Positions 1-40,701 of a stretch of DNA of 40,701 nt are shown piece by piece. Every line of letters begins with the position of its first letter. Position 1 is the stretch's first letter. Below the pieces are notes generated by a model. The model was not told where the DNA came from. It saw only the letters and a program-made list of their open reading frames with translations, and ran no database searches. A program made the translations under genes and the position numbers. The stretch comes from a virus, in the IMG/VR virus record IMGVR_UViG_3300035212_000593, positions 1 to 40,701 of that record; one strand, given 5' to 3'.

Positions 1-2
1 CG

Positions 3-566
3 GAGCAACCCGCTATACAGGCGCAGACAGATAGTCTCACTAAAGATGAATGGAATAAGTATTCAACTGAATTTGCTGTCAACGGTACTCTCTCTCAAGA
101 GTCACGCGAAGCACTAAAGACGAAGACAAAGTTACCAGACTATGTTATTGATGATTATTTAGCGGGACAGAAGGCCCGTCTGCAACAGGCATATGGCAGT
201 GCAGCTGAGATCGTCGGTGGAAAGGATCAACTAGCTAGAGTATTTGACTGGTCTAGTAAGAATCTTTCCGCAGAAGATCAGAAGTCTGTAAATGCTGCGT
301 TGTCTGCACCTTCTTGGGAAGTAGCTTTGCTGGGTCTTAATGCCAAATATCAGGCATCCTTGTCAAAGAAACCAACCGCACAGGAACCAGTTAAGACTTC
401 ATCCACCCAAAAGGTGGGGGCTACGACTGCAACTCCAACCCTCAGCTCTTATTCTTCTAAGGCTGAGTTTTATAAGGACAGACGCGATCCTAGATTTGCT
501 TCTGATCCACGATTCCGACAAGCGGTAGAAAACCGCATGTCAAAAACAAACTTTAATTCATTATAA
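3..566 (+). CDS. Capsid assembly scaffolding protein, 3' part (T7 gp9-like)
   Basis: This frame is open from the left edge, so the N-terminus lies outside the window; 187 residues are visible. The visible part is hydrophilic, rich in Lys, Gln, Ser and Ala, and predicted helical. It ends in a low-complexity Ser/Thr/Pro linker followed by a charged tail (around YKDRRDPRF and the final RMSKTNFNSL). T7-type scaffolds have this architecture, with a short basic helical C-terminus that binds the capsid shell, and are expelled during maturation. The stop lies 14 bases before the major capsid start, which is exactly the T7 gene 9-gene 10 order. The internal ATG at 300 is not the start, since coding sequence continues upstream in the same frame. 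The identification rests on composition and position more than on a diagnostic motif. Confidence 0.8.
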   Translation, partial: EQPAIQAQTDSLTKDEWNKYSTEFAVNGTLSQESREALKTKTKLPDYVIDDYLAGQKARLQQAYGSAAEIVGGKDQLARVFDWSSKNLSAEDQKSVNAALSAPSWEVALLGLNAKYQASLSKKPTAQEPVKTSSTQKVGATTATPTLSSYSSKAEFYKDRRDPRFASDPRFRQAVENRMSKTNFNSL

Positions 567-580
567 TAAGGATATAAAAC

Positions 581-1975
581 ATGCCAATTAACGGTGGCGC
601 AGACATTACTGCAGACAATTTCCCATACAGAACAGACACAGGAGCGGGTATCGCAGGCCCAATCGCTGGTGCTAACAAGCTCTGGCTTTCGATCTGGTCC
701 GGTGAAACTATTCACGCATACGACGAGTACAATATGTTCGAGTCTATCGTTGATTCAAAGACCATCAGCAACGGCGTTGCTATGGAATTCCCAATCACAG
801 GTACCGTCAGTCTCAACGCTGCATGGGTAGCTGGTAAGGAACTTATCGGTTCAACCGATGATAGCAAGTCAGCAACAATCGCTGTCAAACTTGACAAGCG
901 TCCTATTGCTGCTCACTTCGAAATCGACAACGTTGACCTCATGCAAACTCAGTGGGAATTCCGCTCTGAGCTTGCACGTCAAGCTGGTCTCACCCTTTCC
1001 AACGCACGTGATAAGCAGATTGCTGCTTACGTTGCAAGAGCAGCAGCTGAAGATATCAGCTTCGTTAGCACCGGATGGGTTGGTACTGATGTTACCCTTC
1101 TAAACACAGATGATCCACGCTCACTTCCATCTGGTCCAGTCTTCCTAAATGGTAAGTTCTTCGACCTCGGTCGTTCAGCTTCCGCCTCAGCAGATCGCGC
1201 AAACGCAGCTCTCCTAGCTCTCCAAGCTTGCGAAGACTTCGTTGTATACCTACAGACGATCAACGCACCAACCGATGGCGTTTACCTCGCTGTCGAACCA
1301 CGCGCATTCCAAGACATCCGTGCGCTTGGTGTTGCACGTGCATCAACCGAAACCTTCAACATGCAACCAATGTTCGGTGGCGTTGCTCAGGCTGGCGGTC
1401 TTGGTGCCGCTCTTGCACAAGGTATGAACGGTCTCACGGACTCACTTGAGTACATGGGTGTTCGTATCATCAAGAGCAATCACCTCCCAACCTCAAACTT
1501 CTCCGGTATCGGTGAAGCGCGTTACAACCTCAACTTCGGTGATGCTGGTGTATGCGGTCTTCTCTTCCAGCGCAACGCAGTTGCATCTCTCAAGTTGCAA
1601 GGTCTCAAGGTTGATACCCTTGACGATATCCGCCGCAACACCACCTTCACTGTCGCAAGCATGATGGCTGGTACTGGCGTTCTTCGTCCAGAATGCGCCG
1701 CAGTTCTTGTCAAGCCAACCGCAAGCAACTGGTTAGCAACTGAAGTTACTGAAGTAAACTTTGCCGGTGCATCAACAGCTTCACCAGCAAACGCAAACTT
1801 CTTCCTTGGTGGTACCGCCCCAGCTACTGGAAACACAGTAGCAAGCTACCTCCAAGCAGCTGGCTCTGGTGGCCTTGCTGCAACCAAGGCACGTCACGGC
1901 CTTCGTTGCAACTTCGGCTCAACCTTCAGCAGAGAAGTCGTAAACAGCGCAGCAGCAGCCTTCCCCTACGCATAA
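581..1975 (+). CDS. Major capsid protein (T7 gp10-like)
   Basis: This 464-aa protein is the HK97-fold shell subunit of a T7-like head. The N-terminal region (ITADNFPYRTDTGAGI, then a segment with FESIVDSKTISNG and FPITGTVS) and the middle (IDNVDLMQTQWEFRSELARQAG) match the pattern of podoviral T7-group capsids. The family is usually 340-400 aa; the extra length is mostly a C-terminal Ala/Ser/Gly-rich extension after residue 370. The start is ATG 581, with AAGGA eight bases upstream. Codon use differs sharply from the neighbours: it prefers C-ending AAC, TTC, CTC and CGT/CGC for Arg, whereas the following genes favour AAT, TTA and AGA. This is typical of the most highly expressed phage gene. 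It sits between the scaffold and a strong intrinsic terminator, as gene 10 does in T7. I saw no convincing frameshift site for a longer minor form. Confidence 0.95.
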   Translation: MPINGGADITADNFPYRTDTGAGIAGPIAGANKLWLSIWSGETIHAYDEYNMFESIVDSKTISNGVAMEFPITGTVSLNAAWVAGKELIGSTDDSKSATIAVKLDKRPIAAHFEIDNVDLMQTQWEFRSELARQAGLTLSNARDKQIAAYVARAAAEDISFVSTGWVGTDVTLLNTDDPRSLPSGPVFLNGKFFDLGRSASASADRANAALLALQACEDFVVYLQTINAPTDGVYLAVEPRAFQDIRALGVARASTETFNMQPMFGGVAQAGGLGAALAQGMNGLTDSLEYMGVRIIKSNHLPTSNFSGIGEARYNLNFGDAGVCGLLFQRNAVASLKLQGLKVDTLDDIRRNTTFTVASMMAGTGVLRPECAAVLVKPTASNWLATEVTEVNFAGASTASPANANFFLGGTAPATGNTVASYLQAAGSGGLAATKARHGLRCNFGSTFSREVVNSAAAAFPYA

Positions 1976-2029
1976 TTAGTGTAGGACACTTCTATTACTC
2001 TTGTAATGGATGGGTGATCATATATCTAG

Positions 2030-2072
2030 CCGGGAGTCCTCGAAAGGGGACTTCCGGTTTTTTTTTCTTTTT
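2030..2072 (+). terminator. Intrinsic terminator after the major capsid gene
   Basis: The arms 2030-2041 and 2046-2057 form a 12-bp stem with two G-T wobbles, closed by a GAAA tetraloop (2042-2045). Nine T residues (2058-2066) follow. Position and form match the T7 late terminator Tphi downstream of gene 10. Read-through would still supply the tail tubular genes. Confidence 0.92.
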
Positions 2073-2087
2073 AGAAAGGTAAACAAC

Positions 2088-2747
2088 ATGGGATACTTAA
2101 CAAAACTAGACGCAGTGAATCAGATGCTGCTTGCTTCTGGAGAATCGCTTGTTGCGGATCTTCAAGAAGCAAGTGGAATTGATACAGGTATTGCTGAATT
2201 CTTATTAGATCAAGCATCGCTTGAATATCAACTACGTGGTTTAGCTAATAACAAACTTATTAAAACAGTTCGACCAGACGATAATGGTCATATTCTTCTT
2301 GGATATCCAAACACCGATTTTGGTGGGGTATTAGATGTTAAATTATTATCACAACACACAACCGAAGATGGTTTAAATATTGTTGCGCGTGTTCAAGAGG
2401 GTAATCCACCAAGGCTTTGGAATATGGTTGGTAACACAGATGTGTGGGATGTTGCTGATTATACTATTGAACAAATTAATTTCTTAACATACACACAACT
2501 AGATACCAATACACAAAGAACTATCTTATCATCAGCTACCCGTAAGTATCAATTATACACACAAGCTGATCCAGCTGTTGATAACTACCTAGCTCAACGT
2601 GAAATGATTGATCGTATGCGTTCAAGAGCTAATGATATCTCTACAAAACAAAGAACAATCTGGTCTAATGATGTATCGTATGCAGCTGCAAAACGTCCAT
2701 CATATTTTGGAACAGACCCAGATTCTATTAGACGAGGATCACTATGA
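2088..2747 (+). CDS. Tail tubular protein A (T7 gp11-like)
   Basis: This 219-aa head-to-tail adaptor (gatekeeper ring) attaches below the portal and receives the nozzle. The N-terminus TKLDAVNQMLLASGE is the hallmark of the tail tubular A family: a first helix that docks on the portal, followed by the AEFLLDQASLEYQLRG region. The frame stays open back to an ATG at 2010, but that extension would run through the terminator hairpin. ATG 2088 has AAAGG at 2075-2079 and begins with the family's typical N-terminus, so I chose it. The family is about 190-230 aa, so this is full length. Its end overlaps the tail tubular B start by four bases (ATGA), indicating translational coupling. Confidence 0.92.
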   Translation: MGYLTKLDAVNQMLLASGESLVADLQEASGIDTGIAEFLLDQASLEYQLRGLANNKLIKTVRPDDNGHILLGYPNTDFGGVLDVKLLSQHTTEDGLNIVARVQEGNPPRLWNMVGNTDVWDVADYTIEQINFLTYTQLDTNTQRTILSSATRKYQLYTQADPAVDNYLAQREMIDRMRSRANDISTKQRTIWSNDVSYAAAKRPSYFGTDPDSIRRGSL

Positions 2748-5392
2748 AAATAACAATCCCCATTTACTCATTAAGTGGTGGTGTAAGTAGACAACCAGAT
2801 TCAAAACGAACACCGTTTGAAGCACAGGAAATTGATAATTGTTTTGTTACATTAGAAAAATCTATTGAGAAAAGATCTGGTTTTAGGGTATTAGATAATT
2901 CAACTTCTAATTATGATTTATCATTTCTACCACTAACAGCAGACCCATCTTTTATTTGGTATACAATAGACTCTGACAATAGATATTTAATAATTATTGA
3001 TAGAGCAGCTCAAAGCGCAACGTCTAAACTTCTATACGTTATAAAACTAACTAATGATCGCTGGTCGAATCAAACACAAGACTATCAGTGGGATGCCGAC
3101 GATCCGGTACTAGTGTGGGATGGCTCTACTGCCATTGCTGAAAATGATTTAAGATATCCAATTTATGAGTTATCTCTATTAGAGGGTGGCTTAGATACGC
3201 CACTTGTAAAATATAATACAATTAAATCTAAAGGAACAATCTCTAGATATTCTAGAGCCTATCTAACTTATTTTGATGGTAATGCATCTGAGATTTTAAA
3301 GTCTCTTCAGGTTGGTACTTCTATCATCATGTTAAATACTAAAGTATATGCTGGATTTACATCAGGTAAAAACAGTAAACTTTTAAACTTAGATGGTATA
3401 GAGAATTCAGAAGATGATATTCAAGGAAGAGCTGTAACTTATTTTTCATCTGTTAAAGTGAAGAAAACACAAACAGGTCGTTTATATCCAGAAACAACTC
3501 TTCTAAATGATGGTGAATTTTGGGATACAAACTTTGGAGCCAAGCAAATTCCGGTAGAAGATTATATCTATGGTGATTTTGATAAACCATGGCTTGGACA
3601 ATCTGTTGCAAACTTCTCAGAAATTAGATTTCCACCAGATAAAAATGATTGGATAGCTACAAATAAAAATCTAGCCACAATTCCAGTAAATGATAAAGCT
3701 ACGATAATGTTAGATTCTCTTTATGATCCTAACGCCCCGTTGGGTAATGATCAAAATGGTAGAGGAAAAATTTACTATAGTGCATCTCCATATCTTTCTG
3801 TAGATGCTGGATATTATAGAATTATATCCTTTCCAGAAACAGAAGTTAGTGGAGCAGTTGTTGGTGTGGGTAAACCATATACCCAAAAAGTTAGAACACC
3901 AGACTACTGCAGTATAGTTGATAAGAGAAGAATGCCACAACGTATTCTTTTTAATGATGGTAAATTTGTCGTTTCTCCAATTGACTGGACCCCACGAACA
4001 ATTGGCGATAGAGATACAAATCCAGGACCATCTCCATTTTTAGATTCTAATAGAGAAGCAAGACAAGTTCAATTAACAGCATTAGCTAATTTTAGAGATA
4101 GACTTTTTATTGCTGCTGGTGATGTTTTATTCTCCTCTCAATTAGGTGTACTAGAAGATTTATGGATTAAAGATCCATCAAACATAACCACAGCAGATCC
4201 AATTGATATTAGAGCGGCAAGTAATTCGTATGCTGAAATTACAGCTATGATTCCTTTTAATGCTTATTTATTTATCAACACAAAGTCTAATGTACAGTTT
4301 GAATTAAAGGGAGACAGTAATTTAATTTCTCCGTTAACGGCAGAAGTTTCAGCAACTACCTTTTACTCAACAGCTGAATTAGTAGACCCAATTAGTCTGG
4401 GTAGTAATATTTATTTCTGGGATGCACATAGATTATACATTTATTTGAATCAAGATAGTAGAGAATTTAATACAGCATTTGAGTTATCACTAGGAATTGA
4501 AGGTTACTTACCATCAAACTTTCAATCAGTTACTGTTGCTACAGCTAACAATCAATTAATTGCTGTTGATAGAGATCATTTAAATCATTTATATTTTTAT
4601 GGTTCTAGATTCATGGGTAATGAAATAAGACAATCAGCGTTTTGGAGATATGTTTTATCTGATATAGAAAGCATACTAAGTATTAATACATATAAAACAC
4701 TTGTGTATGCAATTACAAAAAGAAAAACAAATGAAGCATCTGCGTGGTATTTACTTGTTCACGACTTAGAGGATAAAGATAATCCACGATTAGATAATTT
4801 CTCAGATATTACATTAACAGAAGCTAACTGTACATCTGATGGTATGACATCAACTCTTTTTGTTCCATATATTATGGATACTAGTAAAGATATTTATATT
4901 GTTTTAGAAGAAGACTGGAATAACTTAGCTGGTTCTGTCTTTAAATCTTCTACTAGTAAAGTAGTTGGTTTTGGAACAGAACTTACAATTTCTGGTATAA
5001 AGTTATCAAGTTATCTAGGTAAGACTTTGTTTGTTGGCTCTTCATATCAAATGAATGTAGAACTTTCTAAACAATATTACAGACAGAACGATGGAAATAT
5101 TATTGAGGGTGTTTCAAATCTTAAAACATTACACCTTCGCCACAATAATACAGGTACTTATCGCGTAGAAGTCACAAGACGGGGTAGACAGCTACCACTT
5201 ATTAGTGAGTTTTCTGCAACTAATTTAGAAACAACAGAATACACAGAAGGCAATGGAACATTTGTTGCTAAAATATTTGGCTTTTCTGATGAAACTTCTA
5301 TTCGTTTAGTATCTGATGGTATTACTCCTTGTAATATAACTCAACTAGAGTTTAGAGGAACATTCAATAAGAAATCAAAATCCTTGAGATAA
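2744..5392 (+). CDS. Tail tubular protein B / nozzle (T7 gp12-like)
   Basis: This 882-aa protein is the tail nozzle. T7 gp12 is 794 aa, so this is slightly longer. The start (IPIYSLSGGVSRQPDSKR) with its GGVSxQP signature is diagnostic, as is the following segment about contaminating or gravitating to 'EIDNCFVTLEKSIEKRSG'. The region around RVMPQRILFNDG-like residues (RRMPQRILFN) and DLWIKDPSN are further family landmarks. The protein forms a hexameric tube beneath the gp11 ring and carries the fibres. It is coupled to the upstream gene by ATGA and is followed after two bases by the fibre adaptor. Codon use is AT-rich (AGA, TTA, AAT), unlike the capsid gene. Confidence 0.93.
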   Translation: MKITIPIYSLSGGVSRQPDSKRTPFEAQEIDNCFVTLEKSIEKRSGFRVLDNSTSNYDLSFLPLTADPSFIWYTIDSDNRYLIIIDRAAQSATSKLLYVIKLTNDRWSNQTQDYQWDADDPVLVWDGSTAIAENDLRYPIYELSLLEGGLDTPLVKYNTIKSKGTISRYSRAYLTYFDGNASEILKSLQVGTSIIMLNTKVYAGFTSGKNSKLLNLDGIENSEDDIQGRAVTYFSSVKVKKTQTGRLYPETTLLNDGEFWDTNFGAKQIPVEDYIYGDFDKPWLGQSVANFSEIRFPPDKNDWIATNKNLATIPVNDKATIMLDSLYDPNAPLGNDQNGRGKIYYSASPYLSVDAGYYRIISFPETEVSGAVVGVGKPYTQKVRTPDYCSIVDKRRMPQRILFNDGKFVVSPIDWTPRTIGDRDTNPGPSPFLDSNREARQVQLTALANFRDRLFIAAGDVLFSSQLGVLEDLWIKDPSNITTADPIDIRAASNSYAEITAMIPFNAYLFINTKSNVQFELKGDSNLISPLTAEVSATTFYSTAELVDPISLGSNIYFWDAHRLYIYLNQDSREFNTAFELSLGIEGYLPSNFQSVTVATANNQLIAVDRDHLNHLYFYGSRFMGNEIRQSAFWRYVLSDIESILSINTYKTLVYAITKRKTNEASAWYLLVHDLEDKDNPRLDNFSDITLTEANCTSDGMTSTLFVPYIMDTSKDIYIVLEEDWNNLAGSVFKSSTSKVVGFGTELTISGIKLSSYLGKTLFVGSSYQMNVELSKQYYRQNDGNIIEGVSNLKTLHLRHNNTGTYRVEVTRRGRQLPLISEFSATNLETTEYTEGNGTFVAKIFGFSDETSIRLVSDGITPCNITQLEFRGTFNKKSKSLR

Positions 5393-5394
5393 CT

Positions 5395-6300
5395 ATGCCA
5401 ACCAATCAAACACAAGTTACGACAGCCGTACAAACAACATACTCTTTACCTATGTCTTTTTCAGCTTTAACGCTGGCATCCGGCATTGGAACAAAAGAGC
5501 AACTTTTAGTTTTTAGACCAACGATTGATTCTATTTATGGCAGTACTCTTACTGTTTCTGATTATCGTGGATTAGGTCAAGTTGCTTCTGCGTGGTTAGG
5601 GATTAATGAAAACACAAGACAAATTATATCAATTACTATTCCTCCAACAGCTACTTATATTCTAAGTAACGGAACGTCTATTCCATACCCCACTATGGTA
5701 TCGGCTGAACCACTAATTATTCAGCGTTCTGTAATTACATCAGAACCTTATGTTGATTGGGTAACTGGATCTCGCATTACAGCTGATCAGTTAAATTTAA
5801 ATACTGAACAACTCTTAGCTATTTCTCAGGAAATAAAGAATGACTTATCAAATAAGATTGGTCGATCTGATTTTGATTCAGTACTTAATCCACTCATAGA
5901 AGATTTAAACTGCGGTGTTAAAAAATTAACTAATGTAGCTACACCCGTAGCAAATTCCGATGCTGCAACAAAAGCTTACGTAGATACTCTTATTAATACG
6001 CTACTTACAGCCAAGCTAGGACAGCCAAATGGCATTGCAACATTAGATGCAGGCGGCATTTTAACAACATCACAACGCTCATCATCTACATCCATACTAC
6101 CATCTACATTCTTTTCAAAAGCAACTGCTCCAGTAAGAACAACGGGTGGAGATGGTTTATATTCCCACGGATCTTTGTGGTTTAATACAACGACTGGTCG
6201 TTTGTTTGTATACGCACCAGACGATAGATACACAGGGCTTCCTAATACACATAATGGAGATATCGGCTATTGGGTTGATGTCTCTTCACCAGCACAGTGA
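5395..6300 (+). CDS. Tail fibre protein with T7 gp17-like N-terminal adaptor
   Basis: This 301-aa protein has an N-terminal half (about residues 1-165) that follows the T7 tail fibre N-terminal family: a beta-rich segment, then IIQRSVITSEPYVDWVTGS, then ITADQLNLNTEQLLAISQE. In T7 the equivalent segment binds the gp11-gp12 junction. A short region follows with VANSDAATKAYVD, a motif common at fibre hinge points. The protein then ends near LWFNTTTGRLFVYAPDD and GDIGYWVDVSSP. T7 gp17 is 553 aa, so this is an adaptor without a receptor-binding tip. Distal fibre function is probably carried by the separate downstream fibre genes. The Shine-Dalgarno is weak, and initiation may be re-initiation from the stop two bases upstream. 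Confidence 0.88.
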   Translation: MPTNQTQVTTAVQTTYSLPMSFSALTLASGIGTKEQLLVFRPTIDSIYGSTLTVSDYRGLGQVASAWLGINENTRQIISITIPPTATYILSNGTSIPYPTMVSAEPLIIQRSVITSEPYVDWVTGSRITADQLNLNTEQLLAISQEIKNDLSNKIGRSDFDSVLNPLIEDLNCGVKKLTNVATPVANSDAATKAYVDTLINTLLTAKLGQPNGIATLDAGGILTTSQRSSSTSILPSTFFSKATAPVRTTGGDGLYSHGSLWFNTTTGRLFVYAPDDRYTGLPNTHNGDIGYWVDVSSPAQ

Positions 6301-6307
6301 GGTAAAC

Positions 6308-7741
6308 TTGGCTATTAATTTTCCAAACTCTCCCAATAACGGAGACACATATACAGAGGGTACTGTTCAATGGCAGTACTCAAGTTTAAATAACGCTTGG
6401 ACTATGATTACAACGGGTGTTGTTGGTGTTGATAACGGAACAAACCACGATCAAGAAGTATTATTTTTAGATCGTAATGTAAGTAATCAAAATATTCCAA
6501 CAGCTGGTGTTGGTTTTACTTATAATCCAAGCACACGAACAGTTGTTATTAAGGGCGCAACATCACAAAGTAATAACTTAATTGAACTAACAGATAATGC
6601 TAATGTAGTATTAAATTCATTTAATCAGAGAGGTATTTTATCTAAAGCTGGTAGAGTTTATTATCAATCCACTACACCAGACGTTAATTCTGCTGATATT
6701 GGACAACTTTGGTATAACACTAGTAATAATACACTAGTAATTTGGAGTGGTACCGCTTGGAATTCGGTTGGTAGTGGTGTAGATATTACAACTAGTCAAA
6801 TAATTACAGGAGCTAAGACATTTAGTTCTAGTTCTGGATTAACACTTGCTACTTCGTGTTCATTAGTTGGAGAATCTAGTTTACTTTTTAAGCCCTCTAA
6901 TACATTAAGTCTAACACTATCTAATACAGCAGCAAATTTTGCAGTACCCATTAACTTTTCTGCGGTTGGTGCGGACGTTAAAAACGCTGTTGTTACTAAA
7001 GCAGATACCATGACAGTTGATGGTGTGAAAACCTTCTCTGGTACTATTAATGCTAGTTCTGGTATTCTATTAAACTCTAGTTCGGGGTTAAGTAGAATTT
7101 TTAGTTCTGCCACTACCAGTCCTGGAGCTAATACAGATAGTATTATTTTACAACCAACTCAAAGTTCATCTGGAAGATATATTCGTTTATATAGTAACCA
7201 TGAAACCTTAGAAACAACCGGTATTACTATTAGACCAAAGAATGAAAATAACCAAGGTGCTTTAAATGTTATTGGAAATACTAAGATTACTGGTGATTTA
7301 GTAATTACTGGTAATCTTAGCTCTGGAGCAACAACTGCAACAATAGGAGCTACATCAATTGGTAGTTTTAAATCGCAGAGTGGTAGTGGCGTTGGAAATA
7401 TAAACGTAGTTCCTAAAGCAATAGGACCACTTACATTTGCCCATACACTAGATACAGCAACTTGGCTTCCTACAGTAAACGTAACTAATAGTTCTCCGGT
7501 CGCCGTCTCATTCTATTATAAACGCGATCAAGTACAAATTATTAGTGGAGTTAGTACTTATACATATGGAATTACATTATTTGTGTTAAATGGAAACAGT
7601 ACAATATCAATTCCTATTACAAATATTGCGGGCATGAGTGCTGGACCTTATACTAAAACATCATTGACATCTAGCCCAACAGTAATTAGTTTAGTTAATC
7701 TAGAAAATTCACCAGTAGTTACGAGTTTTATTATATGCTAA
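6308..7741 (+). CDS. Tail fibre protein with TTG start
   Basis: This 477-aa fibre protein is beta-rich and made of Ser/Thr/Asn/Gly-rich repeats. It begins AINFPNSPNNGDTY, a typical start for fibre and tail-spike proteins, followed by QWQYSSLNNAWT. A second related unit, GQLWYNTSNNTLVIWSG, lies about residues 135-152. The motifs ITTSQIITGAKTF and TVDGVKTFSG are also common in fibre shafts. The frame is open back to an ATG at 6146, but that would overlap the previous gene by 155 bases with unrelated sequence. TTG 6308 has GAGG (6299-6302) five bases upstream and gives the expected N-terminus, so I chose it. The last seven bases overlap the next gene. It is likely a distal fibre docking on the adaptor encoded upstream; the receptor is unknown. 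Confidence 0.83.
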   Translation: MAINFPNSPNNGDTYTEGTVQWQYSSLNNAWTMITTGVVGVDNGTNHDQEVLFLDRNVSNQNIPTAGVGFTYNPSTRTVVIKGATSQSNNLIELTDNANVVLNSFNQRGILSKAGRVYYQSTTPDVNSADIGQLWYNTSNNTLVIWSGTAWNSVGSGVDITTSQIITGAKTFSSSSGLTLATSCSLVGESSLLFKPSNTLSLTLSNTAANFAVPINFSAVGADVKNAVVTKADTMTVDGVKTFSGTINASSGILLNSSSGLSRIFSSATTSPGANTDSIILQPTQSSSGRYIRLYSNHETLETTGITIRPKNENNQGALNVIGNTKITGDLVITGNLSSGATTATIGATSIGSFKSQSGSGVGNINVVPKAIGPLTFAHTLDTATWLPTVNVTNSSPVAVSFYYKRDQVQIISGVSTYTYGITLFVLNGNSTISIPITNIAGMSAGPYTKTSLTSSPTVISLVNLENSPVVTSFIIC

Positions 7742-8010
7742 CTGTTGAACAACTCTTAACGGTTATTACAGCTGTTGTAATTCCAATCTCCTTATCCACA
7801 TATTGGATAGCAACAAGATTATCTGCTGTAGAAACAGTCTTAAAAATTCAAAAAGAAATTACAGAATTAGAACAAAGACAAGTATTATATCGGGTTGATA
7901 AACTTGAAAAACATGTACATGAGATTAGAAATGTATTACAAGCTTTAACATTTAAACTAATGAAAGGAGATACATTAGATGATGATTTTAAAACTCCTAC
8001 TATCCTGTAG
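7735..8010 (+). CDS. Small membrane protein with coiled coil; holin or i-spanin candidate
   Basis: This 91-aa protein has one N-terminal hydrophobic helix (about residues 8-28, VITAVVIPISLSTYWIAT) followed by a charged heptad-like stretch (about 34-78, including EITELEQRQVLYRVDKLEKHV). This single-span, coiled-coil topology fits either a class II/III holin-like protein or an inner-membrane spanin subunit. Its 3' end overlaps a lipobox-bearing gene, as Rz-Rz1 type genes do, and it follows a fibre gene, where T7 places its holin. I do not recognise a named family. Topology is seen directly; the lysis role is inferred. Confidence 0.6.
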   Translation: MLTVEQLLTVITAVVIPISLSTYWIATRLSAVETVLKIQKEITELEQRQVLYRVDKLEKHVHEIRNVLQALTFKLMKGDTLDDDFKTPTIL

Positions 8011-8596
8011 TTTTTTAATAGGGTGTTCATCCGTAAAGAAAATTCAAGCTGGTTCAAATGCAATTAATACTTCATCAACCGTTACAACTAAAGTTTTAGA
8101 GGAAATAAAAGAAGCGGCAATTGTTAGTGAATCAAGTTTAGAGACAATTTCTGAAGCTGCTAAAGAAACACCAAAAGCCAAAGAGATTGAGCACCACGCT
8201 ATTATCGCTACAAAAGCCCAGCATACGATCATTGAAAGATCTAATCAGGGGCTTTTAGAACAGGCCAAAATTGCTACGACAGTTAAAGAAGTAATTGAAG
8301 CTACATCCTCGGTAGAGGATTCAGAACCGTGGTGGTCTAATTTACTACAGTATTTAGCTGCAGCTATTATTAGTTTAGCTGTTGTTTTTATTCTTTGGCA
8401 AACTGGTATTGGATTATTATTTAGACGTTTAATCAATTTTATCCCGGCTACGAAACAAGAAGAAGCAAAGATATTAGATGAAGCAATGTCTAAGGAATCT
8501 GATACAACTATCCGGGAAGCTGTGGCAATGCTAAGGGCTAAAGATCCAGAGCTAAATGCTGCATTTAAACGGAGAAAGAAACGTGCCAAACTATAA
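7979..8596 (+). CDS. Lipoprotein with a transmembrane helix; u-spanin or o-spanin candidate
   Basis: This 205-aa protein starts with a short signal (MMILKLLLSCSF) and lipobox LIGC with Cys16, so an acylated, outer-membrane-anchored N-terminus is expected. Residues 17-117 are Ala/Glu/Ile/Thr-rich and predicted helical. Residues about 121-147 (around LAAAIISLAVVFILW) are a clear transmembrane helix, and the tail is strongly basic (KRRKKRAKL). An N-terminal lipobox plus a distal transmembrane helix is the arrangement of unimolecular spanins such as T1 gp11, which link both membranes and fuse them at lysis. The roughly 60-residue tail beyond the helix is longer than usual. ATG 7979 and ATG 7982 are both served by AAAGGAGA at 7963-7970. 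It overlaps the upstream membrane protein by 32 bases. Confidence 0.62.
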   Translation: MMILKLLLSCSFLIGCSSVKKIQAGSNAINTSSTVTTKVLEEIKEAAIVSESSLETISEAAKETPKAKEIEHHAIIATKAQHTIIERSNQGLLEQAKIATTVKEVIEATSSVEDSEPWWSNLLQYLAAAIISLAVVFILWQTGIGLLFRRLINFIPATKQEEAKILDEAMSKESDTTIREAVAMLRAKDPELNAAFKRRKKRAKL

Positions 8597-8867
8597 ACGT
8601 ACTAATATCAGCCTTCAGGCTGTAGATTTACGTGGACGTATATCTCGCGTATATACTAATAGTAATGGCGATCTTGTATTTGAATTTGCGACTGGTCAGA
8701 TAACAGTAATTTCTGGTGGCGGTGGAACAATCGTATCGGATGTATTAGATGGCGGTAATTCAACAGCTGTAAATACAACTGATATAGATGGTGGAAACGC
8801 CACAGCAATAAATGTTAATGATTATAATGGAGGAGATTCAGGTGCAGTTATTATATTCCCACTATAA
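8583..8867 (+). CDS. Small Gly/Asp-rich hypothetical protein (GTG start)
   Basis: This 94-aa protein belongs to no family I recognise. The N-terminal half contains a beta-like segment (LQAVDLRGRISRVYTNSNGDLVFEF). The C-terminal half has a run of four glycines and three imperfect repeats: DGGNSTAVNTTD, DGGNATAINVND and NGGDSGAVII. The start is GTG 8583, with GGAG (8571-8574) eight bases upstream. The ATG at 8556 in the same frame has no Shine-Dalgarno and would lie inside the upstream gene. It sits between the lipoprotein and a large fibre gene, so it could be a virion decoration or fibre-associated protein. That is inference from position and repeat character only. Confidence 0.6.
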   Translation: MPNYKRTNISLQAVDLRGRISRVYTNSNGDLVFEFATGQITVISGGGGTIVSDVLDGGNSTAVNTTDIDGGNATAINVNDYNGGDSGAVIIFPL

Positions 8868-8876
8868 GGATATTAA

Positions 8877-11800
8877 ATGGCTAATGACTTAATTAGAATA
8901 AGACGCGATACATTTGCTAACTGGCAAACAGCTAATCCAACTTTATTCTTAGGTGAAATTTCCTACGATCAGACTAATAATGCAATTAGAGTTGGAAATG
9001 GAACCACACCGTGGCTTCAATTACCAGTAATTGGAACTGCTAATCTAGCTGATGGAAATAAGGGAGATATTGTTGTATCTTCTAATGGAACTGTTTGGAG
9101 TTTATCATCAGCTGTATTGGCTGATTTAAATTCAAAATTAGAAGCTAATGCTTTAAACTTGGGAACATCAACAAGCCCCTCTCCTACAGCATTACAAATT
9201 AGAAGTGGACAAGCAAACAGTTGGAATTCTGTTGTACTAGCACTAGGTGAAATTGGGTTTGATAGGACACTCAATGAAATTAGAATTGGTGATGGTACAA
9301 CACTCTGGGAAAATTTAAATCCAATCGGATTAAATAAATTACAGAGTTTTACACTAGAACAAATAGGTGACGTTGAGTATATTAACTCTCCAGCTATTGA
9401 TCAGGTTTTAACGTATGATGGAACAAACTGGACTAATGGTCAAATAACCTTTCCAACGTTGGGTTTAGATGACTTAAATAATGTAACGGTAACCTCACCA
9501 AGTGCATCACAGGTTTTACAATATAATGGTGCAATTTGGTTAAATGCAGCATTGCCACCAACTGTTGCAGAAATACCAGCTGGAATTAAAAATGATATTA
9601 CAGTTATAAATCAAACTAACTGGGAAATTACTGATGACTCTGTTACTCAAGCTAAACTTGCATTAGAATTACCTATTAATCTGTGGGATGCTTCTACAAA
9701 AGAATACACAGATATTATAGCTGGGTTAACAATTACAACACTAGAAGATCAGTATGGTCAACCAAATGGACCAGCTATCTTAAATGCCTCTAGTAAGATT
9801 CCTACAATAAATCTAGGAACTGGTACAGCTGATGTTGATTCCTTTTTACGTGGGGATGGAACATGGCAAGCTTTAGATCTTAATGCTTTGGCCGCTGATA
9901 TCCCCATTTTACCGGCTGGCTTACAGGCATCAGGTATTGGTGGTAGAGTTTTAATAAGTAGTCTATTGACTCAAGCTGGAGCGAATACACAGGAAACAGT
10001 ATATGGTCTATTTATAGATACACCTACTATAGACGCGACTTTTGAAGATCGTTCTATAGGTACTCCGACAACAACAGCGAAGTGGAAATTTGATGTTAAG
10101 GATTCTTCCATAACACTTGCAAAATTTGCACCAGAGATCACTGCGGCTGGTAAGGCTTTGTTAGATGATGTTGATGCTGCCGCTCAGAGATCAACGCTTG
10201 GTCTTGGAACAGCAGCTACACAGGCTTCTACGAGCTTTGCTAATGCAACCCACACTCATGCCATCGCAGACGTTACTAACTTACAGAGCACTCTAGACGG
10301 TAAAGCTGCGACAATGCATAGCCATGCCATCGCAGACGTAACTGGTCTACAAACCGCATTAAATTTAAAACTTGATACAAGTCAAGCCGTCTCTTCGTTA
10401 AACGGCTTAACGGATGTAACACTTGGTACCCCCTCAAGCAATCAAGTTTTAGCTTTTGATTTTAATACTCAACAGTGGAAAAACAGTTCAGTTGCAACCT
10501 TAGATTCTACACTTTATAATACAATTCCTCCAGCTACACCCACAACTGTGGGTAGTTTATATTACAATGCTGATAAAAGTTCACTTGCAACACCATTAAG
10601 TGCATCTGTTCTTTCACTATTTGGTCAAACATCACATATAAGAGTATGGAATCCAAATGCGGCAATAGCTAAGGGTGTTGTTGTAAGAGTAACCGGTAGT
10701 CATAGTAATTCCGAAATAAAAATTGGATTAGCTAATGCTACTACAGAATCTACAGCCGCTACTACAATAGGTATAACAGCTGAAATTATAGATCAAAATA
10801 CCTCTGGTTACATAATAACATCCGGTCTTTTACGGGGTATTAATACACTGTCACTGGGTAGTGTTGGTGATCTACTGTGGTTAAATACTATAGACGGTGG
10901 AATAACAAACACCAGACCATCAGCACCTAATCACGGTGTCTTCTTGGGCTGGCTAGTAAAAAGTGCTGGTGGTGCTGGTGAGATCTTCGTTAAAGTAGAT
11001 AATGGTTCAGAACTAGAGGAACTCCACGATGTAACGATTACGAATCCAGTTTCTGGCCACGTATTAAAATATAGTGGAACAATTTGGGTTAATAGTGCGA
11101 TTGCCATCACAGACGTTACTACCTTACAGAGCACTCTAGACGGTAAAGCTGCGACAACGCATAGCCATGCGGCTGGTGACATCACTAGTGGTACCCTAGC
11201 TACAGTAAGACTGGGTTCTGGTACAGCTAATAATACAACATTCCTCAGGGGTGACAACACTTGGCAAACCGTAAGTAGTGGTGCAACAAACCTTGATGGT
11301 TTGTCAGACGTTATAGTAGCAACTCCAACAACAGGTCAAACTTTAAAATACAACGGTACTGACTGGACTAACACCACGTTAGCTACGTCTGATATAACTA
11401 GTTTAGATACCACTTTAGCGGGTAAGGCTTCTACAAGCCATACTCACGCCGCTAGCGACATTACCTCAGGTACTATAGCTACAGTAAGACTTGGTTCTGG
11501 TACAGCATCAAGCGGAACATTTTTACGGGGTGATGGTTCTTGGTCAGATTCAACAACATCGTATTTAGCAAGTGACTTAGGTTATCGTGTTAGTTCATCA
11601 GCGGTAAATGCACTAACTGCTTCTTATACCTTAGTTTCATCAGACAATGGAAAGATTATAACTATTAACTCTTCATCACCTACAACAATTACTGTGCCAT
11701 CCGGTTTAAGTATAGGCTTTAATTGTACGGTAATTAGGCTCGGAACAGGTACGGTTACGTTTAGTTCTTCCGGTGTAACAATTAATAGTATAGATAATTT

Positions 11801-11885
11801 ACTTTCGATTGATAGTCAGCATGGAGCTGTATCATTATTTTCGTATGCATCAAATATATTTAACTTAGCTGGAAATTTAGGATGA
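8877..11885 (+). CDS. Large tail fibre protein with Mtd-like N-terminal repeats
   Basis: This 1002-aa fibre protein has two N-terminal copies (about residues 5-50 and 106-150) of a fold signature: an R-x-G/D-T start, a conserved LGEIxxD element, then RVGNGTTPWLQL or RIGDGTTLWENL. It resembles the N-terminal domain of the Bordetella phage major tropism determinant. The shaft repeats include SLNGLTDVTLGTP-type units (QVLxYxGxxWxN), TLQSTLDGKAAT-SHSHA units and LGSGTAxxxTFLRGDGxW units. The C-terminal about 95 residues (SSDNGKIITINSSSPTTITV, then GFNCTVIRLGTGTV) match a common trimeric fibre tip domain. TAAGGAT precedes the ATG. It is beta-rich throughout and probably a homotrimer. The receptor is unknown. 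Confidence 0.85.
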   Translation: MANDLIRIRRDTFANWQTANPTLFLGEISYDQTNNAIRVGNGTTPWLQLPVIGTANLADGNKGDIVVSSNGTVWSLSSAVLADLNSKLEANALNLGTSTSPSPTALQIRSGQANSWNSVVLALGEIGFDRTLNEIRIGDGTTLWENLNPIGLNKLQSFTLEQIGDVEYINSPAIDQVLTYDGTNWTNGQITFPTLGLDDLNNVTVTSPSASQVLQYNGAIWLNAALPPTVAEIPAGIKNDITVINQTNWEITDDSVTQAKLALELPINLWDASTKEYTDIIAGLTITTLEDQYGQPNGPAILNASSKIPTINLGTGTADVDSFLRGDGTWQALDLNALAADIPILPAGLQASGIGGRVLISSLLTQAGANTQETVYGLFIDTPTIDATFEDRSIGTPTTTAKWKFDVKDSSITLAKFAPEITAAGKALLDDVDAAAQRSTLGLGTAATQASTSFANATHTHAIADVTNLQSTLDGKAATMHSHAIADVTGLQTALNLKLDTSQAVSSLNGLTDVTLGTPSSNQVLAFDFNTQQWKNSSVATLDSTLYNTIPPATPTTVGSLYYNADKSSLATPLSASVLSLFGQTSHIRVWNPNAAIAKGVVVRVTGSHSNSEIKIGLANATTESTAATTIGITAEIIDQNTSGYIITSGLLRGINTLSLGSVGDLLWLNTIDGGITNTRPSAPNHGVFLGWLVKSAGGAGEIFVKVDNGSELEELHDVTITNPVSGHVLKYSGTIWVNSAIAITDVTTLQSTLDGKAATTHSHAAGDITSGTLATVRLGSGTANNTTFLRGDNTWQTVSSGATNLDGLSDVIVATPTTGQTLKYNGTDWTNTTLATSDITSLDTTLAGKASTSHTHAASDITSGTIATVRLGSGTASSGTFLRGDGSWSDSTTSYLASDLGYRVSSSAVNALTASYTLVSSDNGKIITINSSSPTTITVPSGLSIGFNCTVIRLGTGTVTFSSSGVTINSIDNLLSIDSQHGAVSLFSYASNIFNLAGNLG
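10260..10327 (+). repeat. 68-bp direct repeat in the fibre gene, copy 1
   Basis: This segment encodes the AIADVTNLQSTLDGKAATMHSHA-type shaft unit. It is nearly identical at base level to 11103-11170, with only about four mismatches over 68 bases and no indel. The codon-level conservation suggests a recent duplication or recombination-driven homogenisation, since protein similarity alone would not require it. Confidence 0.85.
11103..11170 (+). repeat. 68-bp direct repeat in the fibre gene, copy 2
   Basis: This is the second copy of the shaft repeat at 10260-10327, in the same orientation and reading frame, 843 bases downstream. Recombination between the copies would remove exactly 281 codons in frame. 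Confidence 0.85.
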
Positions 11886-12067
11886 TGGTTTTACCAACAA
11901 TGAGGGGTTCTATATATTCCTCAAGACCAACTAACATTCCTCCACCAGAATTTAGAAGTTTAAATTTTGTATTTTATCCTTTTTGGGATAGAGAAACTAT
12001 TATAAATAGATATGATTCTTCGGTAGTTACTACAACTACAACAGCGAGAGGATGGTTTTTTAGATGA
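11882..12067 (+). CDS. Small hypothetical protein between fibre genes
   Basis: This 61-aa protein is not recognised. It is coupled on both sides: its ATG overlaps the TGA of the upstream fibre gene, and its own TGA overlaps the ATG of the next adhesin gene. The sequence is rich in aromatic residues and proline (IPPPEF, FVFYPFW) and ends with a Thr run and GWFFR. No membrane helix or signal is evident. The gap-free tandem arrangement supports it as a real gene. It could be a fibre chaperone or small fibre-associated protein, but nothing in the sequence proves this. Confidence 0.6.
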   Translation: MMVLPTMRGSIYSSRPTNIPPPEFRSLNFVFYPFWDRETIINRYDSSVVTTTTTARGWFFR

Positions 12068-15000
12068 GAAAGAATAGACATAACAACGGCTATATTGGCT
12101 CTGATAAATATGAAGCAAATTCTAGTGGAAGTATAAACCCATCAAAATATTTTAATCAACAACAAGAAATAACTAAAGAGATATCTCCAACAGCCCCGTA
12201 TATTAGACCAACCAATGGTGGGGGATCTGGCGCAACGGCAACTATTGCACTACAAAACGGAACTATTGTTGGAGCTTTTGTTACAAATGTTGGTGCTGGT
12301 TATACTTCTGATCCTACAGTAATATTTACTTCCATTGCCGGATCTGGTGCCGCAGCTGGTGTTACAAGAACATCTGGAACAATAACTGCAATAAATTTAT
12401 GGCATACAGTATCCAGCGTTAATATTCTAGATGGTGGTATAGGATATACTGCTGCACCATCTGTAACCTTTAGTGCGCCCGCAGCTGGAGGTACTACTGC
12501 AACCGGAACTGCAACAATTGTAAATGGTAGGGTAACATTAGTTACTATTACAGATGTTGGTTCTCGTTATCTTACACCACCAACAATAACCTTTACTGCG
12601 GCTCCCGCTGGTGGTGTTACGGCTCAAGCTGCAACTACTATAATTTGTGGTAGTGGTTATACAACTACACCAACTATATCTTTTAGTGGTGGCGGTGGTA
12701 CTAATGCCGCCGCTCAATGTGAGATGGTTGCGGATCTCGGAACAATTACAATTACAAGTGGTGGTACTAATTATACTACTGCTCCTACTGTATTTTTAGA
12801 GGGTTTAGAAACTACATACGTAGGAACTGCAACAATTTCAGGTGGTTCAGTTACTGGAATAACCTTTTCATCGTATTCCCCTCAAAAATTTAATGTACCA
12901 CCGCCTATTATTATTGGTGGTTGGGTTGATTTACCGTCCGTTACTGTTGGCGAACAGAAATTAGTTGGCGCATATGCTATTTATAATAGAAACAATCAGT
13001 ATTGTACTATACAATGTAGTGGTGCATTTACCGTTAATTGGGGTGATGGAACAACATCAAATTACTCATCTAATCAAATAGCTACGAGAGAATTTACCAC
13101 AACAGATTATGCAAATATTAGTGGACAAGATTCTTTTAGGGATTATAAAACAAGATTAATATCAATAATACCACAAGCAGGACAAAACCTAATAACGGTA
13201 AGCTTTCAAAATCTCTATCCTAACACACCCCTATTAAATACCAGAATGACTGCGGGTTGGTTAGATATTAAAGTTGCCGGATCTAATATACAAAATTTAA
13301 CGTTACATAGTAGTACCGGTAATAATAGACTAACATTATTAGAACAGTTTGAATATGTTGGTAATTCTGCAATATTTAGTCCCAGTGACTCATTTGCGAA
13401 CTTATACGGTTTAAGGAAAATTATAGGTAATTCTTTTACTAGTAATATGGTAGACTGTACAAGCCTTTTCAGGTTTAATTATCGCTTAAGTGAAATACCA
13501 GAATTTAATTTTTCTTCCGCTACTAATCTAACCAATTGTTTTAATGGTTGCACTTCTCTTACTATTTTCCCGCCAATTACCGTATCTTCTTCTCTAACGA
13601 ATACTAGTTCTATGTTTGAGGGTTGTAGTCGTCTTGCGGGATTTTATGGTTTTAAGCAACCAATAACATCACTTACGAATATTAGTACTATGTTTAGTAA
13701 TTGTGTTTCTTTAAAAAAAATACAATACTTTAATACAGAAAATGTTACAAACAGTTCTAGCGTATTTAATAGTTGTTTTGCATTAAAAGAAATACCAAAG
13801 TTTAATTTTAGTAAGGTACTAAATATGACTTCTGCCTTCGCATTTTGTAGGGCATTAGAAACTATTCCAGATTTAAACACACAGTCTTGTACTAATTTTT
13901 CTCTAATGTTTAACAATTGTCCTGCGTTAAAGACTATCCCAACTTTAAATATGAGTAAGTGTTCTGATGCCAACAATATGTTTAGTGGTTGTTATTCCTT
14001 AAGAGAAATTACAAATTTAAACACACATAACACAGTAAACACATCAAATATGTTTGCAAATTGTTTTTCGTTAGAAAGAATAGATAATCTAGATCTAACA
14101 AATTGTACGAATGCTGCTTCTATGTTTAGTGGTTGTTCTTCCTTAAGATTTATACCATTTTTAAATACTGGAAAGGTTACTACCTGTTCATCTATGTTTA
14201 GTAGTTGCACCTCATTAGAGTCAGCACCTATGATGAATCTTGGTAGGTGTACTACTGTAAATGGCATGTTTAATGCTTGTAGAAAACTACATACAGTTCC
14301 TTTATATAATACAAGTAATGTTATAGATTTTACCAGTATGTTTGCTAGTTGTTCGTCTCTACACCATATCCCACAATTTAATGTAGCAAAGGGAACTACA
14401 TTTACCACCATGTTTAGTTTATCTAGAATTATAAATATTCCAGCATTAAACTTTATATCAGCAACTTCTGCATCTTCTTTTTCTAGTGCTTGGAGTTCTT
14501 TGAATTCAAGTACTGAGGCTTCTTCTCTAATGAGTTTTCTGGGTACAAATATAAACGCAACTGTAAGTTTTCAATATACAAATCTTTCTGCAGAAGCCTT
14601 AAATACAGTTTATAATAATTTATCAGCAAGCGGTACTGGTAAAACCATAACAATATCCAATACCCCCGGTGGATGTAAAGCAACAGTAACTGGAAGTATA
14701 AGTGGAAATACTTTAACTGTAACTGGTCTTACTTCTGGTTCTCTATGTCCTAATCAACCCATAACAGGAACTGGTATTACTGCTGGAACAACTATAACAC
14801 AGCAATTAACTGGAACAAGTACCCCAGCAGCCTCCCCCACTTCTACAGGAAGTTTAAGCGGACAAAATGTTTTAAGTGTTAGTAATGCAGCTAATATCCT
14901 TGTTGGACAGATAGTAAGTGGAACAGGTATTCCACCAAATACATTTGTAAAAACGATTGAACAAACAAACATTATATTATCACGTAATTTAACAGCAAAC

Positions 15001-15147
15001 TCATCAGGTACATATAACTTTAGAGTCAAAGCAAGCGTTGGAACATATGAAGTAAATACTTCTCAAACAGTTGCCTCAACAACTATTACAGCAACTCCAC
15101 CATATTCAAACATTGCCACAGCAAAATCGTGGACAGTAGCCGCATAA
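12064..15147 (+). CDS. Giant tail adhesin with BspA-type leucine-rich repeats
   Basis: This 1027-aa protein has four recognisable parts. Residues 1-50 form a Ser/Asn/Gln-rich leader. Residues about 55-290 hold four to five beta repeats with a GxGYxxxPTVxF signature (for example GAGYTSDPTVIF, GIGYTAAPSVTF). Residues about 310-345 contain FTVNWGDGTTSNYSS, the WGDG motif typical of proteins carrying BspA-like repeats. Residues about 464-800 hold about 14 tandem 24-residue repeats of the form N-x-S-x-M-F-x-x-C-x-S-L-x-x-I-P-x-L-N, the BspA/DUF285 leucine-rich repeat class. The last 170 residues are Thr/Gly-rich (GTGITAGTTITQ, GTGIPPNTFV). Such leucine-rich repeats are usually cell-surface binding modules, so it is probably a host-recognition fibre or spike. 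It starts in an ATGA overlap with the 61-aa gene. Confidence 0.85.
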   Translation: MRKNRHNNGYIGSDKYEANSSGSINPSKYFNQQQEITKEISPTAPYIRPTNGGGSGATATIALQNGTIVGAFVTNVGAGYTSDPTVIFTSIAGSGAAAGVTRTSGTITAINLWHTVSSVNILDGGIGYTAAPSVTFSAPAAGGTTATGTATIVNGRVTLVTITDVGSRYLTPPTITFTAAPAGGVTAQAATTIICGSGYTTTPTISFSGGGGTNAAAQCEMVADLGTITITSGGTNYTTAPTVFLEGLETTYVGTATISGGSVTGITFSSYSPQKFNVPPPIIIGGWVDLPSVTVGEQKLVGAYAIYNRNNQYCTIQCSGAFTVNWGDGTTSNYSSNQIATREFTTTDYANISGQDSFRDYKTRLISIIPQAGQNLITVSFQNLYPNTPLLNTRMTAGWLDIKVAGSNIQNLTLHSSTGNNRLTLLEQFEYVGNSAIFSPSDSFANLYGLRKIIGNSFTSNMVDCTSLFRFNYRLSEIPEFNFSSATNLTNCFNGCTSLTIFPPITVSSSLTNTSSMFEGCSRLAGFYGFKQPITSLTNISTMFSNCVSLKKIQYFNTENVTNSSSVFNSCFALKEIPKFNFSKVLNMTSAFAFCRALETIPDLNTQSCTNFSLMFNNCPALKTIPTLNMSKCSDANNMFSGCYSLREITNLNTHNTVNTSNMFANCFSLERIDNLDLTNCTNAASMFSGCSSLRFIPFLNTGKVTTCSSMFSSCTSLESAPMMNLGRCTTVNGMFNACRKLHTVPLYNTSNVIDFTSMFASCSSLHHIPQFNVAKGTTFTTMFSLSRIINIPALNFISATSASSFSSAWSSLNSSTEASSLMSFLGTNINATVSFQYTNLSAEALNTVYNNLSASGTGKTITISNTPGGCKATVTGSISGNTLTVTGLTSGSLCPNQPITGTGITAGTTITQQLTGTSTPAASPTSTGSLSGQNVLSVSNAANILVGQIVSGTGIPPNTFVKTIEQTNIILSRNLTANSSGTYNFRVKASVGTYEVNTSQTVASTTITATPPYSNIATAKSWTVAA

Positions 15148-15157
15148 GGATTTTATT

Positions 15158-15376
15158 ATGAGTACTTCTGGTTTTTATAAAAAAGATATAGACATAGTGT
15201 ATGCCCCTAATTTGGTATATAATATAAATTATACTTTAAATGCGGATCTAAGGGATGATTATACGTACCCAATAGATGGATGGTATTGGTTTGATAGTAT
15301 AGAGAGTGCGTATTTATTTTTTGACGAACAACTACCACAGTGGTATACAGAATCATTAGAGGAATTAAATGGCTGA
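15158..15376 (+). CDS. Small acidic aromatic hypothetical protein
   Basis: This 72-aa protein is not recognised. It is rich in Tyr, Trp, Phe, Asp and Glu (DGWYWFDSIESAYLFF, then EQLPQWY), with no membrane helix. AAGGAT at about 15146 gives a good ribosome binding site, and its last eight bases overlap the next gene. Its place between an adhesin and a small beta structural protein suggests a virion-associated or fibre-assembly role. That is inference from neighbourhood only. Confidence 0.6.
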   Translation: MSTSGFYKKDIDIVYAPNLVYNINYTLNADLRDDYTYPIDGWYWFDSIESAYLFFDEQLPQWYTESLEELNG

Positions 15377-15689
15377 AGCATATAAAAGTCAAGCAACAAA
15401 ATTAACTACTACCGGAACTACTACAATTTATAGTGGTATCGCTGGTACTGGTATAATTAACAGTATAAATATATCTAACGTAGACTTATACACGGCAGTA
15501 GTCTTAAGTGTATTTCTAGTAAAGGGTGGAACATCCTATAGTATTATTTCTAATACCACTGTTCCAACAGGAACAACCTTACAAATTTTAGACGCTCCAT
15601 TAGTTTGTGAAAACGGTAATACTATTACAGCTATAGCTTCCGTTGCAAATGATTTGGAAATTATTGTCTCCGTCTTAGAGATAACATAA
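15369..15689 (+). CDS. Small beta-rich virion protein (tail/neck accessory type)
   Basis: This 106-aa protein follows a pattern I recognise from many phages: an N-terminal A-E-x-Y-K-S start, a TTTIYSG segment, a SINISNVD strand, VVLSVFLVKGG, a VPTGTTLQILDAPLVCENGNTI segment, and a C-terminal SVLEIT. These small beta-sandwich proteins are commonly annotated as tail or neck structural accessories in marine phages. It overlaps the upstream gene by eight bases and shares an A (TAATG) with the downstream start. The exact virion location cannot be read from sequence. Confidence 0.65.
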   Translation: MAEAYKSQATKLTTTGTTTIYSGIAGTGIINSINISNVDLYTAVVLSVFLVKGGTSYSIISNTTVPTGTTLQILDAPLVCENGNTITAIASVANDLEIIVSVLEIT

Positions 15690-17215
15690 TGATAAATCCA
15701 CTATTTAATGTAGATCGACGACCATGTGTACACTTAGCTGGTCTTATTGCATTTGGTACAGATCCAACGTGGTCAAGTTCAGCAGCCTTTTGTCAACCAG
15801 CGTTTAATACCGACACTGGAGATAGATATCCCACCTATACCAAAGATACTATTAAGGGTGTTCAGGAACAAATCGCAAGTATGACGTATCTATATGATCG
15901 TGGAATGCGGCGATTTCTGATAAACTCACCTTGTGGTAATGTTTCTACCGGTGGTATTCCAGCTTATGGTGGAATCTGGGATGTAATGGAATCTAGATAC
16001 GTAGTTAGACCAACGGATAATGCTAAAATACCAAACCCATATACAGAGTGTTGGAAGAATATAGCTGGTCAAACAAGCCCACCAACTATAGTACCAATCA
16101 TAGATGATCCTAATCTAGATACACTACCTTTTAAAGCTAATGGTCGTTCGGCTGAATGGAACGATACACTTAGGACTTGGCTAATAGGTGCTCAAGGTTG
16201 GGATAACCATAGTGATGCAGAAATCTATATCTATACTGGATATGGTATTCCAACTAAAATTGTTTCTTCAGCTATTACTCCTGATTACGCTGCAAACTAT
16301 GTAAGAGAAATGGGACAGAATTTAACCTATCTTAATAAGTCTGATGGTATTGGGTTTCAGATGCCAGACCCAGATAAAAATCCATTACACGATAACTATC
16401 TACGTTCACAGTGGATGAAGTGGTTAAAAGCGGGAATCTGTGGTGTAGGAGCAGATGTTGGTGTATATGGATTTAATCATAGGTTTGGTTCTTGGATTTA
16501 TAATCAATGGGTAAGCCCAAATCTAGACGCTATTACACCCCCTAACTATAATGCACCTAACACCAACATGCGTAAGTGGTTTGAAAAACTCTGGAATAGC
16601 ACCCCTAAGGGTGAGGGCAACGGGGAAAAGTTTAGTAATGCAAAGAACTTTAGTTATTTCTTAGAGGGTTTCCCGTGGGATACAGACCCAAATAAAATTA
16701 TAAATAGAACAACGACTAATGTCTACCCAACAGCCGATACAGATGAATATTATTCCTTTTGGAATCCAAGTGGTGGACAGCGTGATATTAACTCTACAGA
16801 GCATACTGGTGGTTGGATGCATTACGCAAAATATATTATCACTCAAGACTCACTTACCACAAGAAAAAATAATGCGTGGCCAGGATCAGCTAATTCCTAT
16901 AATGGTGCTGACCCAAATAGAAAATGGAGATTTGATCCATCTTCAACAGAGATTCACATTCTAGCTCAATCATTAGCTAGACCGTTTACCGCAGATACAG
17001 ACACTGTATTGGGTGGGTTTGAAACCACCATTAACACCCCACAAACACAAGCGATTATCGCAGATTGTGTTGACTGGTGGCTATATTACTTTCAAGAGTG
17101 TGGTTACGTATACCAACCACTCGTTTATTATAACAGTTATAAAATTCAAAAACACATTCACAAGGGTATTATGCAGGGTCTAGGTTACTGGCCCCAAAGC
17201 GATCCCGCACCTTAA
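15689..17215 (+). CDS. 508-aa protein of the adhesion module; possible TIM-barrel enzyme
   Basis: This 508-aa protein belongs to no named family I can assign. It is Trp/Tyr/Asn/Pro-rich with alternating hydrophobic strands and helices: CVHLAGLIAFG, GMRRFLINSPCG, EIYIYTGYGIP, DGIGFQMPDPD, AGICGVGADVGVYGF, FSYFLEGFPWDTD. That rhythm suggests a beta/alpha barrel like a glycoside hydrolase. The acidic residues at strand ends (the D in GADVG, the E in FLEGFPWD, the DPD motif) are candidate catalytic residues, but this is inference. There is no signal peptide. It closes the fibre module, a common place for a capsule- or polysaccharide-degrading virion enzyme. A non-enzymatic receptor-binding protein is equally possible. 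Confidence 0.55.
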   Translation: MINPLFNVDRRPCVHLAGLIAFGTDPTWSSSAAFCQPAFNTDTGDRYPTYTKDTIKGVQEQIASMTYLYDRGMRRFLINSPCGNVSTGGIPAYGGIWDVMESRYVVRPTDNAKIPNPYTECWKNIAGQTSPPTIVPIIDDPNLDTLPFKANGRSAEWNDTLRTWLIGAQGWDNHSDAEIYIYTGYGIPTKIVSSAITPDYAANYVREMGQNLTYLNKSDGIGFQMPDPDKNPLHDNYLRSQWMKWLKAGICGVGADVGVYGFNHRFGSWIYNQWVSPNLDAITPPNYNAPNTNMRKWFEKLWNSTPKGEGNGEKFSNAKNFSYFLEGFPWDTDPNKIINRTTTNVYPTADTDEYYSFWNPSGGQRDINSTEHTGGWMHYAKYIITQDSLTTRKNNAWPGSANSYNGADPNRKWRFDPSSTEIHILAQSLARPFTADTDTVLGGFETTINTPQTQAIIADCVDWWLYYFQECGYVYQPLVYYNSYKIQKHIHKGIMQGLGYWPQSDPAP

Positions 17216-17225
17216 AGGATAAAAC

Positions 17226-17360
17226 ATGATTTTAGCTTCTTTCGAATCGTTACTTGGTAGTATTTGGTTTGCTGGTCTTACATTAGTTGTTGGCTATATT
17301 GCCGCTCATGTAGTACCAATTACAACTCTCTCAGATTTATTTAAAAAGGATGGTAAGTAA
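17226..17360 (+). CDS. 44-aa single-span membrane peptide; holin-like candidate
   Basis: ATG 17226 follows AAAGGAT eight bases upstream. The product is 44 aa with a hydrophobic span at about residues 9-33 (SIWFAGLTLVVGYIAAHVV) and a short basic end (FKKDGK). Small size, one helix and a charged tail fit a class II-like holin, antiholin or membrane accessory. The stop overlaps the next ATG (TAATG), making it the first gene of a tightly coupled chain that leads to terminase. The function is not proven. Confidence 0.55.
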   Translation: MILASFESLLGSIWFAGLTLVVGYIAAHVVPITTLSDLFKKDGK

Positions 17361-17518
17361 TGCCTAAGGTTGGTAAAAAAGAATTTCCATACACTGCTAA
17401 GGGAATGGCTATGGCCAAAGCTGCAGCAAAGAAAACCGGTAAGGGAGTGGCTATGGCAAAAGTCGTAGCAAAGAAAACCGGTAAGCCCACAAAGAAGGTT
17501 GTTCAAAAGAAAAAGTAA
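17360..17518 (+). CDS. Lys/Ala-rich micropeptide with internal tandem repeat
   Basis: This 52-aa basic protein contains two 14-residue tandem units, MAMAKAAAKKTGKG and VAMAKVVAKKTGKP. They are also nearly identical at DNA level, so the repeat looks like a recent internal duplication. The start is in a TAATG overlap with the upstream membrane peptide, and the stop overlaps the next start in the same way. About a third of the residues are Lys, so a nucleic-acid or virion-DNA association is plausible, as with histone-like C-terminal tails. I do not recognise a named family. Confidence 0.6.
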   Translation: MPKVGKKEFPYTAKGMAMAKAAAKKTGKGVAMAKVVAKKTGKPTKKVVQKKK

Positions 17519-17643
17519 TGAAAAAGAAACCACACTCAATGAAGGCAGAAGGTAAAAAGCACGGCAAGAAGCACGAGAATTCCGAATCAAAGGCTTTCGA
17601 GAAGAAGGAAAAGCAGGCTAAGAAGTACAAGAAGGGTATGTGA
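17518..17643 (+). CDS. Lys-rich micropeptide
   Basis: This 41-aa peptide is dominated by Lys, Glu, His and Gly (EGKKHGKKHENSESK, then EKKEKQAKKYKKGM). It has no hydrophobic segment. It is linked by TAATG to the upstream gene and by TGATG to the downstream gene. Both overlaps and the lack of any competing frame support translation. It may be a DNA- or RNA-binding peptide or a minor virion component; nothing specific is visible. Confidence 0.55.
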   Translation: MKKKPHSMKAEGKKHGKKHENSESKAFEKKEKQAKKYKKGM

Positions 17644-17975
17644 TGCCAAAGAAGCCACCAGTATCTATGACCAAAAAGGATAAGAACCCTAGTGGTGGCT
17701 TAACCCAAGCTGGTCGAAACAAGTATAACAAAGCAACTGGCTCTAATCTAAAGGCTCCTGTTGGTCGTGCTCCCAAGACACCAGAAGAGATGCGTAGACA
17801 AGGATCATTTCTAGTTCGCATGGGTTCTTCGGCTGGTCCACTAAAGGATGAGAAGGGTCGTAAGACACGCTTGAAACTTAGCCTAGAAGCTTGGAATCAT
17901 ACTGGAGATAAGGCTTCAGCTGTTTCTAAGGGTCGTCGTCTTTTAGAACGATATCAAAAAAACAAGAAAAAATAA
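17643..17975 (+). CDS. DUF6321-like small basic protein
   Basis: This 110-aa basic protein carries a pattern familiar from many marine phage genomes: GGLTQAGRNKYNKATGSNLKAPV, then RRQGSFLVRMGSSAGPLKDEKGR-TRLKLSLEAWN. I associate this with the DUF6321 family, whose role is unknown. ATG 17643 overlaps the upstream TGA. A GTG at 17640 is also in frame but is less likely, because AAGGG (17633-17637) is better spaced for the ATG. It lies just upstream of the small terminase. The high content of Lys, Arg, Gly and Pro suggests nucleic-acid contact, which is inference. Confidence 0.72.
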   Translation: MPKKPPVSMTKKDKNPSGGLTQAGRNKYNKATGSNLKAPVGRAPKTPEEMRRQGSFLVRMGSSAGPLKDEKGRKTRLKLSLEAWNHTGDKASAVSKGRRLLERYQKNKKK

Positions 17976-17976
17976 A

Positions 17977-18177
17977 ATGAATAAAGATATCAAAACATTA
18001 AAAAATCTTCTTATTGATTGCCTCATCGAAGATCTCGGTGATGTTGATAAAAGAACTCCCGGACTATATCAAGTAGTTGCGCGGGTAGTTGCAGACAATA
18101 GAGAAGATACCATTCCAGCTGTAAGTGCTGAAACCTTAGAGGGATTATCTCCCTTTAAACTTAGAAAACAAGCTTAG
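17977..18177 (+). CDS. Terminase small subunit / DNA maturase A (T7 gp18-like)
   Basis: This 66-aa protein aligns by eye with the T7 gp18 pattern: a helix, then DLGDVDKRTPGLYQVVARVV, which matches the D-L-x-D-x-x-R-x-x-P-x-L-Y core of DNA maturase A, and a terminal LEGL element. T7 gp18 is 89 aa, so this copy is short at the C-terminus. It lies one non-coding element upstream of the large terminase, as in T7. It would recognise concatemeric phage DNA and deliver it to TerL for headful-to-end processing with terminal repeats. The match is based on a short motif, so confidence is moderate. Confidence 0.72.
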   Translation: MNKDIKTLKNLLIDCLIEDLGDVDKRTPGLYQVVARVVADNREDTIPAVSAETLEGLSPFKLRKQA

Positions 18178-18337
18178 TCTACATAGACAGCGCAAGCTGA
18201 GACTAAGCTTATATTGGCCGCACCCGCTCTGATAGGCTGGTGTCTTATGGCCGCTCTACCGGGCAAGAAATGCGCCGGGAATTTCGCTACGGGAGAAGAG
18301 ATCGAAAGGTCTCTTCTTCTTTTGAAAGGAGGTGCTT
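18178..18337 (+). promoter_or_regulatory. GC-rich structured leader between terS and terL
   Basis: This 160-base gap is unusual in an otherwise overlapping operon. It is GC-rich against its neighbours and contains short pairing arms (CACC at about 18223 with GGTG at about 18238, CCGG at 18259 and 18275). It then has a strong GAAA-loop hairpin with arms 18294-18303 and 18308-18317, directly before the terL ribosome binding site. I see no tRNA, open frame or T7-type promoter. A packaging or late-promoter site, or an mRNA stability element, is possible. Confidence 0.5.
18294..18323 (+). terminator. GAAA-tetraloop hairpin before terL, terminator-like
   Basis: The arms 18294-18303 and 18308-18317 pair over 10 bp with one T-G wobble around a GAAA loop (18304-18307). 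The stem can extend three more pairs using wobbles. The tail is TCTTTT, a weak T tract. It may be a partial terminator or an mRNA processing or stabilising structure. TerL starts 20 bases downstream. Confidence 0.6.
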
Positions 18338-20008
18338 ATGCAAGTACCACAAGAAGTTTTAGATGACTTTAGAAATCATTGTTTCTTTAGTATGAAGTAT
18401 TTAGGATTAGGTGAACCAAGTCCTCTACAATATGCTATTGCAGAGTGTGTTCAGAATGGTCCTAAAGATATGCAGTTACAAGCTGGACGTGGTGCCGGTA
18501 AATCAACCATCGTTGCTATGTATGCTTCGTGGTTGTTATTAAAAAACCCAAACACAACCATTATTGTTTTGTCAGCAACACAAGATAAAGCTATTAAGTT
18601 TATCTCACAAGTGCGTCAAATTTTAAACCTTGTTCCTTATATGAAGCATCTCTTACCTAAGGAACACGATAAAGACTCAGCATTTGGTTTTAATGTGGGT
18701 ATAAAGGATAGGGTTGGACAAGATCTTTCATGCTACGCTAAGGGTATCACAGGACAAATTACGGGTAGTCACGCTGATTATGTATTAGCTGATGATATTG
18801 AAATTGAAAAGAATTCAGACAACCCGCAATCAAGACAGAAACTATTAGAGAAATTAACTGAATTAGAACAGATTAGAAATCCAGTTGAGTGGGGTCGTAT
18901 TGTATTTCTAGGTACTTATCAAAGTACTGATTCTATTTATCTACGCTTACCCTATGAGATTGTTAAGTTTCCGGCAGTCATTCCAGACCCAGATATTGAA
19001 TCTCAGTGGCTTTATTGTCATCCATACATCTCAGAATTAGACGGAGAACCGGGAGATACGGTAGATCCAGCACGATTTCCACAGCATATTCTTGAAGAAC
19101 GACTTGCTAAAATCGGACCAAGACAATTTGCTTTACACTATTTATTAGATCCTTCCTTAAGTGACTCAAGTAAGCATCCTCTTAAGCTAGAAGACTTAGT
19201 AGTAATGGATGTTTCTCCAGAGGTATTTCCAGAAAAGGTAGTTTGGTCTAGAGCTAAGGCATTAGATATACCAAGTTACGGATTGAATGGTGATCTTTTG
19301 TATGGGCCTATGTGGTCTTCCACAACCATGACTAAATATCTAGATACAAGATTATGTATTGATCCATCTGGTCGTGGTGGAGACGAAACAGCTTATTGTG
19401 TTGCGTCTTTTGTAAATGGCTATATAGTCATACATGAGTTAGATGGTCTTCCGGGTGGGTATGACGATGTAACACTTAGCCGTATAGCTAAGATTGCTAA
19501 TCAATACCAAGTATCTACTATTATGGTAGAAGCAAACTATGGTGATGGTATGTTTACGTCACTACTTAGACCTATCGTATACAGTATTTGTGGTAGATTA
19601 GCTATTGAAGAATTTAAGGTTTCTGGTTCTAAAGAAAAAAGAATCATAGATACGCTAGAACCAATCATGTCACAACACCGCCTTATTTTTGATACTGAAG
19701 CTATTAGATCTAAGGAAACACAAATACAAATTTCAAGAATGCAAGATAGACGAGGAGCATTAAAACACGATGACCGTATAGATGTTCTCTCTAGTATTGT
19801 AAAACTGTGGGTTAATAATCTTGTTATTACCCCAGATGAAATAGTTGAACGTAACAAAGATAAAGAACACCGAGATACGGTTAAAGAGTGGTTAAGCAAT
19901 AAAAGAATTATTGGCCTTCTTGGTGAGAAGTATCGTGGAATTGTAGAAGCACAAGAGCGCGGAAATAAACAACGTGTCTCTATAATAGATAATTTTTATA
20001 GGAGATAA
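18338..20008 (+). CDS. Terminase large subunit / DNA maturase B (T7 gp19-like)
   Basis: This 556-aa packaging motor has a Walker A motif AGRGAGKST at residues 49-57 and a Walker B VLADD with acidic residues at about 152-153. The coupling region includes the FLGTYQST segment. The nuclease domain begins at Asp342 (CIDPSGRGGDETAY, highly characteristic of the T7 group), followed by MVEANYGDG and KHDDRIDVLSS, which supply metal-binding acids. T7 gp19 is 586 aa, so this is full length. ATG 18338 has AAAGGAGG at 18325-18332, the best ribosome binding site in the window. The in-frame GTG 18332 would use part of that site, so I rejected it. The enzyme pumps DNA into proheads and cuts concatemers. Confidence 0.96.
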   Translation: MQVPQEVLDDFRNHCFFSMKYLGLGEPSPLQYAIAECVQNGPKDMQLQAGRGAGKSTIVAMYASWLLLKNPNTTIIVLSATQDKAIKFISQVRQILNLVPYMKHLLPKEHDKDSAFGFNVGIKDRVGQDLSCYAKGITGQITGSHADYVLADDIEIEKNSDNPQSRQKLLEKLTELEQIRNPVEWGRIVFLGTYQSTDSIYLRLPYEIVKFPAVIPDPDIESQWLYCHPYISELDGEPGDTVDPARFPQHILEERLAKIGPRQFALHYLLDPSLSDSSKHPLKLEDLVVMDVSPEVFPEKVVWSRAKALDIPSYGLNGDLLYGPMWSSTTMTKYLDTRLCIDPSGRGGDETAYCVASFVNGYIVIHELDGLPGGYDDVTLSRIAKIANQYQVSTIMVEANYGDGMFTSLLRPIVYSICGRLAIEEFKVSGSKEKRIIDTLEPIMSQHRLIFDTEAIRSKETQIQISRMQDRRGALKHDDRIDVLSSIVKLWVNNLVITPDEIVERNKDKEHRDTVKEWLSNKRIIGLLGEKYRGIVEAQERGNKQRVSIIDNFYRR

Positions 20009-20009
20009 T

Positions 20010-20648
20010 ATGCCCCCCTTTACAGCAGCAATAGTTGGTGGTTTAGCAGCGGGATCTGGAATTCTGAGTGGAATGAGCGGAGCAGCGCAAGCAGACGCTC
20101 AAGCACAAGCCCAACAGATGCAACAAGATCAACAAAACTTTCAGAATCGTTGGCAGAATGAAGCACAGAATAGAAATATTCTTCGTCAGTGGCAGGCGCA
20201 ATATCACGCAAATAGACAGATAGAGCGATCATCTCTACAGCAAGAAGTAGCTGGTGCATTCTACGGAACGAAGGCCTATCAAAACGCTACTTCAGAATTA
20301 AGTAAACAAACAAGACAAGTAACAGATCAGTTACTATCCTCAGCATCATCTAGTGGAGTGTCTTTAAATTCAGCTTCTGTAAGAGCAACAATGAGACAGG
20401 CAACAACAGAAGCCCAAAAGATGTCGGGATCAATGCGAGTAAACTACATTAATCAAATGCAAGATCTTTCAACACAAAGAAATAATCTTCTCGGACAGAG
20501 AAATATTATGGCCCCAGAACAGCAAGCCTTTATGAATACAACAGGTGGTATTGTAAACTCCTCTTCAAACATACTTGCTACCGGAATTGCTACAGGATTG
20601 ATGTCTGGATTATCTTCAGGTATTGGTGCATATAAGGCTTCCAGCTAA
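20010..20648 (+). CDS. Internal virion protein (T7 gp14-like)
   Basis: This 212-aa protein starts with a Gly/Ala-rich hydrophobic segment (about residues 5-25, AAIVGGLAAGSGILSGMSG). A Gln/Asn/Ala-rich helical core follows (AQADAQAQAQQMQQDQQNFQ and onward), and it ends with a second Gly/Ser-rich hydrophobic segment (about 185-205). T7-group gp14 proteins (about 196 aa) have the same hydrophobic-ended, Gln-rich helical make-up and are ejected to form a channel in the outer membrane. The start is one base after the terL stop, with AGGAG upstream, and the stop overlaps the next ATG. The assignment is by composition, size and context, not by a catalytic motif. Confidence 0.7.
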   Translation: MPPFTAAIVGGLAAGSGILSGMSGAAQADAQAQAQQMQQDQQNFQNRWQNEAQNRNILRQWQAQYHANRQIERSSLQQEVAGAFYGTKAYQNATSELSKQTRQVTDQLLSSASSSGVSLNSASVRATMRQATTEAQKMSGSMRVNYINQMQDLSTQRNNLLGQRNIMAPEQQAFMNTTGGIVNSSSNILATGIATGLMSGLSSGIGAYKASS

Positions 20649-21616
20649 TGTTAAACCAAAATAAATTACAAAAATTATTTGAAATAGCTACAGGACGTAT
20701 GCCAGAACAACAACGACTTACTGAAGCTAAACAAAAAGTAAGTGGACTTGATAGAACTAAAAAACGAAAACAAATCTTTAATAGTCTATTTAAAGATCCA
20801 TTAACGGCTTTCGAGCGTTGGTATCAAGACTCCCTAAAGGATGTTAATTCAAACAACGTCGATGAGTTTTGGGGAGACGCTGAAACAAGTTTTCCGGGTA
20901 GCCCAGAGCAAGCAAAAGATTGGTTACGTTCTAATGTTAGTAGACCTCAGGATGCTTCTAATAAGGAGTTTACACTTAGAAATACAATGTCTAAGTCGCC
21001 ACGTTGGTTACAACAAGAATTATCTCCAGAGTTAGCAGATACCGAACAGATAGTAGCTTCGCAAAACCTAAGTAAGTCTCAGCTAACCTATAGAAAAGTA
21101 TTACAGGATAAGATAAATAAGTTTGATTTTTCTGCTTTAGACCAAGATGTCCCGGCTGAAATACATGTTGATGATATGTTAAAGCTTGAGATGATGGGTA
21201 TTCTAGATACAGCATCCGTTATAGATGGTCGTTTTGTTACTCTTAATAAAGATGGAACAATTCAACCAGCCTTTGCTTTAGGTAATTCTGACGAAGCTGG
21301 TGGACTTGGACTTGGACCAGAAACAGAAATTGTCACAAAGATGGCCAAACCCCTATTTGAAAAGGCTGTTGTTTCAGGTCTAGATACTAGTACTTCTATG
21401 CAAGCATTAAATAACAAAGCTGTTATGGGTGTTGGTTTAAAAATGTTACCAGATATGGATATCTCAGAGTGGTCTACTGTTTTAGGGACAATGCCAAAAG
21501 AAGAAATACGTGGAGCTATTCAAACAGGGTTTAATAAAAAAGCAGATATTGATCCCTTCGCATCAAATGAAGATGTACTAGCGGATACTCTTTCTATACA
21601 GGAATTCTTACAATGA
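20648..21616 (+). CDS. Hypothetical internal virion protein
   Basis: This 322-aa hydrophilic protein is predicted mostly helical, with many Lys, Gln and Asp and no membrane helix or catalytic motif I recognise. The N-terminal half has features such as FERWYQDSLKDVN and DEFWGDAETSF; the middle holds a beta-like piece (GRFVTLNKDGTIQPAF). It is coupled to its neighbours by TAATG upstream and ATGA downstream. It lies between gp14-like and gp15-like candidates, so it is probably a core or ejection protein with no obvious T7 equivalent. It could alternatively be a chaperone for the giant downstream proteins. Confidence 0.62.
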   Translation: MLNQNKLQKLFEIATGRMPEQQRLTEAKQKVSGLDRTKKRKQIFNSLFKDPLTAFERWYQDSLKDVNSNNVDEFWGDAETSFPGSPEQAKDWLRSNVSRPQDASNKEFTLRNTMSKSPRWLQQELSPELADTEQIVASQNLSKSQLTYRKVLQDKINKFDFSALDQDVPAEIHVDDMLKLEMMGILDTASVIDGRFVTLNKDGTIQPAFALGNSDEAGGLGLGPETEIVTKMAKPLFEKAVVSGLDTSTSMQALNNKAVMGVGLKMLPDMDISEWSTVLGTMPKEEIRGAIQTGFNKKADIDPFASNEDVLADTLSIQEFLQ

Positions 21617-24600
21617 TTGAAATGCAAGGTCCGGGTGTATTTTTAAATCCACCCAATAAACCCATATATCAAGAGACACAAACAATACTACCAAATGTTG
21701 TAGTTGGTGTTGGTCAGGGTGTTGATTGGGGAGCTATTGGTCAATCAGCTTCTCAACTAGGAACTACTCTAGTTGAATACAATATAGATGAAAAAAGAAA
21801 AAAGAAGATGCGGTTACTAGATGATTTAGAAGCTAAAACTAAAAATCAAATTGATTCTGCAGCTTCTATTAATGATTTTGATTCTGTAGATGTGCTAACT
21901 TCTGAGTATAAAAATCAAGTAAAAAATATTGTTGGTTATGATATTGAATCTGATGGCGGTGGACAGACAAGTTCAGTACTTTTAGAAAAGGCTAGAGAAG
22001 TATCTTATGGCTTTGATTTATATCGTCAAAAGGCCAGAAGAGAAACATCTGATGATGTACAACTAGCCGCTTATCGCGATGATAGTTTAACATTTCAAGA
22101 ACAACTTCAAAATATTGATGATATTACTACCTTTGAATCTACCGTAAAAGATAGAGAAACACAACTACATCAAATGATTGAGGACAGCAAAAACGCACCT
22201 CAAACACTAGGACAGATGGCTTATACTGCTTCCATTCGAAAGGATCTATTAGATCTAAATGATTCAGCGAAAAGGGTTAAAGAAGCTAATGTTAAAACAA
22301 TAACAGAAGCTAGCGAGAGTAAGAGAAAAGCTGATCTTGGTATTATTCTAAATTTAACCAATTCAATTTCACAAGAATATGCTAATGTTGCTGACTTACA
22401 AAAACAAATTGATAGTGCTAAAGATGGTGGATTAGAAGCCGATACTGAATTAGTAACTAGGCTTACTATTGAATTAAACTCAAAACTAGATACTATTGAT
22501 GGTTTTCGTACTACAGTAGACGAACAAAAAAACAACTATGCCAAGACTTACTATAATGCAGGGTGGTCAAAGGACCTTGCTGTAAGATACTTAGGTAAAG
22601 AAGATTACAATACTATATTAAATGAACAGGAAAAACACGATGAAGCGTTTAATCTTAGATCTGCTGCTCCATTTAGAGTTGCTAGAGAACGGCAAAAGAC
22701 AGCCATAAAGAGTATTAATGATAGAGTAGATACCAGTATAGGTTCTGCTTCTGTTCGGATTGCTGCTATTGATCAACTAATAGATGAAGCACCAACTGAG
22801 CAAGCAAAAGAAAAACTAAGAATAGCTAGAGATAGTATATTTATAGCGTTAGAAAACGAGTTACTATCTACAGTAGAGGGTGGTGTTCCAGCTTTTACTA
22901 AGGATTTAGTTGCGAGTTATTCTGGTTTAAAGGTACTTGGATCTCGCCCACTTCCATATCCAGTGTATTCACAACGATTGGATGGGACTATGGCAGATGC
23001 AATTGAATCCGAGGTTGCATCCTCTAGTAATATCTATAAAGTCTTTCGACCAACAGTTGATAAGTTTAATGCGTTTTTACAAACACGTTTAGATGTTAAG
23101 GGAGGTAGCAATACGGGAAGATCAACACAACAAGAAAAACAATTAAAATATAAATTTATTTTAAATACGTTATCGCAAAGACTTCCTATTACTGCTTCCC
23201 GAGAAGATATTAATGGAGCTTATAACTCTTATTTGGTGGAGAGTGGTATTAATATCTATGAGCCGGATGGTATTACACTTAAGCCATATACAGAAATTGT
23301 ACCACAACTACAAGAAAAGAATATTAAGCTACCACCAAACGGTTTTATGCATACTGATTTCTTTCAAGATATGCTTCAAAACTATTTACGATCACAAACT
23401 CCTGTAGATTTAAATAAACTATCTAGTGACTTTGTTACACTTTTCTCAAGCCCTGAAAATGCTTGGTATGGTGGATTAACAGGAGCAAGTGATATCAACT
23501 CAATGACACGCGGTATTGCTGATATGATTGCTGGTGGACTATCTAGACCAGAAACATCGGGTGTAGCAACAGCCATGTTTTTAATGTTTACACCAAGAAA
23601 TCAAATAGATACAAATCTTACAGCACTAGCTGCAGCTATGCCACCTAATGATTTTCTATCAGATAAGGAAGTAAGAAACCTTGGTGTTTTAGCACGAGCT
23701 TATAATGGAAATGGCGATCCAATTTTATTTGCCGCAGCTAGACAAAAAGATATTAGTATTCTTAAAGCTAAAGAACAAACAATAAAACAAGTAAACGATA
23801 CTGACTCAACAAGCGCATTAGTTGGTAGGTATAAGTCAACAGCTAAAGTAAAAGATGTTAACGAGGAATCCAGAACTGAACTTAATAGTATTGTTTTAAA
23901 GCTTAGAGAATCTGTATTTCCTATCTTAGATATTCCGCGAGACGATGAAACACTTAGTCCTACTGACTTTAATCAGAAATACTTACTTGGTAATGCTGTT
24001 TCTCAAATAACTAAAGATATTATAACAATGTCTCTAGGTCATTACTATGATCTTTTAATAGACCAACCAAATCTAGACGAAAAATCTAGATTTGAAAAAG
24101 TTACTACCCGTATACAAGATGATCTTAATAACGGATATAGAGCTAGTATAGATGGTTTGAGAAAGGTTGTAACACCAAATGTTAAACAACAATCACTAAG
24201 CTCTACCATGATTGCTGGATCTAATATTGATTTACCGGGTATTGAAAACAGAGGACAGTATGTACTTAATACCATGCTGGCTTCTGATTGGGATCATAAT
24301 GGATCTGATCACACTGTCTGGAATCAATTTGGTATGGTTACCCGTCCACCAGATACAGATAGACCAACAGCATTAGCTCTGTCTATTTCTGCTAGTAATG
24401 GAACAGACATCTCAAGTATTCCGGGAGATAGATCTTTTAATCTTATGGCCATTGCGGAAGCGGCTGTTGGTGATAAAAAAGATAACAGAACAATGTTAAT
24501 TGCTCAAGCTGCAATTAGAGATCTAAAAAACCCAACCACACTAGCTGATGCAATAAACCAAGTTAGAACAAGAATGGCCAGTTATAAAAGTGGATTAGAT

Positions 24601-25722
24601 TCTGGAGAATATAAGTTTTTTGTCACAACAACTACAAGTAATGCAAACAAGAAAGTCGTATCGCCTTTAGTTACGTTACAGAAAAAAGACGGCACTCCAG
24701 CTTCTTCCATGCAATTAACGCCTCTACGAGAACCACTTAAAGGTACATCAGTACACAGAGAAACTTTCAAGAGTGTTTCTAAAGAACAATTCAATACGTG
24801 GGCTGTGAAGCAAATCAACAATGGAACAATAAACCATACCAGTGTTATTGATTACTTAACAATTCATAATATCAATCAGCAGACCTTTAGTGAAACAATG
24901 CAAGTTGTAATAACTGCTGATGATCTTCCATACCCTTTTATAGCTATACCAACAAGTATTCCAAATGAAGATTATACATATGAGTTCGAAGAATACTTAG
25001 GAAAAAAGCAATGGTATGTGACACAAGATGGTGGACAAAGAGTTGCACTTACATCTTCATTTGATACTTCTGACTTACAACCAGTAGGTAAGAAGATACC
25101 AAGTATGTTAGATAAGGTGGTAGGAATCTTTTCACCGACTCCAGACAGCACTGGTATTACATCTGATGGTATTATAGATCGTAAAAGAGTTGTAACTACT
25201 GTTGCTGGAAAACCAATAGTATTGTCTTATTCAAAACCAACCCTAAGTGATAAGTGGAGTTTAGAGACCACATCTCCAAACGTCACCGAAAAAGAAATAA
25301 CAACTGGGGTTGTGGACATGAAAGAAACATATGTTAGTGGTGGTGATGAAGTTGTACGTCTAAAGTATGTAAAACCATCCTCCTCTAAAACTTGGATTTT
25401 AATCGAAGGACCATCTTCAGAAAACGTTACTGATTCTTTTACGGGACGTTTACCAAAAGAAAACAGTATTGTTAAACAAGCACTAGGAATAGAAGATCCA
25501 ATTGAACGGTATACTATGATAGCTGGCGAATTACGTCGTCAAGCTATTGCATCTAGCGATAAGACACCAGAAAGCCGTAAAAGAATTTTAGCGGCTGATA
25601 GGTATTTCGATAGAGCTATATCCTTTATGAAGGAACAAAAGAGATTACGTAATGATAGAAAAGATTTATTAACAACTTTCCAAGAGTATGTCTCTGAGGA
25701 AGTAAACCAATTAATTGATTAA
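21613..25722 (+). CDS. Large internal virion / ejection protein (gp15-like position)
   Basis: This 1369-aa protein is long, hydrophilic and rich in predicted helix, with coiled-coil-like stretches at about residues 55-130 and 205-300 (for example QEYANVADLQKQIDSAKDG). It has no convincing membrane span or enzyme motif. T7 gp15 is 747 aa, so this is nearly twice as long. After about residue 1090 it becomes more beta-rich, with two related segments: EEYLGKKQWYVTQDGGQRV and VRLKYVKPSSSKTWILIEGP. The tail is again helical and charged. It overlaps the preceding gene by ATGA and is followed by a GAAA-loop hairpin. Probable role: a component of the internal core and of the periplasmic DNA-translocation tube. 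Assignment is by order and size. Confidence 0.65.
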   Translation: MIEMQGPGVFLNPPNKPIYQETQTILPNVVVGVGQGVDWGAIGQSASQLGTTLVEYNIDEKRKKKMRLLDDLEAKTKNQIDSAASINDFDSVDVLTSEYKNQVKNIVGYDIESDGGGQTSSVLLEKAREVSYGFDLYRQKARRETSDDVQLAAYRDDSLTFQEQLQNIDDITTFESTVKDRETQLHQMIEDSKNAPQTLGQMAYTASIRKDLLDLNDSAKRVKEANVKTITEASESKRKADLGIILNLTNSISQEYANVADLQKQIDSAKDGGLEADTELVTRLTIELNSKLDTIDGFRTTVDEQKNNYAKTYYNAGWSKDLAVRYLGKEDYNTILNEQEKHDEAFNLRSAAPFRVARERQKTAIKSINDRVDTSIGSASVRIAAIDQLIDEAPTEQAKEKLRIARDSIFIALENELLSTVEGGVPAFTKDLVASYSGLKVLGSRPLPYPVYSQRLDGTMADAIESEVASSSNIYKVFRPTVDKFNAFLQTRLDVKGGSNTGRSTQQEKQLKYKFILNTLSQRLPITASREDINGAYNSYLVESGINIYEPDGITLKPYTEIVPQLQEKNIKLPPNGFMHTDFFQDMLQNYLRSQTPVDLNKLSSDFVTLFSSPENAWYGGLTGASDINSMTRGIADMIAGGLSRPETSGVATAMFLMFTPRNQIDTNLTALAAAMPPNDFLSDKEVRNLGVLARAYNGNGDPILFAAARQKDISILKAKEQTIKQVNDTDSTSALVGRYKSTAKVKDVNEESRTELNSIVLKLRESVFPILDIPRDDETLSPTDFNQKYLLGNAVSQITKDIITMSLGHYYDLLIDQPNLDEKSRFEKVTTRIQDDLNNGYRASIDGLRKVVTPNVKQQSLSSTMIAGSNIDLPGIENRGQYVLNTMLASDWDHNGSDHTVWNQFGMVTRPPDTDRPTALALSISASNGTDISSIPGDRSFNLMAIAEAAVGDKKDNRTMLIAQAAIRDLKNPTTLADAINQVRTRMASYKSGLDSGEYKFFVTTTTSNANKKVVSPLVTLQKKDGTPASSMQLTPLREPLKGTSVHRETFKSVSKEQFNTWAVKQINNGTINHTSVIDYLTIHNINQQTFSETMQVVITADDLPYPFIAIPTSIPNEDYTYEFEEYLGKKQWYVTQDGGQRVALTSSFDTSDLQPVGKKIPSMLDKVVGIFSPTPDSTGITSDGIIDRKRVVTTVAGKPIVLSYSKPTLSDKWSLETTSPNVTEKEITTGVVDMKETYVSGGDEVVRLKYVKPSSSKTWILIEGPSSENVTDSFTGRLPKENSIVKQALGIEDPIERYTMIAGELRRQAIASSDKTPESRKRILAADRYFDRAISFMKEQKRLRNDRKDLLTTFQEYVSEEVNQLID

Positions 25723-25727
25723 CAAGG

Positions 25728-25751
25728 AGGGGGGGTCGAAAGATCCCCCCT
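25728..25751 (+). promoter_or_regulatory. GAAA-tetraloop G/C hairpin before the giant ejection gene
   Basis: The arms 25728-25737 and 25742-25751 form 10 bp (A-T, six G-C, one G-T, T-A, C-G) around a GAAA loop. No T tract follows; the next bases lead straight into the TAAGGAT ribosome binding site. It is therefore better read as an mRNA processing or stability structure than as a full terminator. Confidence 0.6.
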
Positions 25752-25769
25752 TAACTTATAAGGATTTAT

Positions 25770-28700
25770 ATGATATCTGATCTGAATAAAGTTCTCGACG
25801 AAGCATCACAACCGCTTCGTCCTTCGAACGTGTATTTTTCGTCAGCCACAACTCCAACTACTCAATATAGTGGAGAGAAACCAGATTTAAATGAACAACG
25901 TATTTACAATGAAAGGGTTCAACTCGGTCTTTTAAGCCCTACCTTTCTTAATGGTAAATGGAATATAGCTGAAACTAACCTTACACGCGAGGAAATTGGT
26001 GATCAAGCTTTAGCTTATACAATCGGTAACGGTAGTAGGGGTTGGGGTGAAGCTAGTATTCAAAACGCGAAGAAAATAGCTGATCAATATTATAATAAGG
26101 GTGACGCAATGTTTACCCACGGTGGGAGAGAGACATCTCACTGGGAACAGTTTGTTGAGGGTTTCAATTTTTTTAATGTGTTCGGAGAAAACCAATCTCT
26201 TCAAACTGCTGAGGAAATTAAAAAGAAAATACAAACTGTAGATCCTCTATGGACAACCGATAAAAAGATAGATGAGTTAACAGAGTGGAAAAAAATTAAT
26301 CCAGACGTTGATAAATTTCTTTCCTCTGCTGGGATTGACGTACAGGATTATGCCCTCAATACTAGAAACCAAGAAGCTTTCCTCTTTAACATGAATGAAG
26401 CTGTTCAAAACGCTAGAATGAATATTGGTATGGGGTTATTTGAAAGAGATAATAATACTCTTGAGAAACTTGGTAATAGTTTAGCTGAGGGAATTAAAGA
26501 CCCACTAATGCTTCGCGATGTTGTCCTAACTACCGCCGCAACAGCTGGTCTTGGTCTTATTGCGGGTGTTGCTGGTTTATCAGCAAGAGCATTATCTGGT
26601 GGTATTGTAGCCGGGGTGAATGCATCTAGATCTATAAGGGGTTTAGAACTTGCTCGAAAAGCTGCAAACGCTGCTGCCCTCGCTACTGGACCAATGACTG
26701 GATTAGTTGAAGGTCCAGCCTATGCCGCTATTCGTTCTATTATACCAGCTACTGGTCGATCTGTTACTTCTACACTAGCAGCTAGGGGTTTGGCTCTTGG
26801 TTTAGAGGGTGGAGTTGCTGGAGCTGTCTCATCACTAGCTGATCAAAGATCAGAACATGAGTGGAGATCTTTAGTTTTTCAGGGTGTTGATCCTGTTCTA
26901 AAGTATAATCTGGGTGAAACAGCCCTAGCTGCATTAACTGGATCGCTAGGTTCAGTTGGGCTAGCTACAGCCTTCCGTTTTGGTTTGGGTTCAATTGGCG
27001 ATTATAAGTATTACAAGACCGGAGATTGGGATAGCTTACGTAGACAAGTTACTAATTCTATGGATACGTGGGCAACCACCCGAGATGGTGACATTGTTTG
27101 GGGCAATACCCTAAGCGATGGTCGTGGTATGTTCTTTGGTAATGTTATTGATAACTTTATGAAGAATTACGATGGTAGGGATTTTACCAACGTAATGTTA
27201 AATGGGTCTAGACTCTTTGGTAAGTTTAATCCACGTATTGCTGGAAAAATGAAACTAGATGTAACTAAGGTCTTACCAGTTATTGAAGAGTTTGAAAAAG
27301 CAACAGGAATTGCAGGAGAAGCAGCAATGCTTCGGGTAGATGGAGTTGCTCCTGAAACCAGAAGAGTGTTTGATCTTATCCTCAATGAAAAAAACTTAGA
27401 CGACGCTAACCTTTCTCTTGCTGATGTCAGAAACGTTTTAACAGACTACAACCTTACTCGTTCTAAGGAACTAGTGGGACCAAGACCAACCACAGCAGTG
27501 GAAGGTGTACTTGCTACCATTTCAACCGCGACTAAACAGGTTGATATTGCAAATCAAATTCATCGTCTTATTGGAGCAAAGAGTTTAGATCGCAAGTTAG
27601 AAACAATTGGTATACAATCATCAGATGTAATTAACAACGCGGAAGCAACACTAGGTCGTTCTATAAACTTATCGGATGATGTTGACTTTGGTAACTTTGT
27701 TGTAGCGGCTAAATATGCTGCTGCCTCAGTTGACGAAGCTCAGGTTGTCGGAACACTAAAGAGAATTCTTAGTGGAGATTTTGGCGGTGGTCGTACCATT
27801 CCACGAGAAGTAGTTCAATCTATTTTTGCTAATGCGTTTGGTACTAAGCCCTTAATCATTACAGCTTCTGGTTCTAATAAGAACTTTGCTGTATCGGTAG
27901 ATCCAACTATTGGAGAAGTCTTTAGTACTAAACGTACTTTAAAGGTTGGACCTAATGGTAAGTTAGAGATTGAATTAAGAGCTGATGATCCAACCTTAAA
28001 GTTCTTTACTACAGATAGTATAAGACTAGACACAGAAACATTTAAAACTAAACTAGCTGATTTAAACGATAAGTTAAATACAGTTTGGAATACCAGCGTA
28101 AAGAAAAAGATTAAAGATACAATTGATACCGTTAAGGATATTAAATCAAAAGAAACACTTACTGATTCATTTGCAAGTGGTAAGAGTGTAACAGTTGATA
28201 ACATTAAAAAGATCTTTAAACTAACAACGACTGAGGCTACAACCGCAAAAATTATTATGGATTCCTTGGGGTATAGTGGCGATTCGAGCATACTTCGTAT
28301 TGCTAAGTTAGCAGCAGATGATCGAAATGCTGAGATTGTATTCGAAGGAACAACAGCTCTGATAAGAGCTACAACATCATCTGATTTAGGTACTGTAACA
28401 CATGAGATGTCTCACTACTTACAGGTTATGGTTCTTGATAATTTAGATTCCGAAGCTAGACAAGCCATAGGTATTACAGATGATATGTGGGTTAAATTTA
28501 AAGATTGGGTTGGGTTCACTGGCGATGAGTGGTCTGAGAAGGCCGCAGAAAAGTTTGCAAATGGTATGTCTCAATATGTTAGACGTATTATGGCTGGTGA
28601 TGGTCGCGCCCCAGCAACCCAAATTCAAAGGTTGTTTCATCGTATTGGTGATCACCTTGGTGATCTAGGAGAACGATTTAAATCACAAGATGGTCTTGAA

Positions 28701-31700
28701 GCTGGTCTTATTATTTCGGCAGAAGCTGAAAGTGTGTTTGAAGCTTTATTAAATAGATCTAATGATAAGATTGGCGAGTTGTTTGATAGTGCCTATCAGG
28801 GTCTCTTTCAACGATTATCTAAAGAGAAAAGACAGGCTATTGGTAAAGATATTTTAGGTCAAGCCGCTTTTAGTGATTATCTTGCAAAGAGAGAACTCAA
28901 ACATGAAGCATCTACAAAGGTTATTGATCCGCTTGCTAAAGCGTCGTCTATTAAGTCAGAATCAACCACAGCCATAATTAATAGTATTTATGATAACCTT
29001 AAGAAATCTGTTACACGAAAAGCAGTTAAAGAAGCTATTACACTTGCTGGTTATACAAAAGAAGAATACATTAAAGATGTAACAACTCTTTTAAATAACA
29101 CTATTGGACAAAAGAATATAACGGCAACTAAACCAGCTCGTCTTGATTCAGCATCAAAACTAGGTGATGATGAATTAGTTGATCTATATTTTGATTTATT
29201 TTTAGCTGGTTCAACTGACGAATCCTTAAACTATATCAGCGTTATTATTGACACAGAACCTACGCTTATAGTAAAAAGTCGTGGTACTAAAACTGAAGAA
29301 GATTTATTAAAAGAAACAGGATCAACTCCTACAGAACTAGGTGGTAAGATTCCTTCAGATCCAGCATGGATTCTAACCTCGCGTAATGAAAAGAAAAAAA
29401 CTTATAGCAAAGACGCATTACTAACGGAAATAAATAAAAGAAAAGATACTGGTATAACTAAACTAGACAAAAGTTTAACAGTCTCTAGTGAACTTACAGC
29501 AGCTCTTGATGAGCTATTTAAGGAAACGGGATTCGTTGACTCGGTTGGTATTCCAGTTAGTCTTACACCAACAGAAAAAATTGTAGTTGAACGAACAGCC
29601 GCAGCTGTGGAAGCATCGCGACACGCTAGCGATCATATGGCAGCTGTTACTACCGCACTTAGCGAAGATAGGCTATTAGATGCAGCTTTGGCTGAACGTG
29701 CCGAAGTAATTCTTCCAACCGTAATTAATGTGGAAGCAATCCCAACAGATTTAACAGCTAGTCTAACTGCTCTCGGAACGGTGGGAGACACAGCTAAAGA
29801 AGAAGCAACTAGATTAAAGTCATCAATTTCTGTAGCTGAGGTTAAAGAAGTTAAGAATATCGTAGCAGCTGTTGTAGCTAAAACAACAAAATCAAAACAG
29901 TTATTAGACACATACTTAGAAGTTACCGAGAATCAGATTGCTAAGGATTATCTTAAAGCAGAGCTTCGATCACAGATTACAACACTTACAATTGAAGGCA
30001 TTGCTGGTTTAGATTCTAATCAATTTAAACGGTTTATCGAACTAGAGGCAATTATTTCTGCTCTTCCATCAGACACAAGAGAAACACTTGCTATAGAACA
30101 AGCACTTGATCGTGTGCAACAAGACTCCTCTAATGATGCCATGAACCAAGCTATTAGTGTAACTAAGTGGACTAAGCAAGATATTAGTTTATATGTTACA
30201 GGTAGGTTTCATAGAACAAACGGTTCATTAGTATCAGAATTTATAGATGCTAAGAAATATGTAGAGACTAATATTGTAGCGTATAAGAAACTAATAAAAG
30301 AAATTATTGATTTAGAATCAACCTATAACGCAGCAGTAACGAAACTTAAGGAAGCTGGTGATATTCTTTCGGTGATCGAAAAGAATAAACTTACGGAAAT
30401 TACTAAATCATTTATTAGTAAGAAGGCACAAATAGGTAAGTTTGAAGCTGCAACGAAAAGACTTAAGCTAGGCGTACTTCGTTCATCTATTACTGATGTA
30501 ACAGAAGCCGATCTTATGTTAAAGTCCTCTATTGTTACGTTAAAGACAGAGTGGCTACAGGTGGATAAGGTTGGATCTAAACTAGCAAACCTTATTATGG
30601 GTAAGTTAGATAATGCTGATTTCCAAGATATTCTAATAACACTAGATAAGAATATAAATAAATTAGTTGATAAGGTTGTGTTTGATGGAGAACCAACCAC
30701 AAAACTTTCTCTAGCTGAGTTTAATATAATGACTCCACTAGATAAAGCGGAAGCATGGTCTCGTGGTAATATTAAATCAAACGCTGCTTCTGCCTTTGTT
30801 AAAACAGTAATCAATAATTTAGAACTCAATGCTAAGAGACGTTTAGAGGGAACTAAAAAGGGTGTTCTTACTGGCGATGTAGAGCTTGGTGAAAAACGAG
30901 CGGTTAGTTTAATTGAATCATCTAAGGCTGTTACTAAGACAGAAACAAAAGCAGATAGAGAAGATTTTTACTATAAGCTTGAAGAAGAAGTAACATCATT
31001 ACGATATGTAGCTTCTCTGTTTTATCAACATCTTGTAGAGACGGATCAAGAAGAATTATCGAAAGTCTTTATGGCGCGTAAACAAGCCATGACATCTAGG
31101 GGTGAGGTTCTAGCTTCAACTGCTCGTGTTCTAGAAAACTTCGGTATTACTATGACAACGAGTACAGTAAAGAATCGTATATCTAAACTGTCAGATGCAT
31201 TCGAAGATTTCGTTTCTACTCTTCCAGAAGTAGAAGCTACTTCTCTTAAGGCGAAGTTTAGATTCGAAAAAAAGAAAAAGACACTTGCTCAACGTCTAAC
31301 AAAAGAAATGACTGATGATGAACTAGATGAATTGGATTCTCTATTTGCTTCAATTCAACCCGGAGAATCATTAGTAGCTCCTGAGTTCTTACGTACACTT
31401 ATAGAAGAATCAACCTCTAGTCTATATCGTAATATTGCAGATGGTTCAGTCTCAAGTGCCGGGGAAGCCCTACAACAGTTGGCTGAAAGTACTACATCTA
31501 AGTATGCTACACTTGCACAACAATTATTAGAATCACGCGGTGATGTATTAAATAACATTGGTTTACATCTAGCTCTATATGCTAAGGATGATTTAACTGA
31601 TGGTGAATTTGTTGGTAACAACATATTTTTAAACGCACGATTTGGTAAGATTAATGTTGTTGTGTTGTTACATGAAATTATTCATGCTATCACAAGTAGA

Positions 31701-34700
31701 GATCTTGATCGCTATGGGTTTGATGATGCAGCTGGTTCTGTTGCGTACTTAGCTACTTTAAATAAATCAATTGAAAGTGGTGTTGGTCCAAACGGAACTA
31801 AGTTAAGTAAGGGTGCTCGTTCTATTATTCAGTCTTATCTTCAAACTATAGACTGGATTGAAACGACACCCAGAGCAATGGATTTACTTGGTATTGATTT
31901 CAAGGAAAAACTAATTGGTCAAACTGTATCTCAACCTGAAACATCAGCTCATTATGCTATATCAAATATACATGAGTTTGTTGCTGTTGCTCTTACTGAT
32001 GTATCTGTATTAGGATTCTTTGGTGCTGTTCCTGGTTTAACAGGCAGACAATCAAAACCAATTACTGGTATGATTAGGGGAATTGCTGAAAGTATCTGGC
32101 CTACGCTTCCAGAAAATAAACTTATTCAGCGGATTGATTATTTACGAAAGCAAGTAACAGCTGGTTTAGTAACTGGAGCATTAACAACTAAGATAGATAT
32201 ACCAGATCCTGTTGATATTCTTCTTCCGCCGCTTATGCCGGGTACAACCCCGTTTAGGGTTTTTGGTGAAGAAGTATTTAAAACTCAAGGTCTAGATGTA
32301 GCAGATCTACTTAGATCAAATCTAAAGTCAGCCAAGGGTAGAGTATATGCTCAACTTCGAGCTGTAAATCTTCAGGAACAGTTATCCGAATCAGCTAGAG
32401 CTTCAGGTGCAGATGCAACTAAGTTTGAAACTAAGCTTTCTGAATTAATTGATTCAGCTGAAGTACGGAGACGTAATCTCTTAGCAGCTGGACTCCATGA
32501 AGAAATGGAGCCAGAGGATCTTGAAATTATTCAAAGTATGATAAATGGAACAAAAGCGTTTACTCAACGTAGTGCTGATCACCTTACTCGTAGAGTTGGT
32601 GGAAGACCACCATCCGTCAACATAACTTCCAAGTTTGTTGGTAAGTCTTATAGAGATCTTACAGACGATGAACGTAGATCTTTTGTATCTGATGTTCTTC
32701 TTCCTACAGTAGAAAATAAGATGGGTAAGCGTAATCGTAGTGCTGGTATATATTCTATGATAACAGACTCTACAGTCGGTAAGTCTGTAAACTCTCTTAT
32801 TGGTGGCGGTGCTGCCTATGGCGATACAGCAGATGCTGACTCTTTATTACTACAATTCTTTTCCAAGATTTATGATCCTCTAATGGACTTACGTGATGGT
32901 GAGTTATCCGGTGTGTTTGAATTATTCTCTGTTGACCTTGTTAATGCTGAAACCAATAACATGTATAGTAGGGCTGGTCTATTAAACATACAGCGTAAGA
33001 TTACAACACAGGTCTCAAATACAGCAGAGTTAGAACAACTCTACGAAAAGGCTTGGATGTATCTTAGTAAGCTTTCTGAATTACCGAATGGATTACCACA
33101 TAGAGAACTTATTGTAGAACTAATTAAGGGTGTTCATAAGTATAATGAAGTTATTGGAGAAACCCTAAATAAATATGGTTTCTTAGCTGATCCTATGAAT
33201 CCAACGGAATATGGTACAATACATAAAGTTAATATGCTTGCGTTTGAGGAGCAGAAGCAATTTGTTGATGCTCTTGTAAAACATGCTTTAATTAAAGAAC
33301 GAGATAGTAAAGAACTATCTATTGTAACTATGGATGCATTAGGTTGGATTAAACTTGTTAGAGATCCTGATAGTGATACCATTGTCTCTGTAACGGTTAC
33401 TGATGAATCTCCTTTAGTTGATTTTGTTGGTACTTATGATTACTCAAAATTTAAACAACTAGCACTTAAGAAAAACCTAAAGCCAGAGTTATTATCGGTT
33501 TATGAAAACGGTTTAATCTCTTCACGTGATTACAAGAACTGGGATATCTATAAGTCACGCGGAGATAGTTATACAGCTATCCAGCACACAATGACTGTAG
33601 CTAAGAATAACTATCTTAATATCGAAGCAGCTGAATCACGTGGTGGTAAGCCACGTACTGAAAGTATTGGTGCTGGTCGTGAAATGGATATCTCTAGAAT
33701 TCTATCTCATTCTGAGATTACCAACAATCCAGAATTAGCAAAATACTTTGATAAGGATATCTTCGGACTTATTAACCAACAGTTACGAACAAATGTAACA
33801 GAAGCTGTAATGACAAAATATATTACAGAAACGTTTGGTCTTAAAATGTCTTGGTTAGATCTTATTGAGGTTTCCAAAAAGCATGGAGAAGCTAGTCGCG
33901 GTCAACTTACAAAGAGTGAGCAAGACTCACTTAATCGTGGGTATGATCGAATTAAAACAATCTGGGAAGCTAATACGGGTAAGATGCTAAGTAGTAGAGA
34001 TGGTCTGGATCGTCATTATAGATCCTTATTAGAGAATGGTTCAAGACCTTTAGTATTAGCAGCAAGCGGTTTACGTGCTGCCTTAACATCTACAGGTGAA
34101 ACCGTAAGAGCTATTCTACAAAGTAACCATAACCGTGGAATGCTCCGACAAGTATTACCTAACTTTATTCAAACACTAAAGTTATTTAGTCGCGATAAGA
34201 GACAGACAATCCAACAGGTAGCTTCAGCCACTCACTGGATTAGAGGGCTATCATCTGACCACCTATTACTACGTGCAGAAATGAATCCAAACAATCCCTT
34301 TGGTGGGACTATTATGGGTGCTAGACGTGGTGGCTGGTTCAAGGACTTGGCTGCAGCTTGGGCTGGTGTTAAGGAACGAAACAAGTTAGAGGACTCTATT
34401 GTTGGTAAAGCAGCTAATTATTTATCTGTACCAGCAAGTAAGTTAGGTTCTCCACTAGCTTTCGTAAACGATATTACTACAACGCTTCATGTTCAGAACT
34501 TACAATACAACCTAACTCAAAATTCTAAGAAGTTTTTAGCTTTAGCTAATCTCTTAAAGGATGGTGGTACAGATTCATTATCTGGTTTTAGTGAGTTAGC
34601 TACTAAGGTTGGATTATCTCCTAAGGAAGCTATTGACTTATCTTCTATGGGTCTTCTAGATCCCAAGAGAATTGAAGTAATGATTGAAGCTGCTAAGGAC

Positions 34701-35285
34701 CAACGTAACTATCGTGAAGGTATGTTAGATGTCCAAAGTCTATTTATCTGGGCAGGCGAAGACCCCACTAAGATTGACACAATCAATCGTATGGGATCAC
34801 TTATTAATGCCACAGTTAGACATACCAATACCGACCCCACACTACTTGATTTAAGAATTAATCAATCTGCATACGCCCGATCTATGGGTGTATTCATGCA
34901 ATTCTTATTAAGTCACTCCACTCAAGAAATAGGTAGACGTAGACGTTATACAACTACCGCCTACTCTAAACACCTTGCTGGTCTTGTTATGATGGAAGCT
35001 ATTGCCTACAGTCTAGCAAGAACTAAAGACGAGGATGAAGATACCTGGGTCTGGCAAGACCTTAATGAGAAACCATTTGAAACCGTAGTTAACTTTGGTA
35101 CCTCTCTTCCACTACTAGGAAGTTATCAGTTCTTATCCTCTTTGTTAAGAGCTGGTATCCTTCAGACCCACTCTACCATTACAGGGGACAAGTCTGATAA
35201 TACATATAGAGTACCAGATCTATTCTCCGGTCCATCTGAGAATATTCCACGTAAGGCTGTAGATATGATTAAAGATCTACTGTAA
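25770..35285 (+). CDS. Giant 3171-aa internal virion/ejection protein with two metallopeptidase sites
   Basis: This is the largest gene in the window and sits where a gp16-type ejection protein is expected, last in the internal virion block. Near residues 245-300 there is a hydrophobic Ala/Gly-rich stretch (TAGLGLIAGVAGLSARALSG). A first zinc-peptidase motif, HEMSH, lies at 878-882 with a candidate third ligand Glu927 (AAEKFANGM). A second, HEIIH, lies at 1968-1972 with candidate Glu2069 (NIHEFVAVAL). Long helical linkers separate them. T7 gp16 is 1318 aa and carries a transglycosylase; I see no such motif here. The layout recalls the large polyvalent proteins of phages, which are delivered with the DNA and combine several enzymatic domains. 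Functions as protease and as channel component are inferred. ATG 25770 has TAAGGAT upstream. Confidence 0.8.
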   Translation: MISDLNKVLDEASQPLRPSNVYFSSATTPTTQYSGEKPDLNEQRIYNERVQLGLLSPTFLNGKWNIAETNLTREEIGDQALAYTIGNGSRGWGEASIQNAKKIADQYYNKGDAMFTHGGRETSHWEQFVEGFNFFNVFGENQSLQTAEEIKKKIQTVDPLWTTDKKIDELTEWKKINPDVDKFLSSAGIDVQDYALNTRNQEAFLFNMNEAVQNARMNIGMGLFERDNNTLEKLGNSLAEGIKDPLMLRDVVLTTAATAGLGLIAGVAGLSARALSGGIVAGVNASRSIRGLELARKAANAAALATGPMTGLVEGPAYAAIRSIIPATGRSVTSTLAARGLALGLEGGVAGAVSSLADQRSEHEWRSLVFQGVDPVLKYNLGETALAALTGSLGSVGLATAFRFGLGSIGDYKYYKTGDWDSLRRQVTNSMDTWATTRDGDIVWGNTLSDGRGMFFGNVIDNFMKNYDGRDFTNVMLNGSRLFGKFNPRIAGKMKLDVTKVLPVIEEFEKATGIAGEAAMLRVDGVAPETRRVFDLILNEKNLDDANLSLADVRNVLTDYNLTRSKELVGPRPTTAVEGVLATISTATKQVDIANQIHRLIGAKSLDRKLETIGIQSSDVINNAEATLGRSINLSDDVDFGNFVVAAKYAAASVDEAQVVGTLKRILSGDFGGGRTIPREVVQSIFANAFGTKPLIITASGSNKNFAVSVDPTIGEVFSTKRTLKVGPNGKLEIELRADDPTLKFFTTDSIRLDTETFKTKLADLNDKLNTVWNTSVKKKIKDTIDTVKDIKSKETLTDSFASGKSVTVDNIKKIFKLTTTEATTAKIIMDSLGYSGDSSILRIAKLAADDRNAEIVFEGTTALIRATTSSDLGTVTHEMSHYLQVMVLDNLDSEARQAIGITDDMWVKFKDWVGFTGDEWSEKAAEKFANGMSQYVRRIMAGDGRAPATQIQRLFHRIGDHLGDLGERFKSQDGLEAGLIISAEAESVFEALLNRSNDKIGELFDSAYQGLFQRLSKEKRQAIGKDILGQAAFSDYLAKRELKHEASTKVIDPLAKASSIKSESTTAIINSIYDNLKKSVTRKAVKEAITLAGYTKEEYIKDVTTLLNNTIGQKNITATKPARLDSASKLGDDELVDLYFDLFLAGSTDESLNYISVIIDTEPTLIVKSRGTKTEEDLLKETGSTPTELGGKIPSDPAWILTSRNEKKKTYSKDALLTEINKRKDTGITKLDKSLTVSSELTAALDELFKETGFVDSVGIPVSLTPTEKIVVERTAAAVEASRHASDHMAAVTTALSEDRLLDAALAERAEVILPTVINVEAIPTDLTASLTALGTVGDTAKEEATRLKSSISVAEVKEVKNIVAAVVAKTTKSKQLLDTYLEVTENQIAKDYLKAELRSQITTLTIEGIAGLDSNQFKRFIELEAIISALPSDTRETLAIEQALDRVQQDSSNDAMNQAISVTKWTKQDISLYVTGRFHRTNGSLVSEFIDAKKYVETNIVAYKKLIKEIIDLESTYNAAVTKLKEAGDILSVIEKNKLTEITKSFISKKAQIGKFEAATKRLKLGVLRSSITDVTEADLMLKSSIVTLKTEWLQVDKVGSKLANLIMGKLDNADFQDILITLDKNINKLVDKVVFDGEPTTKLSLAEFNIMTPLDKAEAWSRGNIKSNAASAFVKTVINNLELNAKRRLEGTKKGVLTGDVELGEKRAVSLIESSKAVTKTETKADREDFYYKLEEEVTSLRYVASLFYQHLVETDQEELSKVFMARKQAMTSRGEVLASTARVLENFGITMTTSTVKNRISKLSDAFEDFVSTLPEVEATSLKAKFRFEKKKKTLAQRLTKEMTDDELDELDSLFASIQPGESLVAPEFLRTLIEESTSSLYRNIADGSVSSAGEALQQLAESTTSKYATLAQQLLESRGDVLNNIGLHLALYAKDDLTDGEFVGNNIFLNARFGKINVVVLLHEIIHAITSRDLDRYGFDDAAGSVAYLATLNKSIESGVGPNGTKLSKGARSIIQSYLQTIDWIETTPRAMDLLGIDFKEKLIGQTVSQPETSAHYAISNIHEFVAVALTDVSVLGFFGAVPGLTGRQSKPITGMIRGIAESIWPTLPENKLIQRIDYLRKQVTAGLVTGALTTKIDIPDPVDILLPPLMPGTTPFRVFGEEVFKTQGLDVADLLRSNLKSAKGRVYAQLRAVNLQEQLSESARASGADATKFETKLSELIDSAEVRRRNLLAAGLHEEMEPEDLEIIQSMINGTKAFTQRSADHLTRRVGGRPPSVNITSKFVGKSYRDLTDDERRSFVSDVLLPTVENKMGKRNRSAGIYSMITDSTVGKSVNSLIGGGAAYGDTADADSLLLQFFSKIYDPLMDLRDGELSGVFELFSVDLVNAETNNMYSRAGLLNIQRKITTQVSNTAELEQLYEKAWMYLSKLSELPNGLPHRELIVELIKGVHKYNEVIGETLNKYGFLADPMNPTEYGTIHKVNMLAFEEQKQFVDALVKHALIKERDSKELSIVTMDALGWIKLVRDPDSDTIVSVTVTDESPLVDFVGTYDYSKFKQLALKKNLKPELLSVYENGLISSRDYKNWDIYKSRGDSYTAIQHTMTVAKNNYLNIEAAESRGGKPRTESIGAGREMDISRILSHSEITNNPELAKYFDKDIFGLINQQLRTNVTEAVMTKYITETFGLKMSWLDLIEVSKKHGEASRGQLTKSEQDSLNRGYDRIKTIWEANTGKMLSSRDGLDRHYRSLLENGSRPLVLAASGLRAALTSTGETVRAILQSNHNRGMLRQVLPNFIQTLKLFSRDKRQTIQQVASATHWIRGLSSDHLLLRAEMNPNNPFGGTIMGARRGGWFKDLAAAWAGVKERNKLEDSIVGKAANYLSVPASKLGSPLAFVNDITTTLHVQNLQYNLTQNSKKFLALANLLKDGGTDSLSGFSELATKVGLSPKEAIDLSSMGLLDPKRIEVMIEAAKDQRNYREGMLDVQSLFIWAGEDPTKIDTINRMGSLINATVRHTNTDPTLLDLRINQSAYARSMGVFMQFLLSHSTQEIGRRRRYTTTAYSKHLAGLVMMEAIAYSLARTKDEDEDTWVWQDLNEKPFETVVNFGTSLPLLGSYQFLSSLLRAGILQTHSTITGDKSDNTYRVPDLFSGPSENIPRKAVDMIKDLL

Positions 35286-35297
35286 TCAGTCTAGGTT

Positions 35298-35367
35298 GCC
35301 ATTAGGGACGTTCTAAGGATTCATACCACCCTGTATGGGGGTAAACCTTAGAACGTCTCTAATAGGC
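35298..35367. repeat. Long inverted repeat after the giant ejection gene
   Basis: The arms 35298-35318 and 35346-35367 pair over about 21 bp, with one wobble and a single bulged T. A smaller CATAC/GTATG hairpin lies inside the loop (35322-35336). No T tract follows. It lies 13 bases beyond the stop codon. A transcript-end, RNase III or packaging structure would fit. Confidence 0.8.
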
Positions 35368-35400
35368 TTATAGGGGGTTTAATGATGTGGTGTATTAACC

Positions 35401-35460
35401 ATACGAGCAGTCCCTGAGTTGGTGCTAGGAACAGCCTAGTACTGAGTGGAATCAGTATAA
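35401..35460 (+). repeat. Duplicated structured element, copy 1
   Basis: The first 17 bases ATACGAGCAGTCCCTGA are identical to 39918-39934. After six variable bases GCTAGGAA recurs in the same register, then TGGAATC and TATAA with six extra bases between blocks. In this copy the variable parts form hairpins CTAGG-AACAG-CCTAG (35425-35439) and TACTGA-GTGGAA-TCAGTA (35440-35457). It lies in the junction region upstream of the early genes. Confidence 0.85.
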
Positions 35461-35471
35461 ATAAAAGAGCG

Positions 35472-35493
35472 GTCTCTCTTCATAGGGAGAGAC
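35472..35493. repeat. Inverted repeat
   Basis: GTCTCTC (35472-35478) pairs perfectly with GAGAGAC (35487-35493) across an 8-base loop. It follows copy 1 of the duplicated element by 11 bases and has no T tract. Confidence 0.65.
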
Positions 35494-35593
35494 TAGGAAA
35501 GGTAGTAAGGGGATACTCTAGGGATAACGTAAGGATAGAACAATACATAAACAATACTATAGGGGTCTATGTACTCCACACTATACATTTCAC

Positions 35594-35640
35594 TGTAAGG
35601 AATAACACGGCTAGGGACTAGCTCCTAACAATTCCTTACA
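35594..35640. repeat. Inverted repeat with nested hairpin
   Basis: TGTAAGGAAT (35594-35603) and ATTCCTTACA (35631-35640) form a perfect 10-bp stem. A nested GCTAG-GGA-CTAGC hairpin lies inside. Confidence 0.75.
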
Positions 35641-35688
35641 CCGCCTCAGGTACATTCCCCCGTCTGTGCCTTGAGTCTATCTATCCCT

Positions 35689-35708
35689 CCTTTCCCTAAC
35701 GGGGAAGG
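35689..35708. repeat. Compact 8-bp hairpin
   Basis: CCTTTCCC and GGGGAAGG pair (one T-G wobble) around a TAAC loop. It has no T tract and lies at the left edge of the C-rich part of the junction. Confidence 0.6.
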
Positions 35709-35982
35709 CGGGGTTTCATAAGTTTAACCTGTAAAAACCTTTTAGGTATCGAAAATTTCAAAGCGGGTACCCCCTAACCCCCGCGTTATTTCTTACCCCC
35801 CCTACCCCCCCTCGCAAGAAAACGAAAGAGACCCACCCGGACCACTCTCCCCCCACCCGGCACGCTGCGGTTTCAACCGATGGCTACCTGTCTGCCCCTA
35901 TTCCGGACAGTCAAATGTCTGAAACGACCCGGAACAACGACCCACGGAACCGTGGTGAGTACGGCAAGTAACCGACCTACCT

Positions 35983-36061
35983 AGATTCTTTGAAACAAAT
36001 GCATGGAAATAAGTAAGGGCGAAAGTCACAATGCTCTAAAGGTACTTGTTTCAAAGAATCT
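35983..36061. repeat. 16-bp perfect inverted repeat spanning a 47-base loop
   Basis: AGATTCTTTGAAACAA (35983-35998) is the exact reverse complement of 36046-36061. Inside, GCAT (36001) and ATGC (36031) can extend the fold. The stem is long and AT-balanced, and no frame crosses it, so a structured RNA or DNA cruciform is possible. Confidence 0.8.
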
Positions 36062-36104
36062 TTCCTTGAGTCTATCCTAACGGTTAGACGTAAGATTCTC
36101 ATCT

Positions 36105-36125
36105 ATGCTTGAACGGTTCAAGCAT
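36105..36125. repeat. 9-bp perfect inverted repeat upstream of the first early gene
   Basis: ATGCTTGAA (36105-36113), a CGG loop and TTCAAGCAT (36117-36125) form a near-palindrome 28 bases before the first early start codon. It could be an operator or a 5' leader hairpin. I considered a tRNA T-arm and rejected it. Confidence 0.65.
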
Positions 36126-36153
36126 CATCCGCACTTTCTGAGGAACTTCCCCC

Positions 36154-36537
36154 ATGTCTACTATTCTCCCGAACGTTGAATCTTTCCGCTCCTTGTTTCT
36201 TCCGGCTATTCTCGCTGAATTGGATGAGAAGTATCGTATTGCGAAACGTGACTTAAAGGGGTTTCATGCGGCATGGTTGAATGCGTCCGGCGATTGTACG
36301 GTGCATGTTGCTGGACGTGCACTAACGACTCGCGATATTATCGCCGGAAAGAATGGCTACGCTTCGGCTAGTCATATTGACTGGCGGGCAACCAGTGTAC
36401 CGGGAGTCGCGCAAGATACGTTAGCCTATATTTATAATATGGTCAAGGCTGAACGTCCGGAGTGGTTCGTCAAGACTTCTAAGGTATACGCAAAGTCTGC
36501 GCCGTCTGTTGACATGCTTGCTGAACTTGGACTCTAA
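36154..36537 (+). CDS. First early gene, hypothetical
   Basis: This 127-aa protein is not recognised. It is soluble in character, with a helical N-terminal half (FRSLFLPAILAELDEKYRIAK) and a mixed C-terminal half (RALTTRDIIAGKNGYASAS, then HIDWRATSVPG). It is the first gene after the genome-end junction, the place where T7-like phages keep host-takeover or antirestriction genes. GC content and codon use (CTC, TTC, CCG, GCG) are distinctly higher than in the following genes, which may indicate separate acquisition or high early expression. AGGAA lies ten bases upstream of the ATG. A perfect hairpin follows it. Confidence 0.68.
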   Translation: MSTILPNVESFRSLFLPAILAELDEKYRIAKRDLKGFHAAWLNASGDCTVHVAGRALTTRDIIAGKNGYASASHIDWRATSVPGVAQDTLAYIYNMVKAERPEWFVKTSKVYAKSAPSVDMLAELGL

Positions 36538-36544
36538 TAACTTC

Positions 36545-36579
36545 GGATTCTACGGGTGAAATATTCCGTAGAATCCTTT
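36545..36579 (+). terminator. Hairpin after the first early gene, possible attenuator
   Basis: GGATTCTACGG (36545-36555) and CCGTAGAATCC (36566-36576) form a perfect 11-bp stem with a 10-base loop, followed by only TTT. It separates the first early gene from the rest of the early operon. A partial terminator or processing site is likely. Confidence 0.65.
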
Positions 36580-36611
36580 CCAAAGTGTTTCTTACCTAAT
36601 AGGAGCCTACT

Positions 36612-36806
36612 ATGCAAAGTTTCGTGAAAGAATTATTGGCTGCAAAGATTCAATGTGCTTGCGAATTGCGTACTGTAAACTCACTAGAAGAGTGTGTAGA
36701 ATTGGTTATCAAGCACACAAAGATTCCACGTAGACTAGTTGTAGAGCGTTTGTCTGCAAAGTATCCCGTGTTTAGGGTTCTACCCACTAGAAAGGGTTGT
36801 ATCTAA
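36612..36806 (+). CDS. Early hypothetical protein, 64 aa
   Basis: This 64-aa basic protein (FVKELLAAKIQCACELRTV, then IPRRLVVERLSAKYP) is not recognised. It has no membrane segment. TAGGAG lies eight bases before the ATG, and the preceding hairpin may set its expression apart from the first early gene. A small Cys-containing helical protein could be a host-directed inhibitor, but no evidence points to a target. Confidence 0.6.
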   Translation: MQSFVKELLAAKIQCACELRTVNSLEECVELVIKHTKIPRRLVVERLSAKYPVFRVLPTRKGCI

Positions 36807-36839
36807 TCGTGTGTATTCTCGCAACTTTGGAGTCAAACA

Positions 36840-36944
36840 ATGTACGTGACTGAATTGTTCATCTTGTGTGCCGTTGCTATGGTTGTGGCCGGATGTATCT
36901 ACGTGGCTGGCAACATTATCTCTAACCCGGGGGAGCGAAACTAA
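36840..36944 (+). CDS. 34-aa membrane micropeptide
   Basis: ATG 36840 has GGAG eight bases upstream. The product is 34 aa with one hydrophobic span (about residues 6-27, LFILCAVAMVVAGCIYVAGN) and a short tail NPGERN. Its stop overlaps the next start (TAATG). The VAGC in the span resembles a lipobox but lies too deep in the helix to call. It could be a small membrane effector or superinfection-exclusion peptide; the function is unknown. Confidence 0.55.
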   Translation: MYVTELFILCAVAMVVAGCIYVAGNIISNPGERN

Positions 36945-37291
36945 TGCGTGTAATTGAGCATCATATGGTTCAGGCGTTCAAGAAATGTGTACATGGTAAT
37001 TTGTCGCGATATCGTACCGGTAATACTAGTGTATGGTGTGAAGGTACTAAAGTGTGTATATCTCTCCATGGTAACACCATCATAACACATGATATTACAT
37101 GTCCGAATGAATACTTCTTCGATACGTGCGGGTGGCACACTAGAACTACCTTTAGCCGTATGAATACCTTTGCTCATATTATGGGTATAGATGTTAGGTT
37201 CTATACCAACAAACATATCTCGTGTGTAAGGGATCGTGGACAAGACCATAAACTATTTGGTAGTTACTTATACAAAGGAAAGACACAATGA
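36944..37291 (+). CDS. Early conserved-looking protein with HGNxI and GW-T-SR motifs
   Basis: This 115-aa protein contains an aromatic beta-like stretch (SVWCEGTKVCISLHGNTII) and then FDTCGWHTRTTFSRMN, followed by IMGIDVRFYTN. I recall small early proteins of marine podoviruses with the same LHGN...GW-T-T-SR-N order, but I cannot name a family or function. It starts in a TAATG overlap with the membrane micropeptide. Its stop overlaps the start of a 14-codon ORF (ATGA) that leads into the lysozyme-like gene. An antisense frame covering it is a shadow. Confidence 0.65.
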   Translation: MRVIEHHMVQAFKKCVHGNLSRYRTGNTSVWCEGTKVCISLHGNTIITHDITCPNEYFFDTCGWHTRTTFSRMNTFAHIMGIDVRFYTNKHISCVRDRGQDHKLFGSYLYKGKTQ

Positions 37292-37332
37292 ATACTGCTG
37301 TCTACACCATCATGGAGTCATCTATCCGATGA
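37288..37332 (+). CDS. 14-codon coupling ORF (MNTAVYTIMESSIR)
   Basis: ATG 37288 overlaps the upstream TGA as ATGA and has AAGGAA about seven bases upstream. The stop TGA (37330-37332) overlaps ATG 37329 of the lysozyme-like gene, again as ATGA. Perfect coupling on both sides makes translation plausible. The lysozyme-like gene's own GGAG (37314-37317) lies inside this ORF, so ribosomes finishing it would be placed next to that start. It may be a coupling or leader peptide rather than a functional protein. Confidence 0.5.
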   Translation: MNTAVYTIMESSIR

Positions 37333-37715
37333 TTACGTACATTGTTTCTTTGGCACTATGTGTGCCACCACCTAGTGGTACAGATGTGACCGGCTATCTG
37401 TCTGCTATTCGTCAAGTCGAAAGTAGTGGCAAGGATAATGCCGTGGGAGATAATGGCAAGGCTATTGGTCCATATCAAATTCATCGTGAGTATTGGGTAG
37501 ACGCTACAACCTATGATCCATCTATTGGTGGGGTATATAAGGATTGTTTCAAGGAACCGTATGCACGCAAGATTGTGATCGCATATATGTCAAGGTATGC
37601 TCCAAACTGGAACCTATCAACTATCGCCGGTATTCATAACGGTGGTCCTAAGGGTCATGTTCGAAAGTCAACGCAAGTATATCGAAACAAAGTAACAAAG
37701 GAATATAATGACTAA
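37329..37715 (+). CDS. Lysozyme-like muramidase
   Basis: This 128-aa protein has a short hydrophobic N-terminus (ITYIVSLALCV) and then AIRQVESSGKDNAVGDNGKAIG with a candidate catalytic Glu31. GPYQIHREYWVD (about 47-58), YMSRY and IHNGGPKG follow. The Glu-SSG element followed by GPYQI is the lysozyme/SLT signature, and the GPYQI...Y-W-x-D...AYMxRY...HNGGPxG order closely recalls invertebrate (i-type) lysozymes. It would cleave peptidoglycan, for lysis or entry. The frame is open back to 37236, but that start lies inside the previous gene; ATG 37329 with GGAG upstream is preferred. Location in the early block is unusual for a lysis gene. The stop overlaps the next gene by eight bases. Confidence 0.78.
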   Translation: MITYIVSLALCVPPPSGTDVTGYLSAIRQVESSGKDNAVGDNGKAIGPYQIHREYWVDATTYDPSIGGVYKDCFKEPYARKIVIAYMSRYAPNWNLSTIAGIHNGGPKGHVRKSTQVYRNKVTKEYND

Positions 37716-37974
37716 GTATGTTGTGTCAATTGTTGTTTTCGTTGATGGGGACGTAAATATTCATGTGTTGCGTATCTGTGATACTCTTGAAGACTGTCAT
37801 AAGTGTATGGCGGATGTAGCAGATACCCTTAGACATCGTCACTTTGTTTGTCCTCTTGTCTGGGTTCCAAATGAGGATTTAAACTATAGTCTTTATTATA
37901 CGTCTAACAACGCATGTGTAGCCGAAACGTTGACTGATGCATGTGGTAGTGCTTCTATTCGCGAGGTAGAATAA
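37708..37974 (+). CDS. Early hypothetical protein, paralogue A
   Basis: This 88-aa protein starts MTKYVVSIVVFVDGD and continues with NIHVLRICDTLEDCHKC and FVCPLVWV. It is clearly related to the protein at 38266-38532 by shared K-[FY]-V-[LV]-S-[VI]-[IV]-V, G...IH-L-x-I, C-x-L-[IV]-WV and a final A-x-I-x-E, over equal length. That makes a two-member family within this operon. AAAGGA precedes the ATG. Predicted mixed alpha/beta, no membrane helix. Function is unknown. Confidence 0.65.
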   Translation: MTKYVVSIVVFVDGDVNIHVLRICDTLEDCHKCMADVADTLRHRHFVCPLVWVPNEDLNYSLYYTSNNACVAETLTDACGSASIREVE

Positions 37975-38276
37975 TGACTAAGTATACGATCTATATCCCA
38001 AAGTATATTTCTAATGATGTCGGAGAACCGTGTGTTCGTGCTGATGCTATTGTTGATAGCATTGTTGAGGAGATTGTAAATGAATGTGGTGGGGCAACTA
38101 CTTATGACGGTAGTGGTTGGTGGAAGTGCGGGAATAAGGTTATCAATGATCCCGTAAAGGTATGTGTTGTTGTGTGTGCCGGTCCGTTTAACTATGATCG
38201 TGTTCGCGCTTCAATTCAATTGCAACTAAATCAACGAAGTGTCTTTATCACGAAGGAGTCTTGTGATGTCATCTAA
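37974..38276 (+). CDS. Early hypothetical protein with GGAT...GWW motif
   Basis: This 100-aa protein starts in a TAATG overlap, with GAGG upstream. It has a strand-helix pattern with VDSIVEEIVNECGGATTYDGSGWWKCGNKV, then VCVVVCAG. A GGxT...GxW loop followed by a beta strand recurs in small phage proteins I have seen, but I cannot name a function. Its first 15 bases around the start (ATAATGACTAAGTAT) are identical to those of the upstream gene, so the two N-termini may have been shuffled or duplicated. The last 11 bases overlap the next gene. Confidence 0.63.
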   Translation: MTKYTIYIPKYISNDVGEPCVRADAIVDSIVEEIVNECGGATTYDGSGWWKCGNKVINDPVKVCVVVCAGPFNYDRVRASIQLQLNQRSVFITKESCDVI

Positions 38277-38532
38277 GTTTGTTCTATCTGTTATTGTAAC
38301 TGTAAATGGTACAAAGCATATTCACGATCTTGCTATCCTTAAGTCTAGGGCAAATTGTATGGTATACTTGGAAGAGATTATTAAGGATATGGGCAAGAAG
38401 TATATTGGATGTAACCTTATCTGGGTTAATACGGTAACTAATAACTTCGAACTTCAAGAGCATGGTGGGTTCTATACCACTAAACTGTTGGAAACATATG
38501 GATACGCTTATATTCTGGAGACTAATCTCTAA
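38266..38532 (+). CDS. Early hypothetical protein, paralogue B
   Basis: This 88-aa protein (SKFVLSVIVTVNGTKHIHDL, then YIGCNLIWVN) is a divergent copy of the protein at 37708-37974. The same length and aligned motifs support an old tandem duplication separated by one unrelated gene. The start is ATG 38266 with AAGGAG at 38253-38258; the in-frame ATG at 38239 lacks a ribosome binding site and lies in the preceding gene. The stop overlaps the next ATG (TAATG). Confidence 0.65.
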   Translation: MSSKFVLSVIVTVNGTKHIHDLAILKSRANCMVYLEEIIKDMGKKYIGCNLIWVNTVTNNFELQEHGGFYTTKLLETYGYAYILETNL

Positions 38533-38711
38533 TGACTACTACATACGTGTCTGATACTCTTCGACTACTTGCGATGAGTGGTATTAAAACACGTGATGAA
38601 TATGACTGGCTTCGTGATATCTCACAAACACTGTGGATAACTGAACTGGAATGTAGTATTATCGGTGAACTAATTCACGAGTATGTACAGGCACTTCAAC
38701 CCAATGGATAA
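38532..38711 (+). CDS. Early hypothetical protein, 59 aa
   Basis: The 59-aa product is helical and acidic-leaning (SDTLRLLAMSGIKTRDEYDWLRDISQ, written here in part only as RDEYDWLRDI). It starts in a TAATG overlap, with GGAG about 12 bases upstream. No family is recognised. The tight overlap with both neighbours, same strand and no competing frame support it. Confidence 0.58.
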   Translation: MTTTYVSDTLRLLAMSGIKTRDEYDWLRDISQTLWITELECSIIGELIHEYVQALQPNG

Positions 38712-39018
38712 CTACATGCAAACTGTAAAGATTCGGGATGTTTCTACAATACAGTCAAATAATATGAGTTTGGACTGTTCATTGGATATTAATGGAGAGT
38801 ATTATGGGATGATGTTTCTTACTCTGCGCCGCTCGTTTCATTCTGCAGTTACTGTACGCACTGTAGTGTTTACAGTATATTCTTTAGGCTCCAATGTTAC
38901 AAAGTCTGAGGTGTCTGTAGATGCTGAAACATTTGACGATCTCTATCTCGCTGTAGTTAATCGTAATGTCACTGGTATTCTTTCTTACTTCAAGGATAAA
39001 CACAATGTCAACCTTTAA
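38704..39018 (+). CDS. Early hypothetical protein, about 104 aa
   Basis: This beta-rich protein (SLDCSLDINGEYYGMMFLTL, then VTVRTVVFTVYSLGSN) ends with a helical segment (DDLYLAVVNRNVTGILSYF). The start is uncertain: ATG 38704 overlaps the upstream stop region, ATG 38716 has a weak GGA, and ATG 38683 is further upstream with no clear site. I chose 38704 for its overlap with the upstream gene. No family is recognised and no membrane span is present. Its 3' end overlaps the next gene by 14 bases. Confidence 0.58.
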   Translation: MDNYMQTVKIRDVSTIQSNNMSLDCSLDINGEYYGMMFLTLRRSFHSAVTVRTVVFTVYSLGSNVTKSEVSVDAETFDDLYLAVVNRNVTGILSYFKDKHNVNL

Positions 39019-39226
39019 TATTGATCTTCTGATGCGTCGTCTTGATACAGACTATCCGACACAATACAATAATCAAGTGTTGCGTGATGCTGCTTCGTAT
39101 ATTCGCGAACTAATTGATGAGCGTGATTATGCTCGTAATGTTGTATGCTCACTCGAAATTAAGTCTGGTATCTCAAGTGATAAGAAACATGTTTATAGTA
39201 ATCATGGTTGGATGACTAATGTTTGA
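39005..39226 (+). CDS. Early helical protein, LI-ERD-AR family member 1
   Basis: This 73-aa protein has a helical core YIRELIDERDYARNVV followed by SSDKK and a terminal GWMTN. The same order (IRLLIQERDDARRMA, SS, GWD) occurs in the 56-aa protein at 39561-39731, so the two are paralogues. AAGGA lies about seven bases before ATG 39005; the earlier in-frame ATG 38966 is inside the preceding gene. Role unknown; small helical proteins like this are frequent in phage early regions. Confidence 0.62.
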   Translation: MSTFNIDLLMRRLDTDYPTQYNNQVLRDAASYIRELIDERDYARNVVCSLEIKSGISSDKKHVYSNHGWMTNV

Positions 39227-39437
39227 GTTTATTTATATTGAAACGATTCGAAACATTAAGAGTTGTGATAAGTGGCGTATTCCAGTAACCGGTATGTCTC
39301 AGAAAGATGTTGATGATATTATTCAACAACTTAAAGATAATCCTGAAGAGTTGTGGGAGTTTGATCCAACATGGTTGGAAGAAATTCACACAGAAACTGA
39401 TGCGATTGAAATTTCATCTATAGGAAAGCGTAAGTAA
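39219..39437 (+). CDS. Early acidic hypothetical protein, 72 aa
   Basis: This 72-aa acidic protein (MSQKDVDDIIQQLKDNPEEL, then FDPTWLEEIHTETD) is predicted as a strand-helix fold. It overlaps its upstream neighbour by eight bases. There is a GGA nine bases before the ATG but no strong Shine-Dalgarno, so coupling is likely. No family is recognised. Confidence 0.6.
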   Translation: MFEFIYIETIRNIKSCDKWRIPVTGMSQKDVDDIIQQLKDNPEELWEFDPTWLEEIHTETDAIEISSIGKRK

Positions 39438-39439
39438 CT

Positions 39440-39568
39440 ATGCATACTATTATCTACGAAAATAATTGGTGGAATGTTTACTGCGGAACAGAAGTTGTAG
39501 ATGGGTTTAATACTCTAGAAGATGCGGAGTTGTATATTCGGTATCTTAAAAAGGATAAAAATGGATAA
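39440..39568 (+). CDS. Early micropeptide, 42 aa
   Basis: ATG 39440 starts two bases after the upstream stop. The product is 42 aa and aromatic-rich (IIYENNWWNVYCG), then TLEDAELYIRYLKKD. It has a strand followed by a helix and no membrane span. The last eight bases overlap the next start. AGGAAA is 12 bases upstream, so initiation may rely on coupling. The function is unknown. Confidence 0.52.
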   Translation: MHTIIYENNWWNVYCGTEVVDGFNTLEDAELYIRYLKKDKNG

Positions 39569-39731
39569 TGAATCTATTATCAGGTTGCTTATTCAAGAAC
39601 GAGATGATGCACGTCGAATGGCTTGTTACTATCTTTCAGAACTTGTAGGTGAAGATAAGGTGTTGTCTTCTCCTGAAGATATTGCCGAAGAGTATGGTTG
39701 GGATTGTTTTGATGGAGAAACAAATGCTTGA
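39561..39731 (+). CDS. Early helical protein, LI-ERD-AR family member 2
   Basis: The 56-aa product (IIRLLIQERDDARRMA, then EDIAEEYGWD) is a short paralogue of 39005-39226. ATG 39561 has AAGGA five bases upstream. The in-frame ATG 39522 would extend into the previous gene without a ribosome binding site. It overlaps the acidic protein gene downstream by eight bases. No function is assigned. Confidence 0.6.
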   Translation: MDNESIIRLLIQERDDARRMACYYLSELVGEDKVLSSPEDIAEEYGWDCFDGETNA

Positions 39732-39912
39732 TGAAGATCGTAATGATTGGGATTGTGGTGATTGGGATTCTTTTATTGATGAGTATCACTGCACAGACTA
39801 TTGGATTGACACCGATTCGCTCATGGATTCAGGATGCTTTGAAGAAACTTTGCCTCAAGACGGTGATGAGAGTGATGATAACTCTGATGACGATGAGGTG
39901 GAGTGTGGATAA
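39724..39912 (+). CDS. Highly acidic 62-aa early protein; DNA-mimic candidate
   Basis: The product has 18 Asp and 7 Glu against one Arg and one His, a net charge near -23 in 62 residues. The N-terminal half is Asp/Trp-rich (DRNDWDCGDWDSFIDEYH) and the C-terminus is an Asp/Ser run (DGDESDDNSDDDEVECG). ATG 39724 has GGAG six bases upstream; the longer open frame back to 39649 lacks a site and lies in the previous gene. Early acidic proteins in T7-like phages include Ocr, which mimics DNA and blocks restriction enzymes, so a DNA-mimic or RNA-polymerase-inhibitor role is plausible. There is no sequence proof of homology. Confidence 0.62.
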   Translation: MLDEDRNDWDCGDWDSFIDEYHCTDYWIDTDSLMDSGCFEETLPQDGDESDDNSDDDEVECG

Positions 39913-39917
39913 CTTGT

Positions 39918-39971
39918 ATACGAGCAGTCCCTGATTCCGGGCTAGGAATCCAGCGTTTGGAATCCATATAA
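39918..39971 (+). repeat. Duplicated structured element, copy 2, upstream of the RNA polymerase gene
   Basis: The identical 17-base block (39918-39934) is followed in register by GCTAGGAA (39941-39948), TGGAATC (39958-39964) and TATAA (39967-39971), matching 35401-35460. Here the variable bases make a different hairpin, GATTCC-GGGCTA-GGAATC (39933-39950). Changed bases that still allow pairing hint at a conserved fold. It lies 26 bases before the polymerase start codon. Confidence 0.85.
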
Positions 39972-39996
39972 TTAAACCAAACAGAAAGAATATAAA

Positions 39997-40701
39997 ATGA
40001 ATAATCTCTGTTATGGTAAACAATGGATAGCAGAAAAGAATAAGAATAATAAACTTAATCTTAATGCGATTATTGAAGAGTCAATGGCTGATAAATCTAT
40101 TATGGATTATTGTGAGGAACGTAATCGTTCTCTTGGAATACCTGAAACAGATCTATGTCATGCTCTTGTTGGCTTGACAGAAGAAGCCATTGAACAATAC
40201 CTATCCGAACTTAAGAAGAGAAATCTTTCATGGATTACTCCAATCTATAAATTAGGATCACGAACTGTTGCTGCTCTTATTGTTTCTACCTATTTAGATT
40301 TCGTATTTGTTGATGGATCTTTACCAAAGATTCAATCAGTTATTAAACACATGCGAGTTAATCTAGAACTAGCAAGTACATTTCATCATACTAAGCAAAG
40401 TAATTCTGGTGCTTGGGTTATTGCATCACGTTCTCTTGGAAAGAGTTGGTCACGTAGACAGATGCAAGAGTTTATAAAGACTCACTCCTCTAATACTGAC
40501 TGTCGAATACCTAAAAAAGATGGTGAAACTTTATGTATTCATCTTATTGATGTCTTAATTCGTATTGGGTTGTGTGAAGAACGCTATAGTTATGATGATA
40601 AGGGTAATAGAACAACCTGGTTAATGCCAACTGATACGATCACAAAGAATTTAAATGCTGTACACGATGAACTCATGGCTATGGCAAAGATTATCTATGC
40701 A
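39997..40701 (+). CDS. Single-subunit RNA polymerase, N-terminal part (T7 gp1-like), truncated by window end
   Basis: An open frame of 235 codons runs from ATG 39997 off the right edge, preceded by AGAAAG about nine bases upstream. The order of features follows the T7 RNA polymerase N-terminal domain. A helical start is followed by TVAALIVSTYLDFVF, matching the 'ITIKTTLACL' helix, and then IQSVIKHMRVNLELASTFHH, matching the 'AIGRAIEDEARF' helix. IPKKDGETLCIHLIDVLIRIGLCE matches the 'GVRCIEMLIESTGMV' helix, and TTWLMPTDTI matches the 'IELAPEY' strand. The polymerase would transcribe the phage's middle and late genes. The catalytic palm and fingers lie outside the window, so this is a probable, not certain, call. 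Confidence 0.75.
   Translation, partial: MNNLCYGKQWIAEKNKNNKLNLNAIIEESMADKSIMDYCEERNRSLGIPETDLCHALVGLTEEAIEQYLSELKKRNLSWITPIYKLGSRTVAALIVSTYLDFVFVDGSLPKIQSVIKHMRVNLELASTFHHTKQSNSGAWVIASRSLGKSWSRRQMQEFIKTHSSNTDCRIPKKDGETLCIHLIDVLIRIGLCEERYSYDDKGNRTTWLMPTDTITKNLNAVHDELMAMAKIIYA

What the first reader, a model, noticed from the sequence alone, without database searches (positions are those of the whole stretch)
25770..35285. 3171-aa ejection protein with two separate HExxH metallopeptidase sites
HEMSH (878-882, with Glu927) and HEIIH (1968-1972, with Glu2069) each have a plausible third ligand in an aromatic or hydrophobic helix, typical of real gluzincin-like sites, and lie about 1090 residues apart. 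T7 gp16 is less than half this size and uses a transglycosylase. A protein delivered into the cell with the genome and bearing two proteases could cleave host envelope or defence proteins, or mature itself. The layout fits the large polyvalent protein concept but with a double protease.
Basis: partly seen in the sequence, partly recalled or inferred. Interest (0 to 1): 0.72.

Follow-up and report, generated by a model that had tools for sequence, protein, structure and literature searches.

The report
Giant phage ejection protein, two metalloproteases
A T7-like phage from a metagenome encodes a 3171-residue protein, very probably injected into the host with the DNA, that carries two genuine but different zinc-protease domains, both already widespread in other phage ejection proteins; so the two sites are real and the general kind is known.

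Summary
ORF 25770-35285 (3171 aa) has exactly two HExxH sites, HEMSH 878-882 and HEIIH 1968-1972. Both sites are kept in every homologue that spans them.

The two domains belong to two different, known clades of phage metallopeptidase. Site 1 is the "HExxH..W..E.FA.G...Y..G.AP" type, with more than 500 relatives in IMG/VR; Pseudomonas phage AF gp16 is an example. Site 2 is the type in N4 virion RNA polymerase and in phiKMV gp37, the T7-gp16 equivalent. So not all gp16-type proteins rely on a transglycosylase: phiKMV gp37 carries this domain and has no detectable SLT domain.

Polyvalent phage proteins with one to five such domains were described in 2017. Two relatives carry extra cargo (372 and 888 aa, including ADP-ribosyltransferase domains) at one slot after site 2; the window's protein has none.

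Most likely this is a gp16-position ejection protein whose proteases act after delivery, on itself or on host proteins. Catalysis, delivery and target are inferred. The site-2 model supports a zincin fold; the site-1 model is too weak to judge.

New member of a known kind; interest moderate.

The parts
25770..35285 (+). Giant ORF, 3171 aa: polyvalent protein in the gp16 position of the ejection cassette
   Evidence: synteny terminase - gp14-position ORF - 322 aa - 1369 aa - giant is kept in the homologues
28140..28844 (+). Metallopeptidase domain 1 (residues 791-1025), phage AF / phrog_9880 type
28401..28415 (+). HEMSH, residues 878-882
   Evidence: H878 E879 H882 invariant in 41 sequences
28548..28550 (+). 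Glu927, predicted third zinc ligand of site 1 (E.FA.G...Y motif)
   Evidence: invariant in 41 sequences
31491..32129 (+). Metallopeptidase domain 2 (residues 1908-2120), N4-vRNAP / phiKMV-gp37 type
31671..31685 (+). HEIIH, residues 1968-1972
   Evidence: H1968 E1969 H1972 invariant in 12 sequences including N4 vRNAP
31974..31976 (+). Glu2069, predicted third zinc ligand of site 2 (HEFVA; EFxA motif)
   Evidence: invariant in 12 sequences
32355..32360 (+). Cargo slot (between residues 2196 and 2197): empty here; about 372 aa in L002 and 888 aa in L004 inserted at this place, with ADP-ribosyltransferase domains
32358..35282 (+). Conserved C-terminal module (residues 2197-3171), 51-91% identical per 100 residues to the homologues; no detectable relative elsewhere
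26520..26582 (+). Hydrophobic stretch, residues 251-271 (possible membrane contact)
18332..20008 (+). T7-type large terminase
20010..20648 (+). 212-aa ORF in the gp14 position; Pfam T7_gp14 only at E 0.055, below cut-off
20648..21616 (+). 322-aa ORF of the cassette, no family
21613..25722 (+). 1369-aa ORF in the gp15 position, no family

Best explanation
The ORF is the largest ejection (internal virion) protein of a podovirus that also has its own T7-type RNA polymerase gene. It occupies the gp16 position. It is a polyvalent protein: an N-terminal region, metallopeptidase 1 (AF/phrog_9880 clade), a variable linker, metallopeptidase 2 (N4-vRNAP/phiKMV-gp37 clade), a slot where relatives carry effector cargo, and a conserved C-terminal module. 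It is probably packaged whole, threaded through the tail with the DNA and refolded in the host. Each site would bind zinc by His, His and Glu and use the HExxH Glu as base. The proteases most likely act after delivery: they cut the delivered polypeptide to free modules or cargo, and/or cut host proteins. Shown here: the domains, their clades, the conserved ligands, the gene position, the cargo slot. Inferred: packaging, delivery, zinc binding, proteolysis, timing and target.
For: Non-circular profile hits for both sites. Invariant catalytic residues across distant phages. AlphaFold model of domain 2 with pLDDT 81 and pTM 0.80, in which three strands precede the HExxH helix and a later helix holds Glu2069. 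Its first six PDB matches are zincin-type entries (M61, SPRTN, MATCAP), though below significance. Its best BFVD matches are large phage proteins, among them phiKMV-like internal core proteins and a vRNAP. Site-1 relatives in phage AF and vir555 lie in the cassette of annotated internal virion proteins. Gene order is kept in the homologues. ART-PolyVal cargo (E 7e-19) in L002. Post-delivery action is favoured because N4 vRNAP, which has the site-2 domain, is packaged unprocessed (PMC5512222) and showed no evidence of degradation when purified (PMC12633501).
Against: No biochemistry. The domain-1 model is weak (pLDDT 66, pTM 0.53) and finds no zincin in the PDB. The whole protein has no significant hit to any Pfam, PHROG or NCBIfam family, including the T7 gp16 family phrog_342. 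The C-terminal module shows no detectable homology to gp16, phage AF or N4. The gp14 match is below cut-off. A structural, non-catalytic role of the domains is possible.
Confidence: 0.6

Rival explanations
1. The proteases are effectors: after delivery they cut specific host envelope or defence proteins, and self-cleavage is irrelevant.
For: Relatives carry ADP-ribosyltransferase cargo; Iyer et al. (PMC5512222) list host-directed proteolysis as one possible role. The two sites belong to different clades, as if for different substrates.
Against: Site 1 is very conserved (74-84% per 100 residues) and both types are widespread in large phage proteins of unrelated hosts, which fits a housekeeping role better than a fast-evolving effector.
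Confidence: 0.3
2. Pre-packaging maturation: one or both metallopeptidases cut the giant protein in the producing cell or the procapsid, so that the virion holds fragments.
For: Phage P1 DdrB, with a C-terminal MPTase, is processed before packaging (PMC5512222). A 3171-4007 aa chain is hard to thread through a tail.
Against: N4 vRNAP, which carries the site-2 domain, is packaged unprocessed (PMC5512222) and showed no evidence of degradation when expressed in full (PMC12633501). N4 threads 3500 residues.
Confidence: 0.17
3. The domains are mainly structural: zinc-bound scaffolds that regulate or shape the ejected protein, as the C-terminal region of N4 vRNAP autoinhibits its polymerase.
For: The N4 C-terminal region, which includes the HExxH domain, autoinhibits RNA synthesis (PMC12633501). 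T7 gp16 and several gp16 relatives do without a matching domain.
Against: The catalytic Glu of HExxH, not needed as a zinc ligand, is invariant in all 41 and 12 sequences.
Confidence: 0.15
4. One or both HExxH are chance matches.
For: Chance HExxH does occur: T7 gp16 has HERLH at 559 that is not conserved in several near relatives.
Against: Independent profiles hit both sites at 4e-11 and 1e-13 with the Glu aligned; conserved in all homologues spanning them.
Confidence: 0.02

Closest known systems
Polyvalent proteins of phages and conjugative elements with zincin-like MPTase domains (Iyer et al. 2017, PMC5512222)
   Same: Giant multidomain protein in a late virion-gene context, MPTase domains as hubs, ADP-ribosyltransferase cargo in relatives; one to five MPTases per protein already reported, about 8% of those with more than one
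   Different: This protein shows no named LPD or effector domain itself; it pairs two specific clades (AF type plus N4/phiKMV type) and has an empty cargo slot
Pseudomonas phage AF gp16 (AF_016, 2213 aa, phrog_9880; LPD22, LPD23)
   Same: Carries the site-1 type domain, has two HExxH in one protein, lies in the cassette of internal virion proteins
   Different: Its second HExxH (HEVQHAIQ) is not the site-2 type; C-terminus not detectably related
Coliphage N4 virion RNA polymerase gp50 (3500 aa), C1 domain with HExxH
   Same: Site-2 type metallopeptidase (HELVHAST..NEFMA) in a giant ejected protein, followed by about 1270 residues (about 1200 here)
   Different: Has a central RNA polymerase domain; the window's phage has a separate T7-type RNA polymerase gene
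phiKMV gp37 / KP34 gp48, gp16 equivalents (phrog_342)
   Same: gp16-position proteins with the site-2 type domain (phiKMV: HEAVHAAT..VKELVA; A7 profile E 2.7e-19, and PHROG vRNAP family E 2.5e-17)
   Different: 1232-1337 aa, only one HExxH, no site-1 domain
T7 gp16 (1318 aa)
   Same: Gene position
   Different: SLT transglycosylase and no detectable zincin domain; no sequence similarity found to the window's protein

Membership tests
Phage-type zincin-like MPTase, site 1 (AF/phrog_9880 clade) | HExxH with a Glu in a downstream helix and the E.FA.G...Y..G.AP signature | tested here: met
Phage-type zincin-like MPTase, site 1 (AF/phrog_9880 clade) | Zincin fold in a predicted structure | tested here: inconclusive
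   pLDDT 66; two strands, the HExxH helix and the Glu helix predicted, no PDB zincin match
Phage-type zincin-like MPTase, site 2 (N4-vRNAP clade) | HExxHAxT with EFxA downstream, conserved | tested here: met
Phage-type zincin-like MPTase, site 2 (N4-vRNAP clade) | Zincin fold: N-terminal helix, three strands, two active-site helices | tested here: met
   secondary structure of the model, viral matches at probability 1.0; first PDB matches zincin-type but not significant; ligand distances not measured
Zinc metallopeptidase | Zinc binding and proteolysis | not testable with these tools
   needs purified protein
Polyvalent protein | Several enzymatic or effector domains in one polypeptide | tested here: met
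   two MPTases here; ART-PolyVal in L002
Polyvalent protein | Neighbourhood of late virion genes | tested here: met
   capsid, tail and terminase genes in the same window
Polyvalent protein | Delivered into the host | not testable with these tools
   inferred from position only
T7 gp16 / phrog_342 internal virion protein | Sequence match to phrog_342 | tested here: not met
   no PHROG hit; C-terminal profile comparison negative
T7 gp16 / phrog_342 internal virion protein | N-terminal SLT transglycosylase | tested here: not met
   also absent from phiKMV gp37 and KP34 gp48
T7 gp16 / phrog_342 internal virion protein | Last large ORF of a gp14-gp15-gp16 type cassette | tested here: inconclusive
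   order fits and is conserved but gp14 is below cut-off
N4-like virion RNA polymerase | RNA polymerase domain in the same protein | tested here: not met
   no vRNAP Pfam hit; a separate RNA polymerase gene exists

The most novel reading that the evidence does not exclude
The site-2 type metallopeptidase is a conserved working part of many gp16-type ejection proteins and of N4 vRNAP. In the window's phage group it sits beside an exchangeable cargo slot, so the injected protein would cut itself open inside the host to release a swappable effector, while a second protease of another clade does a separate job.
Probability: 0.25. Interest if true: 0.72.

Novelty: new member of a known kind. Interest (0 to 1): 0.42.

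Why it matters
It ties three lines together: the giant vRNAP of N4, the gp16 equivalent of phiKMV-type phages, and polyvalent proteins share a metallopeptidase domain. In many database records the phiKMV-type protein is labelled an endolysin or transglycosylase, but no transglycosylase domain was detected in phiKMV gp37 or KP34 gp48 and the metallopeptidase is not mentioned. That makes an open question, whether ejection proteins are proteolytic after delivery, testable in ordinary laboratory phages such as N4. The cargo slot next to site 2 also gives a concrete place to look for effectors.

Tried and rejected
Whole-protein Pfam, PHROG and NCBIfam scans: nothing significant. tblastn of 400-921 aa pieces in cultured phages: nothing; only short pieces at E up to 10 led on. 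Genome contigs: no relative. PDB sequence profiles: nothing. C-terminal module against phage AF, N4 and gp16 families: not significant, rejected as evidence of homology. The similar length after site 2 here (about 1200) and after the HExxH of N4 (about 1270) and AF-type proteins (about 1200-1250) is only an observation. T7 gp16 HERLH at 559: not conserved in relatives, rejected as a site. Recent duplication of one domain into two: profiles align in register at HExxH only weakly (hhalign probability 3%), so rejected. A hidden vRNAP: rejected. Rfam: nothing in the window. Literature searches for a protease in gp16-type proteins found only the N4 paper and Iyer et al. as relevant; the library lacks most subscription journals.

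Full report
Observation. The ORF 25770-35285 encodes 3171 aa. HEMSH 878-882 with Glu927 and HEIIH 1968-1972 with Glu2069 are as stated, and they are the only HExxH in the protein. In shuffled copies two HExxH appeared once in 2000. The ORF is base-identical in another IMG/VR contig and under purifying selection in its relatives.

Close relatives. Two full-length homologues were found: L002 (3531 aa) and L004 (4007 aa), 66% and 62% identical to it; three more are truncated. Both HExxH and both Glu are kept wherever the aligned sequence reaches; one truncated homologue (L006) ends before Glu927 can be judged. The region of site 1 is 74-84% identical per 100 residues, that of site 2 45-51%. Both longer homologues differ mainly by one insertion at residue 2196/2197 of the window's protein: about 372 aa in L002, with an ART-PolyVal domain at E 7.3e-19, and about 888 aa in L004, with a weaker ART-PolyVal match of E 0.0036. 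The window's protein has no cargo there.

Site 1. Short-query tblastn led to Pseudomonas phage AF gp16 and vir555_00054, both giant proteins in the cassette of annotated internal virion proteins. They share HExxH, a Trp, and the E.FA.G...Y..G.AP motif. A search from this alignment found 507 relatives in IMG/VR, 80 kept. In an alignment of 41 sequences the invariant columns include H878, E879, H882, W913 and E927. A profile of 37 of these without the window's family finds residues 844-963 at 3.7e-11. Eight of 78 relatives have two HExxH, AF gp16 among them; in those the extra site reads HE.QH.IQ.

Site 2. The few weak tblastn hits in cultured phages are N4-like virion RNA polymerases and a protein named metallopeptidase. 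In an alignment of 12 sequences, including N4 gp50, the invariant columns are H1968, E1969, H1972, E2069, F2070 and A2072. A profile of nine without the window's family finds 1908-2077 at 1.3e-13. The AlphaFold model (pLDDT 81, pTM 0.80) has the order helix, three strands, HExxH helix, further helices, Glu helix. Its first matches in the PDB are zincin-type entries but not significant. In BFVD the best matches are large phage proteins at probability 1.0, among them internal core proteins of phiKMV-like phages, and a vRNAP follows at 0.99. Following this up, phiKMV gp37, the gp16 equivalent, has HEAVHAAT at 423 and VKELVA after it; the site-2 profile hits it at 2.7e-19. PHROGs independently match the same stretch of gp37 to the virion RNA polymerase family at 2.5e-17. 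VAC_51, VP93, Draal03, KP34 and Peggy proteins also match the profile and keep HExxH; T7, TM38, PP1 and Bylgja do not match. Pfam finds no transglycosylase in phiKMV gp37 or KP34 gp48, although records call such proteins endolysin or transglycosylase.

Combination. Among all loci held, only the window's family carries both domain types in one protein. This was not a survey of a whole collection. The two domains are not a recent duplication.

Nature of the phage. Terminase, capsid and tail proteins are of T7 type, and an overlapping contig carries a separate T7-type RNA polymerase gene downstream of the giant gene. The giant ORF follows a gp14-position ORF, a 322-aa ORF and a 1369-aa ORF, an order kept in the homologues. 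It is not a detectable member of the T7 gp16 family by sequence.

Mechanism. The most likely picture is a latent, delivered, two-protease polyvalent protein. Action after delivery is favoured over pre-packaging maturation because N4 vRNAP, with the site-2 domain, is packaged unprocessed (Iyer et al., PMC5512222) and showed no evidence of degradation when purified whole (PMC12633501). The cargo slot after site 2 suggests that this protease may free cargo; this is inference. Host targets remain possible, and P1 DdrB shows that pre-packaging cleavage exists in the wider class (PMC5512222).

Novelty. Iyer et al. 2017 already described one to five zincin-like MPTases per polyvalent protein, with about 8% of MPTase-bearing proteins holding more than one. 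So this is a new member of a known kind. What seems less noticed is that the N4-vRNAP type domain is part of phiKMV-type gp16 proteins; the ejection-protein review PMC8954989 does not use the words protease or peptidase, but the library searched is incomplete.

Limits. No coordinates of the models were available, so ligand geometry was not measured. The domain-1 model is weak. Virion presence, delivery, zinc, catalysis and target are untested.

Noticed in passing
L121:11567-15580 (phiKMV gp37); L122-L125, L130: phiKMV-type gp16 equivalents carry an N4-vRNAP type HExxH domain; phiKMV gp37 and KP34 gp48 have no detectable SLT domain, though many records call such proteins endolysin or transglycosylase.
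   Followed up: partly
L002:14201-15700 and L004:14000-17101: Cargo inserted at one slot after site 2: ART-PolyVal in L002, a weaker ART-like match in L004. The middle of the L004 insert has a DN...D pattern that reminded me of a kinase-like domain, by eye only; no library match.
   Followed up: partly
L024:8498-12130: Another internal-virion-type protein (phrog_6651 match) with two HExxH; the first is the site-2 type, the second a different type.
   Followed up: partly
L032:3001-9642 (Pseudomonas phage AF gp16): Two HExxH (807 and 1007) in a cultured phage's giant protein, labelled hypothetical; LPD22 and LPD23 present.
   Followed up: partly
L129:3596-7552 (T7 gp16, residue 559): HERLH in T7 gp16 is not conserved in several near relatives, so probably chance.
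   Followed up: yes
window 37236-37715: Destabilase (i-type lysozyme) domain, E 9.9e-10, GTG start; possible lysis enzyme.
   Followed up: no
window 12064-15147: 1027-aa protein with four DUF285 stretches in the tail-fibre region.
   Followed up: no
window 39997-40701: ORF cut by the window end, just before the place where the overlapping contig G001 has its T7-type RNA polymerase match; perhaps the start of that gene.
   Followed up: no
window 17870-40701: Base-identical to IMGVR_UViG_3300042907_000531 (61067 bases) over the stretches compared; that contig continues beyond the window.
   Followed up: yes
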